64,000 bases of DNA from positions 1 to 64,000 of the forward strand of contig NZ_JAIVFO010000003.1 of assembly GCF_029991245.1 (NCBI RefSeq), in the 5' to 3' direction. Position numbers and translations under genes: made by a program. The notes beneath the pieces are model-generated. The model had not been told where the DNA came from. It was given only the letters and a program-made list of their open reading frames with translations, and made no database searches. The stretch comes from Xanthobacter autotrophicus (lineage in GTDB: Bacteria > Pseudomonadota > Alphaproteobacteria > Rhizobiales > Xanthobacteraceae). This document shows positions 1-64,000 of this stretch, piece by piece. Each line of letters begins with the position of its first letter. Position 1 is the first letter of the stretch.

Positions 1-2
1 CC

Positions 3-947
3 CCCAAGGCCCCCTCCACCGCCTCCCGCAAGGTGGTGATCACCTGCGCCATCACGGGGGCGATCCACACCCCCACCATGTCGCCCCATCTGCCCATCAC
101 CCCGGACGAGATCGTCACCGAGGCCCTTGCGGCGGCGGAGGCCGGCGCGGCGATCCTGCACCTGCACGCCCGCAACCCGGAGACCGGCCAGCCGGACCAG
201 ACGCCGGAAGGCTTCGCCCGCTTCCTGCCGCGCATCAAGCAGGCGACCAACGCGGTCATCAACATCACGTCCGGCGGCAGCCCCTACATGAAGGTGGAGG
301 AGCGCGTGCTGCCCGCCGCCACCTTTAAGCCGGAGGTGGCCTCCCTCAACATGGGCTCCATGAATTTCGGCCTGTTCCACCTCGCCGACAAGTACAAGGA
401 GTTCAAGCACCCGTGGGAGAAGGCGCATCTGGAGAACACGCGCGACCTCGTCTTCCGCAACACCTTCAAGGATATCGAATACATCCTCTCCACCTGCTAC
501 GATAACGGCACGCGCTTCGAGTTCGAGTGCTACGACATCGGGCATCTCTACAACCTCGCCCACTTCCTCGACCGCGGGCTGGTGAAGCCGCCTTTGTTCG
601 TGCAGTCGGTGTTCGGCCTGCTGGGCGGCATCGGCCCCCATCCGGAGGACGTGATGCACATGAAGCGTACCTGCGACCGGCTGTTCGGCGACAAGTATCG
701 CTGGTCCGTGCTGGGGGCGGGGCGCAACCAGCTGCCCATTGCCGCCATGGCCGCCTCCATGGGCGGCAATATCCGCGTGGGGCTGGAGGATTCCCTGTGG
801 GCCGGGCGCGGCAAATTGGCCACCTCCAACGCCGACCAGGTGAAGCTGGCGGTGAAGATCATCGAGGGCCTGGGCCTTCAGGTCGCCTCCCCCGACGAGG
901 CCCGCCAGATCCTGGAGCTGAAGGGCGCCGACAAGACCAACATCTGA
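3..947 (+). CDS. Beta-keto acid cleavage enzyme (BKACE, DUF849), 5' end cut by window
   Basis: BKACE enzymes are zinc-dependent and condense a beta-keto acid with acetyl-CoA, giving acetoacetate and a new CoA thioester; the founding member Kce acts in lysine fermentation, but substrates vary widely. Seen here: the N-terminal VVITCAITGA strand, the HLHAR zinc-binding motif near residue 45, the ECYDIGHLYN segment, and the C-terminal VGLEDSLW stretch typical of the family. The first in-frame start codon is GTG at 33, but the frame is open to the window edge and residues ASRKVVITCAITG match the usual N-terminus of the family, so the true start probably lies upstream. A perfect hairpin follows the stop. 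The substrate cannot be told from the sequence. Whether it belongs with the NRPS 200 bp downstream is unknown. Confidence 0.9.
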   Translation, partial: PKAPSTASRKVVITCAITGAIHTPTMSPHLPITPDEIVTEALAAAEAGAAILHLHARNPETGQPDQTPEGFARFLPRIKQATNAVINITSGGSPYMKVEERVLPAATFKPEVASLNMGSMNFGLFHLADKYKEFKHPWEKAHLENTRDLVFRNTFKDIEYILSTCYDNGTRFEFECYDIGHLYNLAHFLDRGLVKPPLFVQSVFGLLGGIGPHPEDVMHMKRTCDRLFGDKYRWSVLGAGRNQLPIAAMAASMGGNIRVGLEDSLWAGRGKLATSNADQVKLAVKIIEGLGLQVASPDEARQILELKGADKTNI

Positions 948-953
948 CCTACC

Positions 954-979
954 CCGGTGCCGGTTTCCACCGGCACCGG
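954..979 (+). terminator. Hairpin after the BKACE gene
   Basis: Perfect 11-bp inverted repeat (arm CCGGTGCCGGT, 954-964 and 969-979) around a TTCC loop, starting 6 bases after the stop codon. There is no T tract, so it is either a GC-rich stem acting without one or an mRNA-stabilising hairpin. Confidence 0.6.
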
Positions 980-1148
980 CCCGGCTGGCCCGAGAGCGGC
1001 TCTGAAAGTGAGCCGGATGGGGCGCGGAACGCGAGCTTGGCCACTTGATTGAACGCCGATTTCCTGCCTCAATCCGGCACCCGCCCCGCCGCCTGCCCCA
1101 TCCAATCTCCGCGCGGCCGCGCTGCGCGCCAACATCGGGAACACCTCG

Positions 1149-4100
1149 ATGAACGTCGCCACGGCCCCGATTCCGCTTGCCGTCGTCACCCAGCGCATCT
1201 GGCTGGAATGCAAGCGGGCACCGGACAGCTCGGCCTATTTCGTGCCGTTCGTCTATCGCCTGAACCCCGACGTGGACCCCGACCGGCTGGAGCAGGCCCT
1301 GCGCGCCACCATCGCCGCGCACCCCGCTTTGCGCTCGGTGATCCGCGAGGTGGATGGCAAGCCCTACCAGGTGGTGCTGGACACCCCGGCGCGGGTGCTG
1401 GAGCGCTCCGACAGCTGGGACTGGGCCATCACCCAGCCGTTCGACGTGGCGAACGGGCCGCTGTTCCGCTTCGTGCTGTGCGGCGACATCTTCGTCCTCA
1501 ACGGCAGCCACATGGTGCTCGACGGCGGCTCCATCATGCTGCTGATGGAGGAGGTCGGCGCCCGCTATCACGGCGAGGCGGTGCTTGAACCCGGCCCCGG
1601 CCCGGCGGCGTGGGACGCCCACGAGCGCGCCTATCTGGAAAGCCCCGACCACGAGGCGGACCGCGCCTATTGGGTCGAGGCGCTGGCCCAGTCCGATTTC
1701 CACGCCGGCCTGCCGACGCGGCGCGAGAGCTACCAGGGCGAGAAGGACGGCAATCTCTATTTCTCGCTGCGCCTGCCGCAGATGAATGTCAGCCCGTTCA
1801 TCACCACGCTGGCGCTGATCCAGGCGCTGATCCACCGCTACACCGAGCAGGAAATGGTGGCGGTGCTCTATCCCACGGACCTGCGCGGCAAGCCGTTCGC
1901 GCGCTCCATGGGCTCCTTCGTCAACACGCTCATCGCCACCGCCAGCTTCACGCCGGAGCTGACCTTCGCCCAGTTGGTGCAGCAGGTGCAGGAGCAGCGC
2001 CGCGCCACCCGCGAACATGACCGCCTGTCGTTCCAGGAGGTCATCGCCGGCCTGCGCAAGGCGCGCCCGTCCGACGGCATCCAGCTGCCCAACGTCTCCG
2101 TCTCCTGGGCCAAGCCCCTGTGGCCGTTCGCGCTGGGCACCCCGCTGCCGCTGGAGACGGTGGATTGCCAGAACGACCTCCTGTTCCTCGCCTTCGCCGA
2201 GGGCGAGCGGCTGGACGTGCGGCTGCAATACCAGGCCGCCCAGTTTACCCGCCGCTTCGCCGAGGAACTGGCCGCCCACCTCTCCCTGCTCGCCGATGCG
2301 GTGAGCGCCCAGCCGGACGCGCCACTGTCGAAGCTGAAGCTCGCCACCGAGGCGGAGGTGCAGCGGATCGAGACCGAGTGGACGCCGCCGCCGGCGCCCC
2401 GTCCCGATCTGCAACTGCTCCACGACGCCTTCTCCGACTGGGCCGAGCGCCAGCCGGAGGCCCCCGCGCTGCTGATGCGCGAGCGGGTGGTGACCTATGG
2501 CGAGATGGAGCGCCTGACCAACCGCATCGCCCACGGCCTGCGCCGGCGGGGGGTGAAGCCCAACACCCTGGTCGCGGTGATGATGGAGAAGGGCTGGGAG
2601 CAGGCGGTGGCCTGCATGGCCATCCTGAAGGCGGGCGCCGGCTACCTGCCCATCAATGCCGCCTGGCCGCCCGAGCGCATGGACGCCGTGAACGCGCAGG
2701 GCGAGGTGGATATCGTGCTGAGCCAGCAGCGCGTGCTGGACCGCCTCGGCCGCCCCGGCCTCGCCGTGGATGACGCCGCTTTGTGGGCGGACGAGCCGGA
2801 CACCCGGCTGCCGTCCGTCAACGATATCGGCGACATCTGCTACGTGCTGTTCACCTCCGGCTCCACCGGCAAGCCCAAGGGCGTGACGCTGACCCATTTC
2901 TCCGTCATGAACAGCCTGCGCAACGCCAATGCGGAGCACGGCGTCGGGCCGGGCGACCGCTCGTTGCAGCTGTCCGATTTCAGCTTCGACCTCTCGGTCT
3001 ATGACATCTTCGGCATGCTCTCCGCCGGTGCCGGCGTGGTGATCCCGGACGAGGACCGGCACCTGGAGCCGCCGCACTGGGTGGAGCTGGTGCGCCGCCA
3101 TCAGGCCACCATCTGGCTGAGCGTGCCCATGTATGTGGACATGTGGGTGCAGTCGGGCGAGGCGCTGCCCTCCATCCGCGTGTTCATGATGGGCGGCGAC
3201 AAGATCCCCACCGACCTGCCGGACCGCATGCGCCCGCTCGCCCCCGGCGCGGTGATCTGGAGCATCGGCGGCCCCACCGAGACCTCCATCTTCTCCAACT
3301 GGTACCGCATCGGCGCGGTGGACCCGATCTGGACCACCATCCCCTATGGCCGGGCCATGCCCAACCAGAAGATGCTGGTGCTTGATCCCGGTCTCAACCC
3401 CTGCCCGCCCTTCATGCCGGGACGGATCTTCATGGGCGGCGTCTGCCTTGCGCGGGGCTACTGGCACGATCCGGAGAAGACTGACGCCGCCTTCATCACC
3501 TATCCGGCCACCGGCGAGCGCATCTATTACACCGGCGACCTCGGCCGCTGGCTGCCCGACGGCCAGGTGGAATTCCTCGGCCGCGCCGACTTCCAGGTGA
3601 AGGTGAACGGCTTCCGGGTGGAGCTGGGCGAGATCGAGGGCGCCATCGAGGCCCTGCCCGGCGTGAAGGCCGCCATTGTGGATGGGCAGGACCAGCCCAA
3701 CCGCAAGGGCAAGTTCCTGGTGGCCTATGTGGTCTTGGAGGGCGCGCTGGACGCCGCCGAGATGCGCGCCGCCCTGCAGGACAAGCTGCCCTATTACATG
3801 ATCCCGCGGGTGTTCGTGCCGCTGGAGCGCATCCCGCTCTCGGCCAACGGCAAGGTGGACCGCAAGGCCCTGCCCCGTCCCGACGTGGCGCAGATGCCGG
3901 GCGAACTGCCCTACGTGCCGCCGCGCACCGAGACCGAGGCGGCGCTGGTGGACATCTGGCAGGCGGTGCTGAAGCATGAGCCGGTCGGCATCCACGACAA
4001 TTTCTACGCGCTGGGCGGCGATTCGCTGCTGGCGGTGCAGCTCGGCATCAAGGCGCGGGAGGTGGGGCTGCCGCTCGATCCCACCGCGCTCCAGCGCACC

Positions 4101-5366
4101 CCCACCATCGCCGAGCTGGTGCAGGGCCTTGCCCCGGTGCGGGCGGTGGATGCGGGCGAGGCCACCGGCGACGAGCCGCTGTCGCCCATGCAGCGCTATT
4201 ATTTCAGCTGGGCGAGCGAGCGGCCGCAGCAGTTCAACGTCTCCGCCGTGTTCCGCTGCGCGCTGGAGCCGGAGCGGCTGCGCGAAGCCCTGAAGACGCT
4301 GGTGGCGCACCACGACGCCCTGCGCCTGAGGTTCCATGACGGCCGGCAGTATTATGTGGAAACCGGCATCGAGGTGCCGCTGGAGTGCGCCGACATCCCG
4401 CTGGCCGAGGTGGCCGCGCGGGCGGCGCAGATGCAGGAGACCATCGACATCGCGCAGGGCCCGATCATGCGCGCCGGCCTGTTCACGACCGAAGAGGGCC
4501 AGCGCCTGGTGCTCATCTGCCACCATCTGGTGACCGACGGCCTCTCCTGGGGCGCGGTGGTGACGGACCTGCAGCGGGCCTATCTAGGCCAGCCGCTGGC
4601 GCCGGCAGGCGGTACCTACAAGGCGTGGGTGGAAGGCCTCATCCGCTACGCCGCCACCCCCGAGGCGGAGGCGCAATTCCCCTACTGGCTCGAGCAGCAA
4701 GGCCCGACCTTCACCCCCGACAGCGACCAGCCCGGCGCCCGGCAGCGGGACATCGTCACCTTCCAGAGCGTGATGCTGGAGGAGACGCCGCACAATCCCT
4801 ACGAGCGCGTCGCCGCCGCTTTGGTGGAGGCTTCGGGGCAGGATCGCCTGATGTTGCATGTGGTGGGCCACGGGCGCGAGCCGGTGGTGGAGGGGGTCGA
4901 TCCCACCCGCATCTGCGGCTGGTTCACCACCCATACGCCCATCGTGCTGTCGGGTAGCCTTGCGGACGTGGCCGGCCAGCTGCACGCCATGCCCCGGCAC
5001 GGCATCGCCCATGGCGCGCTGCGCGCCTATCATCCGCGCGGGGCGGAGCTGGCGGTGCAGGACCAGGTCAAGATCCTGTACAATTTCTTCGGCGAGACCT
5101 GGGACGCCAGCTTCCACGGCGCGGTATTCGAGAAGCCGGAAGACGAGCTGCTGTACCTCAAGAACCACGCCTTCGCCGACAACCCGGCCGACTTCTGGCT
5201 GTATCTGGTCGCCGTCATCCATGAGGGCAAGCTTCAGGTGCGGTTCCAGTACTCGTCCGTCAACTACAGGGAAGAGACGATCCGCGGCCTCGCCGACCGG
5301 ATGCGGGAGAGCCTGAAGGCGCACCTCCACGATCCTGTCGCCGCGCCGGTCACCGCGCCGGCATGA
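1149..5366 (+). CDS. Single-module non-ribosomal peptide synthetase, C-A-T-E architecture
   Basis: A 1405-residue NRPS. Residues 1-405 form a condensation-like domain with SHMVLDG at 120-126: the catalytic second His is kept, the first His is Ser. The adenylation domain (about 425-930) has FTSGSTGKPKG at 568, a GPTET core, the YTGDLGRW motif and the NGKVDRKALP end. The pocket segment FDLSVYDIFG starts with Asp-Leu-Tyr, as in Cys-activating domains of siderophore synthetases, but the other code positions do not clearly match, so the substrate is open. The carrier motif LGGDSLL puts the phosphopantetheine arm on Ser959. A C-terminal epimerisation-type domain has HHLVTDGLSW (1125-1134) and YNFFGETWD, but its EGHGRE motif reads VGHGRE. 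There is no thioesterase or reductase, so product release is unexplained. The stop overlaps the start of the MFS gene. Confidence 0.93.
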   Translation: MNVATAPIPLAVVTQRIWLECKRAPDSSAYFVPFVYRLNPDVDPDRLEQALRATIAAHPALRSVIREVDGKPYQVVLDTPARVLERSDSWDWAITQPFDVANGPLFRFVLCGDIFVLNGSHMVLDGGSIMLLMEEVGARYHGEAVLEPGPGPAAWDAHERAYLESPDHEADRAYWVEALAQSDFHAGLPTRRESYQGEKDGNLYFSLRLPQMNVSPFITTLALIQALIHRYTEQEMVAVLYPTDLRGKPFARSMGSFVNTLIATASFTPELTFAQLVQQVQEQRRATREHDRLSFQEVIAGLRKARPSDGIQLPNVSVSWAKPLWPFALGTPLPLETVDCQNDLLFLAFAEGERLDVRLQYQAAQFTRRFAEELAAHLSLLADAVSAQPDAPLSKLKLATEAEVQRIETEWTPPPAPRPDLQLLHDAFSDWAERQPEAPALLMRERVVTYGEMERLTNRIAHGLRRRGVKPNTLVAVMMEKGWEQAVACMAILKAGAGYLPINAAWPPERMDAVNAQGEVDIVLSQQRVLDRLGRPGLAVDDAALWADEPDTRLPSVNDIGDICYVLFTSGSTGKPKGVTLTHFSVMNSLRNANAEHGVGPGDRSLQLSDFSFDLSVYDIFGMLSAGAGVVIPDEDRHLEPPHWVELVRRHQATIWLSVPMYVDMWVQSGEALPSIRVFMMGGDKIPTDLPDRMRPLAPGAVIWSIGGPTETSIFSNWYRIGAVDPIWTTIPYGRAMPNQKMLVLDPGLNPCPPFMPGRIFMGGVCLARGYWHDPEKTDAAFITYPATGERIYYTGDLGRWLPDGQVEFLGRADFQVKVNGFRVELGEIEGAIEALPGVKAAIVDGQDQPNRKGKFLVAYVVLEGALDAAEMRAALQDKLPYYMIPRVFVPLERIPLSANGKVDRKALPRPDVAQMPGELPYVPPRTETEAALVDIWQAVLKHEPVGIHDNFYALGGDSLLAVQLGIKAREVGLPLDPTALQRTPTIAELVQGLAPVRAVDAGEATGDEPLSPMQRYYFSWASERPQQFNVSAVFRCALEPERLREALKTLVAHHDALRLRFHDGRQYYVETGIEVPLECADIPLAEVAARAAQMQETIDIAQGPIMRAGLFTTEEGQRLVLICHHLVTDGLSWGAVVTDLQRAYLGQPLAPAGGTYKAWVEGLIRYAATPEAEAQFPYWLEQQGPTFTPDSDQPGARQRDIVTFQSVMLEETPHNPYERVAAALVEASGQDRLMLHVVGHGREPVVEGVDPTRICGWFTTHTPIVLSGSLADVAGQLHAMPRHGIAHGALRAYHPRGAELAVQDQVKILYNFFGETWDASFHGAVFEKPEDELLYLKNHAFADNPADFWLYLVAVIHEGKLQVRFQYSSVNYREETIRGLADRMRESLKAHLHDPVAAPVTAPA

Positions 5367-6574
5367 TCGCGCTTTATCTGCTGATCCTGGTGGATTCCAT
5401 CAGCGCGACGGTCATCATCCCGCTGCTCGGGCCGCTGCTGATCGATCCTGCGACGCTGGTGTTCCTGCCGGAGGCGTCGCTGCCCCTGCGCAATTTCGTC
5501 AGCGGGCTGCTGGTGGCGACCTATGTCTTCCTGATGCTGTACATGGCGCCGGTGCTGGGGCGCCTGTCGGACCAGTGGGGCCGCCGCCCGGTGCTGTTGC
5601 TGTGCGGGGCCGGCGTGCTGCTGGGCAATCTTCTGGCCGGCCTCGCCATCGACCTGCACCTGCTGCCGCTGCTGTTCCTCGGCCGGCTCATCGGCGGCGC
5701 CACCGCCGCCGCCCAGCCCACGGCCCAGGCGGCGCTGGTGGATACGGGCAGCAACAAGGCGCGGCTGCTGAGTTACAGCATGCTGTTCTCCTCGCTGGGC
5801 TTCGTGCTCGGCCCGGTGGTGGCGTCCGGCCTGTCGACCATCTCCTTCTCCGCGCCGCTGCACCTGTGCACGGCGCTGACGCTCGTCGCCCTGGTGCTGC
5901 TGTGGACCGGCTACCGGGAAGAGGACAAGCCCGGGCGCAAGGTGGACTGGTCCACCATCTCCCTCTTCGAAGGGGTACGCTGCTTCCGCGAGGCGGCGGG
6001 CGACAAAGCGGTGCGCGGCATCCTCGGCGGCTTCCTGCTGATGCAGGTGGCGTGGGGCAGTTTTTTCGTCTTCGTCTCGGTCTATCTGATGGCCGCGCCC
6101 GGCCTGCGGCTGAGCCTGCACCAGGTGGGCGCCTTCATGTCCATCATGGGGATCGGGTTCTGCATCTCCAACGCCTTGGTGCAGCCGGCCCTCTCCGAAC
6201 GCTTCGGCATGCGCAGCCTCGCCGTGGCCGGCCTTGGCTTGAACGCGGCGACCATGGTGGCGTGCCTTTTGCTGGGCTCGGCCTACCAGGCCTACGCGGC
6301 GGCGCTGATTGCCGGCATCACGGTCAACATCGCCTATCCCTCCATCGTGACCATGCTGTCGGATCGCGTGCCCCCGGATCGGCAGGGCTGGATCCTGGGC
6401 ATGGTCGGGTCGGCGGCGGCCATGGGGTGGGGGATTTCGTCGGTGATCTCTGGCGCCCTGGGCGGGCTGGGGCAGGCCCTGCCGGTGATGCTGGCGGCAG
6501 GGCTGATGGCGGGAGCCGCGCTGGCGATGACCGTGGCGGGCTCGGGCGGGACCACAGCCGGGACGCCCGACTGA
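5363..6574 (+). CDS. MFS transporter coupled to the NRPS
   Basis: A 403-residue major facilitator protein with about 12 hydrophobic segments. The loop between helices 2 and 3 carries the family signature GRLSDQWGRRPV, and a second half-like repeat follows a central hydrophilic stretch near residues 175-195 (REEDKPGRKVDW). This resembles the TetA/Bcr drug-proton antiporter groups. The ATG overlaps the NRPS TGA by four bases (ATGA), so the two are translationally coupled. The simplest reading is that it exports the NRPS product or protects against it. This is inferred from position; the sequence does not show the substrate. Confidence 0.9.
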   Translation: MIALYLLILVDSISATVIIPLLGPLLIDPATLVFLPEASLPLRNFVSGLLVATYVFLMLYMAPVLGRLSDQWGRRPVLLLCGAGVLLGNLLAGLAIDLHLLPLLFLGRLIGGATAAAQPTAQAALVDTGSNKARLLSYSMLFSSLGFVLGPVVASGLSTISFSAPLHLCTALTLVALVLLWTGYREEDKPGRKVDWSTISLFEGVRCFREAAGDKAVRGILGGFLLMQVAWGSFFVFVSVYLMAAPGLRLSLHQVGAFMSIMGIGFCISNALVQPALSERFGMRSLAVAGLGLNAATMVACLLLGSAYQAYAAALIAGITVNIAYPSIVTMLSDRVPPDRQGWILGMVGSAAAMGWGISSVISGALGGLGQALPVMLAAGLMAGAALAMTVAGSGGTTAGTPD

Positions 6575-6596
6575 CCGCGTCCGGGTGTCTTCTCAT

Positions 6597-6640
6597 GCCA
6601 ACGGCTCCGGCCTTTGACCGGCACTGAAGCGGGTTTGATC
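6597..6640 (+). repeat. Partial copy of the dispersed intergenic repeat
   Basis: The stretch beginning GCCAACGGCTCCGGCCTTTG resembles the first third of the full repeat copy that begins 120 bases later. It diverges after about 30 bases. Possible degenerate tandem copy; weaker than the others. Confidence 0.4.
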
Positions 6641-6715
6641 CACACCTCGGGCGTTTCCGAATTGTGGATCTTGACACCGGTTCCGGCGACGGCCGGAGCC
6701 GGGCGCCGCGTGCCT

Positions 6716-6822
6716 TATACCATCGGCCTCGGCCTTTGACCGATGCCAAGAGGGTGACGCTCAAACGCCGCGCGGGCTTGGCCAAGGGCCCATGAGCCAA
6801 GCTCAAGGACTAGGGGGTATCA
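6716..6822 (+). repeat. Dispersed intergenic repeat, copy A
   Basis: About 105 bases, starting TATACCATCGGCCTCGGCC, with a central CGCCGCGCGGGCTTGGCC block, and ending GGGGGTATCA. The ends form a short TATACC/GGTATA inverted pair. The last three bases are the reverse complement of the TGA stop of the yqhA-type gene, so the repeat abuts and supplies that stop. The best matching copy lies at 36209-36311. Confidence 0.8.
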
Positions 6823-7320
6823 GTGCTTGTTGTTCGAGAGCTTGTCGGACCAGGCCAGGACGAGGCTCGACCCCACGAACACCACATGGATGATGACGAG
6901 CCACATCAGCGTGTTCTCGTTCATCCCCTTGTCAAGGTTCATGAAGGCCTTCAGCAGCTGGATCGCGGAAATGGCGACGATGGAGGCCAGCAGCTTTTGC
7001 TTGAGGCCGGTGAAATCCACCCGCGTCATCCATTCCGGCCAGTCGGGGTGGCCTTCGGGATCGATCTTGGAGACGAAGTTCTCGTAGCCCGAGAAGATGA
7101 CGATCAGCACCAGGTTGCCGGTCAGCGTCAGGTCCACCAGGGCGAGGATGCCGAGGATGGTATCGCTCTCGGTGGCGCCGGTGGCGTGCGTCACGAAATG
7201 CAGCAGCTCGTTGCCGAACTTGAACAGCAGCACCAGCAGGGAGATGACGAGGCCGAGATAGAACGGCGCCATGATCCAGCGGCTGCGGAAGAGCACCGAC
7301 TCGATCGCACGTTCCAGCAT
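6820..7320 (-). CDS. UPF0114 / YqhA family membrane protein
   Basis: A 166-residue inner-membrane protein of the YqhA family (TIGR00645-like), whose function is unknown. It has a hydrophobic segment early (WIMAPFYLGLVISLLVLLF), the LTGNLVLIVIFSGYENFV core, KQKLLASIVAISAIQLLKAF, and a last helix near the C-terminus. The longer frame upstream of 7320 encodes Gly/Arg-rich sequence without homologous features, while the ATG at 7320 has GGAGGGG just upstream and begins MLERAIESVLFRSRW, the family's usual N-terminus. It is the last gene of the minus-strand ABC transporter cluster, 193 bp after the second permease. Whether it is co-transcribed is not shown. Confidence 0.9.
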   Translation of the reverse strand: MLERAIESVLFRSRWIMAPFYLGLVISLLVLLFKFGNELLHFVTHATGATESDTILGILALVDLTLTGNLVLIVIFSGYENFVSKIDPEGHPDWPEWMTRVDFTGLKQKLLASIVAISAIQLLKAFMNLDKGMNENTLMWLVIIHVVFVGSSLVLAWSDKLSNNKH

Positions 7321-7513
7321 CGTCCCAACCCCTCCGTCCTTGCCCGCGGGAGACCTCGACCCGAGGCCCGCGTGGTGCCGCGCTGCAGCAAGGCCCAAAG
7401 GGGTGCCACGGTCGCGGCCGAAGGGCAAGCGGGCAAAGCTTCGCAGGGGCAGCTTTGCCGGCCGCGGGGACCGCCGATGCCAAGGTGGCCGGGGGTCCCC
7501 GCGGCGATGGGTC

Positions 7514-8401
7514 CTATTCCTTCACCGCTCCGGTCATGGACGACACGTAATAGTCCACGAAGAAGGAGTAGAGGATCACCACCGGCAGCGAGCCCAGCAG
7601 CGCGCCGGCCATCAGCGAGCCCCATTCATACACGTCCGAGCGCACCAGCTCGGTGAGCACGCCCACCGGCACGGTCTTGTTCTCCGACGACTGGATGAAG
7701 GTGAGCGCGTAGATGAACTCGTTCCACGACAGGGTGAAGGAGAAGATGCCCGCCGAGATCAGCCCCGGCACCGAGAGCGGCAGCAGCACCTTGATGAGGA
7801 TCTGCCAGCGCGAGGCGCCGTCCACCAGGGCGCATTCCTCCAGCTCGAACGGGATGGAGCGGAAATAGCCCATGAGCAGCCAGGTGGAGAACGGCACCAG
7901 GAAGGTGGGGTAGGTGAGGATGAGGGCGAGCTTGGTGTCGTAGATCCCGAGCCCGAAGATCATGATGGCGAGCGGGATGAACAGGATGGAGGGCGGTACC
8001 AGATAGGCGAGGAAGATGCCGAGGCCGACCCAGCGCGACCCGTTGAACCGCAGCCGCTCGATGGCATAGGCGGCGAACACCGAGGTCACCAGCGAGATGA
8101 TGGTGGCCGCCACCGAGATGTAGATGGTGTTCCACAGCCAGCTCGGATAGGAGGTCTCGAACAGCAGATACTTGATGTGCTCAAGCGTCGGCTCCACCAC
8201 CCAGAGCGGCGAATAATTGTTGTAGTCCGTGAGCTGGTAGTTCGGCTTGATGGCCGTGATCGCCATCCAGTAGAACGGGAACAGCAGCACGAAGACGAAC
8301 ACGAGCAGCGGCAGGATGACTGTGACGAGCCGCCGGGGCAGGCTGTCGAGATAGCTCATGCCCGTGGAATTATCGGTCATCTGTTCGGGAGCGTGGGTCA
8401 T
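7514..8401 (-). CDS. Carbohydrate ABC transporter permease (MalG type)
   Basis: Inner-membrane permease subunit of 295 residues, CUT1-like. It has six predicted membrane segments, beginning with VILPLLVFVFVLLFPFYW near residue 30. The cytoplasmic EAA-type loop ECALVDGASRWQILIKVLLP contacts the ATPase and sits about 90 residues from the C-terminus, as usual. It pairs with the permease just upstream, the binding protein and the ATPase to form one importer. The class suggests a sugar, polyol or related substrate; the sequence does not say which. An ATG-rich N-terminus (MTHAPEQMTDNSTGM) leaves the exact start slightly uncertain. Confidence 0.93.
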   Translation of the reverse strand: MTHAPEQMTDNSTGMSYLDSLPRRLVTVILPLLVFVFVLLFPFYWMAITAIKPNYQLTDYNNYSPLWVVEPTLEHIKYLLFETSYPSWLWNTIYISVAATIISLVTSVFAAYAIERLRFNGSRWVGLGIFLAYLVPPSILFIPLAIMIFGLGIYDTKLALILTYPTFLVPFSTWLLMGYFRSIPFELEECALVDGASRWQILIKVLLPLSVPGLISAGIFSFTLSWNEFIYALTFIQSSENKTVPVGVLTELVRSDVYEWGSLMAGALLGSLPVVILYSFFVDYYVSSMTGAVKE

Positions 8402-8432
8402 GGCGTTGTCCTCGACGCGGGCGCGGCGCTTT

Positions 8433-8456
8433 CCCTCACCCGCATGCGGGTGAGGG
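8433..8456. repeat. Perfect extragenic palindrome between the permease genes
   Basis: A 24-bp perfect palindrome with arms CCCTCACCC and GGGTGAGGG around GCATGC, lying in the 109-bp gap between the two permease genes. It resembles the short CCCTC-type extragenic palindromes common in Rhizobiales. In RNA it would form a very stable hairpin able to stabilise the upstream message or reduce read-through. Confidence 0.75.
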
Positions 8457-8510
8457 TCGGGGAAAGGAAGGGTCGGGAGGGGCCGGTGCCGGCCGGGCGG
8501 GGCGTCGCCA

Positions 8511-9452
8511 TCAGTCGGCTCCGCCCTGCTGCCACTTGCGGCGCTGCAGGCCGAAATAGCTGAACAGGATGGCCCCCAGCAGGAACGGGATCATGGCCAC
8601 CGCGATGGCCGCGCCCTCGCCCAGCGAGCCGCCGGGAATGGCGCGCTGGAAGGAGAGCGTCGCCATCAGGTGGGTAGAGTTCAGCGGCCCGCCGCGGGTC
8701 AGCACGTAGATGAGCTGGAAGTCGGTGAAGGTGAACAGCACCGAGAAGGTCATCACCACCGCGATGATGGGCGAGAGCATGGGCAGCGTGATGTAGCGGA
8801 AGCGCTGCCAGTTGGTGGCGCCGTCCAGCGTCGCCGCCTCGTGGAGCGAGGGCGAGATGGTCTGCAGGCCGGCCAGCAGCGAGATGGCGACGAAGGGGAT
8901 GCCGCGCCACACATTGGCGGCGATCACCGAGGCGCGGGCGTTGGCCACGTCGCCGAGGAAGTTGATGGGCGCGGAGATCAGCCCCATCTTGATGAGCGCC
9001 CAGGAAATGATCGAATACTGGCTGTCGAAGATCCACCAGAAGGCGATGGCCGAGAGCACGGTGGGCACCACCCACGGCAGCAGCACCACGGCGCGGAAGA
9101 AGGCCTTGAACGGCATGTTCTCGTTCAGGAGCAGCGCCAGCCACAGGCCGAGCGCGAACTTCAGGATCGAGGCCGCGACCGTGTAGAGGATGGTGTTGAA
9201 CACCACCAGCCAGAACAGGCTGTCGCCCATGAGCGACGCGTAGTTCTCCAGGCCGATGAAGACACCGGGGCTACCGATCCGCGTGTCGGTGAAGCCGAGC
9301 CAGACGCCGAGCCCCAGCGGATAGGTGAGGAAGAACAGCAGGAACACGGCGGCCGGCAGCATGAAGAGGATGCCGATCACATGCCGGCCCTGGCCGATGC
9401 CGGCCCAGAAGGACCGTGAGGGGGACGGCTCGGTCGCAGTGACGTTGGCCAT
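8511..9452 (-). CDS. Carbohydrate ABC transporter permease (MalF type)
   Basis: Inner-membrane permease of 313 residues, the first of two in this cluster. Membrane segments include HVIGILFMLPAAVFLLFFLT near residue 25. The EAA-type loop EAATLDGATNWQRFRYITLP is near residue 220, and the C-terminus is FGLQRRKWQQ. The frame extends to 9644, but residues before MANVTATEPSPSRS are low-complexity and derive from intergenic palindromes. The ATG at 9452 has GGAGATC upstream and gives a normal family length. It works with the second permease as the membrane channel of the importer. Confidence 0.92.
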   Translation of the reverse strand: MANVTATEPSPSRSFWAGIGQGRHVIGILFMLPAAVFLLFFLTYPLGLGVWLGFTDTRIGSPGVFIGLENYASLMGDSLFWLVVFNTILYTVAASILKFALGLWLALLLNENMPFKAFFRAVVLLPWVVPTVLSAIAFWWIFDSQYSIISWALIKMGLISAPINFLGDVANARASVIAANVWRGIPFVAISLLAGLQTISPSLHEAATLDGATNWQRFRYITLPMLSPIIAVVMTFSVLFTFTDFQLIYVLTRGGPLNSTHLMATLSFQRAIPGGSLGEGAAIAVAMIPFLLGAILFSYFGLQRRKWQQGGAD

Positions 9453-9553
9453 GGAAGGGATCTCCGGAGGGTCTTTGCTTCTGGCCGCTCCCCTTCGCGG
9501 GAAGGGGACAGCGGCGCGGCTTTTGGCCAGCCGCCTCAGCGTTTCGGGGAAAG

Positions 9554-9577
9554 CCCTCTCCCGCTTGCGGGGGAGGG
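9554..9577. repeat. CCCTC-type extragenic palindrome
   Basis: Near-perfect palindrome with arms CCCTCTCCC and GGGGGAGGG around GCTTGC, in the 300-bp gap between the binding protein and first permease genes. It is the same type as the palindrome at 8433-8456. A second short CCCCTTCGCGGGAAGGGG hairpin lies at about 9490-9507. Confidence 0.65.
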
Positions 9578-9632
9578 GTGGGAGGGGGCGCACCTCAACG
9601 CCCGCTCCCGCCTTGCCGGGTTCGCTCCCAGC

Positions 9633-9686
9633 GGATGCTCCCAAAGGGATGCTCCCAAAGGGATGCTCCCAAGGGGGGCTCCCAAG
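9633..9686. repeat. Tandem 14-bp repeat
   Basis: Three head-to-tail copies of GGATGCTCCCAAAG (9633-9646, 9647-9660, 9661-9674, the last ending AAGG) plus one degenerate copy. It lies in the gap between the binding protein stop and the first permease start and encodes nothing recognisable. Confidence 0.8.
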
Positions 9687-9755
9687 GGAACCGAAGCCGG
9701 AACCGTCCGGCTTCGGGCGGGAGAGGCAGGCCGCCGAGGAGAAAGGCTCCCCGCC

Positions 9756-11069
9756 TCAGCGGTAGATGCGCTCGGCGCGCTGCTGGGCGCGCTTGGCGGC
9801 GTCTTCCGGGGTGCGCTGGCCGGTGGAGGCTTCCGCCACCATGTCCACCACGATCCAGTCCGCCATGGCCGCCGCCGACTTGGGCCCGAGCGGACCGGCA
9901 TAGCCGTTGGGCTGGAGGGTATCGGAGGCCCTGGAATAGGCGGCGTGGATGGGCTTGGAGGTCCACACCGGGTTGCTGGCGAACGCCTTCAGCGTCTGGC
10001 AGCAATAGGCGCTCGCGCCGGTCAGCCAGGCGTTGTACTGCGGCGCGTCGAACATGAAGGACAGGTAGGCCTGCGCCGCCTTCGGATACTTGGTGTACTT
10101 GAAGATGCAGGCCTGCGTGGTCTGGTGCAGTTCCACCGATTTGCCCACCGGCCCGATGGGGAAGTTGGTGGACCGCATGTCCGCCGCCATGTCGGCGAGC
10201 TTGGGATCGTTGGCCGCCGCGTAATAGACCGACACGCCGTTCGCCGTCACCGCCAGGTCGCCGGCGATGAAGGCGCGGTTGTTGTTCACGTCGAGCCAGC
10301 TCTCGGTGCCGGGAATGAAGGTCTTGTACAGTTCGGCGGCGTAGCGCAGGCCGGCGACGGTCTCCGGCGAGTTGAGCACCACCTTGCCGTTCTCGTCGAC
10401 CATGCGGCCGCCATGGCTCCACAGGATCCAGTGGCAGTAATTGTTGCCGTCGCCGACCCCGTGGCCCAGCGTGAAGCCCATGGGGTGGTTGATGGCCTTG
10501 AGCGCCTTGCCCAGCTCCAGCAGGCCCTTGGTGTCCTTGGGGAACTCGCTGAAGCCGGCCTGCTTCACCCAGCTGTCGCGATAGACCACCGCGTTGCCGA
10601 TGGTAGCCAGCGGCAGGGCGACGAAGCGCTTGTTGACCTGGGCATAGACCTCGTTGCCCGGATAGTAGCCGCCGTACTTCGCGGCAAGGCCCTGGGCGAG
10701 GTCGGTCACGTCGAGCAGCTTGTCGGGATACTGCTGGGCATCGTCGAACCAGACCCAGACCATGTCGGGGCCGGAGCCCACGTTCGCGGCCACGGCGGCC
10801 TTGGGACGGATGTCCTCCCAGCTTTCCTTGTCGATGCGCACCTCGATGCCGGTGGCCTCGGTGAACTTCTTGGTATTGGCGATCCAGGCATCCTCCTCGC
10901 CCTTCACGAAGGGCGACCAGCGCAGGAGGCGCAGGGAGGCGCCGGGTTCCGGCTCGAACTTGGGCATGGACTGGCCGAGGGCCGGCGTGCCGCCCAGGAA
11001 GGGCAGGGCCATGCTGCCGGCTGCGAGACCGGCGCCGCCCATGAGCACGTCGCGTCTGGAAAGGGTCAT
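9756..11069 (-). CDS. Extracellular solute-binding protein with Tat signal (CUT1-type)
   Basis: A 437-residue periplasmic binding protein of the family that serves CUT1 importers. The N-terminus MTLSRRDVLMGGAGLAAG carries a twin-arginine motif (SRRDVL) followed by a hydrophobic stretch and an ALGQ cleavage-like site, so it should be exported folded. The body has the family pattern ATGIEVRIDKESWEDIRPKA, then GPDMVWVWFDDAQQYP. It delivers its ligand to the two permeases encoded downstream on the same strand. The 300-bp gap after it, with palindromes, may let it be made in excess of the membrane subunits, as in mal-type operons; that is inference. Confidence 0.92.
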   Translation of the reverse strand: MTLSRRDVLMGGAGLAAGSMALPFLGGTPALGQSMPKFEPEPGASLRLLRWSPFVKGEEDAWIANTKKFTEATGIEVRIDKESWEDIRPKAAVAANVGSGPDMVWVWFDDAQQYPDKLLDVTDLAQGLAAKYGGYYPGNEVYAQVNKRFVALPLATIGNAVVYRDSWVKQAGFSEFPKDTKGLLELGKALKAINHPMGFTLGHGVGDGNNYCHWILWSHGGRMVDENGKVVLNSPETVAGLRYAAELYKTFIPGTESWLDVNNNRAFIAGDLAVTANGVSVYYAAANDPKLADMAADMRSTNFPIGPVGKSVELHQTTQACIFKYTKYPKAAQAYLSFMFDAPQYNAWLTGASAYCCQTLKAFASNPVWTSKPIHAAYSRASDTLQPNGYAGPLGPKSAAAMADWIVVDMVAEASTGQRTPEDAAKRAQQRAERIYR

Positions 11070-11195
11070 GTGTCTTCCTCCCGTGAAGATGCGTTTATTC
11101 TGGCGTGCGGGCAGTTCTGGTGCGGCCCTGGCATTGTAGATTGGCGTCGCCGGGCCGTCTTTGCTGCCGTCCTGAGTGTGACAGGCTTGAGTGTG

Positions 11196-12272
<1,077 letters not shown>

Positions 12273-12589
12273 GAAGCGTCCTCTCCCTCGTGTTCGCCAG
12301 CGCGCCGGGCGGATATCCGTCCGCCTTCAACGTCGCGCGTGATCTTCATTCTGTTTCTTGGGTCCCTTTGGGGAACCTTACGCCCGTTTCGTGACGCGGC
12401 GCGATCATGGTGAAAGCCGCAGCCGGGATCAAGAGGGAATTTAAAACGATTGAACTTTCATTGAACGCCCCCGTGCGATGGGGCTAAACAGGGGTTGCAC
12501 CCGGCCGGCGCCGGGATACCTTGCGACCGTTTCCCTGGCCCTCGGCATGGGTCCTGGGCCAGATCCGCCAGTGGGAACAGAGACCTGCC
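12273..12589. promoter_or_regulatory. Divergent promoter region, ABC cluster / hydroxyacid dehydrogenase
   Basis: A 317-bp non-coding gap between divergently transcribed genes. It contains an AT-richer stretch (about 12430-12470, with AATTTAAAACGATTGAAC) that is the best place for promoters. I see no clear operator palindrome. Confidence 0.5.
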
Positions 12590-13546
12590 ATGACCGATCA
12601 AGCCCGCCCCGCCGTCCTCCTGACCGGCCCCGTGATGGAGGAGGTGGTGGAGCGCCAGCTCGCCGCCCGCTTCGACCTCCTACCCCTGGACGGGCTTTCC
12701 GACGCCACCGCCGGCGCGGTGTGCGCCCTTGCCACGCGCGGCAAGGGGCGGGTGGACGAGGCGCTGATGGCGCGCCTGCCCAATCTGCGGATCGTGGGCA
12801 ATTTCGGCGTCGGCTACGATACGGTGGATGCGGTCGCCGCCGCCCGGCGCGGCGTGATTGTCACCAACACGCCCGATGTACTGAACGAGGAGGTGGCGGA
12901 TCTCACCCTCGGCCTGCTGCTCGCCACCGTGCGGCAGATCCCCCAGGCCGACCGCTTCGTGCGCGACGGCCGCTGGCTGAAGGGGGCCTATCCGCTCGGG
13001 CCGACCTTGCGCGGGCGCACCGTGGGCATCGTCGGCATGGGCCGCATCGGCAAGGCCATCGCCCGGCGGCTGGACGCTTTTGGGGTGCCGGTCGCCTACC
13101 ACAGCCGGCGCCAGCAGCCGGACGTGGACCGGCCCTATTACGCGAGCCTGCTCGACATGGCTCGCGACGTGAGCGTGCTGGTGGTCATCGTGCCCGGCGG
13201 GGCCGCCACCCGTCATCTGGTGGATGCGGCCGTGCTCGCCGCGCTGGGGCCGGACGGCATTCTCATCAACGTTGCCCGCGGCACCGTGGTGGACGAGGCG
13301 GCGCTGCTCGACGCGCTGCAATCCCGGGCCCTCCTGGCCGCCGGCCTCGATGTGTTCGAGCAGGAGCCCCATGTTCCGGAGGCCTTCTTCGGCCTCGACA
13401 ACGTGGTGCTGCTGCCGCACGTGGGCTCGTCGACGCACCATACCCGTGCCGCCATGGGCCAGCTGGTGGTGGACAACATCCTTGCCGTCATGGACGGCAA
13501 GGGGCCGCTGACCCCGGTGGCGGAGACCCCCTGGCCGAAGGCGTGA
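12590..13546 (+). CDS. D-isomer specific 2-hydroxyacid dehydrogenase (glyoxylate/hydroxypyruvate reductase-like)
   Basis: A 318-residue NAD(P)-dependent dehydrogenase that reduces 2-keto acids to D-2-hydroxy acids. Visible features: the nucleotide-binding loop GMGRIGKAIARRLDAFG near residue 155, the substrate Arg in NVARGTVVDEAAL, the Glu in DVFEQEP, and the catalytic His in LLPHVGSST. The frame runs further upstream, but the ATG at 12590 (MTDQARPAVLLTGP) gives the usual family N-terminus. It is divergent from the sugar importer, so it may act on something that transporter brings in. GhrB-like glyoxylate or hydroxypyruvate reduction is the likeliest reaction; the exact substrate is unknown. 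Confidence 0.9.
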   Translation: MTDQARPAVLLTGPVMEEVVERQLAARFDLLPLDGLSDATAGAVCALATRGKGRVDEALMARLPNLRIVGNFGVGYDTVDAVAAARRGVIVTNTPDVLNEEVADLTLGLLLATVRQIPQADRFVRDGRWLKGAYPLGPTLRGRTVGIVGMGRIGKAIARRLDAFGVPVAYHSRRQQPDVDRPYYASLLDMARDVSVLVVIVPGGAATRHLVDAAVLAALGPDGILINVARGTVVDEAALLDALQSRALLAAGLDVFEQEPHVPEAFFGLDNVVLLPHVGSSTHHTRAAMGQLVVDNILAVMDGKGPLTPVAETPWPKA

Positions 13547-13699
13547 AGCGCGTTTCGGCGGCCCGTCCGGGCCTGGAAGGGCGTGTGGTCTGTCTGGCGG
13601 ACGCGGGTCACCGGACCGCGATCGCGCTCTCGCGCCGGGGGGTGAACCGGCACCCCGAAAGTGGTAGCGTTTGGGCTCGTGTTCGGCATCGAGGGCAGG

Positions 13700-14581
13700 A
13701 TGGCTCGACGGCATATGGGTCTTGCGGCGATGCTGGTGCTGGGCGCGCAGATGGGCGCCACGCAGCCGGGTGCCACCCACGAGCGTGCCACTCAGGTGCG
13801 CGTCACTCAGGTGCGCGCCGACGCCGTCGGCGCGGGCATGGGTCCGGTCCTGGCCGGCGCCCAGCTGGCGCAGCGTGGCGATGCGCCGCCGTCCGGCCCC
13901 ACAGCGCCTGCTGCGGCGCCGCGTCCGCCGGCCCCTCCGCGGCTCGATCCCGCGGTGCGGGACGCCGGTGCGCGGCTCGCCGCACCGTTTCGGCTGGCCA
14001 ACGCCGACGGCTCTCGGTCCTGTCCCTTCGCGCTGAAGGCGGAGCCTGCCGGACCGGGGCTTGCGGTGGAGTTTGATCGGCAGGCCTGCGCCATCATCGG
14101 CTTTTCCGCGCAGGTGGCAGCCTGGCTGCCCGACCCCTCCGGCTCCCTGCGCCTGCTCAACGCCCAGGGCCGCACCGTGGCGGAGTTCACGGAAGCCACC
14201 AACGGCAGCTACGAAGCGCTCAGGGAAGGCGACGGGGTCTATTTCCTCGCCAATCCGGCGGCCGCCGACGAGGACACCGGGATCAAGGTGGAAGAGGTCG
14301 TGGGCGAATGGGACCTCGCCCGGCAGGCGGGCACGCCGGTGTGCCGCTGGACCCTGCTGGACCAGCCCGCAACCAAGGGTAATGGCAAGGCGCTCGCCAT
14401 CGCGTCGGGGTGCGATGCGGCGCTGCTGCGCTTCGGCCCCGTGGCGTGGGACATCGAGGGCGGCAATATCCTGGTGCGGGGCGACACCGACACCGCCGTG
14501 ATCCGCTTCGCGCGGCAGGAAGACGGGGGCTGGGCACGGACCCCGGAGCGTGGCCGGCCGCTGCTCATGAGCCGGCCCTGA
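13700..14581 (+). CDS. Secreted protein with two AprI/Inh-type protease-inhibitor domains
   Basis: A 293-residue protein with a signal-like N-terminus (MARRHMGLAAMLVLG), a Pro/Ala-rich linker (about 65-95), and two similar beta-rich repeats. The second repeat shows the AprI/Inh pattern best: GEWDLARQAG, CRWTLL, GCDAALLRFGPVAWD, then GWARTPERGRPLLMS. The first repeat has SCPFALKAEP and QACAIIGFSAQVAAWLP. Members inhibit secreted metalloproteases or are outer-membrane proteins (Omp19 type in Brucella). The frame extends to a GTG at 13661, but the ATG at 13700 has GAGG close upstream and a signal peptide follows at once. No lipobox Cys is visible. The TGA stop lies inside a dispersed repeat copy. 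Confidence 0.7.
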   Translation: MARRHMGLAAMLVLGAQMGATQPGATHERATQVRVTQVRADAVGAGMGPVLAGAQLAQRGDAPPSGPTAPAAAPRPPAPPRLDPAVRDAGARLAAPFRLANADGSRSCPFALKAEPAGPGLAVEFDRQACAIIGFSAQVAAWLPDPSGSLRLLNAQGRTVAEFTEATNGSYEALREGDGVYFLANPAAADEDTGIKVEEVVGEWDLARQAGTPVCRWTLLDQPATKGNGKALAIASGCDAALLRFGPVAWDIEGGNILVRGDTDTAVIRFARQEDGGWARTPERGRPLLMSRP

Positions 14582-14635
14582 TATCACCGGCCCATGAGCG
14601 GGTCTCATGGGCCATGGGCCAAGCCCGCGCGGCGC
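14579..14635 (-). repeat. Dispersed intergenic repeat, copy B (partial)
   Basis: Reverse-oriented half copy. It begins TGATATCACCGGCCCATGAG, where the TGA is the stop of the upstream gene, and carries the shared GGCCAAGCCCGCGCGGCG block, after which similarity is lost. It has the same stop-codon relationship as copies A and D. Confidence 0.7.
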
Positions 14636-14639
14636 CCGG

Positions 14640-14971
14640 TCCTGGCAGCAGCTGGAACCCGTCTTAAGATCCGCTTTCCGGATACCCCCCGTCCGCAGCG
14701 ACTCGCTGTGGCGCCGACGCGTCACCGGCCAGGGCATGGCGTATTAAGATACCTTTTCAGGGGCCTTCAAAGTCCTCCAGCGTCATATGTTTTTCGTGTC
14801 AGGAACCGGTGCCATAGCCGTTTCACCGGAGTGCGTTGCATCTTCGCAACACAGAAATCCAGCATTCATGCGGGTTTGCCCAATTGGGTAGCAACTGCTG
14901 CCTGAATTTTCCCATTGGACATGAGGCAGCAACCTGATTTTTATCAATCTAAATCGCTGCGGGGTACCGTT
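14640..14971 (+). promoter_or_regulatory. AT-richer leader of the porin gene
   Basis: About 330 bp without a gene, clearly AT-richer than its surroundings. It includes a short ATCCG/CGGAT hairpin near 14670 and a TGCTGCC/GGCAGCA inverted pair (about 14897 and 14925) in the probable 5' untranslated region. A highly expressed porin promoter is expected here; no exact element is assigned. Confidence 0.4.
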
Positions 14972-15889
14972 ATGAAGAAGTTTGCAGTCGTTGCCGCCTC
15001 TCTGCTCCTGGCCGGAGCCGCTAACGCGGCCGACCTCAGCTCGCCGATGCCGGCGAAGGCTGTTCCGGCTCCCGTGGCTCCGCTCTGGGATATCGCCTTC
15101 GGCGTGACCGGTACGTCGGACTACCTCTTCCGCGGTATCAGCCAGACCAACAATAACCCCGCCATCCAGGGCTTCGTCGAGCTGCAGCTGTTCGACTGGG
15201 TGTACTTCAACGTGTGGGCGTCCAACCAGAACTGGGTGAACACCACCATTGACGGCCTGGGCTACAGCAACGGCAACAGCTCGCTGGAAGTCGATTTCGC
15301 GGGCGGCCTGCGCCACACCTGGGGCAACTTCGGCCTCGACGTCGGCGCGGTCTACTACACCTATCCCGGCAGCAGCTCCAGCCTTGACCCGTTCACCGGC
15401 CTGAACACCGGACCCGGCTCCAGCGACTTCAACTACTGGGAAATCTATGCCAAGCCGACCTACACGGTCGCGCCCTGGCTGACCCTCGGCCTGAACCTCT
15501 ACTGGACCAGCGACTTCGCTTCCACCGGCACGGACGGCACCGCCCTTTCGGGGACCGTGAAGGTTCCGCTCCCCTCCTTCGGCCCCGGCGAAGCCTTCGG
15601 CTGGTATGCCTCTGGCGAGTTCGGCCATCAGTGGCTGTCCACCAGCGCCTACAATTATGAGGTCAGCTACCTCTTCACGGACCTGACCTACATCCAGACC
15701 ATCCCGGGCTATAACTGGTGGAACGTGGGCGTCGCCTTCACCTACAAGGCCGCCACCCTCGACCTGCGCTATTCCGGCACCGACCTGAGCGATGACGATT
15801 GCGGCTTCATGATCAGCAACGTCAACGCCTGCGGCAACAAGTTCCTTGCGACCCTGTCGTTCGCGACCTCGCTGAACGCCCTGAAGTGA
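14972..15889 (+). CDS. TorF-family putative porin
   Basis: A 305-residue outer-membrane beta-barrel of the TorF / TIGR02001 type. It starts with a clear Sec signal (MKKFAVVAASLLLAGAANA, cleavage before ADL). The diagnostic segment FGVTGTSDYLFRGISQTNN follows a short Pro-rich linker, then come alternating aromatic strands and a final barrel strand KFLATLSFATSLNALK. Members are proposed small-solute porins; the precise substrate is unknown. The frame extends 57 bases upstream, but the signal peptide fixes the ATG at 14972. It is a single-gene unit with its own leader and terminator. Confidence 0.88.
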   Translation: MKKFAVVAASLLLAGAANAADLSSPMPAKAVPAPVAPLWDIAFGVTGTSDYLFRGISQTNNNPAIQGFVELQLFDWVYFNVWASNQNWVNTTIDGLGYSNGNSSLEVDFAGGLRHTWGNFGLDVGAVYYTYPGSSSSLDPFTGLNTGPGSSDFNYWEIYAKPTYTVAPWLTLGLNLYWTSDFASTGTDGTALSGTVKVPLPSFGPGEAFGWYASGEFGHQWLSTSAYNYEVSYLFTDLTYIQTIPGYNWWNVGVAFTYKAATLDLRYSGTDLSDDDCGFMISNVNACGNKFLATLSFATSLNALK

Positions 15890-15915
15890 TCTGAACCCGC
15901 GTCCCTGACGCCTGA

Positions 15916-15950
15916 AGGCGCCGCGCCAACCGCGCGGCGCCTTTTTCTTT
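15916..15950 (+). terminator. Rho-independent terminator of the porin gene
   Basis: Perfect 11-bp stem (AGGCGCCGCGC at 15916-15926, GCGCGGCGCCT at 15932-15942), loop CAACC, followed by TTTTCTTTG. The hairpin starts 27 bases after the porin stop. Confidence 0.92.
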
Positions 15951-16030
15951 GTCTCTCGCCTTCTTTGTCCTCTCACCGTGGTAGGGCCGACCCGTTGAGG
16001 GCATGGACGCCCACATGGCCCGGACACTTC

Positions 16031-16120
16031 GTATTCCAACGGCCTCGGTCGCCAACCGGCAGCGCCCGGCGGACCTTGGTCGGCGCCAGGCCGGCTTGAC
16101 CAACGGCCCATGCTCCGAGC
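16031..16120 (+). repeat. Dispersed intergenic repeat, copy C (diverged)
   Basis: Begins GTATTCCAACGGCCTCGGTC and later contains GGCCGGCTTGACCAACGGCC; the order of blocks matches copies A and D, with many substitutions. It sits between the porin terminator and the convergent DUF167 gene. Confidence 0.6.
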
Positions 16121-16152
16121 GCTCCGGGACCCCCGGGCCTATTTCCGCCCGC

Positions 16153-16485
16153 CTATTTCCGCCCCTTGCCGGCGGGGGCCGCCGCGGCCTCGGTGAGGGC
16201 AGCGGCCAGCGCGGTCGCGTTGCCGGCGATACGGAACGTCTTCACCCGGGCCGTGGCGCCGGAGGTGAGCCTGACCTGGGATGCGGCCACGCCTGCCGCC
16301 TGGGCCAGCACGCGGGTGACGGCCGCCGTCGCCGCGCCGTCCTCCGGCGCGGCCTTGACCCGGATCTTCAGGACAGCGCGGCCATCGGACAGTTCCGCGA
16401 CGCCGTCGAGGGCATCGCGGCCGCCCCGCGGGGTGGCGCGCACGCTCACCTCCAGGCCGTCGGGCAGGAGCTTCAGGAACGACAA
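16153..16485 (-). CDS. DUF167 / YggU family protein
   Basis: A 110-residue UPF0235-type protein of unknown function. It has the family core VRATPRGGRDALDG, the LKIRVKAAPEDGAAT segment (family consensus: basic, Pro, acidic, Gly, Ala/Asn), and VRLTSGATARVKTFRI. The last residues are Ala/Lys-rich. It lies 17 bp downstream of the YggT-type gene on the same strand, the same yggT-yggU pairing seen in many proteobacteria. Confidence 0.88.
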   Translation of the reverse strand: MSFLKLLPDGLEVSVRATPRGGRDALDGVAELSDGRAVLKIRVKAAPEDGAATAAVTRVLAQAAGVAASQVRLTSGATARVKTFRIAGNATALAAALTEAAAAPAGKGRK

Positions 16486-16502
16486 CAGGCCCCGCCCGCC
16501 CG

Positions 16503-16793
16503 TCAGAACGCGATGGGGTAGATGTAGTAGGCGATGACCCGCTCGATGAAGAAGATGATCAGGATCAGCACCATGGGCGACAGGTCGAGGCCGCCGAGGT
16601 TGGGCAGGACGGAGCGGATGGGCGCGAGCACCGGCTCGGTGATCCGGTACAGGAACTCGCCCAAGCCGCGGACGAACGAATTGTGGGCGTTCACCACGTT
16701 GAACGCCACGAGCCAGGACAGCACCGCCGAGGCGATGAGCAGCCAGACATAGAGCTGAAGAACGAGAAGGATGACGTCGAGCAGCGCGCGCAT
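16503..16793 (-). CDS. YggT family integral membrane protein
   Basis: A 96-residue membrane protein with two hydrophobic hairpin regions (VILLVLQLYVWLLIASAVLS and LDLSPMVLILIIFFIERVIA) separated by the conserved RITEPVLAPIRSVLPNLGG loop that defines YggT proteins. The function is not firmly known; links to osmotic stress and to cell division and membrane organisation have been proposed for the family. The ATG at 16793 (MRALLDVILL) is preferred over the upstream one at 16829, which adds residues unlike the family. Confidence 0.9.
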   Translation of the reverse strand: MRALLDVILLVLQLYVWLLIASAVLSWLVAFNVVNAHNSFVRGLGEFLYRITEPVLAPIRSVLPNLGGLDLSPMVLILIIFFIERVIAYYIYPIAF

Positions 16794-16906
16794 CGCAGGA
16801 AGGGTCCCCGGGGAGTTGCGCGTCAGCAATAGCCCCCCGAGGCGGTTCCGAACAAGGCCGCAGGCCGTCGCGGCGGCCCGGATGGAGGTTTCCCGCCGGA
16901 CCTGCG

Positions 16907-17134
16907 TCAGCCCGTCGCGTCCCCGTCCCGCGAGCGGCCCGGCTCCGAGAGGGCGCCGGTGCCGGGGGTGCGCTCGGGATCCATCAGGTGAGGCCGGGCG
17001 TGGGGACCGGCGGCGGGAAAGTCGTAGTCCGGCGGTGGCGCCGCAGGGGCCGGACCGCGGGAAACCGGCGCGCGGCCCGGCTTTGCGGCCTTGGGCGCGC
17101 TCTGCCTTGGAAGGGTGTGTTTGTGGGCGGCCAT
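16907..17134 (-). CDS. Small Pro/Ala-rich hypothetical protein
   Basis: A 75-residue basic, Pro-rich protein with no recognised domain. It contains the string PDYDFPAAGPHARPHL followed by a PERTPGTGAL segment, a pattern I have the impression recurs in small alphaproteobacterial proteins but cannot name. The ATG at 17134 has GGAGG seven bases upstream on its strand; the in-frame ATG at 17146 lies within that ribosome-binding region and is less likely. No signal peptide or membrane segment is seen, and a disordered structure is likely. Confidence 0.5.
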   Translation of the reverse strand: MAAHKHTLPRQSAPKAAKPGRAPVSRGPAPAAPPPDYDFPAAGPHARPHLMDPERTPGTGALSEPGRSRDGDATG

Positions 17135-17344
17135 GGCTGCCTCCATGATGTGACCATGATTGGAGACCAACGCTCTTGCCGCCCCTTCCGTTGCAGTGCC
17201 GAATGCGAAAGCGGCGGCATGGCCTTCACGTTTAGGAGGGGTCACGCTTTAAAGGGGTTTTGGCCGGTGCCGGGGCTGACCGCCGCGACCCCGGAGCCTC
17301 TGCTCCAGCGGTGACGACCCATGACGTGCCCGGCTTGCGTGCCA

Positions 17345-17401
17345 CCCTTGAATTGCCGCCCTTGAATTGCGGCCCTTGACGTGCCGGCCTTGACTTGCCG
17401 A
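17345..17401. repeat. Tandem CCCTTGAATTGCCG-type repeats upstream of accA
   Basis: Four head-to-tail units of 14-15 bp: CCCTTGAATTGCCG, CCCTTGAATTGCGG, CCCTTGACGTGCCGG, CCTTGACTTGCCGA. They end 72 bases before the accA start. Each unit contains a TTGAAT/TTGACG-like hexamer resembling a -35 element. They lie in a 338-bp gap otherwise without a gene. Confidence 0.75.
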
Positions 17402-17472
17402 CCCGGCGCGGGCAGCTTCCGGCCCCGTGGGCGGCACCGGCAAGGGGCCTCCTCCAACCTTTACGGACCCTC

Positions 17473-18426
17473 ATGCGCAGCTATCTGGACTTCGAGAAGC
17501 CGGTCGCCGAACTCGAGGCCAAGGTGGAAGAGCTGCGCGCGCTCGCTTCCGCCGGCGATGGCGTCGTCATCACCGACGAGGTGCAGCGGCTCGAGACCAA
17601 GGCCCGCGAGGCGCTCCTGGCCCTCTACGCAAATCTCACCCCCTGGCAGAAGACGCTGGTCGCGCGGCATCCGCAGCGGCCCCATTTCGCCGATTTCGCC
17701 AAGGGCCTGTTCGAGGATTTCACGCCGCTCGCCGGCGACCGCAAGTTCGGTGAGGACGAGGCCATCATCGGCGGCTTCGCCCGCTTCCGCGGCGAGGCGG
17801 TGTGCGTGCTGGGCCACGAGAAGGGCTCCACCACGGAAACCCGTATCCGGCACAATTTCGGCATGGCGCGCCCCGAGGGCTACCGCAAGGCGGCGCGCAT
17901 CATGGAGCTGGCCGACCGCTTCGCCATCCCGCTGATCTCGCTGGTGGATACCGCCGGTGCCTACCCCGGCATCGGCGCCGAGGAGCGCGGCCAGGCCGAG
18001 GCCATCGCCCGCTCCACCGATGCCTGTCTCGCGCTGGGCGCGCCCAATGTGGCTCTGATCATCGGCGAGGGCGGTTCGGGCGGGGCCATCGCCATCGCCA
18101 CCGCCAACAGGGTGCTGATGATGGAGCACGCCATCTACAGCGTGATCTCGCCGGAAGGCGCGGCCTCCATCCTGTGGCGCGACACCGCGAAGGCGCAGGA
18201 CGCCGCCACCAACATGAAGATCACGGCGCAGGACCTGCTGAAGTTCGGCATCATCGATGCCATCGTGAAGGAGCCGCCCGGCGGTGCCCATCGCGATCCG
18301 GAGGCCACCATCGCCGCCGCCGGGGATGCCCTCGCCGAGGCGCTGTCGCAGCTCGCCGGCCTTGACGGCTCCGAAGTGCGCAAGGCGCGGCGTGACAAAT
18401 TTCTCGCAATCGGCCGGTCGCTTTAA
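17473..18426 (+). CDS. accA: Acetyl-CoA carboxylase carboxyltransferase subunit alpha
   Basis: A 317-residue AccA. With AccD it transfers the carboxyl group from carboxybiotin to acetyl-CoA, making malonyl-CoA for fatty acid synthesis. The protein begins MRSYLDFEKPVAELEAKVEEL, the standard N-terminus, which fixes the ATG at 17473 over an earlier in-frame ATG at 17395. Further family signatures are HPQRPHFADF, GHEKGSTTETRIRHNFGMARPEGYRKAARIM-type core, the oxyanion-hole region DTAGAYPGIGAEERGQ, and GEGGSGGAIAI. Length is normal. It stands alone here, as accA often does. Confidence 0.97.
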   Translation: MRSYLDFEKPVAELEAKVEELRALASAGDGVVITDEVQRLETKAREALLALYANLTPWQKTLVARHPQRPHFADFAKGLFEDFTPLAGDRKFGEDEAIIGGFARFRGEAVCVLGHEKGSTTETRIRHNFGMARPEGYRKAARIMELADRFAIPLISLVDTAGAYPGIGAEERGQAEAIARSTDACLALGAPNVALIIGEGGSGGAIAIATANRVLMMEHAIYSVISPEGAASILWRDTAKAQDAATNMKITAQDLLKFGIIDAIVKEPPGGAHRDPEATIAAAGDALAEALSQLAGLDGSEVRKARRDKFLAIGRSL

Positions 18427-18615
18427 CCATGAACGCACGGCAGGCGGCCAATGCCGGCCCGGCATCTCATCTTGGCCGTATTTGCCTTATTTTCTGCAGG
18501 CCTGTCCAGGCGGCGGCAACGCTGCGCGGGGCTCGTGAGGATGCTAACGCATCATCAAGGGGAAGGGGCTAACCCTGTCGGTCCATGTGGCCGGTACGGA
18601 CCCAGGAGTTGCGCG

Positions 18616-19935
18616 GTGAACCGTTTCGCGTCGAACCGTCCGTGGGCGACGTTCTCGTCCCGCATCCGCATGGTGGCCCTGGCCGCCACCGCAGCGCTCG
18701 CGCTCGCCGCCTGCAACCAGACCGACGAAGTGGCGCGCAAGGCCAACAAGCCGCTCACGCCGGAAATGGTGTCCCTGATCGCGAAGAAGGACATGTCGCC
18801 GGCGAGCCCGATGCTCGTGCGCATCTTCAAGCAGGAAGCCGAACTCGAAGTGTGGAAGGCCACCTCCGACGGCTCCTATGCGCTGCTGAAGACCTACCCC
18901 ATCTGCCGCTGGTCGGGCGAACTCGGCCCCAAGGTGCGCATGGGCGACCGGCAGGCGCCGGAGGGCTTCTACACCATCACGCCCGGGCAGATGAACCCGA
19001 ATTCCAACTACTACCTGTCGTTCAATCTCGGCTTCCCCAACGCCTTTGACCGCTCCTACGGGCGGACGGGCGAGTTCCTGATGGTGCACGGCGACTGCTC
19101 GTCGGCTGGCTGCTACGCCATGACGGACGAGCAGATTTCCGAGATCTTCTCGCTGGCGCGGGAGAGCTTTGCCGGCGGCCAGCGCGCCTTCCAGGTGCAG
19201 GCCTATCCCTTCCGCATGACGCCGAAGAACCTCGCCCGCCACCGCAACAATCCGAACATGGCCTTCTGGCGCAACCTGAAGCAGGGCTACGACCACTTCG
19301 AGGTGACGAAGCAGGAGCCGAAGGTGAACGTGTGCGGGCGCGCCTATGTGTTCGACGCCGAGGCCGTGCCCGGCCGCAGCTTCGATGCCAACGCGTCCTG
19401 CCCGCCCTACCAGGTGCCGCCGCAGGTCGCGTCTGCCGTGGCCGAGAAGCAGCACAGCGACGAGGCCCAGGTGGCGGCGCTCACGCCGTCCGCGCCGCTG
19501 GCGCCGGTGCGCACCAATGCGGACGGCGGCATGCACCCGGTGTTTCTCGCCAAGCTCAAGGAGCGCGAGAGCGGCCAGATGTCGTTCGCCGAGGCGCCCG
19601 GTACGCTGCCCGAACACGTCAACCCGCCCAAGATGACGCCTGAAAAGGTGGCCCTGGACAGCGAGGCGGCGGTGGCCCCGGTGGCGACGGCCAGCGGTGC
19701 GGCTGCGGCGCCGGCCGCCCCGACCCAGACCGCAGCAGGTGCTCCCGTGCCGCCGGTCCGGCCTGCCACCGCACCCGCCGCCCAGCCGTCCGGGTCCGCG
19801 GTACCGCCCCGTTCGGACAAGTCAGCCGCGGTGGGACGCAAGCCGGCAACGCTTGCCTCCGCAGCCGGCATGATGCCGTCCGGCACGCTTGCCGGCGCAG
19901 CGTCCAGTCTGCCTACGAACAGTTTCTCCCCATAG
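18616..19935 (+). CDS. Murein L,D-transpeptidase-like lipoprotein (YafK/DpaA type)
   Basis: A 439-residue protein. The N-terminus has a hydrophobic stretch with a lipobox (LALAAC), so it is probably lipid-anchored. The catalytic domain (about 45-260) carries HGDCSSAGCYAMTDEQI, with His158 and Cys166, the arrangement of YafK/DpaA-type L,D-transpeptidases that cut or form meso-DAP-linked crosslinks, including release of murein-bound lipoproteins in E. coli. The last 170 residues are Ala/Pro-rich and probably disordered. Start chosen: GTG at 18616, with AGGAG eight bases upstream; an ATG at 18670 is the alternative. Upstream in-frame sequence lacks protein-like character. Confidence 0.85.
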   Translation: MNRFASNRPWATFSSRIRMVALAATAALALAACNQTDEVARKANKPLTPEMVSLIAKKDMSPASPMLVRIFKQEAELEVWKATSDGSYALLKTYPICRWSGELGPKVRMGDRQAPEGFYTITPGQMNPNSNYYLSFNLGFPNAFDRSYGRTGEFLMVHGDCSSAGCYAMTDEQISEIFSLARESFAGGQRAFQVQAYPFRMTPKNLARHRNNPNMAFWRNLKQGYDHFEVTKQEPKVNVCGRAYVFDAEAVPGRSFDANASCPPYQVPPQVASAVAEKQHSDEAQVAALTPSAPLAPVRTNADGGMHPVFLAKLKERESGQMSFAEAPGTLPEHVNPPKMTPEKVALDSEAAVAPVATASGAAAAPAAPTQTAAGAPVPPVRPATAPAAQPSGSAVPPRSDKSAAVGRKPATLASAAGMMPSGTLAGAASSLPTNSFSP

Positions 19936-19976
19936 GACTGCCGGCGCGCCCGCGTCGGTTTGCGACGGAGGCCGCC

Positions 19977-20831
19977 TTGACCAATCCATACATTTGCCAG
20001 TTGCGCGCCCTGCTGGCGCCCGAGCGGCTGACCGCCGTGGTGGATGTGGGGGCGAACCCCATCGACGGCGAGCCGCCCTACAAGGCCATGCTTGAGCTGG
20101 GGCTATGCCGCGTGGTCGGCTTCGAGCCGCAGCCGGACGCCCTTGCCCGGCTCAACGCGGCGAAGGGCGCGCTCGAGACCTACCTGCCCTATGCCATCGG
20201 CGCCGGTGGATGGCAGGTGCTCCATGTCTGCCAGTCCCAGGGGATGACCAGCCTCTACGAGCCGGACCCGCTCGCTCTCGCCGCTTTTCCCGGTTTGGCC
20301 GAATGGGGCCTGGTGACCAGCCGGGTGGCATTGGAGACGCGTCCCCTGGCCGCAGTGGACGAGATTGCCGACCTTGATTTCCTGAAAATGGATCTCCAGG
20401 GCGGTGAACTCGCCGTGATCGAGACCGCCGGGGCGCTGCTCGACCAGGCGGTGTGCGTGCAGGCGGAGGTCTCCTTGATCCCCCTCTACAAGGGCCAGCC
20501 CGCCTTCGGCGCGGTCGACCTCGCCCTGAGGGCGCGGGGCTTCGTCCCGCACATGCTGGCGGCAATGAGCCGGCGCATGATCCTGCCGCTGCAACGGCCG
20601 GACCGGTTCGCGGCCATCAACCAGATCGTCGAGGCTGATGCAGTCTATGTGCGCAATTTCATGGCGCCCGACGCCATGAGCGCCGAGCAGCTGAAGCAAC
20701 TTGCCCTCGTCGCCCACCACGTCTACCGCTCATACGACCTGGCGCTCAATTGCGTGGACCATCTGGCCGCCCGCGGCGTGGTCCCGGCCGATGCGACCAC
20801 GCGCTATCTTGCGATGATCCCGGCGGGCTGA
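19977..20831 (+). CDS. FkbM family methyltransferase
   Basis: A 284-residue SAM-dependent methyltransferase-like protein. The SAM-binding motif I is VVDVGANPIDGE near residue 22, followed by the acidic-loop region GFEPQPDAL, and the FkbM segment DFLKMDLQGGELAVIETAG, then a LIPLYKGQP stretch. FkbM proteins often methylate sugars of glycolipids or polysaccharides; no partner is encoded nearby. The likely start is TTG at 19977, preceded by CGGAGG. It follows the transpeptidase by 41 bp and could share its transcript. Confidence 0.8.
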   Translation: MTNPYICQLRALLAPERLTAVVDVGANPIDGEPPYKAMLELGLCRVVGFEPQPDALARLNAAKGALETYLPYAIGAGGWQVLHVCQSQGMTSLYEPDPLALAAFPGLAEWGLVTSRVALETRPLAAVDEIADLDFLKMDLQGGELAVIETAGALLDQAVCVQAEVSLIPLYKGQPAFGAVDLALRARGFVPHMLAAMSRRMILPLQRPDRFAAINQIVEADAVYVRNFMAPDAMSAEQLKQLALVAHHVYRSYDLALNCVDHLAARGVVPADATTRYLAMIPAG

Positions 20832-20910
20832 GGGCGGCGCACCGCTGCGCCGGCCATGCTGATGGTTCGTCTGCCGCGCCGCCCGGGGCGCTGCCTCCGC
20901 TGGCCGCCCG

Positions 20911-23706
20911 TCAGCCGAAGCGGCCGTGGCAGTGCTTGTACTTCTTGCCGGAGCCGCAGGGGCAGGCCTCGTTGCGGCCCACCTTGCCCCAGCTCTCGGG
21001 ATCGTTGGGATCGCGCTCGGCCACGGCGAGGTCGCCGGACAGGAGCGGTTCCGGCCGGCTGCCCAGCGCCGCGCCGGAGAACGCCATCTCGTCTTCCCCG
21101 GTGAAGGGGTCGGTATGATGGGCCTCCATCAGCGGCAGCTCTTCCGGCATGGGCTGCTGGGTCACGATCTCCACCCGCATGAGCTGGGCGGTGACCACCT
21201 CCCGCAGCCGGTTCAGCAGCGCGGAGAACAGGTTGAAGGCTTCCGACTTGTATTCGTTGAGCGGATCGCGCTGGGCGTAGCCGCGCAGGCCCACCACCTG
21301 CCGCAGGTGGTCGAGCATGCCGATATGCTCGCGCCAGAGATGGTCGAGGGTCTGGAGGAGAATGGACTTCTCCACATAGCGCATGATGTCCGGCCCGTAC
21401 TGGGCGGTCTTGGCCGCCATCAGCTCGTCGGCACGGCGGATGATGCGCTCGGTGACCTCGGGGCCGGCGATGCCCTCTTCCGTGGCCCAGTCCTTCACCG
21501 GAAGGTCGAGGGCGAGCGTCTCCTTCAGCGCGGTGTCGAGGCCGTCCACGTCCCACTGCTCGGGATAGGCGTTCTCGGGGATGAACTTGGCCACGGTCTC
21601 GGTGATGAGGGCATGGCGCATATCCTCCACCGTCTCGGCCACGTCCTCGTCGTTCATCAGCTCCACGCGCTGCTCGAACACCACCTTGCGCTGGTCGTTC
21701 AGCACGTCGTCGTATTTGAGGACGTTCTTGCGCATGTCGTAGTTGCGCGCCTCGACCTTCTGCTGCGCCTTCTCCAGGGCCTTGTTGATCCACGGATGGA
21801 TGATGGCCTCGCCTTCCTTGAGGCCGAGGCGCTGCAGCATGCCGTCGAGCCGGTCGGACCCGAAGATGCGCATCAGGTCGTCTTCCAGCGACAGGAAGAA
21901 CTTGGAATGGCCGGGGTCGCCCTGGCGGCCGGAGCGGCCGCGCAGCTGGTTGTCGATGCGCCGGCTCTCGTGGCGCTCGGTGCCGAGCACGTAGAGGCCG
22001 CCGGCCTCCAGCGCCTTCTGCTTCAGCTCTTCCACCTCGGCGCGGATCTTGGCTTCCGCCGCGGCGCGCTCGGCGCCTTCGGGCAGGTCCTTCAGCTCGA
22101 TCTCGATGCGCATGTCCGCCGAGCCGCCGAGCTTGATGTCGGTGCCGCGGCCGGCCATGTTGGTGGCGATGGTGATCGCTCCCGGCACGCCCGCCTGGGA
22201 GACGATGTAGGCCTCCTGCTCGTGGTAGCGCGCGTTCAGCACCGCGAAGCTCTTGCCGGAGCGGTCGTTGATGAGAAGTTCGCGGCCGCTGAAGGCGGTC
22301 GGGTCGGAAAAGTCCTTCTGCCGGAAGCCGGCCTGCTTCAGCAGCTCGGCCAGAAGCTCGGACTTCTCGATGGAGGTGGTGCCCACCAGCGCCGGCTGGC
22401 TGCGCTCCGCGCACTCCTTGATCAGCTCGATGATGGCCGCGTACTTCTCGCCGGCGGTGCGATAGACCTCGTCATCGTCGTCGATGCGGGAGATGTGCAC
22501 GTTGGTGGGGATCTCCACCACCTCGAGCTTGTAGATGTCGGCGAATTCCGCCGCCTCGGTGTTGGCGGTGCCGGTCATGCCGGACAGCTTCTCGTAGAGG
22601 CGGAAATAATTCTGGAAGGTGATGGAGGCCAGCGTCTGGTTCTCGGGCTGGACCTGGACGTGCTCCTTGGCCTCCAGCGCCTGGTGCAGGCCTTCCGAAT
22701 AGCGCCGGCCCGGCATCATGCGGCCGGTGAACTCGTCGATGATCACCACTTCGTCGTTGCGGACGATGTAGTCCTTGTCGCGCTGGAACAGGGTGTGCGC
22801 GCGCAGGGCCTGGTTCACGTGGTGGACCACCGAGACATTCTCGATGTCATAGAGGGAGTCCGACTTCAGCACCCCCGCCGCGCTGAGCATCTGCTCCATC
22901 TTTTCCATGCCGGCTTCGGTCATGGAGACGGAGCGCTGCTTCTCGTCCACCTCGTAGTCTTCCTTGGCGAGGCGCGGAATATAGGCGTCGATGGTGTTGT
23001 AGAAGTCGGAGCGGTCGTCGAGCGGGCCGGAGATGATGAGGGGCGTGCGCGCCTCGTCGATGAGGATGGAATCCACCTCGTCCACGATGGCGTAGAAATG
23101 CGAGCGCTGGACCATCTGGCCGCGCTCGTACTTCATGTTGTCGCGCAGATAGTCGAAGCCCAGCTCGTTGTTGGTGGCATAGGTGACGTCGCTGGCATAG
23201 GCCACGCGCCGCTCGTCGTCGTCGAGCCCGTGCACGATGATGCCGGTGGACAGGCCGAGGAAGCGGTAGAGCCGCCCCATCCATTCGGCGTCGCGCTTGG
23301 CGAGGTAGTCATTCACCGTCACCACATGCACGCCCTTGCCGGCCAGGGCGTTGAGATAGACCGGGAGGGTGGCAACCAGCGTCTTGCCTTCGCCGGTCTT
23401 CATCTCGGCGATGCCGCCTTCATGCAGCACCATGCCGCCGATGAGCTGCACATCGAACGGGCGCATGCCCAGGGCGCGCTTGGCGCCTTCGCGCACGGTG
23501 GCGAAGGCGGGCACCAGCAGGTCGTCGAGGGTCTTGCCCTCGGCCAGCTGGCGGCGGAAATCGATGGTGCGGGCCCGGAGTTGATCGTCCGAGAGGGCTT
23601 CCAGCTCCTGTTCCAGCGCATTGATGGCCTGAACGCGGGGACGGTATCCCTTCACCCGGCGATCGTTCGCGGAGCCGAAGAGCTTGCGGGCAAGTCCACC
23701 TAACAT
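20911..23706 (-). CDS. secA: Preprotein translocase ATPase SecA
   Basis: The essential motor that pushes unfolded preproteins through SecYEG. At 931 residues it is full length. Visible features: the [16 protein letters not shown] start, Walker A MKTGEGKT near residue 102, the DEAD-like motif [30 protein letters not shown], the second-domain motif [10 protein letters not shown], the [17 protein letters not shown] helicase motif, and a C-terminal zinc/SecB-binding tail [14 protein letters not shown]. It is transcribed alone and divergently from the RND genes. Confidence 0.98.
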
Positions 23707-24074
23707 GGGTTGTGTCTCTGTTCCGATCCGTCAGGTCACAAGGAGGGCGGAGACGAGCCGCCGGACCCTCCGGAAAATGATGCGCCGTTGGACACCTTCA
23801 ATGCGGCGTCAGCAAGTCCGAAGGGACGGGGCCGGGCGCAGCGGCAATGCGCGCAGCCCAGATCCCGCTCCTCAAGTCCCGCTTCCGTTTATCGGGCAGC
23901 GTGCCACGCGGACACTTATGAACGGGTCAGGGCAATGTCAATGCGAGCGGCGGCCGCCGCGGCCGTTGCCGTTAGGTCTTCAGGCCGCGGGCGCGGTTCA
24001 GCCCATTCCCCTCATGGACACGTCATGACCCGGTGCTTAGTATCCGGCGCAACTGCGATATGGGGGAATGCGGT
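23707..24074. promoter_or_regulatory. Divergent gap between secA and the RND operon
   Basis: A 368-bp gap with no convincing gene. It must hold the secA promoter and that of the efflux genes. I see no clear operator palindrome, and no regulator gene lies next to the efflux pair. Confidence 0.4.
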
Positions 24075-25370
24075 ATGGTGGGGGGGATCGGGGTGTCCGG
24101 CGGGCTGCGCCACGGCATGGTGGCGCTTGGCGCGGCTTTTCTGCTCTCGGCCTGCGAGGAAAAGAATACCTACGTACCGCCTCCCCCCGCTGCCGTTACC
24201 GTTGCCCCCGTTCTGGAGAAGCCGGTCACCCGCTTCCTCGAGCTGACCGGCAATACCGCCGCCATCAATTCGGTGGACTTGGAGGCGCGCGTCCAGGGCT
24301 TCCTCACTGAGATCAACTACAAGGACGGCGCCCTCGCCAAGAAGGGCACCGTTCTGTTCGTGATCGAGCAGGACCAGTACAAGGCCCAGGTGGACCAGGC
24401 CAAGGCCCAGCTCGCCGCCAACCAGGCCGCGCAGGTGCAGGCCGAGGCCGAATTCAACCGGCAGGCGCAGCTCGCCAAGCAGGACTTCGCCTCCCAGGCC
24501 ACCCTCGACCAGGCCCGCGCCAAGCGCGATTCGGCGGTGGCCGAGGTGGCGAACGCCCAGGCCTCCCTGGTGCTGGCCCAGATCAATCTCGGCTATACCC
24601 AGATCACCGCGCCGTTCGACGGCGCCGTCACCGCCCACCTTCAGGACGTGGGCGCGCTGGTCGGCTATGGCGGCCCCACCAAGCTTGCCACCGTGGTCCA
24701 GCTCAACCCAATCTGGGTCTGGTTCACCCTGAGCGAGCAGGAAGTGCTGCGCATCAAGGAGCACCTCGCCAGGCAGGGCCGCTCGCTGGTTTCCCTCACC
24801 CGCGACGTGCCGGACCTCGACATCGAGATCGGCCTCCAGACCGAGACCGGCTATCCCCATCAGGGCAAGATCGACTATGTGGCGCCGCAGGTGGACCCCA
24901 ACCTCGGCACGCTGACCGTGCGCGGCTTGTTCCAGAACGACGATTTCGCGCTGCTGCCGGGCCTGTTCGCGCGGGTGCGGGTGCCGCTGGGTGCGGCGCA
25001 GACCACCGTGCTGGTGCCCGATGCAGCGCTCAACGCCAACCAGCTCGGGCCCTATGTCCTGACTGTGAGCGCCGACAATGTGGTCTCCCAGACCCAGGTG
25101 ACCCTCGGCCAGCTCCAGGCCGACGGGCTGCGCGCCATCCAGACCGGCCTGAAGGCCGGCGACCGCATCATCATCAGCGGCATCCAGCGCGCGGTGCCGG
25201 GCTCCAAGGTGAAGGTGGAGGAGGGCACGATCGTCGGCATCGCGCCGCCCGCCATCGACCTGGGCAACAAGCCGCTGGCCAAGCCTGCCGGCGTCGCGCC
25301 CGCCGATGCCCCCGCCAAGGCTGCGCCCACGGTGCCGCCGTCCGCGGCACCTTCGACACCGAAGAACTGA
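24075..25370 (+). CDS. RND efflux periplasmic adaptor subunit (lipoprotein)
   Basis: A 431-residue membrane fusion protein that links the inner-membrane RND pump to an outer-membrane channel. The N-terminus has a hydrophobic stretch ending in a lipobox (LLSAC). It is followed by a barrel-sandwich region around DLEARVQGFLTEINYKDGA, a long coiled-coil hairpin rich in Gln/Ala (about 110-170, such as VDQAKAQLAANQAAQ), the GYTQITAPFDGAV lipoyl return strand, and a Pro/Ala-rich tail. Start uncertain: ATG at 24075 has GGGGGA upstream, and ATG at 24060 is also in frame. The next gene follows by 28 bp and encodes the pump. Confidence 0.92.
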   Translation: MVGGIGVSGGLRHGMVALGAAFLLSACEEKNTYVPPPPAAVTVAPVLEKPVTRFLELTGNTAAINSVDLEARVQGFLTEINYKDGALAKKGTVLFVIEQDQYKAQVDQAKAQLAANQAAQVQAEAEFNRQAQLAKQDFASQATLDQARAKRDSAVAEVANAQASLVLAQINLGYTQITAPFDGAVTAHLQDVGALVGYGGPTKLATVVQLNPIWVWFTLSEQEVLRIKEHLARQGRSLVSLTRDVPDLDIEIGLQTETGYPHQGKIDYVAPQVDPNLGTLTVRGLFQNDDFALLPGLFARVRVPLGAAQTTVLVPDAALNANQLGPYVLTVSADNVVSQTQVTLGQLQADGLRAIQTGLKAGDRIIISGIQRAVPGSKVKVEEGTIVGIAPPAIDLGNKPLAKPAGVAPADAPAKAAPTVPPSAAPSTPKN

Positions 25371-25398
25371 CCCGCTCTCGAAGAAAGAGGCTGCGCCC

Positions 25399-28300
25399 AT
25401 GGTATCGCGCTTTTTCATCGAGCGGCCGGTCCTCTCGAACGTGCTCGCACTGGTCTTCGTGCTGATCGGGCTGGTCTCGCTGTCGCGGCTGCCGGTGTCG
25501 CAGTATCCCAACATCGTGCCGCCCACGGTCTCCGTCTCGACCTCCTATCCGGGCGCCTCCGCCAAGACCATGATCGACACCGTCGCCCTGCCCATCGAGC
25601 AGCAGGTGAACGGCGTCGAGGGCATGCTGTACATGCAGTCGTGGTCGGCCTCCGACGGCACCTACACGCTGGTCGTCACCTTCGAGATCGGCGCCGATCC
25701 CAACATGGCGCAGGTGCTGGTGCAGAACCGCGTCAACATCGCCCTCGCCTCGCTGCCCACGGCGGTGCAGGCGCAGGGCGTCACCATCCTGCAGAAGGGC
25801 ACCTCGATCCTCGAGTTCGTGACCCTGATCTCGCCGGACGGGCGCTATGACGGGCTGTTCCTGAACAATTACGCCATCATCAACATCCAGAACGAGCTGG
25901 AGCGTGTCGAGGGCGTCGCCAACGTGGGCATCTTCGGTGCCGGCACCTATGCCCTGCGCATCTGGATGGACCCGGACCGCATGCAGGCCTTCGGCCTCAC
26001 TCCCCAGGACATCTCCAACGCCATCCAGAAGCAGAGCCAGATCGTCACCCCCGGCCAGCTCGGCATTCCGCCGGCGCCGGACAATGCCGCGTTCCAGTAT
26101 ACGGTGAACATCGCCGGCCGCCTCGACGACGCCAAGGACTATGAGAACATCATCGTCAAGGTGGACAATTCGGACGGCGGCCGCATCGTCCGCATCCGCG
26201 ATATCGGCCGGGTGGAGCTGGGCGCGCAGAGCTATTCCAAGGACTTCACCCAGGACAACAAGCCCGCCGCCGGCATCGGCATCTTCCAGCTGCCCGCCGC
26301 CAACGCCCTCGACGTGGCGGCGCGCGTCTCCAAGAAAATGGAGGAGCTGAAGAAGGACTTCCCAGAAGGCCTCGAATACAGCATCCCCTTCAACACCACC
26401 CTGTTCGTGTCCGCCTCCATCGACGAGGTCTGGAAGACCCTGTTCGAGGCGGCGCTCCTGGTGCTGGTGGTGATCCTGCTGTTCCTGCAGGACTGGCGGG
26501 CCACCCTGGTGCCGGCCACCACCGTGCCGGTGACCATCATCGGCGCGTTCGCGGCCATGGACGCCATGGGCTTCACCATCAACCTGTCCACGCTGTTCGC
26601 CATCATCCTGGCCATCGGCATCGTGGTGGACGACGCCATCGTCATCGTGGAGGGCGTGGCCCGCCACATCGAGGAGGGCATGGCGGGCCAGCCGGCCGCC
26701 GAAAAGGCCATGGACGAGCTGTTCGGCCCGGTGGTGGGCATCACGCTGGTGCTCATGAGCGTGTTCCTGCCGGCCTCGTTCATTCCCGGCCTCACCGGGC
26801 AGATGTTCAAGCAGTTCGCGCTGGTCATCGCCGCCACGGCCTTCATCTCGGCCATCAATGCGGCGACGCTGAAGCCTACCCAGTGCGCCCTGTGGCTGCG
26901 CCAGCCGGTGCCGCCGGAAAAACGCAACGTCATCTTTCGCGGCTTCAACAAGATCTACGCCAGGGCGGAGCATGGCTATGCGGGCCTCATCTCCCGCATG
27001 GTGCATCACTCCAAGCTCATGGTGATCATCGCCCTGGGGCTCATGGGTGTCGCCGCCTACGGCCTCACCCGCGTGCCCACCTCCTTCCTGCCCATCGAGG
27101 ACCAGGGCTATTTCCTCGCCCACGTGCAGCTGCCGGACGCCTCGAACCTCAACCGCACCAAGAAGGTGATGGCGGATGTCAGCGATCGCATCCGCAAGGT
27201 GCCGGGGGTCGAGACGGTGCTCGCCATCTCCGGCATCTCGGTGCTGGACAATTCATCCACGCTGGCCAATGCGGGCGTGACCTACATCACCCTGAAGCCG
27301 TGGTCGGAGCGCTATGCCACCACCGGCCAGGACCTGCTCTCGCTCTACATCAACCTGAACAAGGCGGTGGCGGACGTGGTGCAGGCGGAGGTGCTGATCC
27401 TGCTGCCGCCGGCCATCCAGGGCATCGGCAACGCCGCCGGCTTCACCATGCAGCCCCAGCTGCGCAACGGCAATTTCGACTACCGGCTGCTGGAGCAGAT
27501 CACCACCTCCATGGTGGACAAGGCTTCGGCCCAGTCCGCCCTCCAGCACGTCTCCTCGTCGTTCCGCGCCGGGGCGCCGCAGGTGGAGGTGGAGGTCAAC
27601 CGGGTCAAGGCGGAGACGCTGGGAGTCACGGTGGGGCAGGTGTTCGACACCATCTCGTCCTATCTCGGCTCCACCTACGTCAACCAGATCAACAAGTTCG
27701 GCAACGTCTTCCAGGTCTATGTGCAGGCCGAATCGGGTTATCGCATCACCCCGACCGACCTCACCAACCTGAAGGTGCGCACACCCAAGGGACAGATGAT
27801 CCCGCTGGGCACCCTCGCCACCGTGAAGATGGTGCAGGGCCCGCCGCTGATCTCCCTCTACAACCTGTATCCCAGCTCCACCGTGGTGGGCGGCACCGCC
27901 GAGGGCTTCTCCTCGGGCCAGGCGCTCTCGCTCATGGAACAGATCGCCACCGCGACGCTGCCGCCGGGCACGGGCTTCGAGTGGACCGCCATGTCCTACC
28001 AGGAGAAGGCGGTCGGCAATCAGATCTACTACGTGTTCGGCCTCGCCATCCTGCTGGTCTATTTCGTGCTGGCCGGCCAGTATGAGAGCTGGATCCAGCC
28101 CATGGCGGTGATCCTGGCGGTGCCGCTGGCGCTGCTCGGCACGGTGGGCGCGCTGGTGGGCCTCGGCATCTCCAACAACCTCTACACCCAGATCGGCCTG
28201 GTGCTGCTGATCGCCCTTGCCTCGAAGAACGCCATCCTGATCGTGGAATATGCGCGCGAGAAACGGGCGGAGGGGATGGACATCATGGATGCGGCGGTGG

Positions 28301-28608
28301 AGGCCTCGCGGCTCCGGTTCCGCCCCATCCTCATGACTTCGTTCGCCTTCATCCTGGGCGTGCTGCCGCTGGTGTTCGCCACCGGTGCCGGTGCCAATTC
28401 CCGCAAGTCCATCGGCATCGCCGTGGTCTCGGGCATGCTGGCCTCCACCTGCCTCGCGGTGCTGTTCGTGCCGTCGTTCTATACGGTGCTGCAGCGGTTC
28501 GAGGAGAAGATGAAGGGCCGGAAGAAGCCCGCGGGCCATGCGCCGCCCGAGCCGCCGGAAACCCCCGCAGCTGATGCGGGGGTGCCACCCGCGCCCGCAT
28601 CTGCCTGA
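25399..28608 (+). CDS. RND efflux pump permease (HAE1 family)
   Basis: A 1069-residue proton-driven multidrug transporter of the AcrB/MexF group. It starts MVSRFFIERPVLSNVLALVF, the standard first helix, which fixes the ATG at 25399 (AGAGG upstream) rather than an earlier frame start. The proton-relay motif GIVVDDAIVIVEGV lies in helix 4, and GYFLAHVQLPDASN starts the second periplasmic half. The C-terminal half has GLVLLIALASKNAILIVEYA. It works with the adaptor just upstream. No outer-membrane factor gene is adjacent, so a TolC-like protein encoded elsewhere is needed. The substrate is unknown. Confidence 0.95.
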   Translation: MVSRFFIERPVLSNVLALVFVLIGLVSLSRLPVSQYPNIVPPTVSVSTSYPGASAKTMIDTVALPIEQQVNGVEGMLYMQSWSASDGTYTLVVTFEIGADPNMAQVLVQNRVNIALASLPTAVQAQGVTILQKGTSILEFVTLISPDGRYDGLFLNNYAIINIQNELERVEGVANVGIFGAGTYALRIWMDPDRMQAFGLTPQDISNAIQKQSQIVTPGQLGIPPAPDNAAFQYTVNIAGRLDDAKDYENIIVKVDNSDGGRIVRIRDIGRVELGAQSYSKDFTQDNKPAAGIGIFQLPAANALDVAARVSKKMEELKKDFPEGLEYSIPFNTTLFVSASIDEVWKTLFEAALLVLVVILLFLQDWRATLVPATTVPVTIIGAFAAMDAMGFTINLSTLFAIILAIGIVVDDAIVIVEGVARHIEEGMAGQPAAEKAMDELFGPVVGITLVLMSVFLPASFIPGLTGQMFKQFALVIAATAFISAINAATLKPTQCALWLRQPVPPEKRNVIFRGFNKIYARAEHGYAGLISRMVHHSKLMVIIALGLMGVAAYGLTRVPTSFLPIEDQGYFLAHVQLPDASNLNRTKKVMADVSDRIRKVPGVETVLAISGISVLDNSSTLANAGVTYITLKPWSERYATTGQDLLSLYINLNKAVADVVQAEVLILLPPAIQGIGNAAGFTMQPQLRNGNFDYRLLEQITTSMVDKASAQSALQHVSSSFRAGAPQVEVEVNRVKAETLGVTVGQVFDTISSYLGSTYVNQINKFGNVFQVYVQAESGYRITPTDLTNLKVRTPKGQMIPLGTLATVKMVQGPPLISLYNLYPSSTVVGGTAEGFSSGQALSLMEQIATATLPPGTGFEWTAMSYQEKAVGNQIYYVFGLAILLVYFVLAGQYESWIQPMAVILAVPLALLGTVGALVGLGISNNLYTQIGLVLLIALASKNAILIVEYAREKRAEGMDIMDAAVEASRLRFRPILMTSFAFILGVLPLVFATGAGANSRKSIGIAVVSGMLASTCLAVLFVPSFYTVLQRFEEKMKGRKKPAGHAPPEPPETPAADAGVPPAPASA

Positions 28609-28638
28609 TCGGGGCGCGACGGTCCTGCCGAAACCCGT

Positions 28639-28667
28639 GACATCTGCCCATTGTGCGGGCAGATGTC
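28639..28667 (+). terminator. Hairpin after the RND operon
   Basis: Perfect 11-bp inverted repeat GACATCTGCCC / GGGCAGATGTC around ATTGTGC, starting 31 bases after the pump stop. No T tract follows, so termination would need Rho or the stem alone. Confidence 0.6.
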
Positions 28668-28782
28668 GCCGCAAAGTCGCGCTTTCTCCCTATAACGGCC
28701 TTGTCTAACCTTGGCCGGAAACCGCCCACCCCACCCCTTGGGCTGCCCGTAAGGCCACAGCCCGCAGGACCAGGTGCCATAT

Positions 28783-31700
28783 ATGTCGATCCTCGCGAGC
28801 CTGCATCACGTTACGAGCTACAAGTACGAGCGCCCGGTCACCATGGGGCCGCAGACCATCCGGCTGCGTCCGGCGCCGCACAGCCGTACCGAGATCCCAG
28901 CCTATTCGCTCAAGATTTCACCTGCCGAACATTTCATCAACTGGCAGCAGGACCCGTTCGGCAACTGGCTCGCGCGCATCGTGTTCCCGGAGAAGGTGGA
29001 GGAGTTCAAGGTCGAGGTGGACCTCCTCGCCAAGCTCGACGTGCTCAATCCGTTCGACTTTTTCGTCGAGGACTATGCCGAGAATTTTCCCTTCACCTAC
29101 ACCCCCGAGCTGAAGGCGGAGCTGGCGCCCTATCTTGAGCTGGAGAACGAGGGCGCCCCCTTCGACGCCTTCGTCGCCGGCGTCTCGCTCGAGCCGCGCC
29201 GCATCGTGGATTTCCTCGTGGAGATCAACCAGCTCCTCCAGAAGGAGATCGGCTACGTCATCCGCATGGAGCCGGGCGTCCAGACCCCGGACGAGACCCT
29301 CACCAAGAAACTCGGCTCCTGCCGCGACACCGGCTGGCTGCTGGTGCAGGTGCTGCGCCATCTCGGCCTCGCCGCGCGATTCGTCTCCGGCTACCTGATC
29401 CAGCTGAAGCCCGACGTGGCGGCCCTCGACGGCCCCTCCGGCACCGACGTGGACTTCACCGACCTGCACGCCTGGTGCGAGGTCTATGTGCCGGGCGCGG
29501 GCTGGATCGGCCTCGACCCCACCTCGGGCCTGCTCTGCGGCGAGGGCCACATCCCGCTCGCCGCGACCCCGCACTACCGCTCCGCCGCCCCCATCACCGG
29601 CTATCTGATGGAGAAGACGGAGACCGAGTTCGGCTTCGACATGAGCGTCGCCCGCGTGGCCGAGGCGCCGCGCGTGACGCTGCCGTTCTCGGACGAGACC
29701 TGGGCCGCCCTCGACGAGCTGGGCCAGAAGGTGGACGAAGACCTCAAGGCCGGCGACGTGCGCCTGACCATGGGCGGCGAGCCCACCTTCGTCTCCATCG
29801 ACGATTATGAATCGCCGGAGTGGAACACCGAGGCCCTGGGCCCGCAGAAGCGGGTGCGCGCCGACGACCTCATCCGCCGCCTGCGCAGGCGTTTCTCCAC
29901 CGGAGGCGTGCTGCATTACGGCCAGGGCAAGTGGTATCCGGGGGAGACGCTGCCGCGCTGGTCGTTCGACCTGTTCTGGCGCAAGGACGGCCAGCCCATC
30001 TGGACCCGCGAGGACCTGATCGCGGACGAGAAGGTGGATTACGGCGCCACCGCCGCCGATGCCGAGCGGTTCTGCAAGGCCGTGGCCGAGAAGCTTGCCG
30101 TGGGCGAGCAGTTCGTGCACCCGGCGTTCGAGGACAACATCTATTTCATGTGGAAGGAGCAGTGCCTTCCCGAGAACATCGCCCCCGGCGACGAGCGCAT
30201 GGCCGACGAGGTGCAGCGCCGCATGCTGGCGCGCACCTTCAACCAGGGGCTCGCCAACGCCACCGGCTCGGTGCTGCCGCTGGCGCGGGTGCGGACGCCG
30301 CAGGGGTCGGTCTGGCGCTCGGAAGCCTGGACCTTCCGCCGCGAATTCCTGTTCCTGATCCCCGGCGAGAGCCCGATCGGATACCGGCTGCCGCTGGAAT
30401 CCATGCTGTATCTGGCGCCCACGCGCTATCCCTACATCGTGCCCACCGACCCGTTCGAGCCGCGCAACCCGCTGCCCGACGCCGAGGCCTTCACCGGCCG
30501 CTACCGTGGCGAGCCGGCGGGCGATGTTGTCGGTGAGCCGGCGAGCGATGCCCGCGAACGCTATCGCATCGCGCCCCGCACCGAGGCCTACGGCACCGGC
30601 GAGCGCGCGCAGGAGCTGGTGCGCCAGTATCTCGCCAAGAATTCCACCCAGGTGTTCACCGAGGACACCCGCACCGCGCTCTGCGTGGAGCCGCGGGGCG
30701 GGCGCCTGTGCGTCTTCCTGCCGCCGGTGGAGGTTCTGGAAGACTATCTGGATCTCATCGCCGCCATCGAGCAGGTGGCCATCGAGCTGAACACGCCGAT
30801 TCATTTCGAAGGGTATCCGCCGCCGTTCGACTACCGCCTCCACCTGATCCGCCTGTCGCCGGATCCGGGCGTGCTGGAAGTCAACGTCCATCCGTCGGAT
30901 ACTTGGGAAGGCTGCGTCGAGATCACCCGCATCCTCTATGAGGAGGCTCGCCAGGCGCGTCTCGGCACCGAAAAGTTCATGGTGGACGGCCGCCACACCG
31001 GCACCGGCGGCGGCAACCATGTGGTGGTGGGCGGCGCCACGCCCGCCGACAGCCCGTTCCTTCGCCGTCCGGACCTGCTGAAGAGCCTGCTGCTGTTCTG
31101 GCAGCGCCATCCTTCCTTGTCCTACATGTTCTCGGGCCTCTTCATCGGCCCCACCTCGCAGCATCCGCGGGTGGACGAGGCGCGGCACGACAGCCTCTAC
31201 GAACTGGAGATCGCGCTCTCCAAGATCCCGCTGCCGGGTGCCGAGGTTCCGCCGGCCCCCTGGCTGGTGGACCGCCTGCTGCGCAACATCCTGGTGGATG
31301 TCACCGGCAACACCCACCGTACCGAAATCTCCATCGACAAGCTCTATTCGCCGGACGGCCCCACCGGCCGCCTGGGCCTCGTGGAGTTCCGCTGCTTCGA
31401 GATGCCGCCGGACTGGCGCATGAGCCTGGCCCAGCAACTGCTGCTGCGTGCCCTCGTTGCCCGGCTGTGGCACAAGCCGGTCACCGGCAAGTGCGCGCGC
31501 TGGGGCACCATCCTCAACGACCGCTTCATGCTGCCCCATTATGTGTGGGCCGATTTCGTGGACGTGCTGGAGGACCTCTCGGACGCCGGCTACAGCTTCG
31601 ATCCGGAGTGGTTCCGCGCCCAGTTCGAGTTCCGCTTCCCGGCCTATGGCAAGGTGCAGCGGGGCGGCGTGGACGTGGAGATCCGCCAGGCGCTCGAATG

Positions 31701-32184
31701 CTGGCACGTGCTGGGTGAAGAGGGCGTCGTCGGCGGCACCGCGCGCTATGTGGACTCCTCGGTGGAGCGCCTGCAGGTGAAGGTGGAGGGCTTCAACCCC
31801 GCCCGCCACATCGTCACCTGCAACGGGCGGCGGCTGCCGCTGGCGCCGACCGGCCGCAACGGCACCTTCGTCGCGGGCGTGCGCTACAAGGCGTGGCAGC
31901 CCTGGTCGGGCCTGCATCCCACCATCCCGGTCCAGGCGCCGCTCACCTTCGACGTGGTGGACACCTGGAGCGAGCGTTCGCGCGGCGGATGCCGCTATAA
32001 CGTGTCGCACCCCGGTGGACGCAGCTACGAGACCTTCCCGGTCAATTCCTATGAAGCCGAGGCGCGCCGCCTCGCCCGCTTCCAGGATTACGGCCACACG
32101 CCCGGCACCACGCCGGTGCCGGAGGAGAACGCGCCGGACGAGTTCCCCACCACCCTCGACCTGCGCCGCCCCATCGGCGCCTAG
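28783..32184 (+). CDS. Transglutaminase-like / DUF2126 protein
   Basis: A 1133-residue protein. The N-terminal 290 residues are a bacterial transglutaminase-like domain: N-terminal beta region (ASLHHVTSYKYERPV), then the catalytic triad Cys180 (GSCRDTGW), His229 (DLHAWCEVY) and Asp245 (GLDPTSG). The remaining 800 residues are DUF2126, with long conserved stretches such as RLTMGGEPTFVSIDDYESPEW, GTGGGNHVVVGG and RYGTILND-like WGTILNDRFMLPHYVW. DUF2126 has been proposed to relate to glutamine-synthetase-type or amidoligase chemistry, unproven. It heads a three-gene set with the ATP-grasp and second transglutaminase. Start: ATG at 28783; a GTG nine bases earlier is possible. Confidence 0.9.
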   Translation: MSILASLHHVTSYKYERPVTMGPQTIRLRPAPHSRTEIPAYSLKISPAEHFINWQQDPFGNWLARIVFPEKVEEFKVEVDLLAKLDVLNPFDFFVEDYAENFPFTYTPELKAELAPYLELENEGAPFDAFVAGVSLEPRRIVDFLVEINQLLQKEIGYVIRMEPGVQTPDETLTKKLGSCRDTGWLLVQVLRHLGLAARFVSGYLIQLKPDVAALDGPSGTDVDFTDLHAWCEVYVPGAGWIGLDPTSGLLCGEGHIPLAATPHYRSAAPITGYLMEKTETEFGFDMSVARVAEAPRVTLPFSDETWAALDELGQKVDEDLKAGDVRLTMGGEPTFVSIDDYESPEWNTEALGPQKRVRADDLIRRLRRRFSTGGVLHYGQGKWYPGETLPRWSFDLFWRKDGQPIWTREDLIADEKVDYGATAADAERFCKAVAEKLAVGEQFVHPAFEDNIYFMWKEQCLPENIAPGDERMADEVQRRMLARTFNQGLANATGSVLPLARVRTPQGSVWRSEAWTFRREFLFLIPGESPIGYRLPLESMLYLAPTRYPYIVPTDPFEPRNPLPDAEAFTGRYRGEPAGDVVGEPASDARERYRIAPRTEAYGTGERAQELVRQYLAKNSTQVFTEDTRTALCVEPRGGRLCVFLPPVEVLEDYLDLIAAIEQVAIELNTPIHFEGYPPPFDYRLHLIRLSPDPGVLEVNVHPSDTWEGCVEITRILYEEARQARLGTEKFMVDGRHTGTGGGNHVVVGGATPADSPFLRRPDLLKSLLLFWQRHPSLSYMFSGLFIGPTSQHPRVDEARHDSLYELEIALSKIPLPGAEVPPAPWLVDRLLRNILVDVTGNTHRTEISIDKLYSPDGPTGRLGLVEFRCFEMPPDWRMSLAQQLLLRALVARLWHKPVTGKCARWGTILNDRFMLPHYVWADFVDVLEDLSDAGYSFDPEWFRAQFEFRFPAYGKVQRGGVDVEIRQALECWHVLGEEGVVGGTARYVDSSVERLQVKVEGFNPARHIVTCNGRRLPLAPTGRNGTFVAGVRYKAWQPWSGLHPTIPVQAPLTFDVVDTWSERSRGGCRYNVSHPGGRSYETFPVNSYEAEARRLARFQDYGHTPGTTPVPEENAPDEFPTTLDLRRPIGA

Positions 32185-32692
32185 GCTCCCACCGGCCGCA
32201 GCTGCGCCCCATCGCCATCCCCGCAAAGGGAGGCGATGGGGTTCGGTGCCGCGGGTTTGCCCGTGCGGTCCGGTGTCGGCCGGACCAGGCGGGAGACACG
32301 ATGGGATGACCCACCTGGCGGGTTGAAAATTGAATAAAAACAAGAGGCTGGTGCATCGATCGCTCGGATCGCTCCCGTCTGGGCGGGCGCGCATTGGCCT
32401 GCAACCCGGCCTCTTTCGGCACACCGAAGGCCGGTCAAACCCGGGGCCGGCCGAGGTGTCCCGCGCAGGAGACGTTCTCGACCTCCTCCAAAGAAGAGTG
32501 CATCCGGCGTCGGGGCGGTCATAATGGGGTGTTCGGGAACGCCGGGCACCGTGAGCAGGCTGCCATCGGATTGCGGTGCAATTTGATCGGTAAAATGTTC
32601 TCTTCTCATAGGTTTAGAGGCGGATTGAGATTTTGGACGGAATCGCTGCGGACATTCCGCCCAAAACGCATCCGGCCGTGGAAGGGGTGATC
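32185..32692. other. Intergenic region inside the transglutaminase/ATP-grasp cluster
   Basis: About 500 bp without a supportable gene. It is AT-richer near 32320-32340 (TTGAAAATTGAATAAAAAC) and 32580-32635, which could hold an internal promoter for the ATP-grasp gene. No repeat or RNA gene is recognised. Confidence 0.4.
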
Positions 32693-35200
32693 GTGTCGGG
32701 GGCCGAGCAGCGGAGCGAGGTGTTCGAACGGGCGGCGGCGGAAAGCCTCATCGGAGGCTACCGGACCCTGCCCGGCATCCGCGACGAGATGATGGACCAG
32801 GACGGCCAGCCGCGCCGCCACTGGATGCCCTTCCTCGCTGCCCTCGCGGAACTCGGCTCCGAAGAGCTGCGCCGGCGCTTTTCCGCCGCCGACCGCTACC
32901 TGCGCGATTCGGGCGTCTTCTACCGCGTCTATGACGATACCGGCGGCGGCGAGCGGCCCTGGTCGCTCAGCCACATGCCGCTGCTCATCGAGGACGCGGA
33001 CTGGCAGGTGCTCTCCGCCGGCCTCATCGAGCGCGCCGAACTGCTGGAAGTGGTGCTCCAGGACCTTTACGGCGCCGGCCATCTCGTCGCCGACGGCGAC
33101 CTGCCCGCCGCCGCCGTGGCCGGCAGCCCCGAATTCCTGCGGCCGCTGGTGGGCATCAAGCCCGAGGGCGGGCGTTTCCTGCGGGTCTATGCCGCCGATG
33201 TGGGGCGCGGTCCGGATGGCCGCTGGTGGGTGCTGGCGGATCGCACCCAGGCGCCATCGGGCGCCGGCTATGCGCTGGAGAACCGCCTCGCCTCCACCCG
33301 TGCCCTGCCGGATGTGTCGCGCAACCTCAACATGCAGCGGGTTGCCTCCTTCTTCCAGGCGCTGCGCACCTCGCTGATGAAGCTCGACCGGACCGGGGAG
33401 GGGCGCATCGGCCTGCTCAGCCCGGGTCCGCTCAACGAGACCTATTTCGAGCACGCGCTGCTGGCGCGCTATCTCGGCTTCCTGCTGGTGGAAGGCGAGG
33501 ACCTGACCGTGCGCGGCGACACGCTCCATGTGCGCACGGTGGCGGGGCTGCGGCGCATCGACGTGCTGCTGCGCCGGCTCGATGCCGATTTCGCCGATCC
33601 GCTGGAGCTGAATTCCGGCTCGCGCCTCGGCGTGCCGGGCCTGGTGCAGGCGGTGCGCATGGGCGGGGTGTCGCTGGCCAATGCGCTTGGCACCGGCATC
33701 ATCGAGGCGCCGGCCCTGCTCGCCTTCCTGCCGCGCATCGCCACCCGCGTGTTCGGCCGGCCCCTGAAGCTGCCGCATGTGGCCACCTGGTGGTGCGGCC
33801 AGCCCGCGGAACGGGCGCAGGTGATGGAGCATCTCGACGAGCTGGTCATCTCCTCGGCCTTCGGCCGCGCCCTGCCGGGCCTGCCGGACGGCGGCTCGGT
33901 GCTGGGCGCCGACCTGACCGCCATCGACCGGCGGCGGCTGTCCACCCTGCTGGCGCGGCGCGGCGGCGACGTGGTGGGCCAGGACATCGCGCGCCTGTCC
34001 ACCACCCCGGTGTGGACCGGCGAGAAGCTGACGCCCCGCCCCTTCATGCTGCGCGTCTTCCTTGCCGCCACCGAGAAGGGCTGGACGGTGATGCCCGGCG
34101 GCTTCTGCCGCATCTCCTCCGCTCCCGATGCCCGCGCCGTCTCCATGCAGAAGGGCGACCGCTCGGCGGACGTGTGGGTGCTGGCCGAGGCCGAGGTGGC
34201 GGACACCACGCTTTTGCCAAGCTCCGCCAACGTGAAGGTGCGCCGCTCCTCCGGCACGCTGCCGAGCCGGGCGGCGGACAACCTGTTCTGGCTCGGGCGC
34301 TATGTGGAGCGCGCCGAGGCGACCCTGCGGCTGTCGCGGGTGCTGGTGGGGCGGCTCGCGGAGAGCGGGGACAGCGGCACCAGCCCCCTGGTCACGCGCC
34401 TGCTCGGCCTTCTGGGCGCCTGGGGCGCCATGCCGCGCGATCTCGCCCGCGCCACGCCGGCGCGCTATGCGGTGGCGGTGCTCACCCGCCGCGACGTGCC
34501 CGGCGCCCTGCCGCAACTGGTGCAGGCGGCCCGGGCCTCGGCATCGGTGATCCGCGACCGCTTCTCACCCGACGCCTGGCGCGCCCTGGTGGACCTTGAG
34601 GCCTGCGTGGATGCGCCCATTCCCAGCGCGCCGTCCGAGGCGGATGCGGCGGAGCGGGCGGATGCCGCCCTGCGCATCATCGCCGCCTTCTACGGCCTCG
34701 CCTCCGAGAACATGAACCGGCTGACCGGCTGGCGGTTTCTGGAGCTGGGCCGGCGCACCGAGCGGGCCATCGGCACCCTGCGCTTCGCCCGCACCTTCGG
34801 CGAGATGGGCGCGCCGCTCGGCTCCCTCGATGCCTTGCTCCAGGTGGCGGACAGCCTCATCACCTACCGCACCCGCTACGTGATGATGGAGGCGCGGGGG
34901 CCGGTGCTCGACCTGGTGCTGCTTGATCCGGACAATCCGCGCTCGGTGGCGTTCCAGGTGCACCGCATGGCCAACCACCTGAAGGTGCTGCCGGGCCGCG
35001 ACCAGGATGCGCCGCCGCCGCTGTGGGAGCGCCTGGTCGCCCGCATGCAGGCGGAGCTGGCCGCGAGCACGGCGGAGAGCTTCGAGCCGGCCTGGTTCGA
35101 CGCCATGGAAAAGATGCTGATGGAGCTTTCCGACGAGATCGCCGCCCATTATTTCCTCCAGGGTCATTCCCCGGAGATGACCCACTCGCTTTCCATGTGA
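32693..35200 (+). CDS. Circularly permuted ATP-grasp type 2 / alpha-E fusion protein
   Basis: An 835-residue fusion. The N-terminal half (about 1-480) is the circularly permuted ATP-grasp family (formerly DUF404/DUF407): HWMPFLAALAEL, a DRTQAPSGAGYALENR core, and GVPGLVQAVRMGGVSLANALG. The C-terminal half (about 525-830) is the all-helical alpha-E domain (DUF403), opening RAADNLFWLGRYVERAEATL. ATP-grasp enzymes of this type are predicted peptide or amide ligases. In many bacteria the two parts are separate genes; here they are fused. Start: GTG at 32693 has GGAAGGGG five bases upstream; a TTG at 32633 is the longer option. The second transglutaminase gene follows after 116 bp. Confidence 0.9.
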   Translation: MSGAEQRSEVFERAAAESLIGGYRTLPGIRDEMMDQDGQPRRHWMPFLAALAELGSEELRRRFSAADRYLRDSGVFYRVYDDTGGGERPWSLSHMPLLIEDADWQVLSAGLIERAELLEVVLQDLYGAGHLVADGDLPAAAVAGSPEFLRPLVGIKPEGGRFLRVYAADVGRGPDGRWWVLADRTQAPSGAGYALENRLASTRALPDVSRNLNMQRVASFFQALRTSLMKLDRTGEGRIGLLSPGPLNETYFEHALLARYLGFLLVEGEDLTVRGDTLHVRTVAGLRRIDVLLRRLDADFADPLELNSGSRLGVPGLVQAVRMGGVSLANALGTGIIEAPALLAFLPRIATRVFGRPLKLPHVATWWCGQPAERAQVMEHLDELVISSAFGRALPGLPDGGSVLGADLTAIDRRRLSTLLARRGGDVVGQDIARLSTTPVWTGEKLTPRPFMLRVFLAATEKGWTVMPGGFCRISSAPDARAVSMQKGDRSADVWVLAEAEVADTTLLPSSANVKVRRSSGTLPSRAADNLFWLGRYVERAEATLRLSRVLVGRLAESGDSGTSPLVTRLLGLLGAWGAMPRDLARATPARYAVAVLTRRDVPGALPQLVQAARASASVIRDRFSPDAWRALVDLEACVDAPIPSAPSEADAAERADAALRIIAAFYGLASENMNRLTGWRFLELGRRTERAIGTLRFARTFGEMGAPLGSLDALLQVADSLITYRTRYVMMEARGPVLDLVLLDPDNPRSVAFQVHRMANHLKVLPGRDQDAPPPLWERLVARMQAELAASTAESFEPAWFDAMEKMLMELSDEIAAHYFLQGHSPEMTHSLSM

Positions 35201-35316
35201 GCGGTCCATCCGAGCGCTTCATCTGAGGGCTTCTTGCAAGCGCGCAGCCCACGCGGCGATTGAGCAAAGGGGATCCCGGATGTGTTGCGTCCGAGGGGTC
35301 CGCGAGGAAGGGACAG

Positions 35317-36201
35317 ATGCTCTACGACATCCGCCAGACCACCACCTACAGCTATCAGGTGCCCGTCCGGGTGGTGCGGCAGGTGCTGCGCATGACGCCG
35401 GTGGATCGCATCGGCCACCAGCACGTCATCGCCCATATCCTCGACATCGATCCCGATCCGGCGGAGCTGGAGCACGGCATCGACTTCTTCGGCAACGGCC
35501 TCACCTGGCTCACCCTGGACCAGCCCCACGACCATCTCTCGCTCACCACCCGCAGCCGCGTGGACGTGACCTCCACCGCCCTGCCGGACCCGGCCGAGAC
35601 GCTGCTGGTGGACGATGTGCGCGCCGCGGCGCTGGAGGAGGCGGACCTGGGTCCGGATGCTGCGGCCCACGGCCTGTTTCCGAGCCGCGCCGTGCCGCTC
35701 GACGCCGATATCACGGAGTGGACCGCCACCAGCTTCCGCGGCGACCGCCCGGTGCTGGAGGCGGGGCTGGAGCTGATGCACCGGGTCTACGAGGATTTCA
35801 CCTACGAGCCCGGCGCGACCCATGTGGCCACCCCGCCCCACGAGGCGTTCGCCGCCAGGGCCGGGGTGTGCCAGGACTTCGCCCAGGTGATGATTGCCGG
35901 CCTGCGCGGCCTCGGCCTGCCGGCGCGCTATGTGTCGGGCTATCTGCGCACCATCCCGCCGGAAGGCCAGCCGCGCCTCGAGGGGGCGGACGCAACCCAT
36001 GCCTGGGTGGAGATCTGGTGCGGGCCGGAGGCCGGCTGGATCGGCCTTGATCCCACCAATGACATTGCGGTGGGGGACGACCACATCATCCTCGCGGTCG
36101 GCCGCGACTATGCCGATGTGGCGCCGGTGGACGGGGTGATCGTCACCTCCGGCGACCATCGCCTGTCCGTGGGCGTGGACGTGGCCCCCGTGGTGCGGTG
36201 A
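35317..36201 (+). CDS. Transglutaminase-like cysteine peptidase-fold protein
   Basis: A 294-residue transglutaminase-like protein, the third gene of the set. The N-terminal beta domain starts MLYDIRQTTTYSYQVPVRVV. The triad is Cys185 (GVCQDFAQ), His228 (THAWVEIW) and Asp245 (GLDPTND). Members could make or hydrolyse isopeptide-type bonds; the reaction for this family is not established. The ATG at 35317 is chosen because GAGGAAGGG lies just upstream and the frame before it lacks family features. In several proteobacteria this set is followed by an Anbu peptidase gene; here the next gene is an unrelated convergent one. Confidence 0.9.
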   Translation: MLYDIRQTTTYSYQVPVRVVRQVLRMTPVDRIGHQHVIAHILDIDPDPAELEHGIDFFGNGLTWLTLDQPHDHLSLTTRSRVDVTSTALPDPAETLLVDDVRAAALEEADLGPDAAAHGLFPSRAVPLDADITEWTATSFRGDRPVLEAGLELMHRVYEDFTYEPGATHVATPPHEAFAARAGVCQDFAQVMIAGLRGLGLPARYVSGYLRTIPPEGQPRLEGADATHAWVEIWCGPEAGWIGLDPTNDIAVGDDHIILAVGRDYADVAPVDGVIVTSGDHRLSVGVDVAPVVR

Positions 36202-36208
36202 GGTAGCC

Positions 36209-36311
36209 TATACCATCGGCTCGGTCTTCGACCGATGCCAAGTGGGTAACGCTCAAATGCCGCGCGGGCTTGACCCATGCTCATGAGACGAGCTCATGGG
36301 CACGGGTATCA
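36209..36311 (+). repeat. Dispersed intergenic repeat, copy D
   Basis: Full copy, starting TATACCATCGGCTCGGTC and ending CACGGGTATCA, with the CCGCGCGGGCTTGACCCATG block and an inner CATGAG/CTCATG palindrome. The final TCA is the complement of the malonyl-CoA synthetase TGA stop, as with copy A and the yqhA gene. It fills the whole gap between two convergent genes. Confidence 0.85.
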
Positions 36312-37838
36312 CGCCACGGCGCGGAAGATGTCCTTGTAGGTGTCGCGCAGCACGTTCTTCTGCACCTTGCCCATGGTGTTGCGCGGCAGCTCCGGCACGA
36401 AGAACACGCGCTTGGGCTGCTTGAACTTGGCGAGACGGTGCTCCAGCGCGGCGTGGATATCCGCCTCGGTCAGGCTGGCGCCCGCCACCTTCACCACCAC
36501 GGCGGTGACCCCCTCGCCGAAATCGGGGTGGGGCACGCCGATCACCGCGCTTTCCGCCACGCCGGGAATGGCGTCGATCTCGCCTTCCACTTCCTTGGGA
36601 TAGACGTTGAAACCGCCGGTGATGACGAGGTCCTTGCCCCGGCCGACGATGTGCACGTAGCCCTTCGCATCGATCTTGCCGAGATCGCCGGTGATGAAGA
36701 AGCCGTCGCGGAATTCCGCCGCCGTCTTCTCCGGCATGCGCCAGTAGCCCTTGAAGACGTTGGGGCCCTTCACCTCGATCATGCCGATGTCGTCGGTGGG
36801 CAGCACCCGCCCGGTCTCCGGATCGGTCACGCGCAGCGAAACGTCGGGCAGGGGGAAGCCCACGGTGCCGGCGATGCGCTCGCCGTCATAGGGGTTGGAG
36901 GTGTTCATGCCGGTCTCGGTCATGCCGTAGCGCTCGAGAATGGCGTGGCCGGTGCGCTCGAAGAAGGCGCGATGGGTCTCCGCCAAAAGCGGCGCCGAGC
37001 CGGAGACGAACAGGCGCATCTTCGCCGTCGCCTCTTTGGTGAGGCCCGGCTGGTCGAGGAGGCGGGTGTAGAAGGTGGGCACGCCCATCAGGCTCGTCAC
37101 CGTGCCCGCCGCCATCAGTTCCAGCGCCTCGCGCGGATCGAACTTCGCCCGGAAGACCATGGCGGCGCCGGCCAGAAGCACGATGTTGGAGGCCACGAAC
37201 AGCCCGTGGGTGTGGAAGATGGGCAGGGCGTGGAGCAGCACGTCGTCGCCCGTGAACCGCCATTCGTCCTTCAGCGTCAGGGCGTTGGACAAGAGGTTGT
37301 CGTGGCTCAGCATGGCGCCCTTGGCGCGGCCCGTGGTGCCGGAGGTGTAGAGGATGCCGCCGAGGTCTTCCGGCCCGCGCGGCACGTCGGCGAAATCCGC
37401 GGGCAGGTGCGCCGCCCCGTCCGTTAGCGACCCGGTGCCGTCGGCGCCCAGGGTCTCGATGGAGGGCACGCCGAGGCGGGTCGCCAGGGCGCGGGCGTCC
37501 GCCTCGATGTGAGGCGGGCAGACGAACACGGTGGGTTCCGCGTCCGAGAGGAAATATTCCACCTCGTTCAGCGTATAGGCGGTGTTGAGCGGCAGGTAGA
37601 CGCCACCCGCCCGCACCGTGGCGAGATAGAGCGCGAGGGCCGGCCAGGATTTCTCCACCTGCACCGCCACCCGGTCGCCGGGCTTCACCCCTCGCGCCAC
37701 CAGCAAATGGGCAAGGCGGGCGGAGAGGGCCAGCGCGTCGCCATAGGTCTCCACCCGCCCGTCGGCGAGGGTGGCGAGCGGGGTGGAGAGGGCAGGCATG
37801 GCGGCGCGGATGGCGCCGAAGAGATGGTTTTCGCTCAT
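36309..37838 (-). CDS. matB: Malonyl-CoA synthetase (malonate-CoA ligase)
   Basis: A 509-residue ANL-family enzyme that joins malonate and CoA using ATP. Motifs: the AMP-binding loop YTSGTTGRAKGAMLSH near residue 165, LPIFHTHGLFVA, ERYGMTETGMNTSNPYDGE, the hinge TGDLGKID, GRGKDLVITGGFNVYP, and the catalytic Lys in NTMGKVQKNVLR. The overall sequence matches rhizobial MatB. It lies 63 bp downstream of the malonyl-CoA decarboxylase gene on the same strand; together they convert malonate to acetyl-CoA and CO2. The stop lies in dispersed repeat D. No malonate transporter (matC) follows. Confidence 0.94.
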   Translation of the reverse strand: MSENHLFGAIRAAMPALSTPLATLADGRVETYGDALALSARLAHLLVARGVKPGDRVAVQVEKSWPALALYLATVRAGGVYLPLNTAYTLNEVEYFLSDAEPTVFVCPPHIEADARALATRLGVPSIETLGADGTGSLTDGAAHLPADFADVPRGPEDLGGILYTSGTTGRAKGAMLSHDNLLSNALTLKDEWRFTGDDVLLHALPIFHTHGLFVASNIVLLAGAAMVFRAKFDPREALELMAAGTVTSLMGVPTFYTRLLDQPGLTKEATAKMRLFVSGSAPLLAETHRAFFERTGHAILERYGMTETGMNTSNPYDGERIAGTVGFPLPDVSLRVTDPETGRVLPTDDIGMIEVKGPNVFKGYWRMPEKTAAEFRDGFFITGDLGKIDAKGYVHIVGRGKDLVITGGFNVYPKEVEGEIDAIPGVAESAVIGVPHPDFGEGVTAVVVKVAGASLTEADIHAALEHRLAKFKQPKRVFFVPELPRNTMGKVQKNVLRDTYKDIFRAVA

Positions 37839-37853
37839 CGTGTCTCTCGTGCC

Positions 37854-37880
37854 ATCGGCCCTGTCTTGCGAAGGGCCGAT
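37854..37880. promoter_or_regulatory. Intergenic hairpin between matA and matB
   Basis: Perfect 9-bp inverted repeat ATCGGCCCT / AGGGCCGAT with a 9-base loop in the 63-bp gap between the two malonate genes. On the transcribed strand no T tract follows, so it may adjust mRNA stability or relative expression rather than end transcription. Confidence 0.5.
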
Positions 37881-37901
37881 CCGTTTTTGGGTCGATCCGC
37901 C

Positions 37902-39272
37902 TCAGGTGGTGGGGACGAGGGCGCGGCTGGCGGCCTCGGCCTTCAGCAGCTTTTTCACGGGTCCGCTCGCCACCACCTCGCCCTTGCCGAGGAAGGCTTC
38001 GTGGTTCTTCTCGATGTCGGCCAGCACATAGCGGTAGTTCACCATGAGCCCGGCGGCCTGGGCGATGCCCTTGGGCGAGAGGTCGCCCATGGGGTTGATG
38101 CGTTCCAGCCGCGCCCCATTGCCCAGGTGGAAGCGTGCCACCGGGTCCACCGGCTTGCCCTTGGCGGTGCGGGCGACGAGGAAATAATACGCCGCCGCCG
38201 CTGAAAACACCGGCGCCAGCGCCTCGCGCGTTTCCACCTTTTCGGCCCAATCCGGCGTATCGAGCACGGCCAGCGCCTCGCGGTCGGCGGCGGTGAGGGC
38301 AGGGGAGTTCTCCGCCTTGCGCTCGGCATCCAGCCAGGCGCGGAAGCCGGGCACGGGCGAAAGCGTGACGAAGGTGGAGAGCGAGGGGATCTCGCGGGAA
38401 ATCTCCTCCACCACCTGCTTGATCAGGAAATTGCCGAAGGAGACGCCGCCGAGCCCGCGCTGGCAGTTGGAGATGGAATAGAACACCGCGGTGGTGGCCT
38501 TTTCGGGCTCCAGATGCGCGCGCGACTGGTCCAGCACCGGGGCGATGGCGCCCGGAATGTCCTTGGTCAGCGCCACTTCCACGAAGATCAGCGGCTCGTC
38601 CACGAGGGCCGGGTGGAAGAAGGCGTAGCAGCGCCGGTCCGGCGTATCCACGCGGGCGCGCAGGTCGTTCCAGTCGCGGATGGCGTGCACCGCCTCATAG
38701 CGGATGATCTTTTCCAGCACGTTGGCGGGCGTCGACCAGTCGATGCGGCGCAGCACGAGAAACCCCCGGTTGAACCAGGATGAGAAGAGGTGCCCGAAAT
38801 CCCGGTCCACGGCGGCCAGATCGCGGCGATGGACGAGGGCGTCCATGAGGTTTTCGCGCATGCGCACGAGGGAGAGGGTTGCGCCGGGGCCGAGGTTGAA
38901 CCGGCGGAACAATTCCTGCCGCCGCGGCTCGCTGGCGAGGTGCAGCTCCGCCGCCGCCGCGTCCGAGCCGGTGCGGCCGTAACTCTCGATGGCCTTTTCA
39001 AGCCGTGTGCGGTCCGGCCCGAAGGCTTCGGCGAGCGCTTCGAAGAAGGCGATGCGCTCGCCGGTCTTCATGCGGGCGTAGCGGTCGAGAATGTCGGAGG
39101 CCAGCGCCACGCCGGAGGCCTCGCCGCGGCCGGAGAGCAACTGCTCGCACCGCTCCACCAGGGTCGCCGCCTTGGTGGCGCCGGACACCCGGCTCGACCG
39201 GTCGAGGAGCGAGCGCCCCCGTTCCGCGATGGAGGTGAGGAGATCGCCGAAGAAGGTCGTGTTGGAACTCAT
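37902..39272 (-). CDS. matA: Malonyl-CoA decarboxylase
   Basis: A 456-residue enzyme that converts malonyl-CoA to acetyl-CoA and CO2. It matches the two-part family fold: a helical N-terminal region (about 1-150) and a GNAT-like catalytic C-terminal domain with FFHPALVDEPLIFVEVALT, TAVFYSISNCQRGLGGVSFG (the CoA-binding and catalytic Ser/His region), LSPVPGFRAWL, and VARFHLGNGARLERINPMGD containing the conserved His. It is first of two genes in the malonate operon, and divergent from the GntR regulator 400 bp away. Length and N-terminus are normal. Confidence 0.95.
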   Translation of the reverse strand: MSSNTTFFGDLLTSIAERGRSLLDRSSRVSGATKAATLVERCEQLLSGRGEASGVALASDILDRYARMKTGERIAFFEALAEAFGPDRTRLEKAIESYGRTGSDAAAAELHLASEPRRQELFRRFNLGPGATLSLVRMRENLMDALVHRRDLAAVDRDFGHLFSSWFNRGFLVLRRIDWSTPANVLEKIIRYEAVHAIRDWNDLRARVDTPDRRCYAFFHPALVDEPLIFVEVALTKDIPGAIAPVLDQSRAHLEPEKATTAVFYSISNCQRGLGGVSFGNFLIKQVVEEISREIPSLSTFVTLSPVPGFRAWLDAERKAENSPALTAADREALAVLDTPDWAEKVETREALAPVFSAAAAYYFLVARTAKGKPVDPVARFHLGNGARLERINPMGDLSPKGIAQAAGLMVNYRYVLADIEKNHEAFLGKGEVVASGPVKKLLKAEAASRALVPTT

Positions 39273-39424
39273 CGCATCGCCCCGCCGTGGTCTCAGAGCC
39301 CGCTGCCGAAGCGCCTATGGGAATGCGGGAAGCCGGCGATGGCAAGGCGCGCGTGCGCCGCACGCTCCATCTCTTTCGGCTGAGAGCGTCCGGGCGACAC
39401 CAACGGCCGGTGAGGCGGCTCATC

Positions 39425-39500
39425 TGCCCTTGGGTCACGCCGGCGCGGCGCCTGAGCGATGCCCTCTCGGCAGCGCTCAAAGACAGGAGGCCGTTGGGAT
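39425..39500 (-). repeat. Dispersed intergenic repeat, copy E (reverse)
   Basis: Reverse-oriented copy: TGCCCTTGGGTCACGCCGG, then CGCGGCGCCTGAGCG, CCCTCTCGGCA, CGCTCAAAGACAGGAGGCC, matching the reverse complement of copy A block by block. It lies in the divergent malonate control region, not against a stop codon. Confidence 0.7.
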
Positions 39501-39600
39501 GAGGTGGCGCGCGGAAGACCCCGCGAGGCAGGAAAGGGCATGGCGACCTCTGCCGTAAACATGCATTGAATCAAAAGCAGATTGGATTGCCTGTCAAGAA

Positions 39601-39614
39601 TCTTGTATGCAAGA
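39601..39614. promoter_or_regulatory. Candidate MatR-type operator
   Basis: TCTTGTATGCAAGA, a 14-bp near-perfect palindrome in an AT-rich stretch, 60 bases before the regulator start and about 330 bases before matA. It resembles the TCTTGTA-type half sites I recall for rhizobial MatR. Binding by the adjacent GntR protein is inferred. Confidence 0.65.
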
Positions 39615-39673
39615 TATATATTATTGCATTCTATGCGCCGGCGCGGCATTTCCGGAGCGAATGGAGGCGGACG

Positions 39674-40348
39674 GTGCGCGGCGAGCAGACCCCGAGGCTC
39701 AGGGAGGCGCTGGAGGACGACATCGTCTCCGGCCGGCTGCGGCCGGGCCAGAAGCTCGACGAGGTGGGCCTGGCGGAGCGCTTCGGCGTGTCGAGAACGC
39801 CGATCCGTGAGGCTTTGATCCAGCTTTCCGCTTCGGGACTGATCGAGATCCGTCCGCGCCGCGGCGCCTTCGTGGCGCTGCTCGGCCCCCGCGAGCTGCT
39901 GGAATCCTTTGAACTGATGGCGGAACTGGAAGCCGCCTGCGCGCGCCTCGCCGCCCAGCGCATGGGGGCCGCGGATCGCGCCACCCTCGCGGGCGCCCTT
40001 GCCGCCTGTGGCGCGGCGGTCGCGTCGGGGGATTCCTGCGCCTATTATTCGGCCAATGCGGCGTTCCACGCCGCCATCTATGCCGCCACCGGCAATCGCG
40101 TGATCCATGGCGAGGCCCTGCGCCTGCAACGGGCGTTGCAGCCTTATCGTCGGCTGCAACTCCATGTGCCGCGCCGCATGGAGACCTCTTTGGCCGAGCA
40201 CGAGGCCATCATGGCGGCGCTTTCTGCCGGCGACGGCATGGAGGCCGCGGAGCGGATGCGCGCCCATGTTCTGGTCCAGGGCGAGCGCTTCATGGCCCTG
40301 CTCGCGGCCTTGCAGGCGGAAGCCGAGGCTTTGGCCGCGCCCGGGTAG
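39674..40348 (+). CDS. matR: GntR family regulator of malonate genes (MatR-like)
   Basis: A 224-residue FadR/FCD-type repressor. The N-terminal winged helix contains LREALEDDIVSGRLRPGQKL, then the recognition region ERFGVSRTPIREALIQL and wing RRGAFVALLG. The C-terminal helical domain (about 80-215) has the FCD pattern with FHAAIYAATGN and HEAIMAAL, which usually binds a small acid through a metal. Start: GTG at 39674, with GGAGG six bases upstream; the track-length alternative reaching into the AT-rich region is unlikely. Position opposite matA-matB and a palindrome nearby support a role in malonate-responsive control. Confidence 0.85.
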   Translation: MRGEQTPRLREALEDDIVSGRLRPGQKLDEVGLAERFGVSRTPIREALIQLSASGLIEIRPRRGAFVALLGPRELLESFELMAELEAACARLAAQRMGAADRATLAGALAACGAAVASGDSCAYYSANAAFHAAIYAATGNRVIHGEALRLQRALQPYRRLQLHVPRRMETSLAEHEAIMAALSAGDGMEAAERMRAHVLVQGERFMALLAALQAEAEALAAPG

Positions 40349-40579
40349 CCGGCGGATGTTTCCGGCCGGCTCCCTGTCCTTGTCGTCGGGCTTGTCCTTG
40401 TCCTCGCGCAGGTGTGCGGGCGCTGGCCGCGCTCGCATGTCTTCATGCCGAATCAGACGGCAAGGCCGCGGTTCAGGAGGTCCATTCGCCATGAGTGGGG
40501 ATGCCGCGATCGCCCGTCCCGACACCTGTTGCCGCCCGCGCCGGCTTCCAGTATGAAGACCGAATTGGCGTCCCCGCCA

Positions 40580-40621
40580 CGCACCTTAGCCCAGCTCGAT
40601 CGCGCGCTGTCCTCCGAAGGC
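40580..40621 (+). pseudogene. Degraded tRNA-Arg 5' half
   Basis: CACCTTAGCCCAGCTCGATC then CGCGCTGTCCTCCGAAGGC aligns with the first 42 bases of the functional tRNA-Arg, with several substitutions. It is exactly 166 bases upstream of the next partial copy and is followed by the same kind of spacer sequence. Confidence 0.65.
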
Positions 40622-40942
40622 AGTGTCAAATCGGCTGGCGTGAAAAGTGTGAAGAGAAGCGTTTTTGAATTCAATGGCTTGCGAGGGATTGGCTGAAGGG
40701 CTTAACTTTCGCAGGGAATCCGCGTAAGCACTGCGCAGGCAGCAGGCACCCGTAGCTCAGCTGGATAGAGCGCCGCCCTCCGAAGGCACGTGTCAAGTCG
40801 GCTGATGTGAAAAGTGTGGAGAGAAGCGGTTTTAAATTCAATGACTTGCGAGATCGGGGCCGAAGGCTTCACTTTCGCAAGAAACCCGAGTAAGCACTGC
40901 GTAAGCAGCAGGCACCCGTAGCTCAGCTGGATAGAGCGCCGC
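40611..40942. repeat. Two tandem 166-bp units upstream of tRNA-Arg
   Basis: Units 40611-40776 and 40777-40942 align along their length (shared blocks include GTGAAAAGTGTG, GAGAAGCG, ATTCAATG, CTTGCGAG, TAAGCACTGCG and the tRNA 5' half). The next copy of the unit start, CCTCCGAAGGC at 40943, is the anticodon arm of the intact tRNA. Each spacer contains a CTTGCGA/TCGCAAG-type inverted pair. Confidence 0.85.
40746..40787 (+). pseudogene. tRNA-Arg 5' half, intact sequence but truncated
   Basis: Identical to the first 42 bases of the functional tRNA-Arg (acceptor strand, D arm, anticodon stem-loop up to CCGAAGGC), then the sequence departs to ACGTGTCAAG. It lacks the T arm and 3' acceptor, so it cannot be functional. 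Confidence 0.85.
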
Positions 40943-40988
40943 CCTCCGAAGGCGGAGGCCACACGTTCGAATCGTGTCGGGTGCGCCA
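40912..40988 (+). tRNA. tRNA-Arg (anticodon CCG)
   Basis: A 77-base complete tRNA ending in an encoded CCA. Acceptor stem GCACCCG pairs with CGGGTGC, discriminator G. D loop GCTCAGCTGGATAGAGC; anticodon arm CCGCCCTCCGAAGGCGG with CCG in the loop; T arm with GTTCGAATC. It is the last, intact member of a tandem series of partial copies. Confidence 0.97.
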
Positions 40989-41017
40989 TTACAACCCATA
41001 GTTGGTCTTGCTGCGGG

Positions 41018-41077
41018 GCGCTGGTCCTTGAGCGACGAGTCTGGGGTTCGGGCGTTCGAATCTTCCCCAGCGGACCA
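41018..41077 (+). pseudogene. Possible tRNA-like remnant
   Basis: GCGCTGG at 41018 pairs in six of seven positions with CCAGCGG at 41067, which is followed by A and CCA. A T-loop-like GTTCGAATC lies in the right place before it. The D and anticodon arms are missing (60 bases in total), so if this is a tRNA it is a deletion relic or an attachment-site fragment. Confidence 0.35.
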
Positions 41078-41263
41078 TATAGCTAACTGAAATAACGAGG
41101 ATTTTCAGGCGACTTTGCTGAGAGACGCCGGCTGTTTTGAGATCGCCGGCAATTTGTCCGGTTCGGTCAAGATCACGGTCGCGTCCTTGCAAGCAACCCG
41201 CTAGCCGGGCCGGTTGGAGCCAAGCCTCGCCTCAATCGCGCCTTTGCCCGGATCTCCATCAGC

Positions 41264-42103
41264 TCAATGGGAGATGAGCAAGGGGATCGGCGAATGCGCC
41301 AGGAGCGAACGCGTCACGCCGCCGAGCACGATCTCCCGGGCGCGTGCATGGCTGTAAGCGCCGAGCACGATCATGTCGTGCTCATTGGACGCAGCGTATT
41401 CCAAGATGACCTCGGGGATCGCCCGCCCGTGTGACTGCACGGGATCGACGGTCAGGCGGACACCGTGGCGCAGCAGGAACATTGCCACCTCCACTCCGGG
41501 CTCCTCTCCCGCGGGGATACTTGCCTGCGGGTCCACGATGAGCACCGTTACCGATGACGCGAGCGCCAGCAAAGGCAGGGCGTCGCCGATGGCCCGGCGC
41601 GATTCCCGGCTTGCATTCCAGCCGATGAGAATGCGCTGTGGTGGTTCAATGTTGCGCCAGTTCTCCGGCACGAGCAGGAAGGGGACGCCGGTCGCAAGCT
41701 GCACCACATCGGCTGGCGGCCCGTCGTCGAGCCAAGAATCTTTTGGAGGCGCAGCGACAACGAGATCCGCGTGCAGGGCGCCGAGGCGGCGTTCATCTTC
41801 TCCGCGGGGAGCGTGGACACGGAATTCGCAGGGCACACCTTGCCGGGCGGTGTGCTTTTCAAAGATGTCCCGCGCTTCGCGGATCAGGTCGTCCTTGCGG
41901 GCTTGTTGATGGTGCAGAAGGTTGGCGATCGCCGCTTGCCCGCGGACGTGGGAGGCAGCCAGCCCCCCGCCGATGTCCGGGGGAAGCAGGAAGATTCCGA
42001 TGAGGTGCGCGCCGTGGCGCCGCGCGAGATTGGTCGCATAATCCACCCGCGTTTCGCGCGACGGACTGGTATCAATGAGAACAGCGATTGTCTTGATATC
42101 CAT
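41264..42103 (-). CDS. Tandem-domain universal stress protein
   Basis: A 279-residue protein with two UspA-type domains. It starts MDIKTIAVLIDTSPSRETRVDYA. The second domain starts RILIGWNASRESRRAIGDA and ends with the ATP-binding pattern DMIVLGAYSHARAREIVLGGVTRSLL (Gly-x2-Gly-x9-Gly/Ser style). Such proteins respond to stress, oxygen limitation or membrane perturbation; targets are unknown. The long frame upstream of 42103 overlaps the frameshifted MFS gene and is not coding; the ATG at 42103 begins the domain directly. It is the first gene past the tRNA boundary. Confidence 0.9.
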   Translation of the reverse strand: MDIKTIAVLIDTSPSRETRVDYATNLARRHGAHLIGIFLLPPDIGGGLAASHVRGQAAIANLLHHQQARKDDLIREARDIFEKHTARQGVPCEFRVHAPRGEDERRLGALHADLVVAAPPKDSWLDDGPPADVVQLATGVPFLLVPENWRNIEPPQRILIGWNASRESRRAIGDALPLLALASSVTVLIVDPQASIPAGEEPGVEVAMFLLRHGVRLTVDPVQSHGRAIPEVILEYAASNEHDMIVLGAYSHARAREIVLGGVTRSLLAHSPIPLLISH

Positions 42104-42147
42104 GGATCTTACCCTGTGATGCCCATTCGCCGCATCGTGCGGCTGCT

Positions 42148-43376
42148 CTACGCGGCCGCGCGCCTTGCTCGCCCGGCCATCCAGAAGGCCGCTTGAGCGA
42201 TGATGCCGGAGCCGGCAAGCACGAGAGCGGCAGCCAGGGCCGGGTCGGATCCGACACCGGCCAAAGCCGTGCACAGGGCGCCGACGGCCATCTGCATGGC
42301 GCCGTAGAGCCCCGAGGCGGAGCCGGCGACGCGGGGATTGACGCTGAGGGCTTCGGCCAGCGCGGCGGGCGCCGCGGTGCCCACGCCCACGGAGAACGTG
42401 AAGACGGTGCCGATGGCCAGCGGCACAGTAAGCCGGTCGCACAGCACGACGGCGAGCAGGACAAAGGCGGCGGCAACGCTGACACCATTGGCGCCCACCA
42501 GCAGGCGGCCGACGGAAACACGGGCGATGAGCCGGCTCGCCAATACGCTGCCCACCCACACGCCGAGCACCAGGAGCGCGATATAACCCCCGACGCGGGC
42601 CATGGGCTGGTGCAGTTCGCCGATGAAGATGAGGGGGCCGCCGCGACGAAGCCATAGAGGGAGGTGGTGGCGCAGCCGCCGCCCACCGCATAGCCCCAGA
42701 AGGCTGGCGCCCGCAACAGTTGGCCGTAGCTCTCCATTAGACCGATGGCGGCGCCCTCGGTTGTCCGTCCGGTCTCCGGCAGGAGACGCCAGGTGAGCAG
42801 GAGGTTGGCCACGCCGAGCAGGGTCAAGGCGAGAAAGATGGAGCGCCATCCCGCCGCATCGGCGAGGAGGCCGCCCACCAGCGGCGCCATGCCCGGACCG
42901 ACCGTGATCATGAGATTCATCAAGGCGAGGCCGCGGGTGGTGTCCGCCGGCGCGGAGGTATCGCGCACGATGGCGCGCGCCAGCACAAGCCCGGCGCAGC
43001 CGCCCAGGGACTGGAAGAGCCGCGCGGCGATGAGGGCGTTGACGCTCGGCGCAAGCATGGCCGCGAGGCCGGCGGAGGTGTAGAGCGAGAGCCCCGCCAT
43101 CAATACGGGCCGGCGCCCGAACCGGTCGGCCAGCGGCCCGTAGACGAGCTGCCCGCCGGCGAGGCCGAGGATGTAGAGGCTGATGGTGAGCTGCATGGCC
43201 GCCATCCCGCCGCCGAGATCCGCCTGGGCGATGGGCAGCGCCGGCACGAAGACGTGCATGGCGAGAGTGCCGGAAAAGGCCAGGAGCGCCAGCAGCCAGA
43301 GCGGCACCGTCGCGCCGGGCGGGGCGTCCCCCTTCGGGTGCCCTGATGTCAGCGCGGCATTCACGGAAACAGTCAT
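42148..43376 (-). pseudogene. Frameshifted Bcr/CflA-type MFS transporter
   Basis: The N-terminal part (from ATG at 43376) reads as a Bcr/CflA drug transporter: LAMHVFVPALPIAQADLGG, QLVYGPLADRFGRRPVLMAG, and so on to TSLYGFVAA. It then loses the family sequence, which continues in another frame as PLIFIGELHQPM to a stop at 42148. The switch falls at a run of five G on the plus strand (42633-42637); one missing base would explain it. A sequencing error in the run is possible. If real, the protein is cut after about helix 7. An HlyD-type remnant lies just upstream, pointing to a decayed two-gene efflux unit. Confidence 0.8.
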
Positions 43377-43452
43377 GGCATTCCGTCCTCATGCCGCGGC
43401 TGAAGGCGGAACGGTCCTTGTGGCCACCCGCCGGCAGCAAGGCGCACCGCCC

Positions 43453-43752
43453 TCACCGGGCCGGCCGGGAGGCCTGCGCGGACCGGGCGTTCGGCGTGTC
43501 CGCGAGCATGGCTTTGCCGGCCGCAGGGGAGACAGTCTCGATCTCCACGGTGGCGGTGAGGCCGGCCACGAGGCGGATGTCGGGCGGCACGTCCTCCAGC
43601 GCGATGTGCACCGGCACGCGCTGGGCGAGGCGCACCCAGTTGAAGGTCGGGTTGATGTTGGCGAGCAGGACCCGCCGACACCTTCTCCGCCCCGTCTTCG
43701 CCGCCGTCACCCACCAGGCGGAGGGTGCGGAACCGGCCTTTCTCATCCGCAT
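43453..43752 (-). pseudogene. HlyD/EmrA-type efflux adaptor, C-terminal remnant
   Basis: About 70 residues match the C-terminal end of HlyD/AaeA-type adaptors: VLLANINPTFNWVRLAQRVP, HIALEDVPPDIRLVAGLTAT, VEIET. The first 28 residues of the frame do not fit, and no upstream part of an adaptor is present on this strand. It lies directly upstream of the broken MFS gene, the usual adaptor-transporter order. Confidence 0.7.
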
Positions 43753-43789
43753 TCACGATCGGCCCCTGCAGGAGCGGCTCGCTTTTTTC

Positions 43790-43917
43790 GAGGCCTCGGA
43801 GACCTGATTTGTACGGGCACGCCGGAGGGCGTTGGCGCGGTGGTTCCCGGTGCGGTGCTGCTCGTGGTCGGCGCGGCGAAAGCGGGGGGTGCCAGACAGG
43901 CTCCGGTCGCGAGGTGA
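43790..43917 (+). pseudogene. Fumarylacetoacetate hydrolase family, C-terminal remnant
   Basis: About 30 residues, GDLICTGTPEGVGAVVPGAV onward, match the highly conserved C-terminal signature of the FAH fold (family form GDLIxTGTPEGVG). The N-terminal part of a FAH enzyme is not present upstream; the sequence there belongs to the adaptor remnant on the other strand. FAH-type hydrolases often act in aromatic catabolism, which suits the island. Confidence 0.65.
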
Positions 43918-43934
43918 CTTCCGCCAATGGCGGG

Positions 43935-44972
43935 TCAAGCAGGTGCTGCGCAGGCCACCAACCGCGAAGCCCGCAGTTCCGACCCGGAAAGCAAGCGCTC
44001 GTCTCCACGCCAGGCGGGCTCCACCGCGATCGTCCCCCCTGAGACGCGCGAAACGCAGGCACAGATGCGGTGATTGGAAGCATGCTCTGCATCGGAGAAG
44101 AAGACGTCACGGTGATCGAGGCTGCCGGACAGTTCCAGCACTTCCATCTGGCAAAGACCACACTCTCCGCGCCGGCAATCGCTGAGGACACGGACGCCGG
44201 CAGCTTCAAGAGCGTCCAGCATGGTGGTTCCGGCGGGGACCTCCACCGTCACGCCGAGGCGGGGCACGCAGACGGTGAAGGGTTCCGTGGCAAAGCGTCC
44301 GCTGGAGCCGAAGGTCTCATAGTGTAGCCGGTCTCTCCTGCGGCCACTGTGCTGCCAAGCGCGGCGCACGGCTTCCAGAAGGCCGAGCGGGCCGCAGATG
44401 TAGGCTTCGCCTTCGGGATCCAGGCGAGCGATCTCGGCCGCGACGTCTGCTCGCCCTTCGTCGTCCGTAAAGACGTGGAGATCATTTCCAAGCAGTGCGT
44501 GTAGTTCATCCAGATAGGCCAGCGCCGTGCGCGAACGGCCTAGATAGAGCACGTGGAAGCGTCCGGCGCGTCGCTTAAGGGCCATGGCCATTCCCAGGAT
44601 TGGGGTGATGCCAATGCCGCCCGCGATCAGGAGATATTCGCTCGCATCGCGCGAGAGCTGGAATTGGCTGTCGGGATTGGTGACCTGAAGCCGCGCACCC
44701 GCCGGAAGGGACCACATGTAGCGCGAGCCCCCGCGACCGGTATCCTCGCGCTTGACGGCGATCCGCCATGTTCCATCGCGCGGTGCGTCGCCGATGAGAG
44801 AGTAGTGACGGATGGCGCTCTTCCCCTCGATCACCGCTTGAACCTGAAGGTGGCTGCCTGTCGGATAGGCGCCTGCGCCGCCTCCTGGCTCCAGGGTAAA
44901 CTCCCGGATGCCGGGAGCGACCTCCCGCGTGGCTTTAATGGCAACGGTGATCCACTCCGTGCTCTTTCGCAT
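43935..44972 (-). CDS. vanB: Vanillate demethylase reductase-type oxidoreductase (VanB-like)
   Basis: A 345-residue phthalate dioxygenase reductase-type protein that passes electrons from NAD(P)H through flavin and a plant-type 2Fe-2S cluster to a Rieske oxygenase. Visible: flavin motif RHYSL (55-59), nucleotide-binding GGIGITP (118-124), CGP (193-195), and C-terminal ferredoxin Cys266, Cys271, Cys274 and Cys304 or 306. GGAGGAAAAG precedes the ATG at 44972. It follows the GntR gene and the oxygenase gene in one minus-strand unit, which is the basis for the VanB assignment; other Rieske oxygenase reductases would look alike. Confidence 0.88.
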   Translation of the reverse strand: MRKSTEWITVAIKATREVAPGIREFTLEPGGGAGAYPTGSHLQVQAVIEGKSAIRHYSLIGDAPRDGTWRIAVKREDTGRGGSRYMWSLPAGARLQVTNPDSQFQLSRDASEYLLIAGGIGITPILGMAMALKRRAGRFHVLYLGRSRTALAYLDELHALLGNDLHVFTDDEGRADVAAEIARLDPEGEAYICGPLGLLEAVRRAWQHSGRRRDRLHYETFGSSGRFATEPFTVCVPRLGVTVEVPAGTTMLDALEAAGVRVLSDCRRGECGLCQMEVLELSGSLDHRDVFFSDAEHASNHRICACVSRVSGGTIAVEPAWRGDERLLSGSELRASRLVACAAPA

Positions 44973-45026
44973 GGCTTTTCCTCCAGATTTCTTGATGTTC
45001 GACGCGGTATCTGGCGAGCGGGCGGC

Positions 45027-45755
45027 TTAAGTCCGCTGGCGGCGGCGGATGAGGGCTCCGCCGGGAATGTGCTGCAGGATGGTGCGATCGCGTAGCGCCA
45101 GCTCAAGGTTACGCCGCGCGAGGCGCGCATGTTCACGCATCAGGGCTTCGGCGCGGGCGCCCTCGCGATTGGCGATGGCTTCCACCACGGCGCGGTGCTG
45201 CTCCTGGGCCAGGGTCAGGATCAGGCGTGCCTCAGGCAGCACACTTTGCGCTTGAAGGAAGCCGCTCGGTGATGCGAAGGGCAGTGCCGCCGCCCGGCCC
45301 AGGCTCTGGGCGAGAATGGGGCTGTCCGCCGCCTCCGCGAGGAGAGTGTGGAACTGCTCGTTCAGCACCACGTATTCCGCGAATGTAGCCTCGACGCCGC
45401 GGTCGTCTCCGAGCAGATCGTCGATACGCGCGATCGTGTCACGCAGATCGGCGAGCGTGCCTTCGGCGACACCGTGCTCGGCGGCGATGCGCGCGGTGAG
45501 GCCTTCGAGAGTGCCGCGCACTTCGATGGCATCGCGAATGTCGCGTTCCGTGAAGCTGCGCACGGCAAAGCCGCCGCCCGGCAGGCTCTCGAGCAGCCCC
45601 TCGTCGGCTAGCCGCATCAGCGCTGCCCGCACCGGCGTGCGGGAGGCGCCGATCCGGTCCGATACCGACAGTTCCGAGACCCGTTCGCCTGGCCGCACCT
45701 CGCCGTTGAGGATGAGCTCTCGCAGGCGCAAAAGCGTGTTGACCGATTGGGACAT
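45027..45755 (-). CDS. vanR: GntR family regulator (VanR-like)
   Basis: A 242-residue FadR/FCD-type repressor. The winged helix has LRELILNGEVRPGERVSE, recognition region RIGASRTPVRAALMRLADEG, and wing PGGGFAVRSF. The ligand domain includes RGTLEGLTARIAAEHG and NEQFHTLLAEAADSP. It sits between vanA (13 bp upstream) and vanB, which is unusual in that the regulator is inside the operon it likely controls, implying autoregulation. The palindrome upstream of vanA is its likely site. The inducer, probably vanillate, is inferred from context. Confidence 0.85.
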   Translation of the reverse strand: MSQSVNTLLRLRELILNGEVRPGERVSELSVSDRIGASRTPVRAALMRLADEGLLESLPGGGFAVRSFTERDIRDAIEVRGTLEGLTARIAAEHGVAEGTLADLRDTIARIDDLLGDDRGVEATFAEYVVLNEQFHTLLAEAADSPILAQSLGRAAALPFASPSGFLQAQSVLPEARLILTLAQEQHRAVVEAIANREGARAEALMREHARLARRNLELALRDRTILQHIPGGALIRRRQRT

Positions 45756-45768
45756 GGGAGGGCCGTGC

Positions 45769-46839
45769 CTATTCGGCAGCCGCGGGGAGAAAAATACCCG
45801 CCTGCTCCTCGGCGATCATGCGGTCGATGATGCGTCGCGCCCACATGGCTCCGGCATCGATGTTGAGATTGTAGAAAGCGTGGTCGGGATTCTCGTCGAT
45901 GGCGCGCTGCTGGGCTTCGACGATGATCTCGTCTTCACGAAAGACCTTGGTGATGGCATCACGGATTTCGGTGGTGATGCGCTGCTCGGCGATCCCGTAA
46001 TCGCGGACATTGGCCCAGAAATAGTGGCTGGTTTTCTCGGTCGCGGGCGTGATGGTGTTGATCACCAACATGCTCACGCCTTCACGCCGATCGCCCTGCG
46101 GCGCACCGGTGCCGGTCGGGGCGACGCCGACGTCGATCGCGACCGTGCAGGGCGCCTCGAAGCGGATGATCTGCCAGCGATCCACGCGGCCGACATTCTT
46201 CTGGATCTTGCCCAATTGAGCCCGCCAGAACGGCGGGGGATCAATGTCGATCATCCACCGGGTGACCGTGGCGGTGTTCTCGCCATGGGTGACGTCGAAG
46301 GGGGCCTCGGCTACCGCATCGTTGCCGATACTGCTGCCGTGGATGAACGTCTCATGGGTGAGATCCATAAGGTTATCCACGATCAAGCGGTAGTCACAGG
46401 CTGCATGGATGACCTTGCCGTCCCCTGCCCAAGCGGGATCCCGGTTCCAGTGCAGGTCCGGCACCAATGCCGGGTCGGCGAGAGCGGGATCGCCGGGCCA
46501 TACCCAGATGAAACGATGTCGCTCCACGACCGGAAAGGCGCGCACCTGCGCTGCGGGATTGATGGTGTCCTGCGACGGCATGAACGTGCAGTTTCCCTGG
46601 TCATTGAATACAATACCATGGTACGCACATTGAATATTGTCCCCCTTTAGCTGTCCCATGGAGAGTGGGACAAGGCGATGCCAGCATGCATCCTGCAGCG
46701 CGGCGATATCTCCATTCTCCTTACGATACAGGACAATCTTTTGATTACAAATGACTCTTGAAAGAAGCTCGCGCTTGACCTCGGCGTCCCAGGCGGCGGC
46801 ATACCAAGCGTTGACCGGGAAAGTGGAGTAGGTATTCAT
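45769..46839 (-). CDS. vanA: Vanillate O-demethylase oxygenase-type Rieske protein (VanA-like)
   Basis: A 356-residue Rieske non-heme iron oxygenase of the VanA type, which demethylates vanillate to protocatechuate and formaldehyde. The Rieske cluster is bound by Cys52, His54, Cys71 and His74 (CWH and CAYH). The mononuclear iron site is in DNLMDLTHETFIHG, with His162 and His167. AGGAGG precedes the ATG at 46839. It is the first gene of the vanA-vanR-vanB unit, with a 12-bp palindrome 29 bases upstream. Closely related enzymes demethylate other methoxybenzoates, so vanillate is the likeliest but not the only substrate. Confidence 0.9.
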   Translation of the reverse strand: MNTYSTFPVNAWYAAAWDAEVKRELLSRVICNQKIVLYRKENGDIAALQDACWHRLVPLSMGQLKGDNIQCAYHGIVFNDQGNCTFMPSQDTINPAAQVRAFPVVERHRFIWVWPGDPALADPALVPDLHWNRDPAWAGDGKVIHAACDYRLIVDNLMDLTHETFIHGSSIGNDAVAEAPFDVTHGENTATVTRWMIDIDPPPFWRAQLGKIQKNVGRVDRWQIIRFEAPCTVAIDVGVAPTGTGAPQGDRREGVSMLVINTITPATEKTSHYFWANVRDYGIAEQRITTEIRDAITKVFREDEIIVEAQQRAIDENPDHAFYNLNIDAGAMWARRIIDRMIAEEQAGIFLPAAAE

Positions 46840-46867
46840 GGGCTCCTCCTACACAGTTTGTATCCTT

Positions 46868-46879
46868 TATGTATACATA
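46868..46879. promoter_or_regulatory. Palindromic operator upstream of vanA
   Basis: TATGTATACATA, a perfect 12-bp palindrome in an AT-rich stretch 29 bases before the vanA start. GntR/FCD repressors bind palindromes of this kind (TNGTANACNA style), and a GntR gene is in the operon. Confidence 0.65.
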
Positions 46880-47301
46880 CCATGCAGCGCAGATTGGCTC
46901 AAGCGCTCGTTCGTGTCGTGCCGGTGAGAAGTGAGGAGCTGTAGGTCGGTGGCCTGGCCCGTGACGACGTACTCGGAGCATGGATTGACGGAGATCGACA
47001 GGCTCACGCTTCGAAGGTCGCCTTTTTTGGATCCTGGCTCGCTTCCTGATCGATCAAGATTGGTCGTCCGACGAAGGAAAGATCCTGTTCCGCCTTTGTT
47101 CAATCACTTGGCGGGCGCTTCACCGGCCAAGGCGGAGGGTCGCCCGACGGTTTCATTTGATCGGATTGTGTACTAGAGGGCAAAATGCCCGGCAGCGGCT
47201 CGAAGTTTCTGCCACTGGCCGGCGCTCGCGAGCGGATCCGGGCTCCGGTCCGACCCTGGCGCCGCGGCCGAGGTTTCCAGCGCCCACGAGATAGAGGTCC
47301 C
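46880..47301. other. Intergenic region between vanA and the TetR gene
   Basis: About 420 bp without a supportable gene, between divergent units. It holds promoters for vanA and the TetR gene; no further palindrome or repeat is clear. Confidence 0.4.
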
Positions 47302-47910
47302 ATGCTAAGTCGTGAAGGTCGTCCAACACTTCGTTACGAGCAGCAGAAGGCGACCCGGGAGCGGCTCCTCAAAGCGGCCTTCGACGTCTTTTCGGAGAAG
47401 GGCTATCACCTGTCGACCATCAAGGAGATGGTGGACAAGGCGGGCACCAGCCGGGCGACATTTTACCTGCATTTCAAGACCAAGGCGGAAGCCCTGGTGG
47501 CGGGCTGGAAGGAGATTCAGCAGCCCAAGATGATTGCCCTCTGGGAGGAACTCGACAACATCGCTTCACCCGATTTCGGCGACATTCGCGCTTGGATCGA
47601 AAAGATGCTCGATAGCTGGGAGGCGGACCGCCGGTTGACCATCGCCTCCAACCAGGCCGTCGCCCTGGAGCCGGAACTGGCGGGCGAGTGGCTTGCCGGG
47701 ATGCGCGAGTATCTCGGCGCTGTTCCTCGGTGCCTCGAGCGGATGGCGAAGCATCGCAGAGAAGCCGAAATGAATTTCCTCCTTCTTTGCGCGCAGATGG
47801 ACCGCGTGGTGTTTCTTTGGCTTTCAGGAGCCTTTCCCGCTAGCCGGGAGCAGATCATCGACGCGCTCGCCGACCAATGGGCTAAGGGCCTTCAGATTAA
47901 GAAACGGTAA
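47302..47910 (+). CDS. TetR family transcriptional regulator
   Basis: A 202-residue TetR repressor. The N-terminal helix-turn-helix is typical: RERLLKAAFDVFSEKGYHLSTIKEMVDKAGTSRATFYLHF-like sequence, residues about 18-58. The C-terminal ligand domain is helical and not assignable to a substrate. The ATG at 47302 has GAGG upstream; the earlier in-frame start at 47185 adds Arg-rich sequence unlike the family. It is convergent with the aldehyde dehydrogenase (63 bp between stops) and divergent from vanA. It may control one of the island's transcription units, unproven. Confidence 0.88.
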   Translation: MLSREGRPTLRYEQQKATRERLLKAAFDVFSEKGYHLSTIKEMVDKAGTSRATFYLHFKTKAEALVAGWKEIQQPKMIALWEELDNIASPDFGDIRAWIEKMLDSWEADRRLTIASNQAVALEPELAGEWLAGMREYLGAVPRCLERMAKHRREAEMNFLLLCAQMDRVVFLWLSGAFPASREQIIDALADQWAKGLQIKKR

Positions 47911-47973
47911 TTCCGCAAGACCTCCACGGAACGGTTGGTGTCGCGGTTTGCCCAACGAGAGCATCCGCGGCCC

Positions 47974-49458
47974 TTAAAGCGGGTAGAGCGGTGGCTTCTC
48001 CTTGATGGTCATCCATTGCCACTGGGTGAATTCGTCCCAATTGGCCGGTCCGCCGTGACGCGAGCCGTTGCCGGAGGCACCGAAGCCGCCCATCGGCATG
48101 GTGCCGTCATCGTGCACCGTCTGGTCGTTGATGTGGAGCAGGCCGACATTCAGTTGATCGGCAATTCTCTTCGCCCGTTCAATCGATGGGCTGAGGATGC
48201 CAGCGCTCAGGCCATACTCGGTGTCGTTGGCGAGACGTACGGCCTGTTCGTCGTCCTCGAAGGCGGTGATCGATACTACGGGGCCGAAGATCTCCTCTCG
48301 GAACGCAGGCATTTCGGGTGTCACGCGGTCGAGCACCGTGGGATTGAAGAAATTTCCTTGCCCCGGCCCGCCGGCCAGCAGCCGCGCGCCGGCCGCGATG
48401 CTGTCGTCGACGATCCTCCGTACGCGCTCCAGCTGGACACGGTTGATGAGGGGCCCGAGAGCCACCTCTTCAGTGAACGGGTTGCCGACCGGCAGCGCGC
48501 GGGCTTTTTCCGCCATCCGCTCGGCATAGGCCTCGGCGAGGGATTTGTGGACAAGGTGGCGTCCCGCGCTCATGCAGATCTGGCCCTGGTGGAGCCAGGA
48601 GGCCCAGGCACCATTCGAAACGGCCCGGTCGAGATCGGCGTCATCGAGGATGATGAGCGCATTCTTCCCGCCCAGCTCCAGCGCCACCTTCTTCAGGTGG
48701 CCACCTGCCAAAGCCCCGATCTTGCGCCCGACTGCCGTGGAGCCGGTGAACGAGATCATGGCAATGTCGGGGTCCGCGACGAGGGCTTCGCCAGCTTCCA
48801 CGTCGCCCGGCAGCACGTGCAGAAGATCCTCCGGTAGGCCGGCTTCCGCAAATATGGAAGCCAGCAGCAGCCCGCCGGAGACAGGCGTGCGCGGATCGGG
48901 CTTCAGAACGACGGCATTCCCCATCGCGAGTGCTGCTAAGATGGCCCGGCCCGTGAGGATGAAGGGAAAATTGAAGGGTGTGATGACGCCTACTACGCCG
49001 TGCGGGACACGCCGCGCCAGGGAAAGGCTGCCTCCGTCCGCGGGTAGGACAAGGCCCCGCGGCTGGGTCTGGACGGCCGCAGCCTCGTGGAGAAGATGGA
49101 CCACCGACGTGATCTCGAACTGGGCCTTGAGCTTTACGGCCCCGGTCTCCCGCACGATCCAATCGCGAATGAGCGCGGCGCGGCTTTCCACGAGGGTCGC
49201 GGCACGGCGAAAGCTGGCGCCGCGCTCTTGGTACGGCAGGGCGATCCACCCGTGTTGCGCGGCACGCGCGGCGCGAGCAGCGCGTCGCACGTCCTGCGTC
49301 GAAGCCCGCCCCACCTCCGCAAGAAGATCTCCGGTGGCGGGTTCTTCCACCTGGATGGTGCCGCCGGAAAGCGTGGTCCATCCGCCGCTCCAGCCCTTGC
49401 AGTGCCAGGGGTGCACTTCGCTCGTCGCGTTCACGGCCGATCCTTTCGTTTCCAACAT
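47974..49458 (-). CDS. Aromatic aldehyde dehydrogenase (vanillin/benzaldehyde type)
   Basis: A 494-residue NAD(P)-dependent aldehyde dehydrogenase. Motifs: the N-terminal PWHCKGWSGGW style seen in benzaldehyde/vanillin dehydrogenases, the cofactor loop TPFNFPFILTGRAI, FTGSTAVGRKIG, the general base Glu in ALELGGKNAL, the nucleophile Cys in GQICMSAGR, and EEIFGPVVSI. It should oxidise an aromatic aldehyde such as vanillin to the acid, feeding VanAB. The start is ATG at 49458 with GGGGAAC upstream; a GTG at 49473 is the longer option. It is the last gene of the minus-strand run from the outer-membrane protein. Confidence 0.9.
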   Translation of the reverse strand: MLETKGSAVNATSEVHPWHCKGWSGGWTTLSGGTIQVEEPATGDLLAEVGRASTQDVRRAARAARAAQHGWIALPYQERGASFRRAATLVESRAALIRDWIVRETGAVKLKAQFEITSVVHLLHEAAAVQTQPRGLVLPADGGSLSLARRVPHGVVGVITPFNFPFILTGRAILAALAMGNAVVLKPDPRTPVSGGLLLASIFAEAGLPEDLLHVLPGDVEAGEALVADPDIAMISFTGSTAVGRKIGALAGGHLKKVALELGGKNALIILDDADLDRAVSNGAWASWLHQGQICMSAGRHLVHKSLAEAYAERMAEKARALPVGNPFTEEVALGPLINRVQLERVRRIVDDSIAAGARLLAGGPGQGNFFNPTVLDRVTPEMPAFREEIFGPVVSITAFEDDEQAVRLANDTEYGLSAGILSPSIERAKRIADQLNVGLLHINDQTVHDDGTMPMGGFGASGNGSRHGGPANWDEFTQWQWMTIKEKPPLYPL

Positions 49459-49501
49459 TCTCTTGTTCCCCACCGGGGTGGAACCGTCGGCAGCTCCGCC
49501 T

Positions 49502-50971
49502 TCAAATCTTCATGACGAACGGATTGGCCACCGGGGCGGCATAGTTCATCCAGACGCTCTTGACCTGGACGAAATTACGGATCGCATCAATGCCGTTCTC
49601 GCGGCCGAGCCCGCTGTTCTTGTAGCCGCCGAAGGGCACCATGTAGCTGAGCGCGCGATAGGCGTTTACCCAGACGGTGCCGGCCTCCAGGCGGTTGGAG
49701 ACTTCAAATGCCCGGCGAAGATCGCGCGTCCAGACGCCAGCAGCCAGCCCATAGAGGGTGTCGTTGGCGATCCTGATTGCATCTTCGGTGTCGCGGAACC
49801 TCATCACGCAAAGGACGGGCCCGAAGATCTCCTCGCGCGCAATGCGCATCTCACTGGTGACCTCGGAGAAGATGGTGGGGGGGACAAACCATCCTCTCTC
49901 GAAGGGATTGTCGCCGCCGAGGCGGCGGCGCGCGCCCTCGGCGAGGCCAACGCAGATATAATCGTTGACCCTGTCATACTGCGCCTTGGTCGTGATCGGC
50001 CCGATCTGCGTGTGCGGATCAAACGGATCGCCGACCTTGACCGAAGCCATCATTGTGACGAGCTTCTCGATGAAACGTTCATAGATGCTGTCCTCGACTA
50101 GGAGGCGGGATCCGGCAATGCAGCTCTGGCCGGAAGCGCCGAAGATACCGGCGATGGCGCCGTTGGCCGCGGCCTCCAGATCGGCGTCCGCGAAGACGAT
50201 ATTGGCAGACTTTCCGCCGAGCTCGAGGTCGACATGCTTGAAGCCCCTGGCCGCGGCTTCGTTGATGGCGCGCCCGGCAATCTCCCCGCCCGTGAAGCAA
50301 ATCCTGGAGACGAGCGGATGGCGCACGAGCGCATCCCCCACCTCCGCGCCATAGCCCGTGACAACGTTGACGACGCCGGGCGGAAATCCCGCCTCCTCAA
50401 CCGCCCGCGCAAATTCGAGGGCGGAGGCGGAAGCGTGCTCCGACGGCTTGAGCACAATCGTGCAACCGGCCGCAAGCGCCGGCGCGATCTTATTTGCAGC
50501 GAGCAACAGGGGAGAGTTCCAAGGCGTGAGAGCCGCGACGACCCCGATCGGCTCGTGTCTCGTATAGGTGAAGAATCCGGGTCGTTCGACGGGGGGCACC
50601 GTACCTTCGAGCTTGTCCGCGAGCCCGCCATAATAGTAGAAATATTGTGGGAGATAAGCGGCTTGGGCTTGCATCTCGGCAAGGAGCTTGCCGTTGTCCT
50701 GAGCTTCGATCCGCCCAAGATGGCCGGCATCACGCGTGAGGATGTCGCCGAGACGCCGCATGAGCGCGCCACGCGCGGTGGCACTGATGCCAGCCCATGG
50801 CTGGCTTTGCAGCGCTGCGTGGGCCGCCTGCACCGCCCTGTCGGCATCTTTGGTGTCACCCCGGGGAATGCTTGCCCACACCTGCTCGGACCAAGGTTCA
50901 AGGGATGGGATCCGTTCGCCTGAGGCCGCGTCTTCCCAAGCGTTATCGATGAACATCTTGTAGATCTTCAC
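49502..50971 (-). CDS. Second aldehyde dehydrogenase
   Basis: A 489-residue aldehyde dehydrogenase of the betaine/semialdehyde type. Motifs: TPWNSPLLLAANKIAPALAA, FTGGEIAGRAIN, base Glu in DLELGGKSAN, nucleophile in GQSCIAGSR, EEIFGPVLCV, and GGYKNSGLGRENG. It differs clearly from its neighbour 44 bp downstream, so it likely handles a different aldehyde, for example an aliphatic fragment of the side chain or an aryl-alkyl aldehyde. The start is GTG at 50971 with GGGAGG five bases before. Confidence 0.9.
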   Translation of the reverse strand: MKIYKMFIDNAWEDAASGERIPSLEPWSEQVWASIPRGDTKDADRAVQAAHAALQSQPWAGISATARGALMRRLGDILTRDAGHLGRIEAQDNGKLLAEMQAQAAYLPQYFYYYGGLADKLEGTVPPVERPGFFTYTRHEPIGVVAALTPWNSPLLLAANKIAPALAAGCTIVLKPSEHASASALEFARAVEEAGFPPGVVNVVTGYGAEVGDALVRHPLVSRICFTGGEIAGRAINEAAARGFKHVDLELGGKSANIVFADADLEAAANGAIAGIFGASGQSCIAGSRLLVEDSIYERFIEKLVTMMASVKVGDPFDPHTQIGPITTKAQYDRVNDYICVGLAEGARRRLGGDNPFERGWFVPPTIFSEVTSEMRIAREEIFGPVLCVMRFRDTEDAIRIANDTLYGLAAGVWTRDLRRAFEVSNRLEAGTVWVNAYRALSYMVPFGGYKNSGLGRENGIDAIRNFVQVKSVWMNYAAPVANPFVMKI

Positions 50972-51510
50972 ATAGTCCTCCCTCGCGCCCGCAGCCGATT
51001 GTGGCTATCGGTCTCGGGCTCAGGCGAGCTTTGAAACGTTTGCTCCGGTGAGAGCCAACGGGCGGCAACCCCAGCACGCAGTCACACGCAGGTACCACCC
51101 CCGCCCGTGGGCAGTGGATGCTGTTTGCCCGCCCAAGGGCGGAGGCTTACCAGCGGCTCTGGAAGGCGCGATCATCGGTGAGGCAGCGCTCTTTGCGAAG
51201 GTTTTGCATCGCTTTCGCTTTTCATCCATAGCGGCGCGTGCTCCTTCGCCGTTTTAGAGGACGCTTCACCGAGCAAATTGGTTCAATTTGCACGGATCGC
51301 GCTCTAAGCGCGGGGTTCTGAACTTATACTATCTGCTATCTGCTCTTCATCACTTCACGCGACGGATTTGGACATTTCAGGGCCTGGCGGTCAACCGAGC
51401 TATTCTCATTTTAAGTGAGAAAAATTCACTGATGGCCTCCCGTGTGCGCTCGCCGCGCTTCCTTGCGCGCGCAACGTGGCGGGCAATGCCCCATCGACCG
51501 GAGCGTTTCA
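50972..51510. promoter_or_regulatory. Long leader region upstream of the aldehyde dehydrogenase pair
   Basis: About 540 bp without a convincing gene. It includes TTCTCA-N7-TGAGAA at 51403-51421 (a LysR-style T-N11-A palindrome) and a fragment at 51256-51306 (GAGGACGCTTCACCGAGC, GGATCGCGCTCTAA) that recurs in part at 55815-55865, typical of Rhizobiales intergenic repeat debris. The aldehyde dehydrogenase promoter probably lies here. Confidence 0.45.
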
Positions 51511-52521
51511 TCATTGAGCACGAAAGGGGTGTATGGGCAGGGCAGAAGACTTGACCGGCGCCGAATAGTGGCCGCTCCGGTCCGTCGTGATGGGTTTGGA
51601 CGAGGTTATTACACCCGCGATCTCCTGCGCCTTGATATTGCAGGCACGTGCCTCGGCGAGCACCCAGCCGCGAAAACGTGTCAATACAGCATTGCGGCCA
51701 GCGCGATCGGACCAGAGCAAATTGTAGCTGTCCGTGTCAGGGACAAAGGTGGGAAAGGGGACGACAAGCTTGCCGCTGGCCAGATCGTCTATCAGCAGCT
51801 GAACCTGGCCCACGGCGACCCCGAGCCCTTCCGCTGCCGCCTGGTAGGCCAGACTCGAACTATCGAAACGGAGCCGCTGCGCTCCCGAAAGATCCGGCTG
51901 TTCAATGGCGTTCAGCCAGACCTTCCAATTGTTGGGACGCGCCGAAGTATGGAGCAGCGTGTGGTGTCGCAGGTCTTCCACGCGTCGTAGCGGGAAAGGG
52001 CCGTCGAGGAGGGCCGGACTGCAAACCGGCACGAGATCTGGACGGAAGAGTTGCGTGCTTTTGGCATGGGGCGTGTCCTCCTGGCCGAGGCGGATGGCGA
52101 CGTCCACCGGCTCGCACCGGAAGTCCACGCGGCCGAGCGCCGTGGTGATCTGGAGATTTCGATCAGGCTGAATCGCATGATACGACAACAGCCTGGGGGT
52201 CAGCCAACGCAAGACGAAGGTCAACGACGTGGACACGCGCAATGGCTGTCCTTCTGGAATATCCATGAGGGCCTCGGTCGCTCCTGCAATCTGCGCGATG
52301 GTTTCGCTGATGGTCTTCAGATATGAGCTGCCTTCGGCGGTGAGCTGGACTTTCCGCGTGGCGCGAACGAAAAGCTGGATACCAAGAAACTCTTCGAGCG
52401 TACGGATTTGCCGGCTCACCGCGCCAGGCGTTACATTCAGCTCTTGCGCTGCTGCAGCGAAGCTCAGGTGGCGTCCTGCGCACTCGAAGGTCCGAAGGGC
52501 GTTGAGAGGTGGTATGCGCAT
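51511..52521 (-). CDS. LysR family regulator (GcvA-like)
   Basis: A 336-residue LysR-type regulator. The N-terminal helix-turn-helix MRIPPLNALRTFECAGRHLS FAAAAQELNVTPGAVSRQ style is the GcvA subgroup. The effector domain follows from about residue 90, with LRWLTPRLLSYHAIQPD and a hinge near DLVPVCSPALLDG. The ATG at 52521 is chosen over one 15 bases upstream. It lies between the transporter gene and the aldehyde dehydrogenases, all on the minus strand, so it may be part of that run and control it. Confidence 0.88.
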   Translation of the reverse strand: MRIPPLNALRTFECAGRHLSFAAAAQELNVTPGAVSRQIRTLEEFLGIQLFVRATRKVQLTAEGSSYLKTISETIAQIAGATEALMDIPEGQPLRVSTSLTFVLRWLTPRLLSYHAIQPDRNLQITTALGRVDFRCEPVDVAIRLGQEDTPHAKSTQLFRPDLVPVCSPALLDGPFPLRRVEDLRHHTLLHTSARPNNWKVWLNAIEQPDLSGAQRLRFDSSSLAYQAAAEGLGVAVGQVQLLIDDLASGKLVVPFPTFVPDTDSYNLLWSDRAGRNAVLTRFRGWVLAEARACNIKAQEIAGVITSSKPITTDRSGHYSAPVKSSALPIHPFRAQ

Positions 52522-52633
52522 GTTCGGTCTCCGCAATTGCCAGTCCGCCGCGCGGCCGACCTACGTTCAGGCGAGGTAGAGCCTGAGACCGCTTCCGGCC
52601 TCAGGCCAATGTCCGGCGACTACGCCTCAACTC

Positions 52634-54067
52634 TCAGCCCGCAGTCTCGGGCCGCAGAACTTGGGCGGGACTTCTCGGATTCACACTGATGCGTTCCAGG
52701 AGCGCATATCCGATCGCGAACAGAACCACGAGCGAGCCGTAGCCGATGCGTTGACTCTGGGTCGCAGCGGTTACAACTCCGACCGTCATCGGGGCGAGAA
52801 AGGCAGTGGCCGTTCCCGAGAGGGCGAACAGCCCGAAGAACTGGGCGACGAGATGAGGCGGAGAAAGCCGGGCCATGAACGCGCGCGCCGATATGAAGCA
52901 CATGGCGGCAAAAATGTTCAGGACCAGTGAAATGAGAATGTAGGTGAGTTCCGGCCAAGTCTTGAAGATCGGTCCTTCCCAGACCGGCCGCGCCAGCTCC
53001 GGATCGGAGTAGAAAAAGATTTCCTGGCGCCCGATGCTGACAGCCAGCAGCACGGACAGCATGGCGCAGGCCACGCCGAAAGACAGAGTGAACTTCGAGC
53101 CATAGCGATCATCCATGCGCCCGCCGAGAAGGCTGCCCAAAATACCGCCGGCAGCCATCACCAAAAGCATGATGGCGAGTTCCGTCGGTCCCCATCCAAA
53201 GATGCCCGCGGCATAGATGCCGTAGAACATGAGAGCGCCGACAAGGGCGTCGTTGACGAACATCCGGGCGATGAGAAGGCGGCCGACATCGGGATAGGAT
53301 TTGAGGTGGGACAATGTCTTCTTTACTTCCACCAGGCCGCTGCGCATAGCGGAGATCAGCGTTATGCCGCTGCGCGGCGTGTCGGGAGAGAAGGCGAGCA
53401 GCATGCCGACGCCGAAAGCCATCCCCACCGCTGTCAGCGGTCCAACGATCCGGATATCCTCAAAAGACGCTTGGCTCAGGTGGAAGAGCGGCTCCGAGAA
53501 AAAGGTCCAGTTCGAGCGCCCCGGCAGGGTAAAGCAGACGAGGACCAATAGGGTCAGGATCAGCGACGACCCCTGGCCCAGTGCCCCCGTGAGACCTGAG
53601 ACGAAACCCAGCTTGTTCGGTGGCGCGACAGTCGTGACCATCGCGTTCTGAAACAGAATATTGTATTCGATCAGAAAATTGAGAACCCCGAGAAGGAGCA
53701 GCGCCTGAAGGACGCCGATGGGACCGCCAGGATAAACGAACCACAGGCTCGCCATCAGTGGTACCATCAACATGGCACCGAATGCGATCCAAGGCTTTCG
53801 CGCACCGCCGCGATCGGCAATGGCCCCGATAAACGGCGCGGCGAGGCCGATGGCGAGACCTGAGGCCATGACCCCGAAGCCGTAGAGCGTCTGCCCTCTC
53901 ACGGGATCACCAACCACGTGCTCAGTAAAATAGGGCGCAAAGAGAAAAATGCTGACAAGAAGAATATAGGGTACGCGGCCAGCCTCCATGAGCGCCCAGC
54001 TCACGTATCCGATGGTTGTACGCTCACGATCTGCCGGCGGTCCACCATCGTTATTCATGATTTTCAT
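52634..54067 (-). CDS. MFS transporter, UMF1 (Atg22-like) type
   Basis: A 477-residue membrane protein with 11-12 hydrophobic segments, resembling the UMF1/Atg22 subgroup: first helix region TIGYVSWALMEAGRVPYILLVSIFLFAPYF-like, GLAAPFIGAIADRGGARKPWI between helices 2 and 3, and FISARAFMARLSPPHLVAQFFGLFALSG near the end. Members are linked to amino acid or peptide efflux in some organisms, but in catabolic islands they often serve as substrate uptake candidates. The ATG at 54067 has GGAGGAA five bases upstream. It lies between the LysR and outer-membrane protein genes. Confidence 0.85.
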   Translation of the reverse strand: MKIMNNDGGPPADRERTTIGYVSWALMEAGRVPYILLVSIFLFAPYFTEHVVGDPVRGQTLYGFGVMASGLAIGLAAPFIGAIADRGGARKPWIAFGAMLMVPLMASLWFVYPGGPIGVLQALLLLGVLNFLIEYNILFQNAMVTTVAPPNKLGFVSGLTGALGQGSSLILTLLVLVCFTLPGRSNWTFFSEPLFHLSQASFEDIRIVGPLTAVGMAFGVGMLLAFSPDTPRSGITLISAMRSGLVEVKKTLSHLKSYPDVGRLLIARMFVNDALVGALMFYGIYAAGIFGWGPTELAIMLLVMAAGGILGSLLGGRMDDRYGSKFTLSFGVACAMLSVLLAVSIGRQEIFFYSDPELARPVWEGPIFKTWPELTYILISLVLNIFAAMCFISARAFMARLSPPHLVAQFFGLFALSGTATAFLAPMTVGVVTAATQSQRIGYGSLVVLFAIGYALLERISVNPRSPAQVLRPETAG

Positions 54068-54176
54068 TTCTTCCTCCAAAAAATATGGCTGTCTGTTTCA
54101 GCTCTTATTGGTCATTCGGACACGGGTACCATGAAGAGCGAAAGCGGCCTGAAGGCCAGCCTGCGCTGATCGTTAT

Positions 54177-55160
54177 TTAGAGCTTGGTGACCAAGCGGAC
54201 CGTAAGACCCATCGATTCTGTGTTGTTTTCTCCCCACACCGTAAAGAGGCCCTTGAACATGATGTTGAAGGGTCGCTGGTCGACGAAGAAGTCGTAGGCC
54301 ACAAGCGGCCCGATATTAACCGCGCTTGCTCGGTTTCCGTTGTTACCAACGGCGACTCCAAACAAAGTGTCGTCTGAAATTTGCCGAAATCCAGTTCCGG
54401 TAAGCCCGTATTGAAGAGGGCCTTTTCTTTCTGTCAGCGCGAAATCGAGACTGATCACCGGGCCAGTCGTATAGTTTGTTTCCGTATTTTCGGTGTAAAA
54501 ATTGAAGAACATCCGCGCACTGAATTCTGTCGCGTCTCCAAAAGTCGGGCCAAGCCAGCTTTTCGTGGTATGAGTGATACCAATATTTGGCGAGAATGTG
54601 TAAAAATTCGACCCGATATTGATCCCCTGCTCGGCATTGTATGCGCCTGTCGGGAAGTTCATCCCGAAGCCCACGAGGAAAGCTGTTCCGTATGGAATCG
54701 GGATCGGCGCAGGGGGTTGACTGGCGAAGTCTGCGCTCGGGACGAATTTGCTCCAGACGAAGATGTCCGAATAGGTGTCACGCAGCCCCTGTGCACAACG
54801 CTTGGTCGCTTCAGTCAAGCCGAAGCATGTCTCTTGAACACCGACGAAGATGGAAGACGCGAGGCGGCCACCCAATACGTCAAGGTCATAGACATGGAGC
54901 CATCCCAAGCCGCCGAACTCCACATTTCCGGTCGCGGGCAGCCAGTCATCAGCCGTATACCATCCCGTCAGGTCGATGCCTCCGGCGACGGCTGCGCCAT
55001 AGTTGCCGGGCGGCGGCAGGAGGGCCGAGCGGATGTCCGTCCCTCCAATGGGGCCTGCCGGCGAAATGGATTCGGCGGCATGCACCACAGGCGCTCCCAG
55101 CCCCAACGCGACACAAAAGATCGCAGATGACAGACTTCCTTTGTCGAATAGTTCCTTCAA
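54177..55160 (-). CDS. COG4313-type outer-membrane protein (aromatic catabolism porin)
   Basis: A 327-residue outer-membrane beta-barrel like SphA/MetA-pathway porins found in aromatic-degradation clusters. A signal peptide (LSSAIFCVALGLGAPVVHAA) precedes a barrel with many Gly/aromatic strands: GNYGAAVAGGIDLTGWYTAD, FLVGFGMNFPTGAYN, a terminal FKGLFTVWG and GLTVRLVTKL. The start is TTG at 55160, with GGGAGGGG just upstream; longer frames to 55244 read through AT-rich leader. Base use is clearly AT-richer than the genome. It probably lets a hydrophobic aromatic compound across the outer membrane. Confidence 0.8.
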   Translation of the reverse strand: MKELFDKGSLSSAIFCVALGLGAPVVHAAESISPAGPIGGTDIRSALLPPPGNYGAAVAGGIDLTGWYTADDWLPATGNVEFGGLGWLHVYDLDVLGGRLASSIFVGVQETCFGLTEATKRCAQGLRDTYSDIFVWSKFVPSADFASQPPAPIPIPYGTAFLVGFGMNFPTGAYNAEQGINIGSNFYTFSPNIGITHTTKSWLGPTFGDATEFSARMFFNFYTENTETNYTTGPVISLDFALTERKGPLQYGLTGTGFRQISDDTLFGVAVGNNGNRASAVNIGPLVAYDFFVDQRPFNIMFKGLFTVWGENNTESMGLTVRLVTKL

Positions 55161-55464
55161 GGTCCCCTCCCAAAGTCCGGTTATATTCTTCCCATCGGGT
55201 TGAATTATTTTTGATACGCGTCGGCGTACAGAATTTTTGTTCATATTATACAGTATAATTTCGGATATGACGTTTGTGCAAAATCCACTCGGAACAACTT
55301 ATAATTTGTAATAATTAAACGTATTGCGTAATTTTTATGAATTTATACCATGATAAATCTATCATATATACTTGTAACTATAATATCGTTAAATAAAATA
55401 TAAGGCATTAAATCGTGGATTCTATAATGAATAGCCGTACGCGCCCAAGGTTCTGCTTTATCTG
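55161..55464. promoter_or_regulatory. AT-rich control region of the outer-membrane protein gene
   Basis: About 300 bp, by far the most AT-rich stretch in the window (55240-55440). It contains ATTATACAGTATAAT at 55245-55259, a 15-bp near-palindrome 85 bases before the TTG start, whose TATAC/GTATA core recalls the vanA operator. It probably holds the porin promoter. Confidence 0.55.
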
Positions 55465-55653
55465 TTATTTAAGTTTGAGGGGCATCGCAATATCTGCAAG
55501 CGTAGAAAATTTCGCGCTTACGAACGGAGTCTTCTTGCGTGTGATGATGCCTTGAATTTCGCTAAAGTTCCCGTCGCTTCCATGCTGGTCTCGTCGGCAC
55601 GAAACGATCTTCCCACGATGGGGCCTAGTTAACGGCTTAGCCATTCGAGACAT
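55465..55653 (-). CDS. Small hypothetical protein
   Basis: A 62-residue basic protein (MSRMAKPLTRPHRGKIVSCR start, ending DIAMPLKLK). No domain is recognised. It is supported by a strong ribosome-binding site, GGGAGG six bases before the ATG, which shadow frames rarely have. It could instead be the surviving 5' end of a larger lost gene. AT-richer than the genome, like its surroundings. Confidence 0.45.
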   Translation of the reverse strand: MSRMAKPLTRPHRGKIVSCRRDQHGSDGNFSEIQGIITRKKTPFVSAKFSTLADIAMPLKLK

Positions 55654-56195
55654 TGAATCCTCCCTCGTGTTTCTTATCCCGGCCTATGCGTGCTCTTTGA
55701 GCACACGGGCCGAATTTGTCGTCATCGTTATGCACGCAATAGACGTGTGTCAAGTGAGTGGACATGGATCAATGGCGGGTGTGGCGAGGCGCTGGGATCT
55801 TCAAAGTCGCCTTACCGTGGATCGCGCTCTAAAACATTGATAGAGGACGCCTTGTCCGAGCAGCTTGGGTGCAAGCTGGTCGGCGCGGGATCTAGGGGTG
55901 CGGGGAGCGGGGGCTGTTGCAAGCTCCCTTCCTCCGAGCGACGACACCGCGCCACTCCGCCGGCTTTGGTGAGTTTTGCTCAATAAAGGCCGCCAATTTG
56001 TCGTTTGACATCAATAGCCCAAGCGCGGAAATTCTTTCCGAAGATCACAGTTTATACCGTTGGCTCCGGTCTTCCGCCGGCGCCAAGTGGGTTCGTTCAA
56101 GCGCCACGCTGGCTTGACCAGAAGACCCTAAATCAAATTCAGGGCCTCCGGTCTCAGTCTTACTGAATATCGAAGATCTTAACACGAGGATCATT
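55654..56195. other. Intergenic region before the thiolase gene
   Basis: About 540 bp without a supportable gene. It contains repeat debris around 55815-55865 (GGATCGCGCTCTAAAACATTG, GAGGACGCCTTGTCCGAGC) of the sort scattered through Rhizobiales, and the dispersed repeat copy at 56053. A CCCTAAAT/ATTCAGGG imperfect inverted pair lies at about 56126-56144. The thiolase promoter should be near the 3' end. Confidence 0.4.
56053..56125 (+). repeat. Dispersed intergenic repeat, copy F (diverged)
   Basis: Begins TATACCGTTGGCTCCGGTC, then GGCGCCAAGTGGGTTCG, TTCAAGCGCCACGCTGGCTT, matching copies A and D block by block. It shows the repeat family also lies inside the accessory region. Confidence 0.65.
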
Positions 56196-57320
56196 ATGCC
56201 GGATTGGGACTTGCGGGATAAGGCCTGCATTGTTGGTGTCGGTTCGACCGCCTATGGCGTGTTCCCGGAAACCGACGCGGTGGGCCTGGGAATCGATGCC
56301 CTTCGGGCGGCCGTGGACGATGCCGGCATTACTTTCAACGATATTGACGGCGTCATTCTCAATCGCTTGCCCTACGACCGGTTCGCCGAGGTCGCTAATC
56401 TGCAAACGCCTTTCCTGATGCCCACCGAAGCCCACGGCCGCTTCTCGGCGATTGCCTTGAACATGGCTGTGGAGGCGCTGGCAACCGGCCAAGCCAAGAC
56501 AATCGCGCTCGTCTATGGCAATGACGGGCGATCCTCAAAGATGAAATACGGCGGCGGTGCCGGCTTTTGGGCTCCCTGGGGCTTCACCTCCCCCGGCGCC
56601 AGCCACGCCATGATGTATCGTCGGCATATGGCGCGCTTCGGGACCACGCCGGAAGATCTCGCGCATGTGGCCACGGCGTTTCGCCACCACGCGACCATGA
56701 ATCCCAATGCGGTGATGCAGAAGCCAATCACCATCCCGGATCATCAGGCAAGCCGCCATGTCTGCGACCCGCTGCGTCTGCTCGATTATTGCCTCATCAA
56801 TGACGGTGGTGTCGCCTGGATCATGACCACTTCCGAGCGCGCCAAGGACATGAAGCAGAAGCCGGTCTACGTATCGGGCTACGCGCGTCAGGACGACTTC
56901 TCGCAAAACAGCTATCCGGCAGACGATTTTTGGTATCCCGCGCTGCAGAAAGTCGCGACGCAGATCTACGAGCGTGCCGGCATAGGCCGGGACGACATCG
57001 ATGGACTGATGATTTACGACAATTTCTCGCCCACCGTGCTGTTTGCGCTTGAAGGCCTCGGCTTCTGCAAGCAGGGCGAGGGTGGCGCCTTCGTCCGCGA
57101 CGGCACGCTGCAACTCGGCAAGGGCCGCTGGCCGACCAATACGAGTGGCGGCCACCTGTCCGAAAGCTACATGCAGGGGTGGGCGCTGATCGTCGAGGGC
57201 GTGCGCCAGCTCCGCGGCGGCCAAGTTCCCCCTGAACGCCAGATCGCCAATGCCAAGGCGCTGCAATTCCTGCTAGCCACGCCGGTTTCAGCCTCCATCA
57301 TCCTGAGGAACGACGCATGA
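56196..57320 (+). CDS. Thiolase-fold aldolase-like protein (Ltp2 / lipid-transfer type)
   Basis: A 374-residue thiolase-superfamily protein without the thiolase nucleophile: the region where Cys is expected reads HGRFSAIALNMAVEAL. It begins DKACIVGVGSTAYGVFPETD. Tyr274 (MIYDNFSP) and Tyr325 (GGHLSESYMQG) sit in motifs shared with Ltp2, the steroid side-chain retro-aldolase that works with a DUF35 protein. The next gene is a DUF35 protein overlapping by four bases (ATGA). The likely job is retro-aldol cleavage of a beta-hydroxyacyl-CoA to an aldehyde and a short acyl-CoA. GAGG precedes the ATG. Confidence 0.85.
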   Translation: MPDWDLRDKACIVGVGSTAYGVFPETDAVGLGIDALRAAVDDAGITFNDIDGVILNRLPYDRFAEVANLQTPFLMPTEAHGRFSAIALNMAVEALATGQAKTIALVYGNDGRSSKMKYGGGAGFWAPWGFTSPGASHAMMYRRHMARFGTTPEDLAHVATAFRHHATMNPNAVMQKPITIPDHQASRHVCDPLRLLDYCLINDGGVAWIMTTSERAKDMKQKPVYVSGYARQDDFSQNSYPADDFWYPALQKVATQIYERAGIGRDDIDGLMIYDNFSPTVLFALEGLGFCKQGEGGAFVRDGTLQLGKGRWPTNTSGGHLSESYMQGWALIVEGVRQLRGGQVPPERQIANAKALQFLLATPVSASIILRNDA

Positions 57321-57724
57321 GCTACGTGAAGCCGCTGCCCGAGCCCGACAAATGGAGCGGGCCATTCTTCGAGGCTGCTCGCAACGAGAGGCTCGCGGCA
57401 CAGCGCTGCACGGCGACTGGCAAATTCTTCTTTCCGCCTGCGCCCGTCTCCCCCTTCACCCGTGACAAGAACTGGTCTTGGGAGACGCTCTCCGGCAGGG
57501 GAAAGATCGCCTCGTTCGTGGTGATGCACCAGAAATATTTCCCCGGCTTTGCCGACGAGATTCCCTACGCCGTCATTGAGGTTGAGCTCGACGAGGGCGT
57601 CCGGTTGATCTCCAACATCATCGAGCTGGGCAGCCTCACGCTCGAGGTCGGCATGCCAGTGGAAGTGGTTTTTCTGAAAGCCACGGACGATTTCACCCTG
57701 CCGGTTTTCAAGCCGGCGACCTGA
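57317..57724 (+). CDS. DUF35 OB-fold protein (aldolase partner)
   Basis: A 135-residue DUF35 protein. The N-terminal helix is followed by the position of the rubredoxin-like zinc ribbon (RLAAQRCTATGKFFFPPAPVSP), but only one Cys remains, so metal binding is probably lost. The OB-fold part contains WSWETLSGRGKIASFVVMHQ and PYAVIEVELDEGVRLISNI. DUF35 proteins pair with thiolase-fold enzymes and help bind acyl-CoA. The start overlaps the stop of the thiolase-type gene, strong evidence for a complex. Confidence 0.9.
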   Translation: MSYVKPLPEPDKWSGPFFEAARNERLAAQRCTATGKFFFPPAPVSPFTRDKNWSWETLSGRGKIASFVVMHQKYFPGFADEIPYAVIEVELDEGVRLISNIIELGSLTLEVGMPVEVVFLKATDDFTLPVFKPAT

Positions 57725-57825
57725 TCTGGAGTCGGGTTCGATCAACTTGCACCGCGAGCTGATCGCGGCGGGTTCCGGGTGGACTGAAAAGGTGGTGGTC
57801 CACCAGATGAAATGCGGAGACAGCA

Positions 57826-58605
57826 ATGAGCGATGAAAATCTGATCGTGGTCGAAGAAAAGGAAGGGTACGCCGTTCTTCGCATCAACCGTCCCGACAAA
57901 CGCAATGCCATGAGCAAGGCGGCCCGTGCGCAGATGCTCGCGGCCCTCAAGACGCTTGAAGGCAAATATGGCGCGGTCGTCATAACTGGCACCGATACCA
58001 GCTTCTGCGCAGGCATGGATCTGAAGGAAGCCAGCGCCGACCGCGAAGCCGGCGTCGAGCCCGATCCGGCCACGTCCTGGAATGCGGTCAACGAGGCGCT
58101 GCGCGCCCACCCCTCCATCTTCATCGCCGCCGTGAATGGTATCGCACTTGGGGGCGGCGTCACACTCATCAATATCTGTGATCTCGCCATCGCGTCCGAC
58201 CGGGCGTCGATGGGCATGCCGGAGATGGGGTTCGCCACCTATCCAGGTCTTGCCGGACCCTCGACGCAATATTCGCTGCCGCGCAAGCACGCCGCCTGGA
58301 TGATGTTCACCACCGAGCGCGTGGATGGGGAGACGGCGGTGCGCTGGGGCCTCGTCAACAAGGTCGTGCCCCACGAAAAGCTCCTGTTGGAAGCGGAGGC
58401 GGTGGCCGCCAAGATCGGGCAGTTCAACCAGGTCGCGCTCGCGGTAAGCAAGCGCGCCATGGACGAGGTTCCGGTAAAGATCGACTGGGCGGCGGCTTTC
58501 GAGTACGGCGTCGAGAAGAATCGCGAGATCGGTCGGAATACGACCGCCGCCAACGAAGGGCTGGCGCGCTTCTCGAAGGGCGAGCGGCTGGTCGGCCAGG
58601 GCTGA
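57826..58605 (+). CDS. Enoyl-CoA hydratase/isomerase family protein
   Basis: A 259-residue crotonase-fold protein. Oxyanion-hole segments are CAGMDLKE (about 61-68) and GIALGGGVTL (about 105-114). Glu133 (MGMPEMGF) is in the position of a catalytic Glu. The AGMDLKE string also occurs in hydroxycinnamoyl-CoA hydratase-lyases, but the rest of the sequence is not clearly of that type. Expected reaction: hydration of an enoyl-CoA to the beta-hydroxyacyl-CoA that the Ltp2-like protein would cleave. GGAG precedes the ATG by six bases; it lies 101 bp after the DUF35 gene. Confidence 0.88.
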   Translation: MSDENLIVVEEKEGYAVLRINRPDKRNAMSKAARAQMLAALKTLEGKYGAVVITGTDTSFCAGMDLKEASADREAGVEPDPATSWNAVNEALRAHPSIFIAAVNGIALGGGVTLINICDLAIASDRASMGMPEMGFATYPGLAGPSTQYSLPRKHAAWMMFTTERVDGETAVRWGLVNKVVPHEKLLLEAEAVAAKIGQFNQVALAVSKRAMDEVPVKIDWAAAFEYGVEKNREIGRNTTAANEGLARFSKGERLVGQG

Positions 58606-58838
58606 GTGGATCCCGGCAGGCCAACGGAATGATGCGCCTGCCAATGCAACCACTCCCGTCGATCCGCCGGCGGCGACGCGGCGGGAGTGGGAAATCTGGT
58701 GCGGTCCTGCATCCGCTGCAAACTGTGCTGTCTGCTACAGAACATTTCGGTCGGTTTGAACCGGAAGCTGACCGGATAAGCGTTTTCCGCGCTTGAGCTT
58801 AGGGCATAATCGACCCGAACGTAGAATTCGGAACTTAC
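58606..58838. other. Intergenic region before the ferredoxin gene
   Basis: A 233-bp gap with no supportable gene; it may hold a separate promoter for the ferredoxin gene. Nothing else is recognised. Confidence 0.35.
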
Positions 58839-59156
58839 ATGGCGAAAATTGTGATAATCGATCGCAGCCTCGACGAAACCCAGGTCGAGGGAAAAGAGGG
58901 TCTCTCCGTGATGGAGATCATCCGGGACAGCGGGTTTGACGAACTGCTGGCTTTGTGCGGTGGGTGCTGCTCTTGCGCTACCTGCCATGTCTACGTGGAT
59001 CCGACGTTTTCATCTTTGCTACCTGAGATGAGCGATGAGGAGCATGATCTGCTCGACGGTTCAAGCAGTCGTCGCGCCGAATCCCGGCTTTCGTGTCAGC
59101 TGTTCTTCTCTGATGCGCTCGACGGGCTCCGCGTCACGATAGCGCCAGAGGATTGA
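58839..59156 (+). CDS. Adrenodoxin-type 2Fe-2S ferredoxin
   Basis: A 105-residue electron carrier. Cluster ligands by the adrenodoxin pattern (Cys-x5-Cys-x2-Cys and a distant Cys) are Cys40, Cys46, Cys49 and Cys86; Cys43 and Cys44 are extra cysteines inside the loop CGGCCSCATC, unusual for the family. Such ferredoxins mostly serve cytochrome P450s or Rieske oxygenases. Neither a P450 nor a matching reductase lies in the window, and VanB carries its own 2Fe-2S domain, so the partner is unknown. A GC-rich hairpin follows immediately. Confidence 0.9.
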   Translation: MAKIVIIDRSLDETQVEGKEGLSVMEIIRDSGFDELLALCGGCCSCATCHVYVDPTFSSLLPEMSDEEHDLLDGSSSRRAESRLSCQLFFSDALDGLRVTIAPED

Positions 59157-59182
59157 GCGGGAGCAGGGCCTGCTCCTCCCGC
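59157..59182 (+). terminator. Hairpin after the ferredoxin gene
   Basis: GCGGGAGCAGGGCCTGCTCC with CTCCCGC: a GC-rich stem with a bulge, starting right after the TGA. No T tract follows. It lies before the insertion sequence. Confidence 0.5.
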
Positions 59183-59232
59183 ATCTTGGAGCCATGCTGC
59201 CGAAACGTACCTGGATCGCACGAAGGGGCTAA

Positions 59233-60090
59233 GAACACCTAACAAAACGATTTATTAACCATGTTTGGGCGAGCCTTGGGCATGGCCAAGCAGCTTTTGC
59301 CCGATGCCCTTTGGGCCGAGATCGCCCCGTTGTTTCCTCCCGCTGCGCCGCGCCCGAAGGGCGGGCGGCCTCGGGTGGAGAACCGCGAGGCGCTGACCGG
59401 CATCCTGTTCGTGCTGTACACCGCGATCCCGTGGGAGCGGCTGCAGGTCGAGGTGGCCGGATGCTCGGGCATGACCTGCTGGCGACGGCTGCGGGCCTGG
59501 CAGGATGCCCGCTTGTGGGACGAGATCCACCGCCACATGCTGGAGCGCCTCAGCCTCGCCGGCGAGATCGACTGGTCGCGCGCCAGCGTGGACTCCTCGT
59601 CGGTCCCGGCCAAAAGGGGGGCGACGCGATCGGCCCGAACCCGACCGATCGCGGCAAGCGGGGCACCAAGCGGCACATCGTGGTCGACCGAAGGGGCCTG
59701 CCTCTCGCCGTCGTCCTGACCGGAGCCAACCGTCACGACAGCATGGCGCTGACCACCGTGGTCGATGCCATCCAGCCTGTCCGCCAACGACGCGGTCGTC
59801 CCCGTAAACGGCCCCAAAAGCTCCACGCCGACAAGGGCTACGACTTCGACCGTCGCCGGAAGGACCTGCGCAAGCGGGGCATCACGCCTCGCATCACGCG
59901 TCGCGGCATCGACAGTTCCGAGCATCTCGGCAAGCACAGATGGGTGGTCGAGCGCACCTTCGCCTGGATCAACAAGTTCCGGCGTCTCACCATCCGATAC
60001 GAACGCCACGTCGACCTCTACCGCGCCTTCCTCGTTCTCGCCGCCGCTATCATCTGCTTCAGAGCCATCGACAGGTTTTGTTAGGTGTTC
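59233..60090 (+). mobile_element. IS5-family insertion sequence (IS427-like group)
   Basis: An 858-bp element with 16-bp perfect terminal inverted repeats (GAACACCTAACAAAAC at 59233-59248, its complement at 60075-60090). It is flanked by a direct TAA (59230-59232 and 60091-60093), matching the TNA duplication of the IS427 group. It carries one transposase gene in two frames. It sits in the gap between the converging ferredoxin and CoA-transferase genes. Confidence 0.92.
59261..60084 (+). CDS. IS5-family transposase, two overlapping frames
   Basis: The first frame (59261-59719) encodes the N-terminal part, MAKQLLPDALWAEIAPLFPP to RASVDSSSVPAKRG. The second, in the -1 frame and ending at 60084, encodes the DDE catalytic part: GTKRHIVVDRRGLPLAVVLT, HADKGYDFD, and the WVVERTFAWINKFRRLTIRYE end. 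The frames meet at CCAAAAGGGGGGCG (about 59609), a run suited to programmed frameshifting, as usual in this group. The catalytic residues look intact, so the element may be active. Confidence 0.9.
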
Positions 60091-61307
60091 TAAATCAGCA
60101 CCTCCTGTGCGATCAGGACATCTATTTCCTCTGGGGACTTGCCGAGCCGCACCTCAAGGATTTCGCGGGTGTGCTCTCCCAGCAGCGGTGCCGCGAGGCG
60201 TGGACCAACGGGCCCGGACGCAAAGCGGAAGGGTGGGCCATTGTAGATGGAGTTGCCCATCTCGGCATGGAGCAGGTAACGCCAGTGGTCCCGGTGCCGC
60301 ATCTGCGGATCGCGATCGATCAGGTCGGCTGCGTTCTGCACCACCCCTGCCGTTACGCTGGCGGCCTGCAGCGCGTCCATCAATTCGTAGCCATCGCGTT
60401 GGAGGGTGTGCGTGGCGATCGCGCGGTCGATCGCCACGCAATTTTTGAGGCGATTTTGCAGCGCGCGCCACTCGGGCCTGTCCAGGGAGTCCGCGCCGAG
60501 GATCCGGGTGAGCGCTCGCCATTGGCCATCAGTGCCGACGCTAATGGCAATCCAGCGGTCATCCCCGGTCGTCGGGTACACACCGTGCGGCGCCTTGGCG
60601 GCATCGCGGTTGCCCTGCCTTGTCGCGACGCGCCCATTGACCTGGAAGTCCATGACCGGGGTCGGCATCAGCGCGAGCATGGGCTCGGTCTGCGCCATGT
60701 CGATCTTCTGGCCTTCGCCGGTCCGCCGTTTGTGGCGCAGCGCGGCCATGACAGCGAAGGCGCCGTGGCAGGGATTGGGAACGTGATCGGGATAGTTCGT
60801 GCCGGTCCCAGTCGGCTCGCGGTCGGGGTAGCCGCTCAGCCCCAGGAAGCCGGTGAGCGCGGCCATGGTGATGCCGTAGCCCAGCATCATCCGGTCCGGC
60901 CCTTCGTCCCCGTTCATCGACATGCCGATATAGATGAGCCCAGGGTTCAGCGCGACCAGCTGGTCATAGCCGACACCGAGCTTCTCCATCGTACCGGGCC
61001 GGAAATTGTTGGCGACGATGTCGGCCTCGGCGATGAGCGCGCGCACGATCTCGACGCCCCGCGGATCCTTCATGTTCACCGTTATGGAACGCTTGGAGCT
61101 GTTGCGGTCGGCGAAATAGCCGCTGCGATTCACGCTGCGCACGCCGTCCTTGAAGGGCGGGGCAAGGCGCAGGCTGTCGAGCGATCTGGTGCTTTCCACC
61201 TTGACGACGTCGGCCCCCATGTCGGCCAGCAGCTTGGTCATGTACGAGCCGGCGCCGACCCAGCAGAAGTCGATGATACTCACACCAGCCAAAGGCAGCC
61301 TGCTCAT
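60090..61307 (-). CDS. CaiB/BaiF family CoA-transferase, second of a pair
   Basis: A 405-residue class III CoA-transferase that moves CoA between acyl groups through an enzyme-bound anhydride. It starts MSRLPLAGVSIIDFCWVGAGS, with LLADMGADVVKVES and the catalytic Asp in EGQKIDMAQTEPM. AGGAGG lies seven bases before the ATG at 61307, which overlaps the stop of the upstream CoA-transferase gene (ATGA); the longer frame is not coding. The two proteins may act as a pair. The stop codon TAG is partly formed by the last base of the IS element (60090). Confidence 0.9.
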   Translation of the reverse strand: MSRLPLAGVSIIDFCWVGAGSYMTKLLADMGADVVKVESTRSLDSLRLAPPFKDGVRSVNRSGYFADRNSSKRSITVNMKDPRGVEIVRALIAEADIVANNFRPGTMEKLGVGYDQLVALNPGLIYIGMSMNGDEGPDRMMLGYGITMAALTGFLGLSGYPDREPTGTGTNYPDHVPNPCHGAFAVMAALRHKRRTGEGQKIDMAQTEPMLALMPTPVMDFQVNGRVATRQGNRDAAKAPHGVYPTTGDDRWIAISVGTDGQWRALTRILGADSLDRPEWRALQNRLKNCVAIDRAIATHTLQRDGYELMDALQAASVTAGVVQNAADLIDRDPQMRHRDHWRYLLHAEMGNSIYNGPPFRFASGPVGPRLAAPLLGEHTREILEVRLGKSPEEIDVLIAQEVLI

Positions 61308-62470
61308 GCCGTAACCTCCTTGGCGGTGTTCGATGCCGTCGGGCTGCCGAGGCGCGGCGCGGCCGAGCGAAGCGCCCACGGCGTCTCGCCAAGCTTGTAG
61401 GGCGCACCGGGCATCCGCACTCCCGCAAGCGGTGTGCCGGACGGCGACGGCACGAAAAAGCCCCGATACGCAAGTTGAGCGTTATCCAGGAGATCAGGTG
61501 GCATGGACATGGGGGCCATCGGTACACGCCACTGTCGTGCAAGCACGTAGAGCTCGGCCTTGGTCTTGCCGGCAGCATAGGGAAGAAACACGCGCCCGAA
61601 GGCCTCTTCCGCTCCCGCGGCCTTGTCGTTCCAGTCGGGGCTCGCGAACAGCGCAGCGCCCGCCACGCCTTCAGCCTCCATCCACTCTGCGAAATTGCCC
61701 CACATCTGCGTGTCGCCGATGCCGCCGGCGAGGAGATAGATTTCGCCGTCTTGGCATTTGTAGATCCCAGTTCCGGCCTGCTTCGCACGCCCCGTCCGGT
61801 TGCGAACCCGGCCTTCGAGCTGATAGACCTGAGCAGCATTTTCGAGCGCCATGACGATCGATTCCTGGATCGAGACATCGATCAGCTCGCCCTGGCCGGT
61901 CTGCTCGGCGTGGAGGATCGCGGTAAGCGAAGCTACGGCGGCGAATTGGTCGGCCGCCAGGACCCCCTGCTCGCCATAGGCCACCACCGGAGCGGCATCG
62001 GGAAAGCCGGCCATGGTCAGAAGGCCGCCCATCGCCATCAGGGTGAGGTCGTCGCCCGTCATGTGGGCGTATGGCCCGCTCGCGCCGAAGGGGGTGATGC
62101 GGGTGCTGACGAGCGCTGGGTTGGCCTCGCACAGCTTGTCCAGGTCCACGCGGCCAAAAGCGGGATGGTCGGCGAGGATTACGAGATGCGCGTCAGCCGC
62201 GAGACGCGTGAGCGATGTCATCCCCTCCTCGCTGGCGAAGTCCAGCACCACGCTGTCCTTGTTGGCCGCGAAATATGCGAACGCCAGGCTGTTGTCCGGT
62301 CCCGGGACATCGCCGGCGAAGGGCGGCTTGCGCCGCATCGGGGACCCGCCCGGCGGCTCGACGAGGGTGACCGAAGCGCCCAGATCGGCGAACAGCTTGC
62401 CGCAATAGGCGCCGTACAGCCCCGACAATTCCAGAACGCGTATGCCCGCCAGCGCAGATTTCGCCATCAT
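61304..62470 (-). CDS. CaiB/BaiF family CoA-transferase, first of a pair
   Basis: A 388-residue class III CoA-transferase. Motifs: LAGIRVLELSGLYGAYCGKLFADLGASVTLVEPP, ITPFGASGPYAHMTGDD, and the likely catalytic Asp in GELIDVSIQESIV. It is diverged from its partner downstream (388 against 405 residues, different N-terminus), which suggests a heteromeric pair rather than a recent duplication. The ATG overlaps the stop of the acyl-CoA dehydrogenase gene by one base (TGATG), so all three are coupled. It probably activates the growth substrate with CoA from another acyl-CoA. Confidence 0.9.
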   Translation of the reverse strand: MMAKSALAGIRVLELSGLYGAYCGKLFADLGASVTLVEPPGGSPMRRKPPFAGDVPGPDNSLAFAYFAANKDSVVLDFASEEGMTSLTRLAADAHLVILADHPAFGRVDLDKLCEANPALVSTRITPFGASGPYAHMTGDDLTLMAMGGLLTMAGFPDAAPVVAYGEQGVLAADQFAAVASLTAILHAEQTGQGELIDVSIQESIVMALENAAQVYQLEGRVRNRTGRAKQAGTGIYKCQDGEIYLLAGGIGDTQMWGNFAEWMEAEGVAGAALFASPDWNDKAAGAEEAFGRVFLPYAAGKTKAELYVLARQWRVPMAPMSMPPDLLDNAQLAYRGFFVPSPSGTPLAGVRMPGAPYKLGETPWALRSAAPRLGSPTASNTAKEVTA

Positions 62471-63687
62471 CAGAACTGCTTCGGCCTGCCGCCGCGCAGC
62501 AGTTCGCGCGCGATCAGCCAGCGATGGATTTCCGAGGGTCCTTCAACGATCCGCAGCACGCGCACCTCGCGCGCCATGAATTCCAGCGGCAGCTCCTTGC
62601 TCACCCCCATGCCGCCAAACAGCTGGATCGCGCGGTCGATCACGCGGGTCGCCATTTCGGTCGCCTGCACCTTCACCATCGAGGCTCCACGACGGATTTC
62701 GCTGCGCTTGTCATCGTTCGAGGCATGATCGAGCTGCCAGGCTAGGCGGTAGGTGAGCAGCTTCACCATCTCGATTTCCTGATAGGAGTCGGCGATCCAC
62801 CACTGGATCGCCTGGCGGTCGGCGAGCGGGGCGCCGAAGGTCCTGCGCGTGTTGGCCTGCTCGATCATCATGTCGAGGGCGCGCTGCGCGTAACCCAGGC
62901 ACCAGCAGGCGCATTCCATGCGGCGGATGCCGAGCCGGTTCTGCAGCGGCGCGAAGGCGTTGCCCACCGCGCCGAGCACCTGAGCGTCATCGAGCGGGAC
63001 ATCGTCGAAATTGACCGCATAAGCGTGGAAGTTGCCGCCGATGACGGAAAACTCCTGCGGGACGGTGACGCCGGGTGTGCCCTTGTCCACGAGAAAGGCA
63101 GTCATGCCGCCTCGCGTTCCCTTCTCCCTGTCCGTGACGGCGATGACGATCATGAAATCGGCTGTCCGGGCGTTGCTGATCCACATCTTCTCGCCGTTCA
63201 GCACCCATTTGTCGCCGCGGCGCTCGGCCTTCAAGCGAATGCCGGCCGCGTCGGCGCCAGCGCCGGCTTCCGTCAGCGCCAGCGCTGACTTCTTTTCGCC
63301 AGTGGCATAGGGCAGCACGTAGCGCTCGATCTGGTCTCCCGTCGCGCATTCCGACAGGAAGTAAAGGTTGGGGCTGTCAGGCGGCAGCGTGAAGGGCGTG
63401 ATCGAGTAGAACATCTGCTCGGTGACCACGCACTTGATCAGCGCGCCCATGTCGTGACCGCCGAAGCGTTCGGGCACGTCGATCCCCCACAGACCGAGCT
63501 CCTGCGAGCGCGCCTTGAGCCGCGCTTCCACATCAGGCGGGATCAGCGGATCGCCGCCCATGCCGCGGTTTGCCTCGCGCTCGATCACGAGCCGCTCGAG
63601 CGGGATCAGCTCATCGGCGACGAAGCGGCGCGTCAGTTCGCCGATCATGCGAGCGTCTTCCGTAAGGCTGAAGTCCATTTTTTCCAT
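62470..63687 (-). CDS. Acyl-CoA dehydrogenase
   Basis: A 405-residue FAD enzyme that introduces the alpha-beta double bond in an acyl-CoA. Motifs: ALTEAGAGADAAGIRLKAER, GDKWVLNGEKMWISNARTADF (FAD and substrate loops), NTRRTFGAPLADRQAIQWW, QLFGGMGVSKELPLE and the end RIVEGPSEIHRWLIARELL. The Glu of this last segment is not certain to be the catalytic base. ATG at 63687 (MEKMDFSLTEDARM) is preferred; further in-frame starts at 63744 and 63801 are unlike the family. It is first of the three-gene unit with the CoA-transferases. Confidence 0.92.
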   Translation of the reverse strand: MEKMDFSLTEDARMIGELTRRFVADELIPLERLVIEREANRGMGGDPLIPPDVEARLKARSQELGLWGIDVPERFGGHDMGALIKCVVTEQMFYSITPFTLPPDSPNLYFLSECATGDQIERYVLPYATGEKKSALALTEAGAGADAAGIRLKAERRGDKWVLNGEKMWISNARTADFMIVIAVTDREKGTRGGMTAFLVDKGTPGVTVPQEFSVIGGNFHAYAVNFDDVPLDDAQVLGAVGNAFAPLQNRLGIRRMECACWCLGYAQRALDMMIEQANTRRTFGAPLADRQAIQWWIADSYQEIEMVKLLTYRLAWQLDHASNDDKRSEIRRGASMVKVQATEMATRVIDRAIQLFGGMGVSKELPLEFMAREVRVLRIVEGPSEIHRWLIARELLRGGRPKQF

Positions 63688-64000
63688 GCTTTTCGTTTTG
63701 AGCAAGACCTTGCGCGGAGGATGGCTGGCAGGCTGGTCTGCCATCAACCTAAATAATCGACTGTATTGTTGATTTATTCTCACGCATCGGCCGACCCTCA
63801 TGCCGTGCGGAAATCAAATGGACACATGGCTCACATGTGTCCCCTCATGGTTGAGGCTGAGACAAGCGTCGGGCAGAAATATCACTTGAATTGGGCTCCG
63901 GCCAAAGGATTATACATGATGTCTTCGGATCTGTGCGTGCTGTCACGCGCATGATGACCATCGTCATCAGCCAGTGATCGGCCCGGTGGGTCGATCAGGG
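63688..64000. promoter_or_regulatory. Upstream region of the acyl-CoA dehydrogenase unit
   Basis: About 310 bp to the window end. It is AT-rich near 63750-63780 (AATAATCGACTGTATTG), the probable promoter of the minus-strand unit. A short open frame on the plus strand at 63766-63954 has no recognisable features or convincing ribosome-binding site and is not called. Confidence 0.4.

Follow-up and report, generated by a model that had tools for sequence, protein, structure and literature searches.

Which reaction closes a side-chain pathway when a CoA-transferase pair of the benzylsuccinate type is encoded beside a thiolase-like protein that lacks the thiolase cysteine, and on which substrate would such a pathway act? 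This question is raised by a window of 64,000 nt from Xanthobacter autotrophicus (assembly GCF_029991245.1, contig NZ_JAIVFO010000003.1, positions 1 to 64,000; genome size 4.96 Mb), the window being the whole stretch of DNA analysed. A sequence-only reading had proposed that its genes convert an aryl-propanoid-type acid, after CoA transfer and retro-aldol cleavage, into an aromatic aldehyde, vanillate and protocatechuate. All the genes it named (two CaiB/BaiF CoA-transferases, an acyl-CoA dehydrogenase, an enoyl-CoA hydratase, the thiolase-like protein, a DUF35 protein, two aldehyde dehydrogenases and the van genes) are present by family search. Our analysis suggests that the island carries a portion of a bacterial gene set, rare but conserved, that probably serves CoA-dependent cleavage of the side chain of an aromatic acid. 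The cleavage step would be encoded by the first of three genes on the plus strand:

56196 to 57320, plus strand: Ltp2-like putative aldolase of thiolase fold (THL); Pfam match to Thiolase_C_1 only; YDNF motif, Tyr274, Tyr325 and Gly81.
57317 to 57724, plus strand: DUF35 / OB_ChsH2_C partner (PF01796, PF12172), with a 4-bp overlap with the THL gene.
57826 to 58605, plus strand: enoyl-CoA hydratase (ECH) of the crotonase family (PF00378).

The Pfam search gave no Thiolase_N match in THL, and Gly81, a glycine in all 81 family sequences, replaces the thiolase Cys; a Rhodococcus bbs-like thiolase has Cys at the matching position. By position counted on the alignment, Tyr274 and Tyr325 correspond to Tyr294 and Tyr344 of TcLtp2 and are likewise invariant (81/81); according to PMC12329534, these are the base and the acid of TcLtp2, respectively. 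The position of the oxyanion-hole residue His296 of Ltp2 is Asn in THL and in 80 of the 81 sequences, with His in the remaining one. Because the YDHF motif with His296 is absent, THL appears to represent a related clade and not Ltp2 proper. This YDNF-type clade occurs, among the matches listed, in Pseudomonadota, Actinomycetota, Chloroflexota and other groups, and the closest plasmid records with annotation label its members simply as thiolase family proteins. Among PDB structures, the predicted THL fold is matched best by the Ltp2-DUF35 aldolase 6ok1 (TM 0.89), and a profile search scores 6ok1 at 291.3 bits and 4u4e, an unassigned thiolase structure, at 290.4 bits, both from an alignment of 32 sequences hand-picked from the 81. 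In a single-sequence PDB search 4u4e ranks first. By sequence, therefore, THL is as close to 4u4e as to Ltp2, which, like the Asn at the His296 position, weighs against the aldolase reading. Residues and model together support an Ltp2-type retro-aldol active site without a nucleophilic Cys, and the earlier description of an Ltp2-like protein lacking this Cys and overlapping a DUF35 gene stands.

THL resembles the aldolases of the Ltp2-ChsH2(DUF35) (6ok1) and Sal-Shy(DUF35) systems in its thiolase fold without the thiolase Cys, its adjacent DUF35 gene and its retained Tyr pair, but it has YDNF where those have YDHF or YDCY. In further contrast to these systems, the DUF35 protein is free-standing, with a degenerate zinc ribbon, and is not fused to a MaoC domain; the hydratase here is a crotonase and the neighbors are aromatic-type genes. 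Three of the four zinc-ribbon Cys residues of the window DUF35 protein are lost. The full C4 ribbon is found in 68 of 79 DUF35 homologues and is missing in the window protein and 10 others; of the 78 hits counted, 10 are not next to THL and could be additional copies. Because the ribbon is degenerate, formation of a THL-DUF35 complex is an assumption.

In PDB alignments, ECH has Thr in place of the first Glu of the compared hydratase structures and keeps the second Glu (E133), which is present in 23 of 23 sequences. Its best NCBIfam match is p-hydroxycinnamoyl-CoA hydratase/lyase, at 155.9 bits below the cut-off of 276. We rejected assignment to that family, since the score is far under the cut-off and a PDB search with the 23-sequence profile ranks another structure first; the single-Glu pattern is kept as a hint. 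The X. autotrophicus genome contains no p-hydroxycinnamoyl-CoA hydratase/lyase above the family cut-off, in line with the proposed departure from the classical Fcs/Ech ferulate route. That route shares the expected release of an aromatic aldehyde by retro-aldol cleavage of a 3-hydroxyacyl-CoA, whereas here hydration and cleavage would be divided between two proteins, a CoA-transferase would replace the ligase, and the crotonase is below the family cut-off. A Pfam scan of island genes gave no AMP-binding match. An AMP-binding gene at 36309-37838 adjoins a malonyl-CoA decarboxylase.

Activation by CoA transfer, as had been suggested, is consistent with a class III CoA-transferase pair encoded on the minus strand:

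60090 to 61379, minus strand: class III CoA-transferase subunit CaiB_B, similar to a BbsEF subunit (PF02515).
61304 to 62470, minus strand: second class III CoA-transferase subunit, CaiB_A (PF02515), 65.6-66.8% identical to three sphingomonad orthologues.
62470 to 63801, minus strand: acyl-CoA dehydrogenase (ACAD; PF00441, PF02770, PF02771), 79-85% identical to sphingomonad orthologues.

The true start of CaiB_B is probably at 61307, because orthologues align from there, and that of ACAD is probably near 63687. CaiB_B matches 9fn0_B, a benzylsuccinate CoA-transferase, at 348 bits and 44.6% identity, and the next structure scores 187 bits. Assignment to the BbsEF type comes from CaiB_B, the one subunit compared with BbsEF. 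ACAD and ECH belong to the same families as BbsG and BbsH, yet their best matches are general acyl-CoA dehydrogenases (for ACAD, in the PDB) and crotonases, so that by sequence the CoA-transferase is the only specifically bbs-like member of the cluster. In Aromatoleum, similar CoA-transferase pairs (37%) also lie next to UbiD decarboxylases, with no thiolase nearby. With the bbs operon of anaerobic toluene degradation, whose enzyme types are compared here as given in PMC10818641, the cluster shares a heteromeric CaiB CoA-transferase, an acyl-CoA dehydrogenase, a crotonase, a short-chain dehydrogenase (SDR) and a thiolase-fold protein with DUF35. It differs in having a putative aldolase in the slot of the thiolase BbsAB and in its aldehyde dehydrogenases and oxygenases. 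A PFL-like glycyl-radical enzyme (PF02901, the benzylsuccinate synthase type) was found in none of four genomes (the host and three sphingomonads), and therefore the cluster does not serve anaerobic toluene degradation.

On the gene map of the window, the THL-DUF35-hydratase operon is convergent with the CoA-transferase-dehydrogenase operon, and a ferredoxin gene and an insertion sequence lie between them. The island also includes a regulator and transport genes, with a tRNA gene at its edge:

58839 to 59156, plus strand: 2Fe-2S ferredoxin (PF00111), 61% identical to a gene of Novosphingobium rosa.
59232 to 60091, plus strand: IS4/5-type insertion sequence, with the transposase in two frames and perfect 17-bp inverted terminal repeats.
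51511 to 52536, minus strand: LysR-type regulator, orthologous (54-56%) to the LysR beside the dehydrogenase in sphingomonad relatives.
52634 to 54079, minus strand: MFS transporter (PF07690), tied to the cluster by position only.
54177 to 55244, minus strand: outer-membrane protein of the Phenol_MetA_deg family (PF13557), tied to the cluster by position only.
40912 to 40988, plus strand: tRNA-Arg(CCG), at the edge of a lower-GC3 island, where GC3 drops.

By gene order, the insertion sequence and the ferredoxin occupy the slot held by an aldehyde dehydrogenase (ALDH1) orthologue in the sphingomonad relatives. The N. rosa orthologue of the ferredoxin adjoins a P450 and a ferredoxin reductase. 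The outer-membrane protein and the MFS transporter have no homologue in the stretches of the three sphingomonad relatives. The gene set extends past the window end with an SDR, a lactonase-like metallo-beta-lactamase-fold protein (MBL), a GMC oxidoreductase, a serine hydrolase (BLA) and a P450.

Is this arrangement conserved? The three sphingomonads come from one scan of genome contigs, as part of the best 80 of 199 loci, and one count of linked genes used best hits at E 1e-8 with half coverage, a setting that misses weaker homologues. Twelve genes are found in all three clusters: THL, DUF35, ECH, ALDH1, both CaiB genes, ACAD, LysR, SDR, MBL, GMC and BLA. P450 and ferredoxin are found in two of the three, the third contig ending before them, and one of the ferredoxin matches covers about half of the protein. 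Each of the three clusters also has two VanA_C Rieske genes within ~4 kb of THL and at least one linked aldehyde dehydrogenase. A formaldehyde dehydrogenase (FdhA) scores above cut-off near the N. rosa cluster, and in the other two sphingomonads the proteins at this place have closely similar starts. The expectation that homologous clusters carry vanA and aldehyde dehydrogenases thus holds for these close relatives; among THL relatives at 60-66% identity (best 80 of 199 loci), it fails for VanA, which is absent from the available DNA of 11 of 11, and an aldehyde dehydrogenase is present in 6 of 11. Neighbor counts are lower bounds, since 31 of the 80 loci span less than 20 kb. A Chelativorans plasmid carries THL (64%), ECH (51%), ACAD (56%) and a BbsEF-like pair (44%/34%), and no Rieske or aldehyde dehydrogenase gene is annotated in the 31 kb around this cluster, where annotation is incomplete. 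The set appears rare. A THL search at E 1e-120 in the family of N. rosa found 1 of 397 sampled genomes (N. rosa itself), and one at E 1e-100 in class genomes found 4 of 385, including X. autotrophicus, with the other three at 54-56% identity. Co-location by chance is not likely, because the same genes cluster in three other genomes and only eight CoA_transf_3 genes occur in the whole 4.96-Mb genome; this gene density served as the control for chance. The P450 was uninformative as a substrate clue (best structure match 138 bits; none of 1039 plasmid records reached 60% identity). From an alpha/alpha-toroid gene beyond the window (contig 65923-67020) no inference was drawn, its only good PDB match being AprG (52 bits), presumably an apramycin enzyme.

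The aldehyde dehydrogenases and the van genes bear on the fate of the product:

49502 to 50971, minus strand: aldehyde dehydrogenase 1 (ALDH1; PF00171), 64-65% identical to sphingomonad orthologues.
47974 to 49473, minus strand: aldehyde dehydrogenase 2 (ALDH2), matching NCBIfam aldehyde dehydrogenase families below their cut-offs.
45769 to 46839, minus strand: VanA_C Rieske oxygenase (PF19112), the sole VanA_C match in the genome.
45027 to 45755, minus strand: GntR/FCD regulator of the van module, by family search and gene order.
43935 to 44972, minus strand: VanB-like reductase (Fer2, FAD_binding_6, NAD_binding_1).

The earlier placement of these genes at 47.9-51 kb is right for the two aldehyde dehydrogenases (47974-50971) and wrong for the van genes, which lie at 43.9-46.8 kb. 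The ALDH1 orthologue directly follows the hydratase in the sphingomonad operons; ALDH2 has no clear orthologue there, reaching 34-40% at best. The VanA_C domain and the linked VanB-like reductase mark a putative VanAB, and the row of VanA_C Rieske, GntR and VanB-like reductase resembles a vanillate-type vanA-vanR-vanB module. In contrast to a vanillate-type O-demethylase, the window Rieske has dicamba O-demethylase as its nearest solved relative and top PDB hit, and no matched chain is named VanA. This Rieske is 83% identical to a Roseomonas protein, with the same vanA-GntR-vanB order on Roseomonas plasmids, and 36-42% identical to the sphingomonad Rieskes, so it is not orthologous to the Rieske pair of the relatives. 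By sequence comparison the van genes of the window are apparently a separate, separately acquired Roseomonas-type module, which argues against their role as the vanillate step of the pathway.

We therefore favor, with modest confidence, CoA-dependent side-chain cutting of an aryl acid by a bbs-like beta-oxidation closed by a retro-aldol step. This reading draws on protein families, active-site residues, the predicted fold and linkage in four genomes, from which we infer every substrate and reaction. The two CaiB/BaiF proteins would form one heteromeric CoA-transferase that places CoA, most likely from succinyl-CoA, onto Ar-CH2-CH(R)-COOH. ACAD would introduce the alpha,beta-double bond, passing electrons to ETF, and hydration by the crotonase would yield Ar-CH(OH)-CH(R)-CO-SCoA. 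A THL/DUF35 complex would then cleave this intermediate into an acyl-CoA and an aromatic aldehyde, whose release is likely; Tyr274 would act as the base and Tyr325 as the acid. An aldehyde dehydrogenase would yield the aromatic acid, and a VanA-type Rieske enzyme would strip methyl groups as formaldehyde, the aryl acid substrate probably being methoxylated. Upstream, P450/ferredoxin, GMC oxidoreductase, SDR, lactonase-like MBL and serine hydrolase may make the acid from a larger compound; conservation of the P450, GMC, lactonase-like and hydrolase genes implies a starting compound of greater size or complexity. The conserved SDR could instead oxidize the hydroxyacyl-CoA, though THL has no Cys for thiolysis.

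The first alternative is the route of the sequence-only reading, in which a simple C6-C3 acid such as ferulate or dihydroferulate would undergo CoA transfer, dehydrogenation if saturated, hydration and cleavage to vanillin, followed by oxidation to vanillate and demethylation to protocatechuate. The single-Glu crotonase with its best NCBIfam match, the lack of another hydratase/lyase above cut-off in the genome, and vanA-GntR-vanB with aldehyde dehydrogenases on the same island all speak for it. We nevertheless consider it rather unlikely: the CoA-transferase is closest to an enzyme for benzylsuccinate, a substituted succinate; the P450, GMC, MBL and hydrolase genes conserved with the core would be superfluous for ferulate; and the van module was apparently acquired separately. 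The genome has no LigB and one intradiol dioxygenase, and therefore the protocatechuate step would be without those ring-cleavage enzymes in this host. Of the sequence-only proposal, the chemistry stands up to this analysis, whereas the ferulate-type substrate and the vanillate product so far do not.

Within the favored retro-aldol reading, one specific and unlikely substrate class, which we put forward tentatively, would be lignans of the butyrolactone type or comparable alpha-benzylated lactones. Their ring would be opened by the MBL lactonase, GMC and ALDH would convert the freed CH2OH to a second carboxyl, and the BbsEF-like transferase would put CoA from succinyl-CoA on the resulting dibenzylsuccinate. 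The ester would then go twice through dehydrogenation, hydration and retro-aldol cleavage, which would release two aromatic aldehydes and succinyl-CoA and thereby regenerate the CoA donor.

It is quite improbable, in our view, that the core acts on a P450-oxidized non-aromatic ring system (terpenoid- or steroid-like), with the O-demethylases as neighbors doing another job. The nearest characterized aldolases do act on steroid side chains, P450/ferredoxin, GMC and SDR are part of the set, the more distant THL clusters lack VanA, and a Rhodococcus opacus plasmid unites a CoA-transferase pair, a YDCF aldolase-type protein, a P450 and a ferredoxin. However, the Rieske pair is linked in all three sphingomonads (FdhA was tested in one), and the CoA-transferase is of the benzylsuccinate type. 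True bbs-like thiolysis, with SDR oxidation and then aroyl-CoA, would fit the match of enzyme types to those of bbs in PMC10818641 and the conserved SDR, but is very improbable given the invariant Gly81, the missing Thiolase_N match, a BbsB-model score of 103 bits against a cut-off of 750 and a Cys-bearing version elsewhere, on a Rhodococcus plasmid beside two SDRs.

No description of this cluster was found among the titles and abstract openings listed in searches of open-licence literature. Known pinoresinol and beta-5 pathways were set aside, as core-enzyme terms are absent from the main texts of PMC12607616, PMC11323797 and PMC10866074 (the CoA-transferase term being spelled without a hyphen in the beta-5 search). 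The Novosphingobium rhizosphaerae LY pinoresinol pathway is similar as Novosphingobium catabolism of a methoxylated aromatic, and differs in its reductive PinZ and oxidative PinU, according to PMC12607616; the terms CoA-transferase, aldolase, thiolase and lactonase are absent from its main text.

The cluster would unite succinyl-CoA-dependent activation, as practiced by anaerobic toluene degraders, with the aldolase cut of steroid side-chain degradation, a union not seen in the titles, abstract openings and passages of the open-licence papers searched, in bacteria with oxygenases and probably on plant-derived methoxyaromatics. The lignan substrate, if true, would make it an aerobic, aldolase-ended counterpart to anaerobic toluene metabolism. 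More generally, if the retro-aldol reading is true, the cluster would provide ligase-free trimming of branched aryl side chains to aldehydes, define a YDNF-type clade of likely CoA-ester aldolases, and offer a defined gene set for tests in culturable sphingomonads.

Family searches recovered every gene named in the sequence-only reading, which had proposed that an aryl side-chain acid is activated by CoA transfer and cut by a retro-aldol enzyme to an aromatic aldehyde, then converted to vanillate and protocatechuate. The core genes form two facing operons separated by an IS4/5-type element, which is absent from that reading.

56196-57320, forward strand, THL, the thiolase-fold Ltp2-like candidate aldolase; 4-bp overlap with the DUF35 gene
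57317-57724, forward strand, DUF35 gene
57826-58605, forward strand, ECH, a crotonase, after the DUF35 gene
58839-59156, forward strand, 2Fe-2S ferredoxin, after ECH
59232-60091, IS4/5-type element, transposase in two frames
60090-61379, reverse strand, CaiB_B, class III CoA-transferase
61304-62470, reverse strand, CaiB_A, class III CoA-transferase
62470-63801, reverse strand, ACAD, acyl-CoA dehydrogenase, facing the THL operon

The element has perfect 17-bp inverted ends (59232-59248 and 60075-60091), and its right end overlaps the CaiB_B stop codon, near the site of the orthologue of ALDH1 (aldehyde dehydrogenase, 49502-50971, reverse strand) in relatives. Third-position GC is mostly 0.62-0.83 in the island versus mostly 0.85-0.95 upstream of it, and a tRNA-Arg adjoins this low-GC3 island. 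The flank past the window, where the contig terminates at 74,305, encodes an SDR, an MBL-fold protein (nearest to the AttM lactonase family, 139.6 bits, below the cut-off of 390), a Pfam-less protein, a ferredoxin reductase, a P450, a beta-lactamase-fold hydrolase (BLA) and a GMC oxidoreductase. The Pfam-less protein (contig 65923-67020) has a distant likeness to AprG (52 bits) and is kept in two of three relatives. The host part of the window contains a non-ribosomal peptide synthetase (1149-5366) with condensation, adenylation and carrier domains. Outside the island, at 36309-39272, an AMP-binding ligase lies next to a malonyl-CoA decarboxylase; it probably belongs to malonate metabolism rather than being a feruloyl-CoA synthetase.

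In Pfam, THL matches Thiolase_C_1 only, with no match to Thiolase_N. When THL is aligned with TcLtp2 of the Ltp2-ChsH2(DUF35) steroid aldolase (6ok1), Tyr274 and Tyr325 fall over Tyr294 and Tyr344 (positions counted by hand). An excerpt of PMC12329534 names these TcLtp2 residues as catalytic base and acid, and places a glycine in Sal at the site of the nucleophilic cysteine of SCP-2 thiolases. Tyr274, Asp275, Tyr325 and Gly81 occur in 81 of 81 sequences (the window THL and its relatives, the best 80 of 199 loci from the genome_contigs scan), and the site of Ltp2 His296 holds Asn276 in 80 of the same 81 and His in one. A bbs-like thiolase of Rhodococcus opacus has both a cysteine in the Gly81 column and a Thiolase_N match. 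By sequence, two solved chains lie nearest to THL: 6ok1 and an unassigned thiolase bearing a YDSF motif, 4u4e. The latter comes first in a single-sequence search (206 bits versus 186 for 6ok1), whereas a 32-sequence profile puts 6ok1 barely ahead (291.3 versus 290.4 bits). The best structural match of the AlphaFold model (pLDDT 86) is the Ltp2-ChsH2(DUF35) aldolase (TM 0.89); 4u4e ranks third, and the benzoylsuccinyl-CoA thiolase and Sal aldolase come lower. The sequence features and the predicted fold support the proposed retro-aldol chemistry, which appears likely. A wide YDNF thiolase-fold clade with a DUF35 partner (L038-L103) is also found in Actinomadura, Chloroflexota and others.

A DUF35 gene is present at 78 of the best 80 of 199 loci, and in 68 of these 78 it starts on the same strand, -60 to +200 bp from the THL end. 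Its four-cysteine zinc ribbon is intact in 68 of 79 proteins and lost in 11, namely in the window (57317-57724) and at L024-L030, L032, L034 and L035. These 11 loci lie on one side of a single branch in a quick THL tree (SH-aLRT 99), as one change; the cysteines were thus lost once in the window's clade while the partner aldolase remained conserved.

Among solved structures, CaiB_B is closest to 9fn0_B, a benzylsuccinate CoA-transferase subunit (348 bits, next structure 187; 44.6% identity over 395 positions). CaiB_A, CaiB_B and 9fn0_B alike have Glu at the site of the catalytic Asp of formyl-CoA transferase. In the bbs operon of anaerobic toluene degradation, according to an excerpt of PMC10818641, BbsEF transfers CoA from succinyl-CoA, BbsG dehydrogenates, BbsH hydrates, BbsCD oxidises, and BbsAB performs thiolytic cleavage as the last step. 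The window cluster shares these gene types, with an aldolase standing in the place of the thiolase, but its dehydrogenase and crotonase are closest to general family members. A PFL-like glycyl-radical enzyme turned up neither in the host nor in the three sphingomonads with the closest clusters (0 of 4 genomes).

Related gene groups occur on plasmids. An independent one from Chelativorans encodes a BbsEF-like pair (44% and 34% identity), ACAD (56%), ECH (51%), THL (64%) and DUF35 (51%); its 31 kb, where annotation is incomplete, show neither a Rieske nor an aldehyde dehydrogenase gene. A Variovorax plasmid has a CoA-transferase pair (56% and 45%), DUF35, ECH, SDRs, a lactonase-family gene and a 40% identical YDNF-type THL whose second tyrosine is Phe, and a Rhodococcus opacus plasmid has a pair (36% and 34%), a YDCF aldolase-type protein, a P450 and a ferredoxin. 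An Aromatoleum pair (37%) adjoins UbiD genes without a thiolase, which speaks against a fixed pair-thiolase link. In Variovorax beijingensis (L028, 2239-6195), a further hydratase-thiolase-DUF35 set, diverged from the first, precedes an apparent AMP-forming ligase in place of CoA-transferases and is possibly a ligase version of the same module. Rhodococcus opacus plasmid pLP414 (L152, 11944-17069) carries a BbsEF-like CoA-transferase, DUF35, a Cys-bearing thiolase and two SDRs, and looks like a thiolytic counterpart in an actinobacterium.

Twelve window and flank genes (THL, DUF35, ECH, ALDH1, CaiB_B, CaiB_A, ACAD, LysR, SDR, MBL, GMC and BLA) occur together in all three sphingomonads, Sphingobium psychrophilum, Sphingobium sp. 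D43FB and Novosphingobium rosa, at 54-85% identity. The P450 and ferredoxin are found in two of the three (the D43FB contig ends earlier, and one of the ferredoxin matches spans half of its length), the Pfam-less, toroid-like protein in two, the ferredoxin reductase in one, and a second aldehyde dehydrogenase between DUF35 and ECH in D43FB and N. rosa. N. rosa also has ETF beta, ETF alpha and ETF-quinone oxidoreductase, as read from sequence without a family test. All three carry two VanA_C-domain Rieske genes transcribed away from THL. Beside this pair N. rosa encodes a formaldehyde dehydrogenase (708.8 against a curated cut-off of 637), and the protein starts at that position in the other two are closely similar. 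Further N. rosa genes encode a DesA/LigM-like protein (300 bits, below the cut-off of 800) and PurU. The case for a methoxylated aromatic is strongest here, in genes of the relatives and not of the window.

The window VanA is the only VanA_C match in the host genome (completeness 99.99%). It shares 83% identity with proteins of Roseomonas plasmids, which have the same vanA-GntR-vanB row near genes annotated as extradiol dioxygenases, and 36-42% with the sphingomonad Rieskes. The THL cluster therefore seems to have become linked to O-demethylases on two occasions, an argument for a functional tie, although the same pattern suggests that vanAB forms a module of its own. LigB-type (PF02900) matches number zero across the genome and PF00775 has one match, where PcaGH would be expected to give two, so these ring-cleavage enzymes are missing in the host for the proposed onward step to protocatechuate. 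The single PF00775 frame resembles a catechol 1,2-dioxygenase and adjoins a muconate-cycloisomerase-like gene (judged by eye). LigB-family genes are present in all three sphingomonads.

Neighbours were counted within 10 kb or less on either side of THL, and 31 of 80 stretches were under 20 kb. At 60-66% THL identity (n = 11 clusters), ECH occurs in 10, CaiB in 9, ALDH in 6, ACAD in 1 and VanA in none; at 45-54% (n = 66), the counts are CaiB 39, ACAD 27, ECH 10, ALDH 10 and one weak VanA match. The expected co-occurrence with VanA thus holds in the three close sphingomonads (3/3) and fails at 60-66% identity (0/11). The core, THL-DUF35 plus CaiB and in some cases ECH, is widespread. The methoxy-linked full set is rare: among the best 80 of 199 loci it was seen only in the three sphingomonads, besides the window's genome, and a sample of 397 genomes from the N. 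rosa family contained one case, N. rosa itself. Of the originally proposed route, the genes are confirmed and the chemistry is likely, while a ferulate-type substrate and a vanillate or protocatechuate product are not established. The CoA-transferase and the upstream genes suggest an aryl acid that is branched, perhaps of succinate type, and derived from a larger plant compound.
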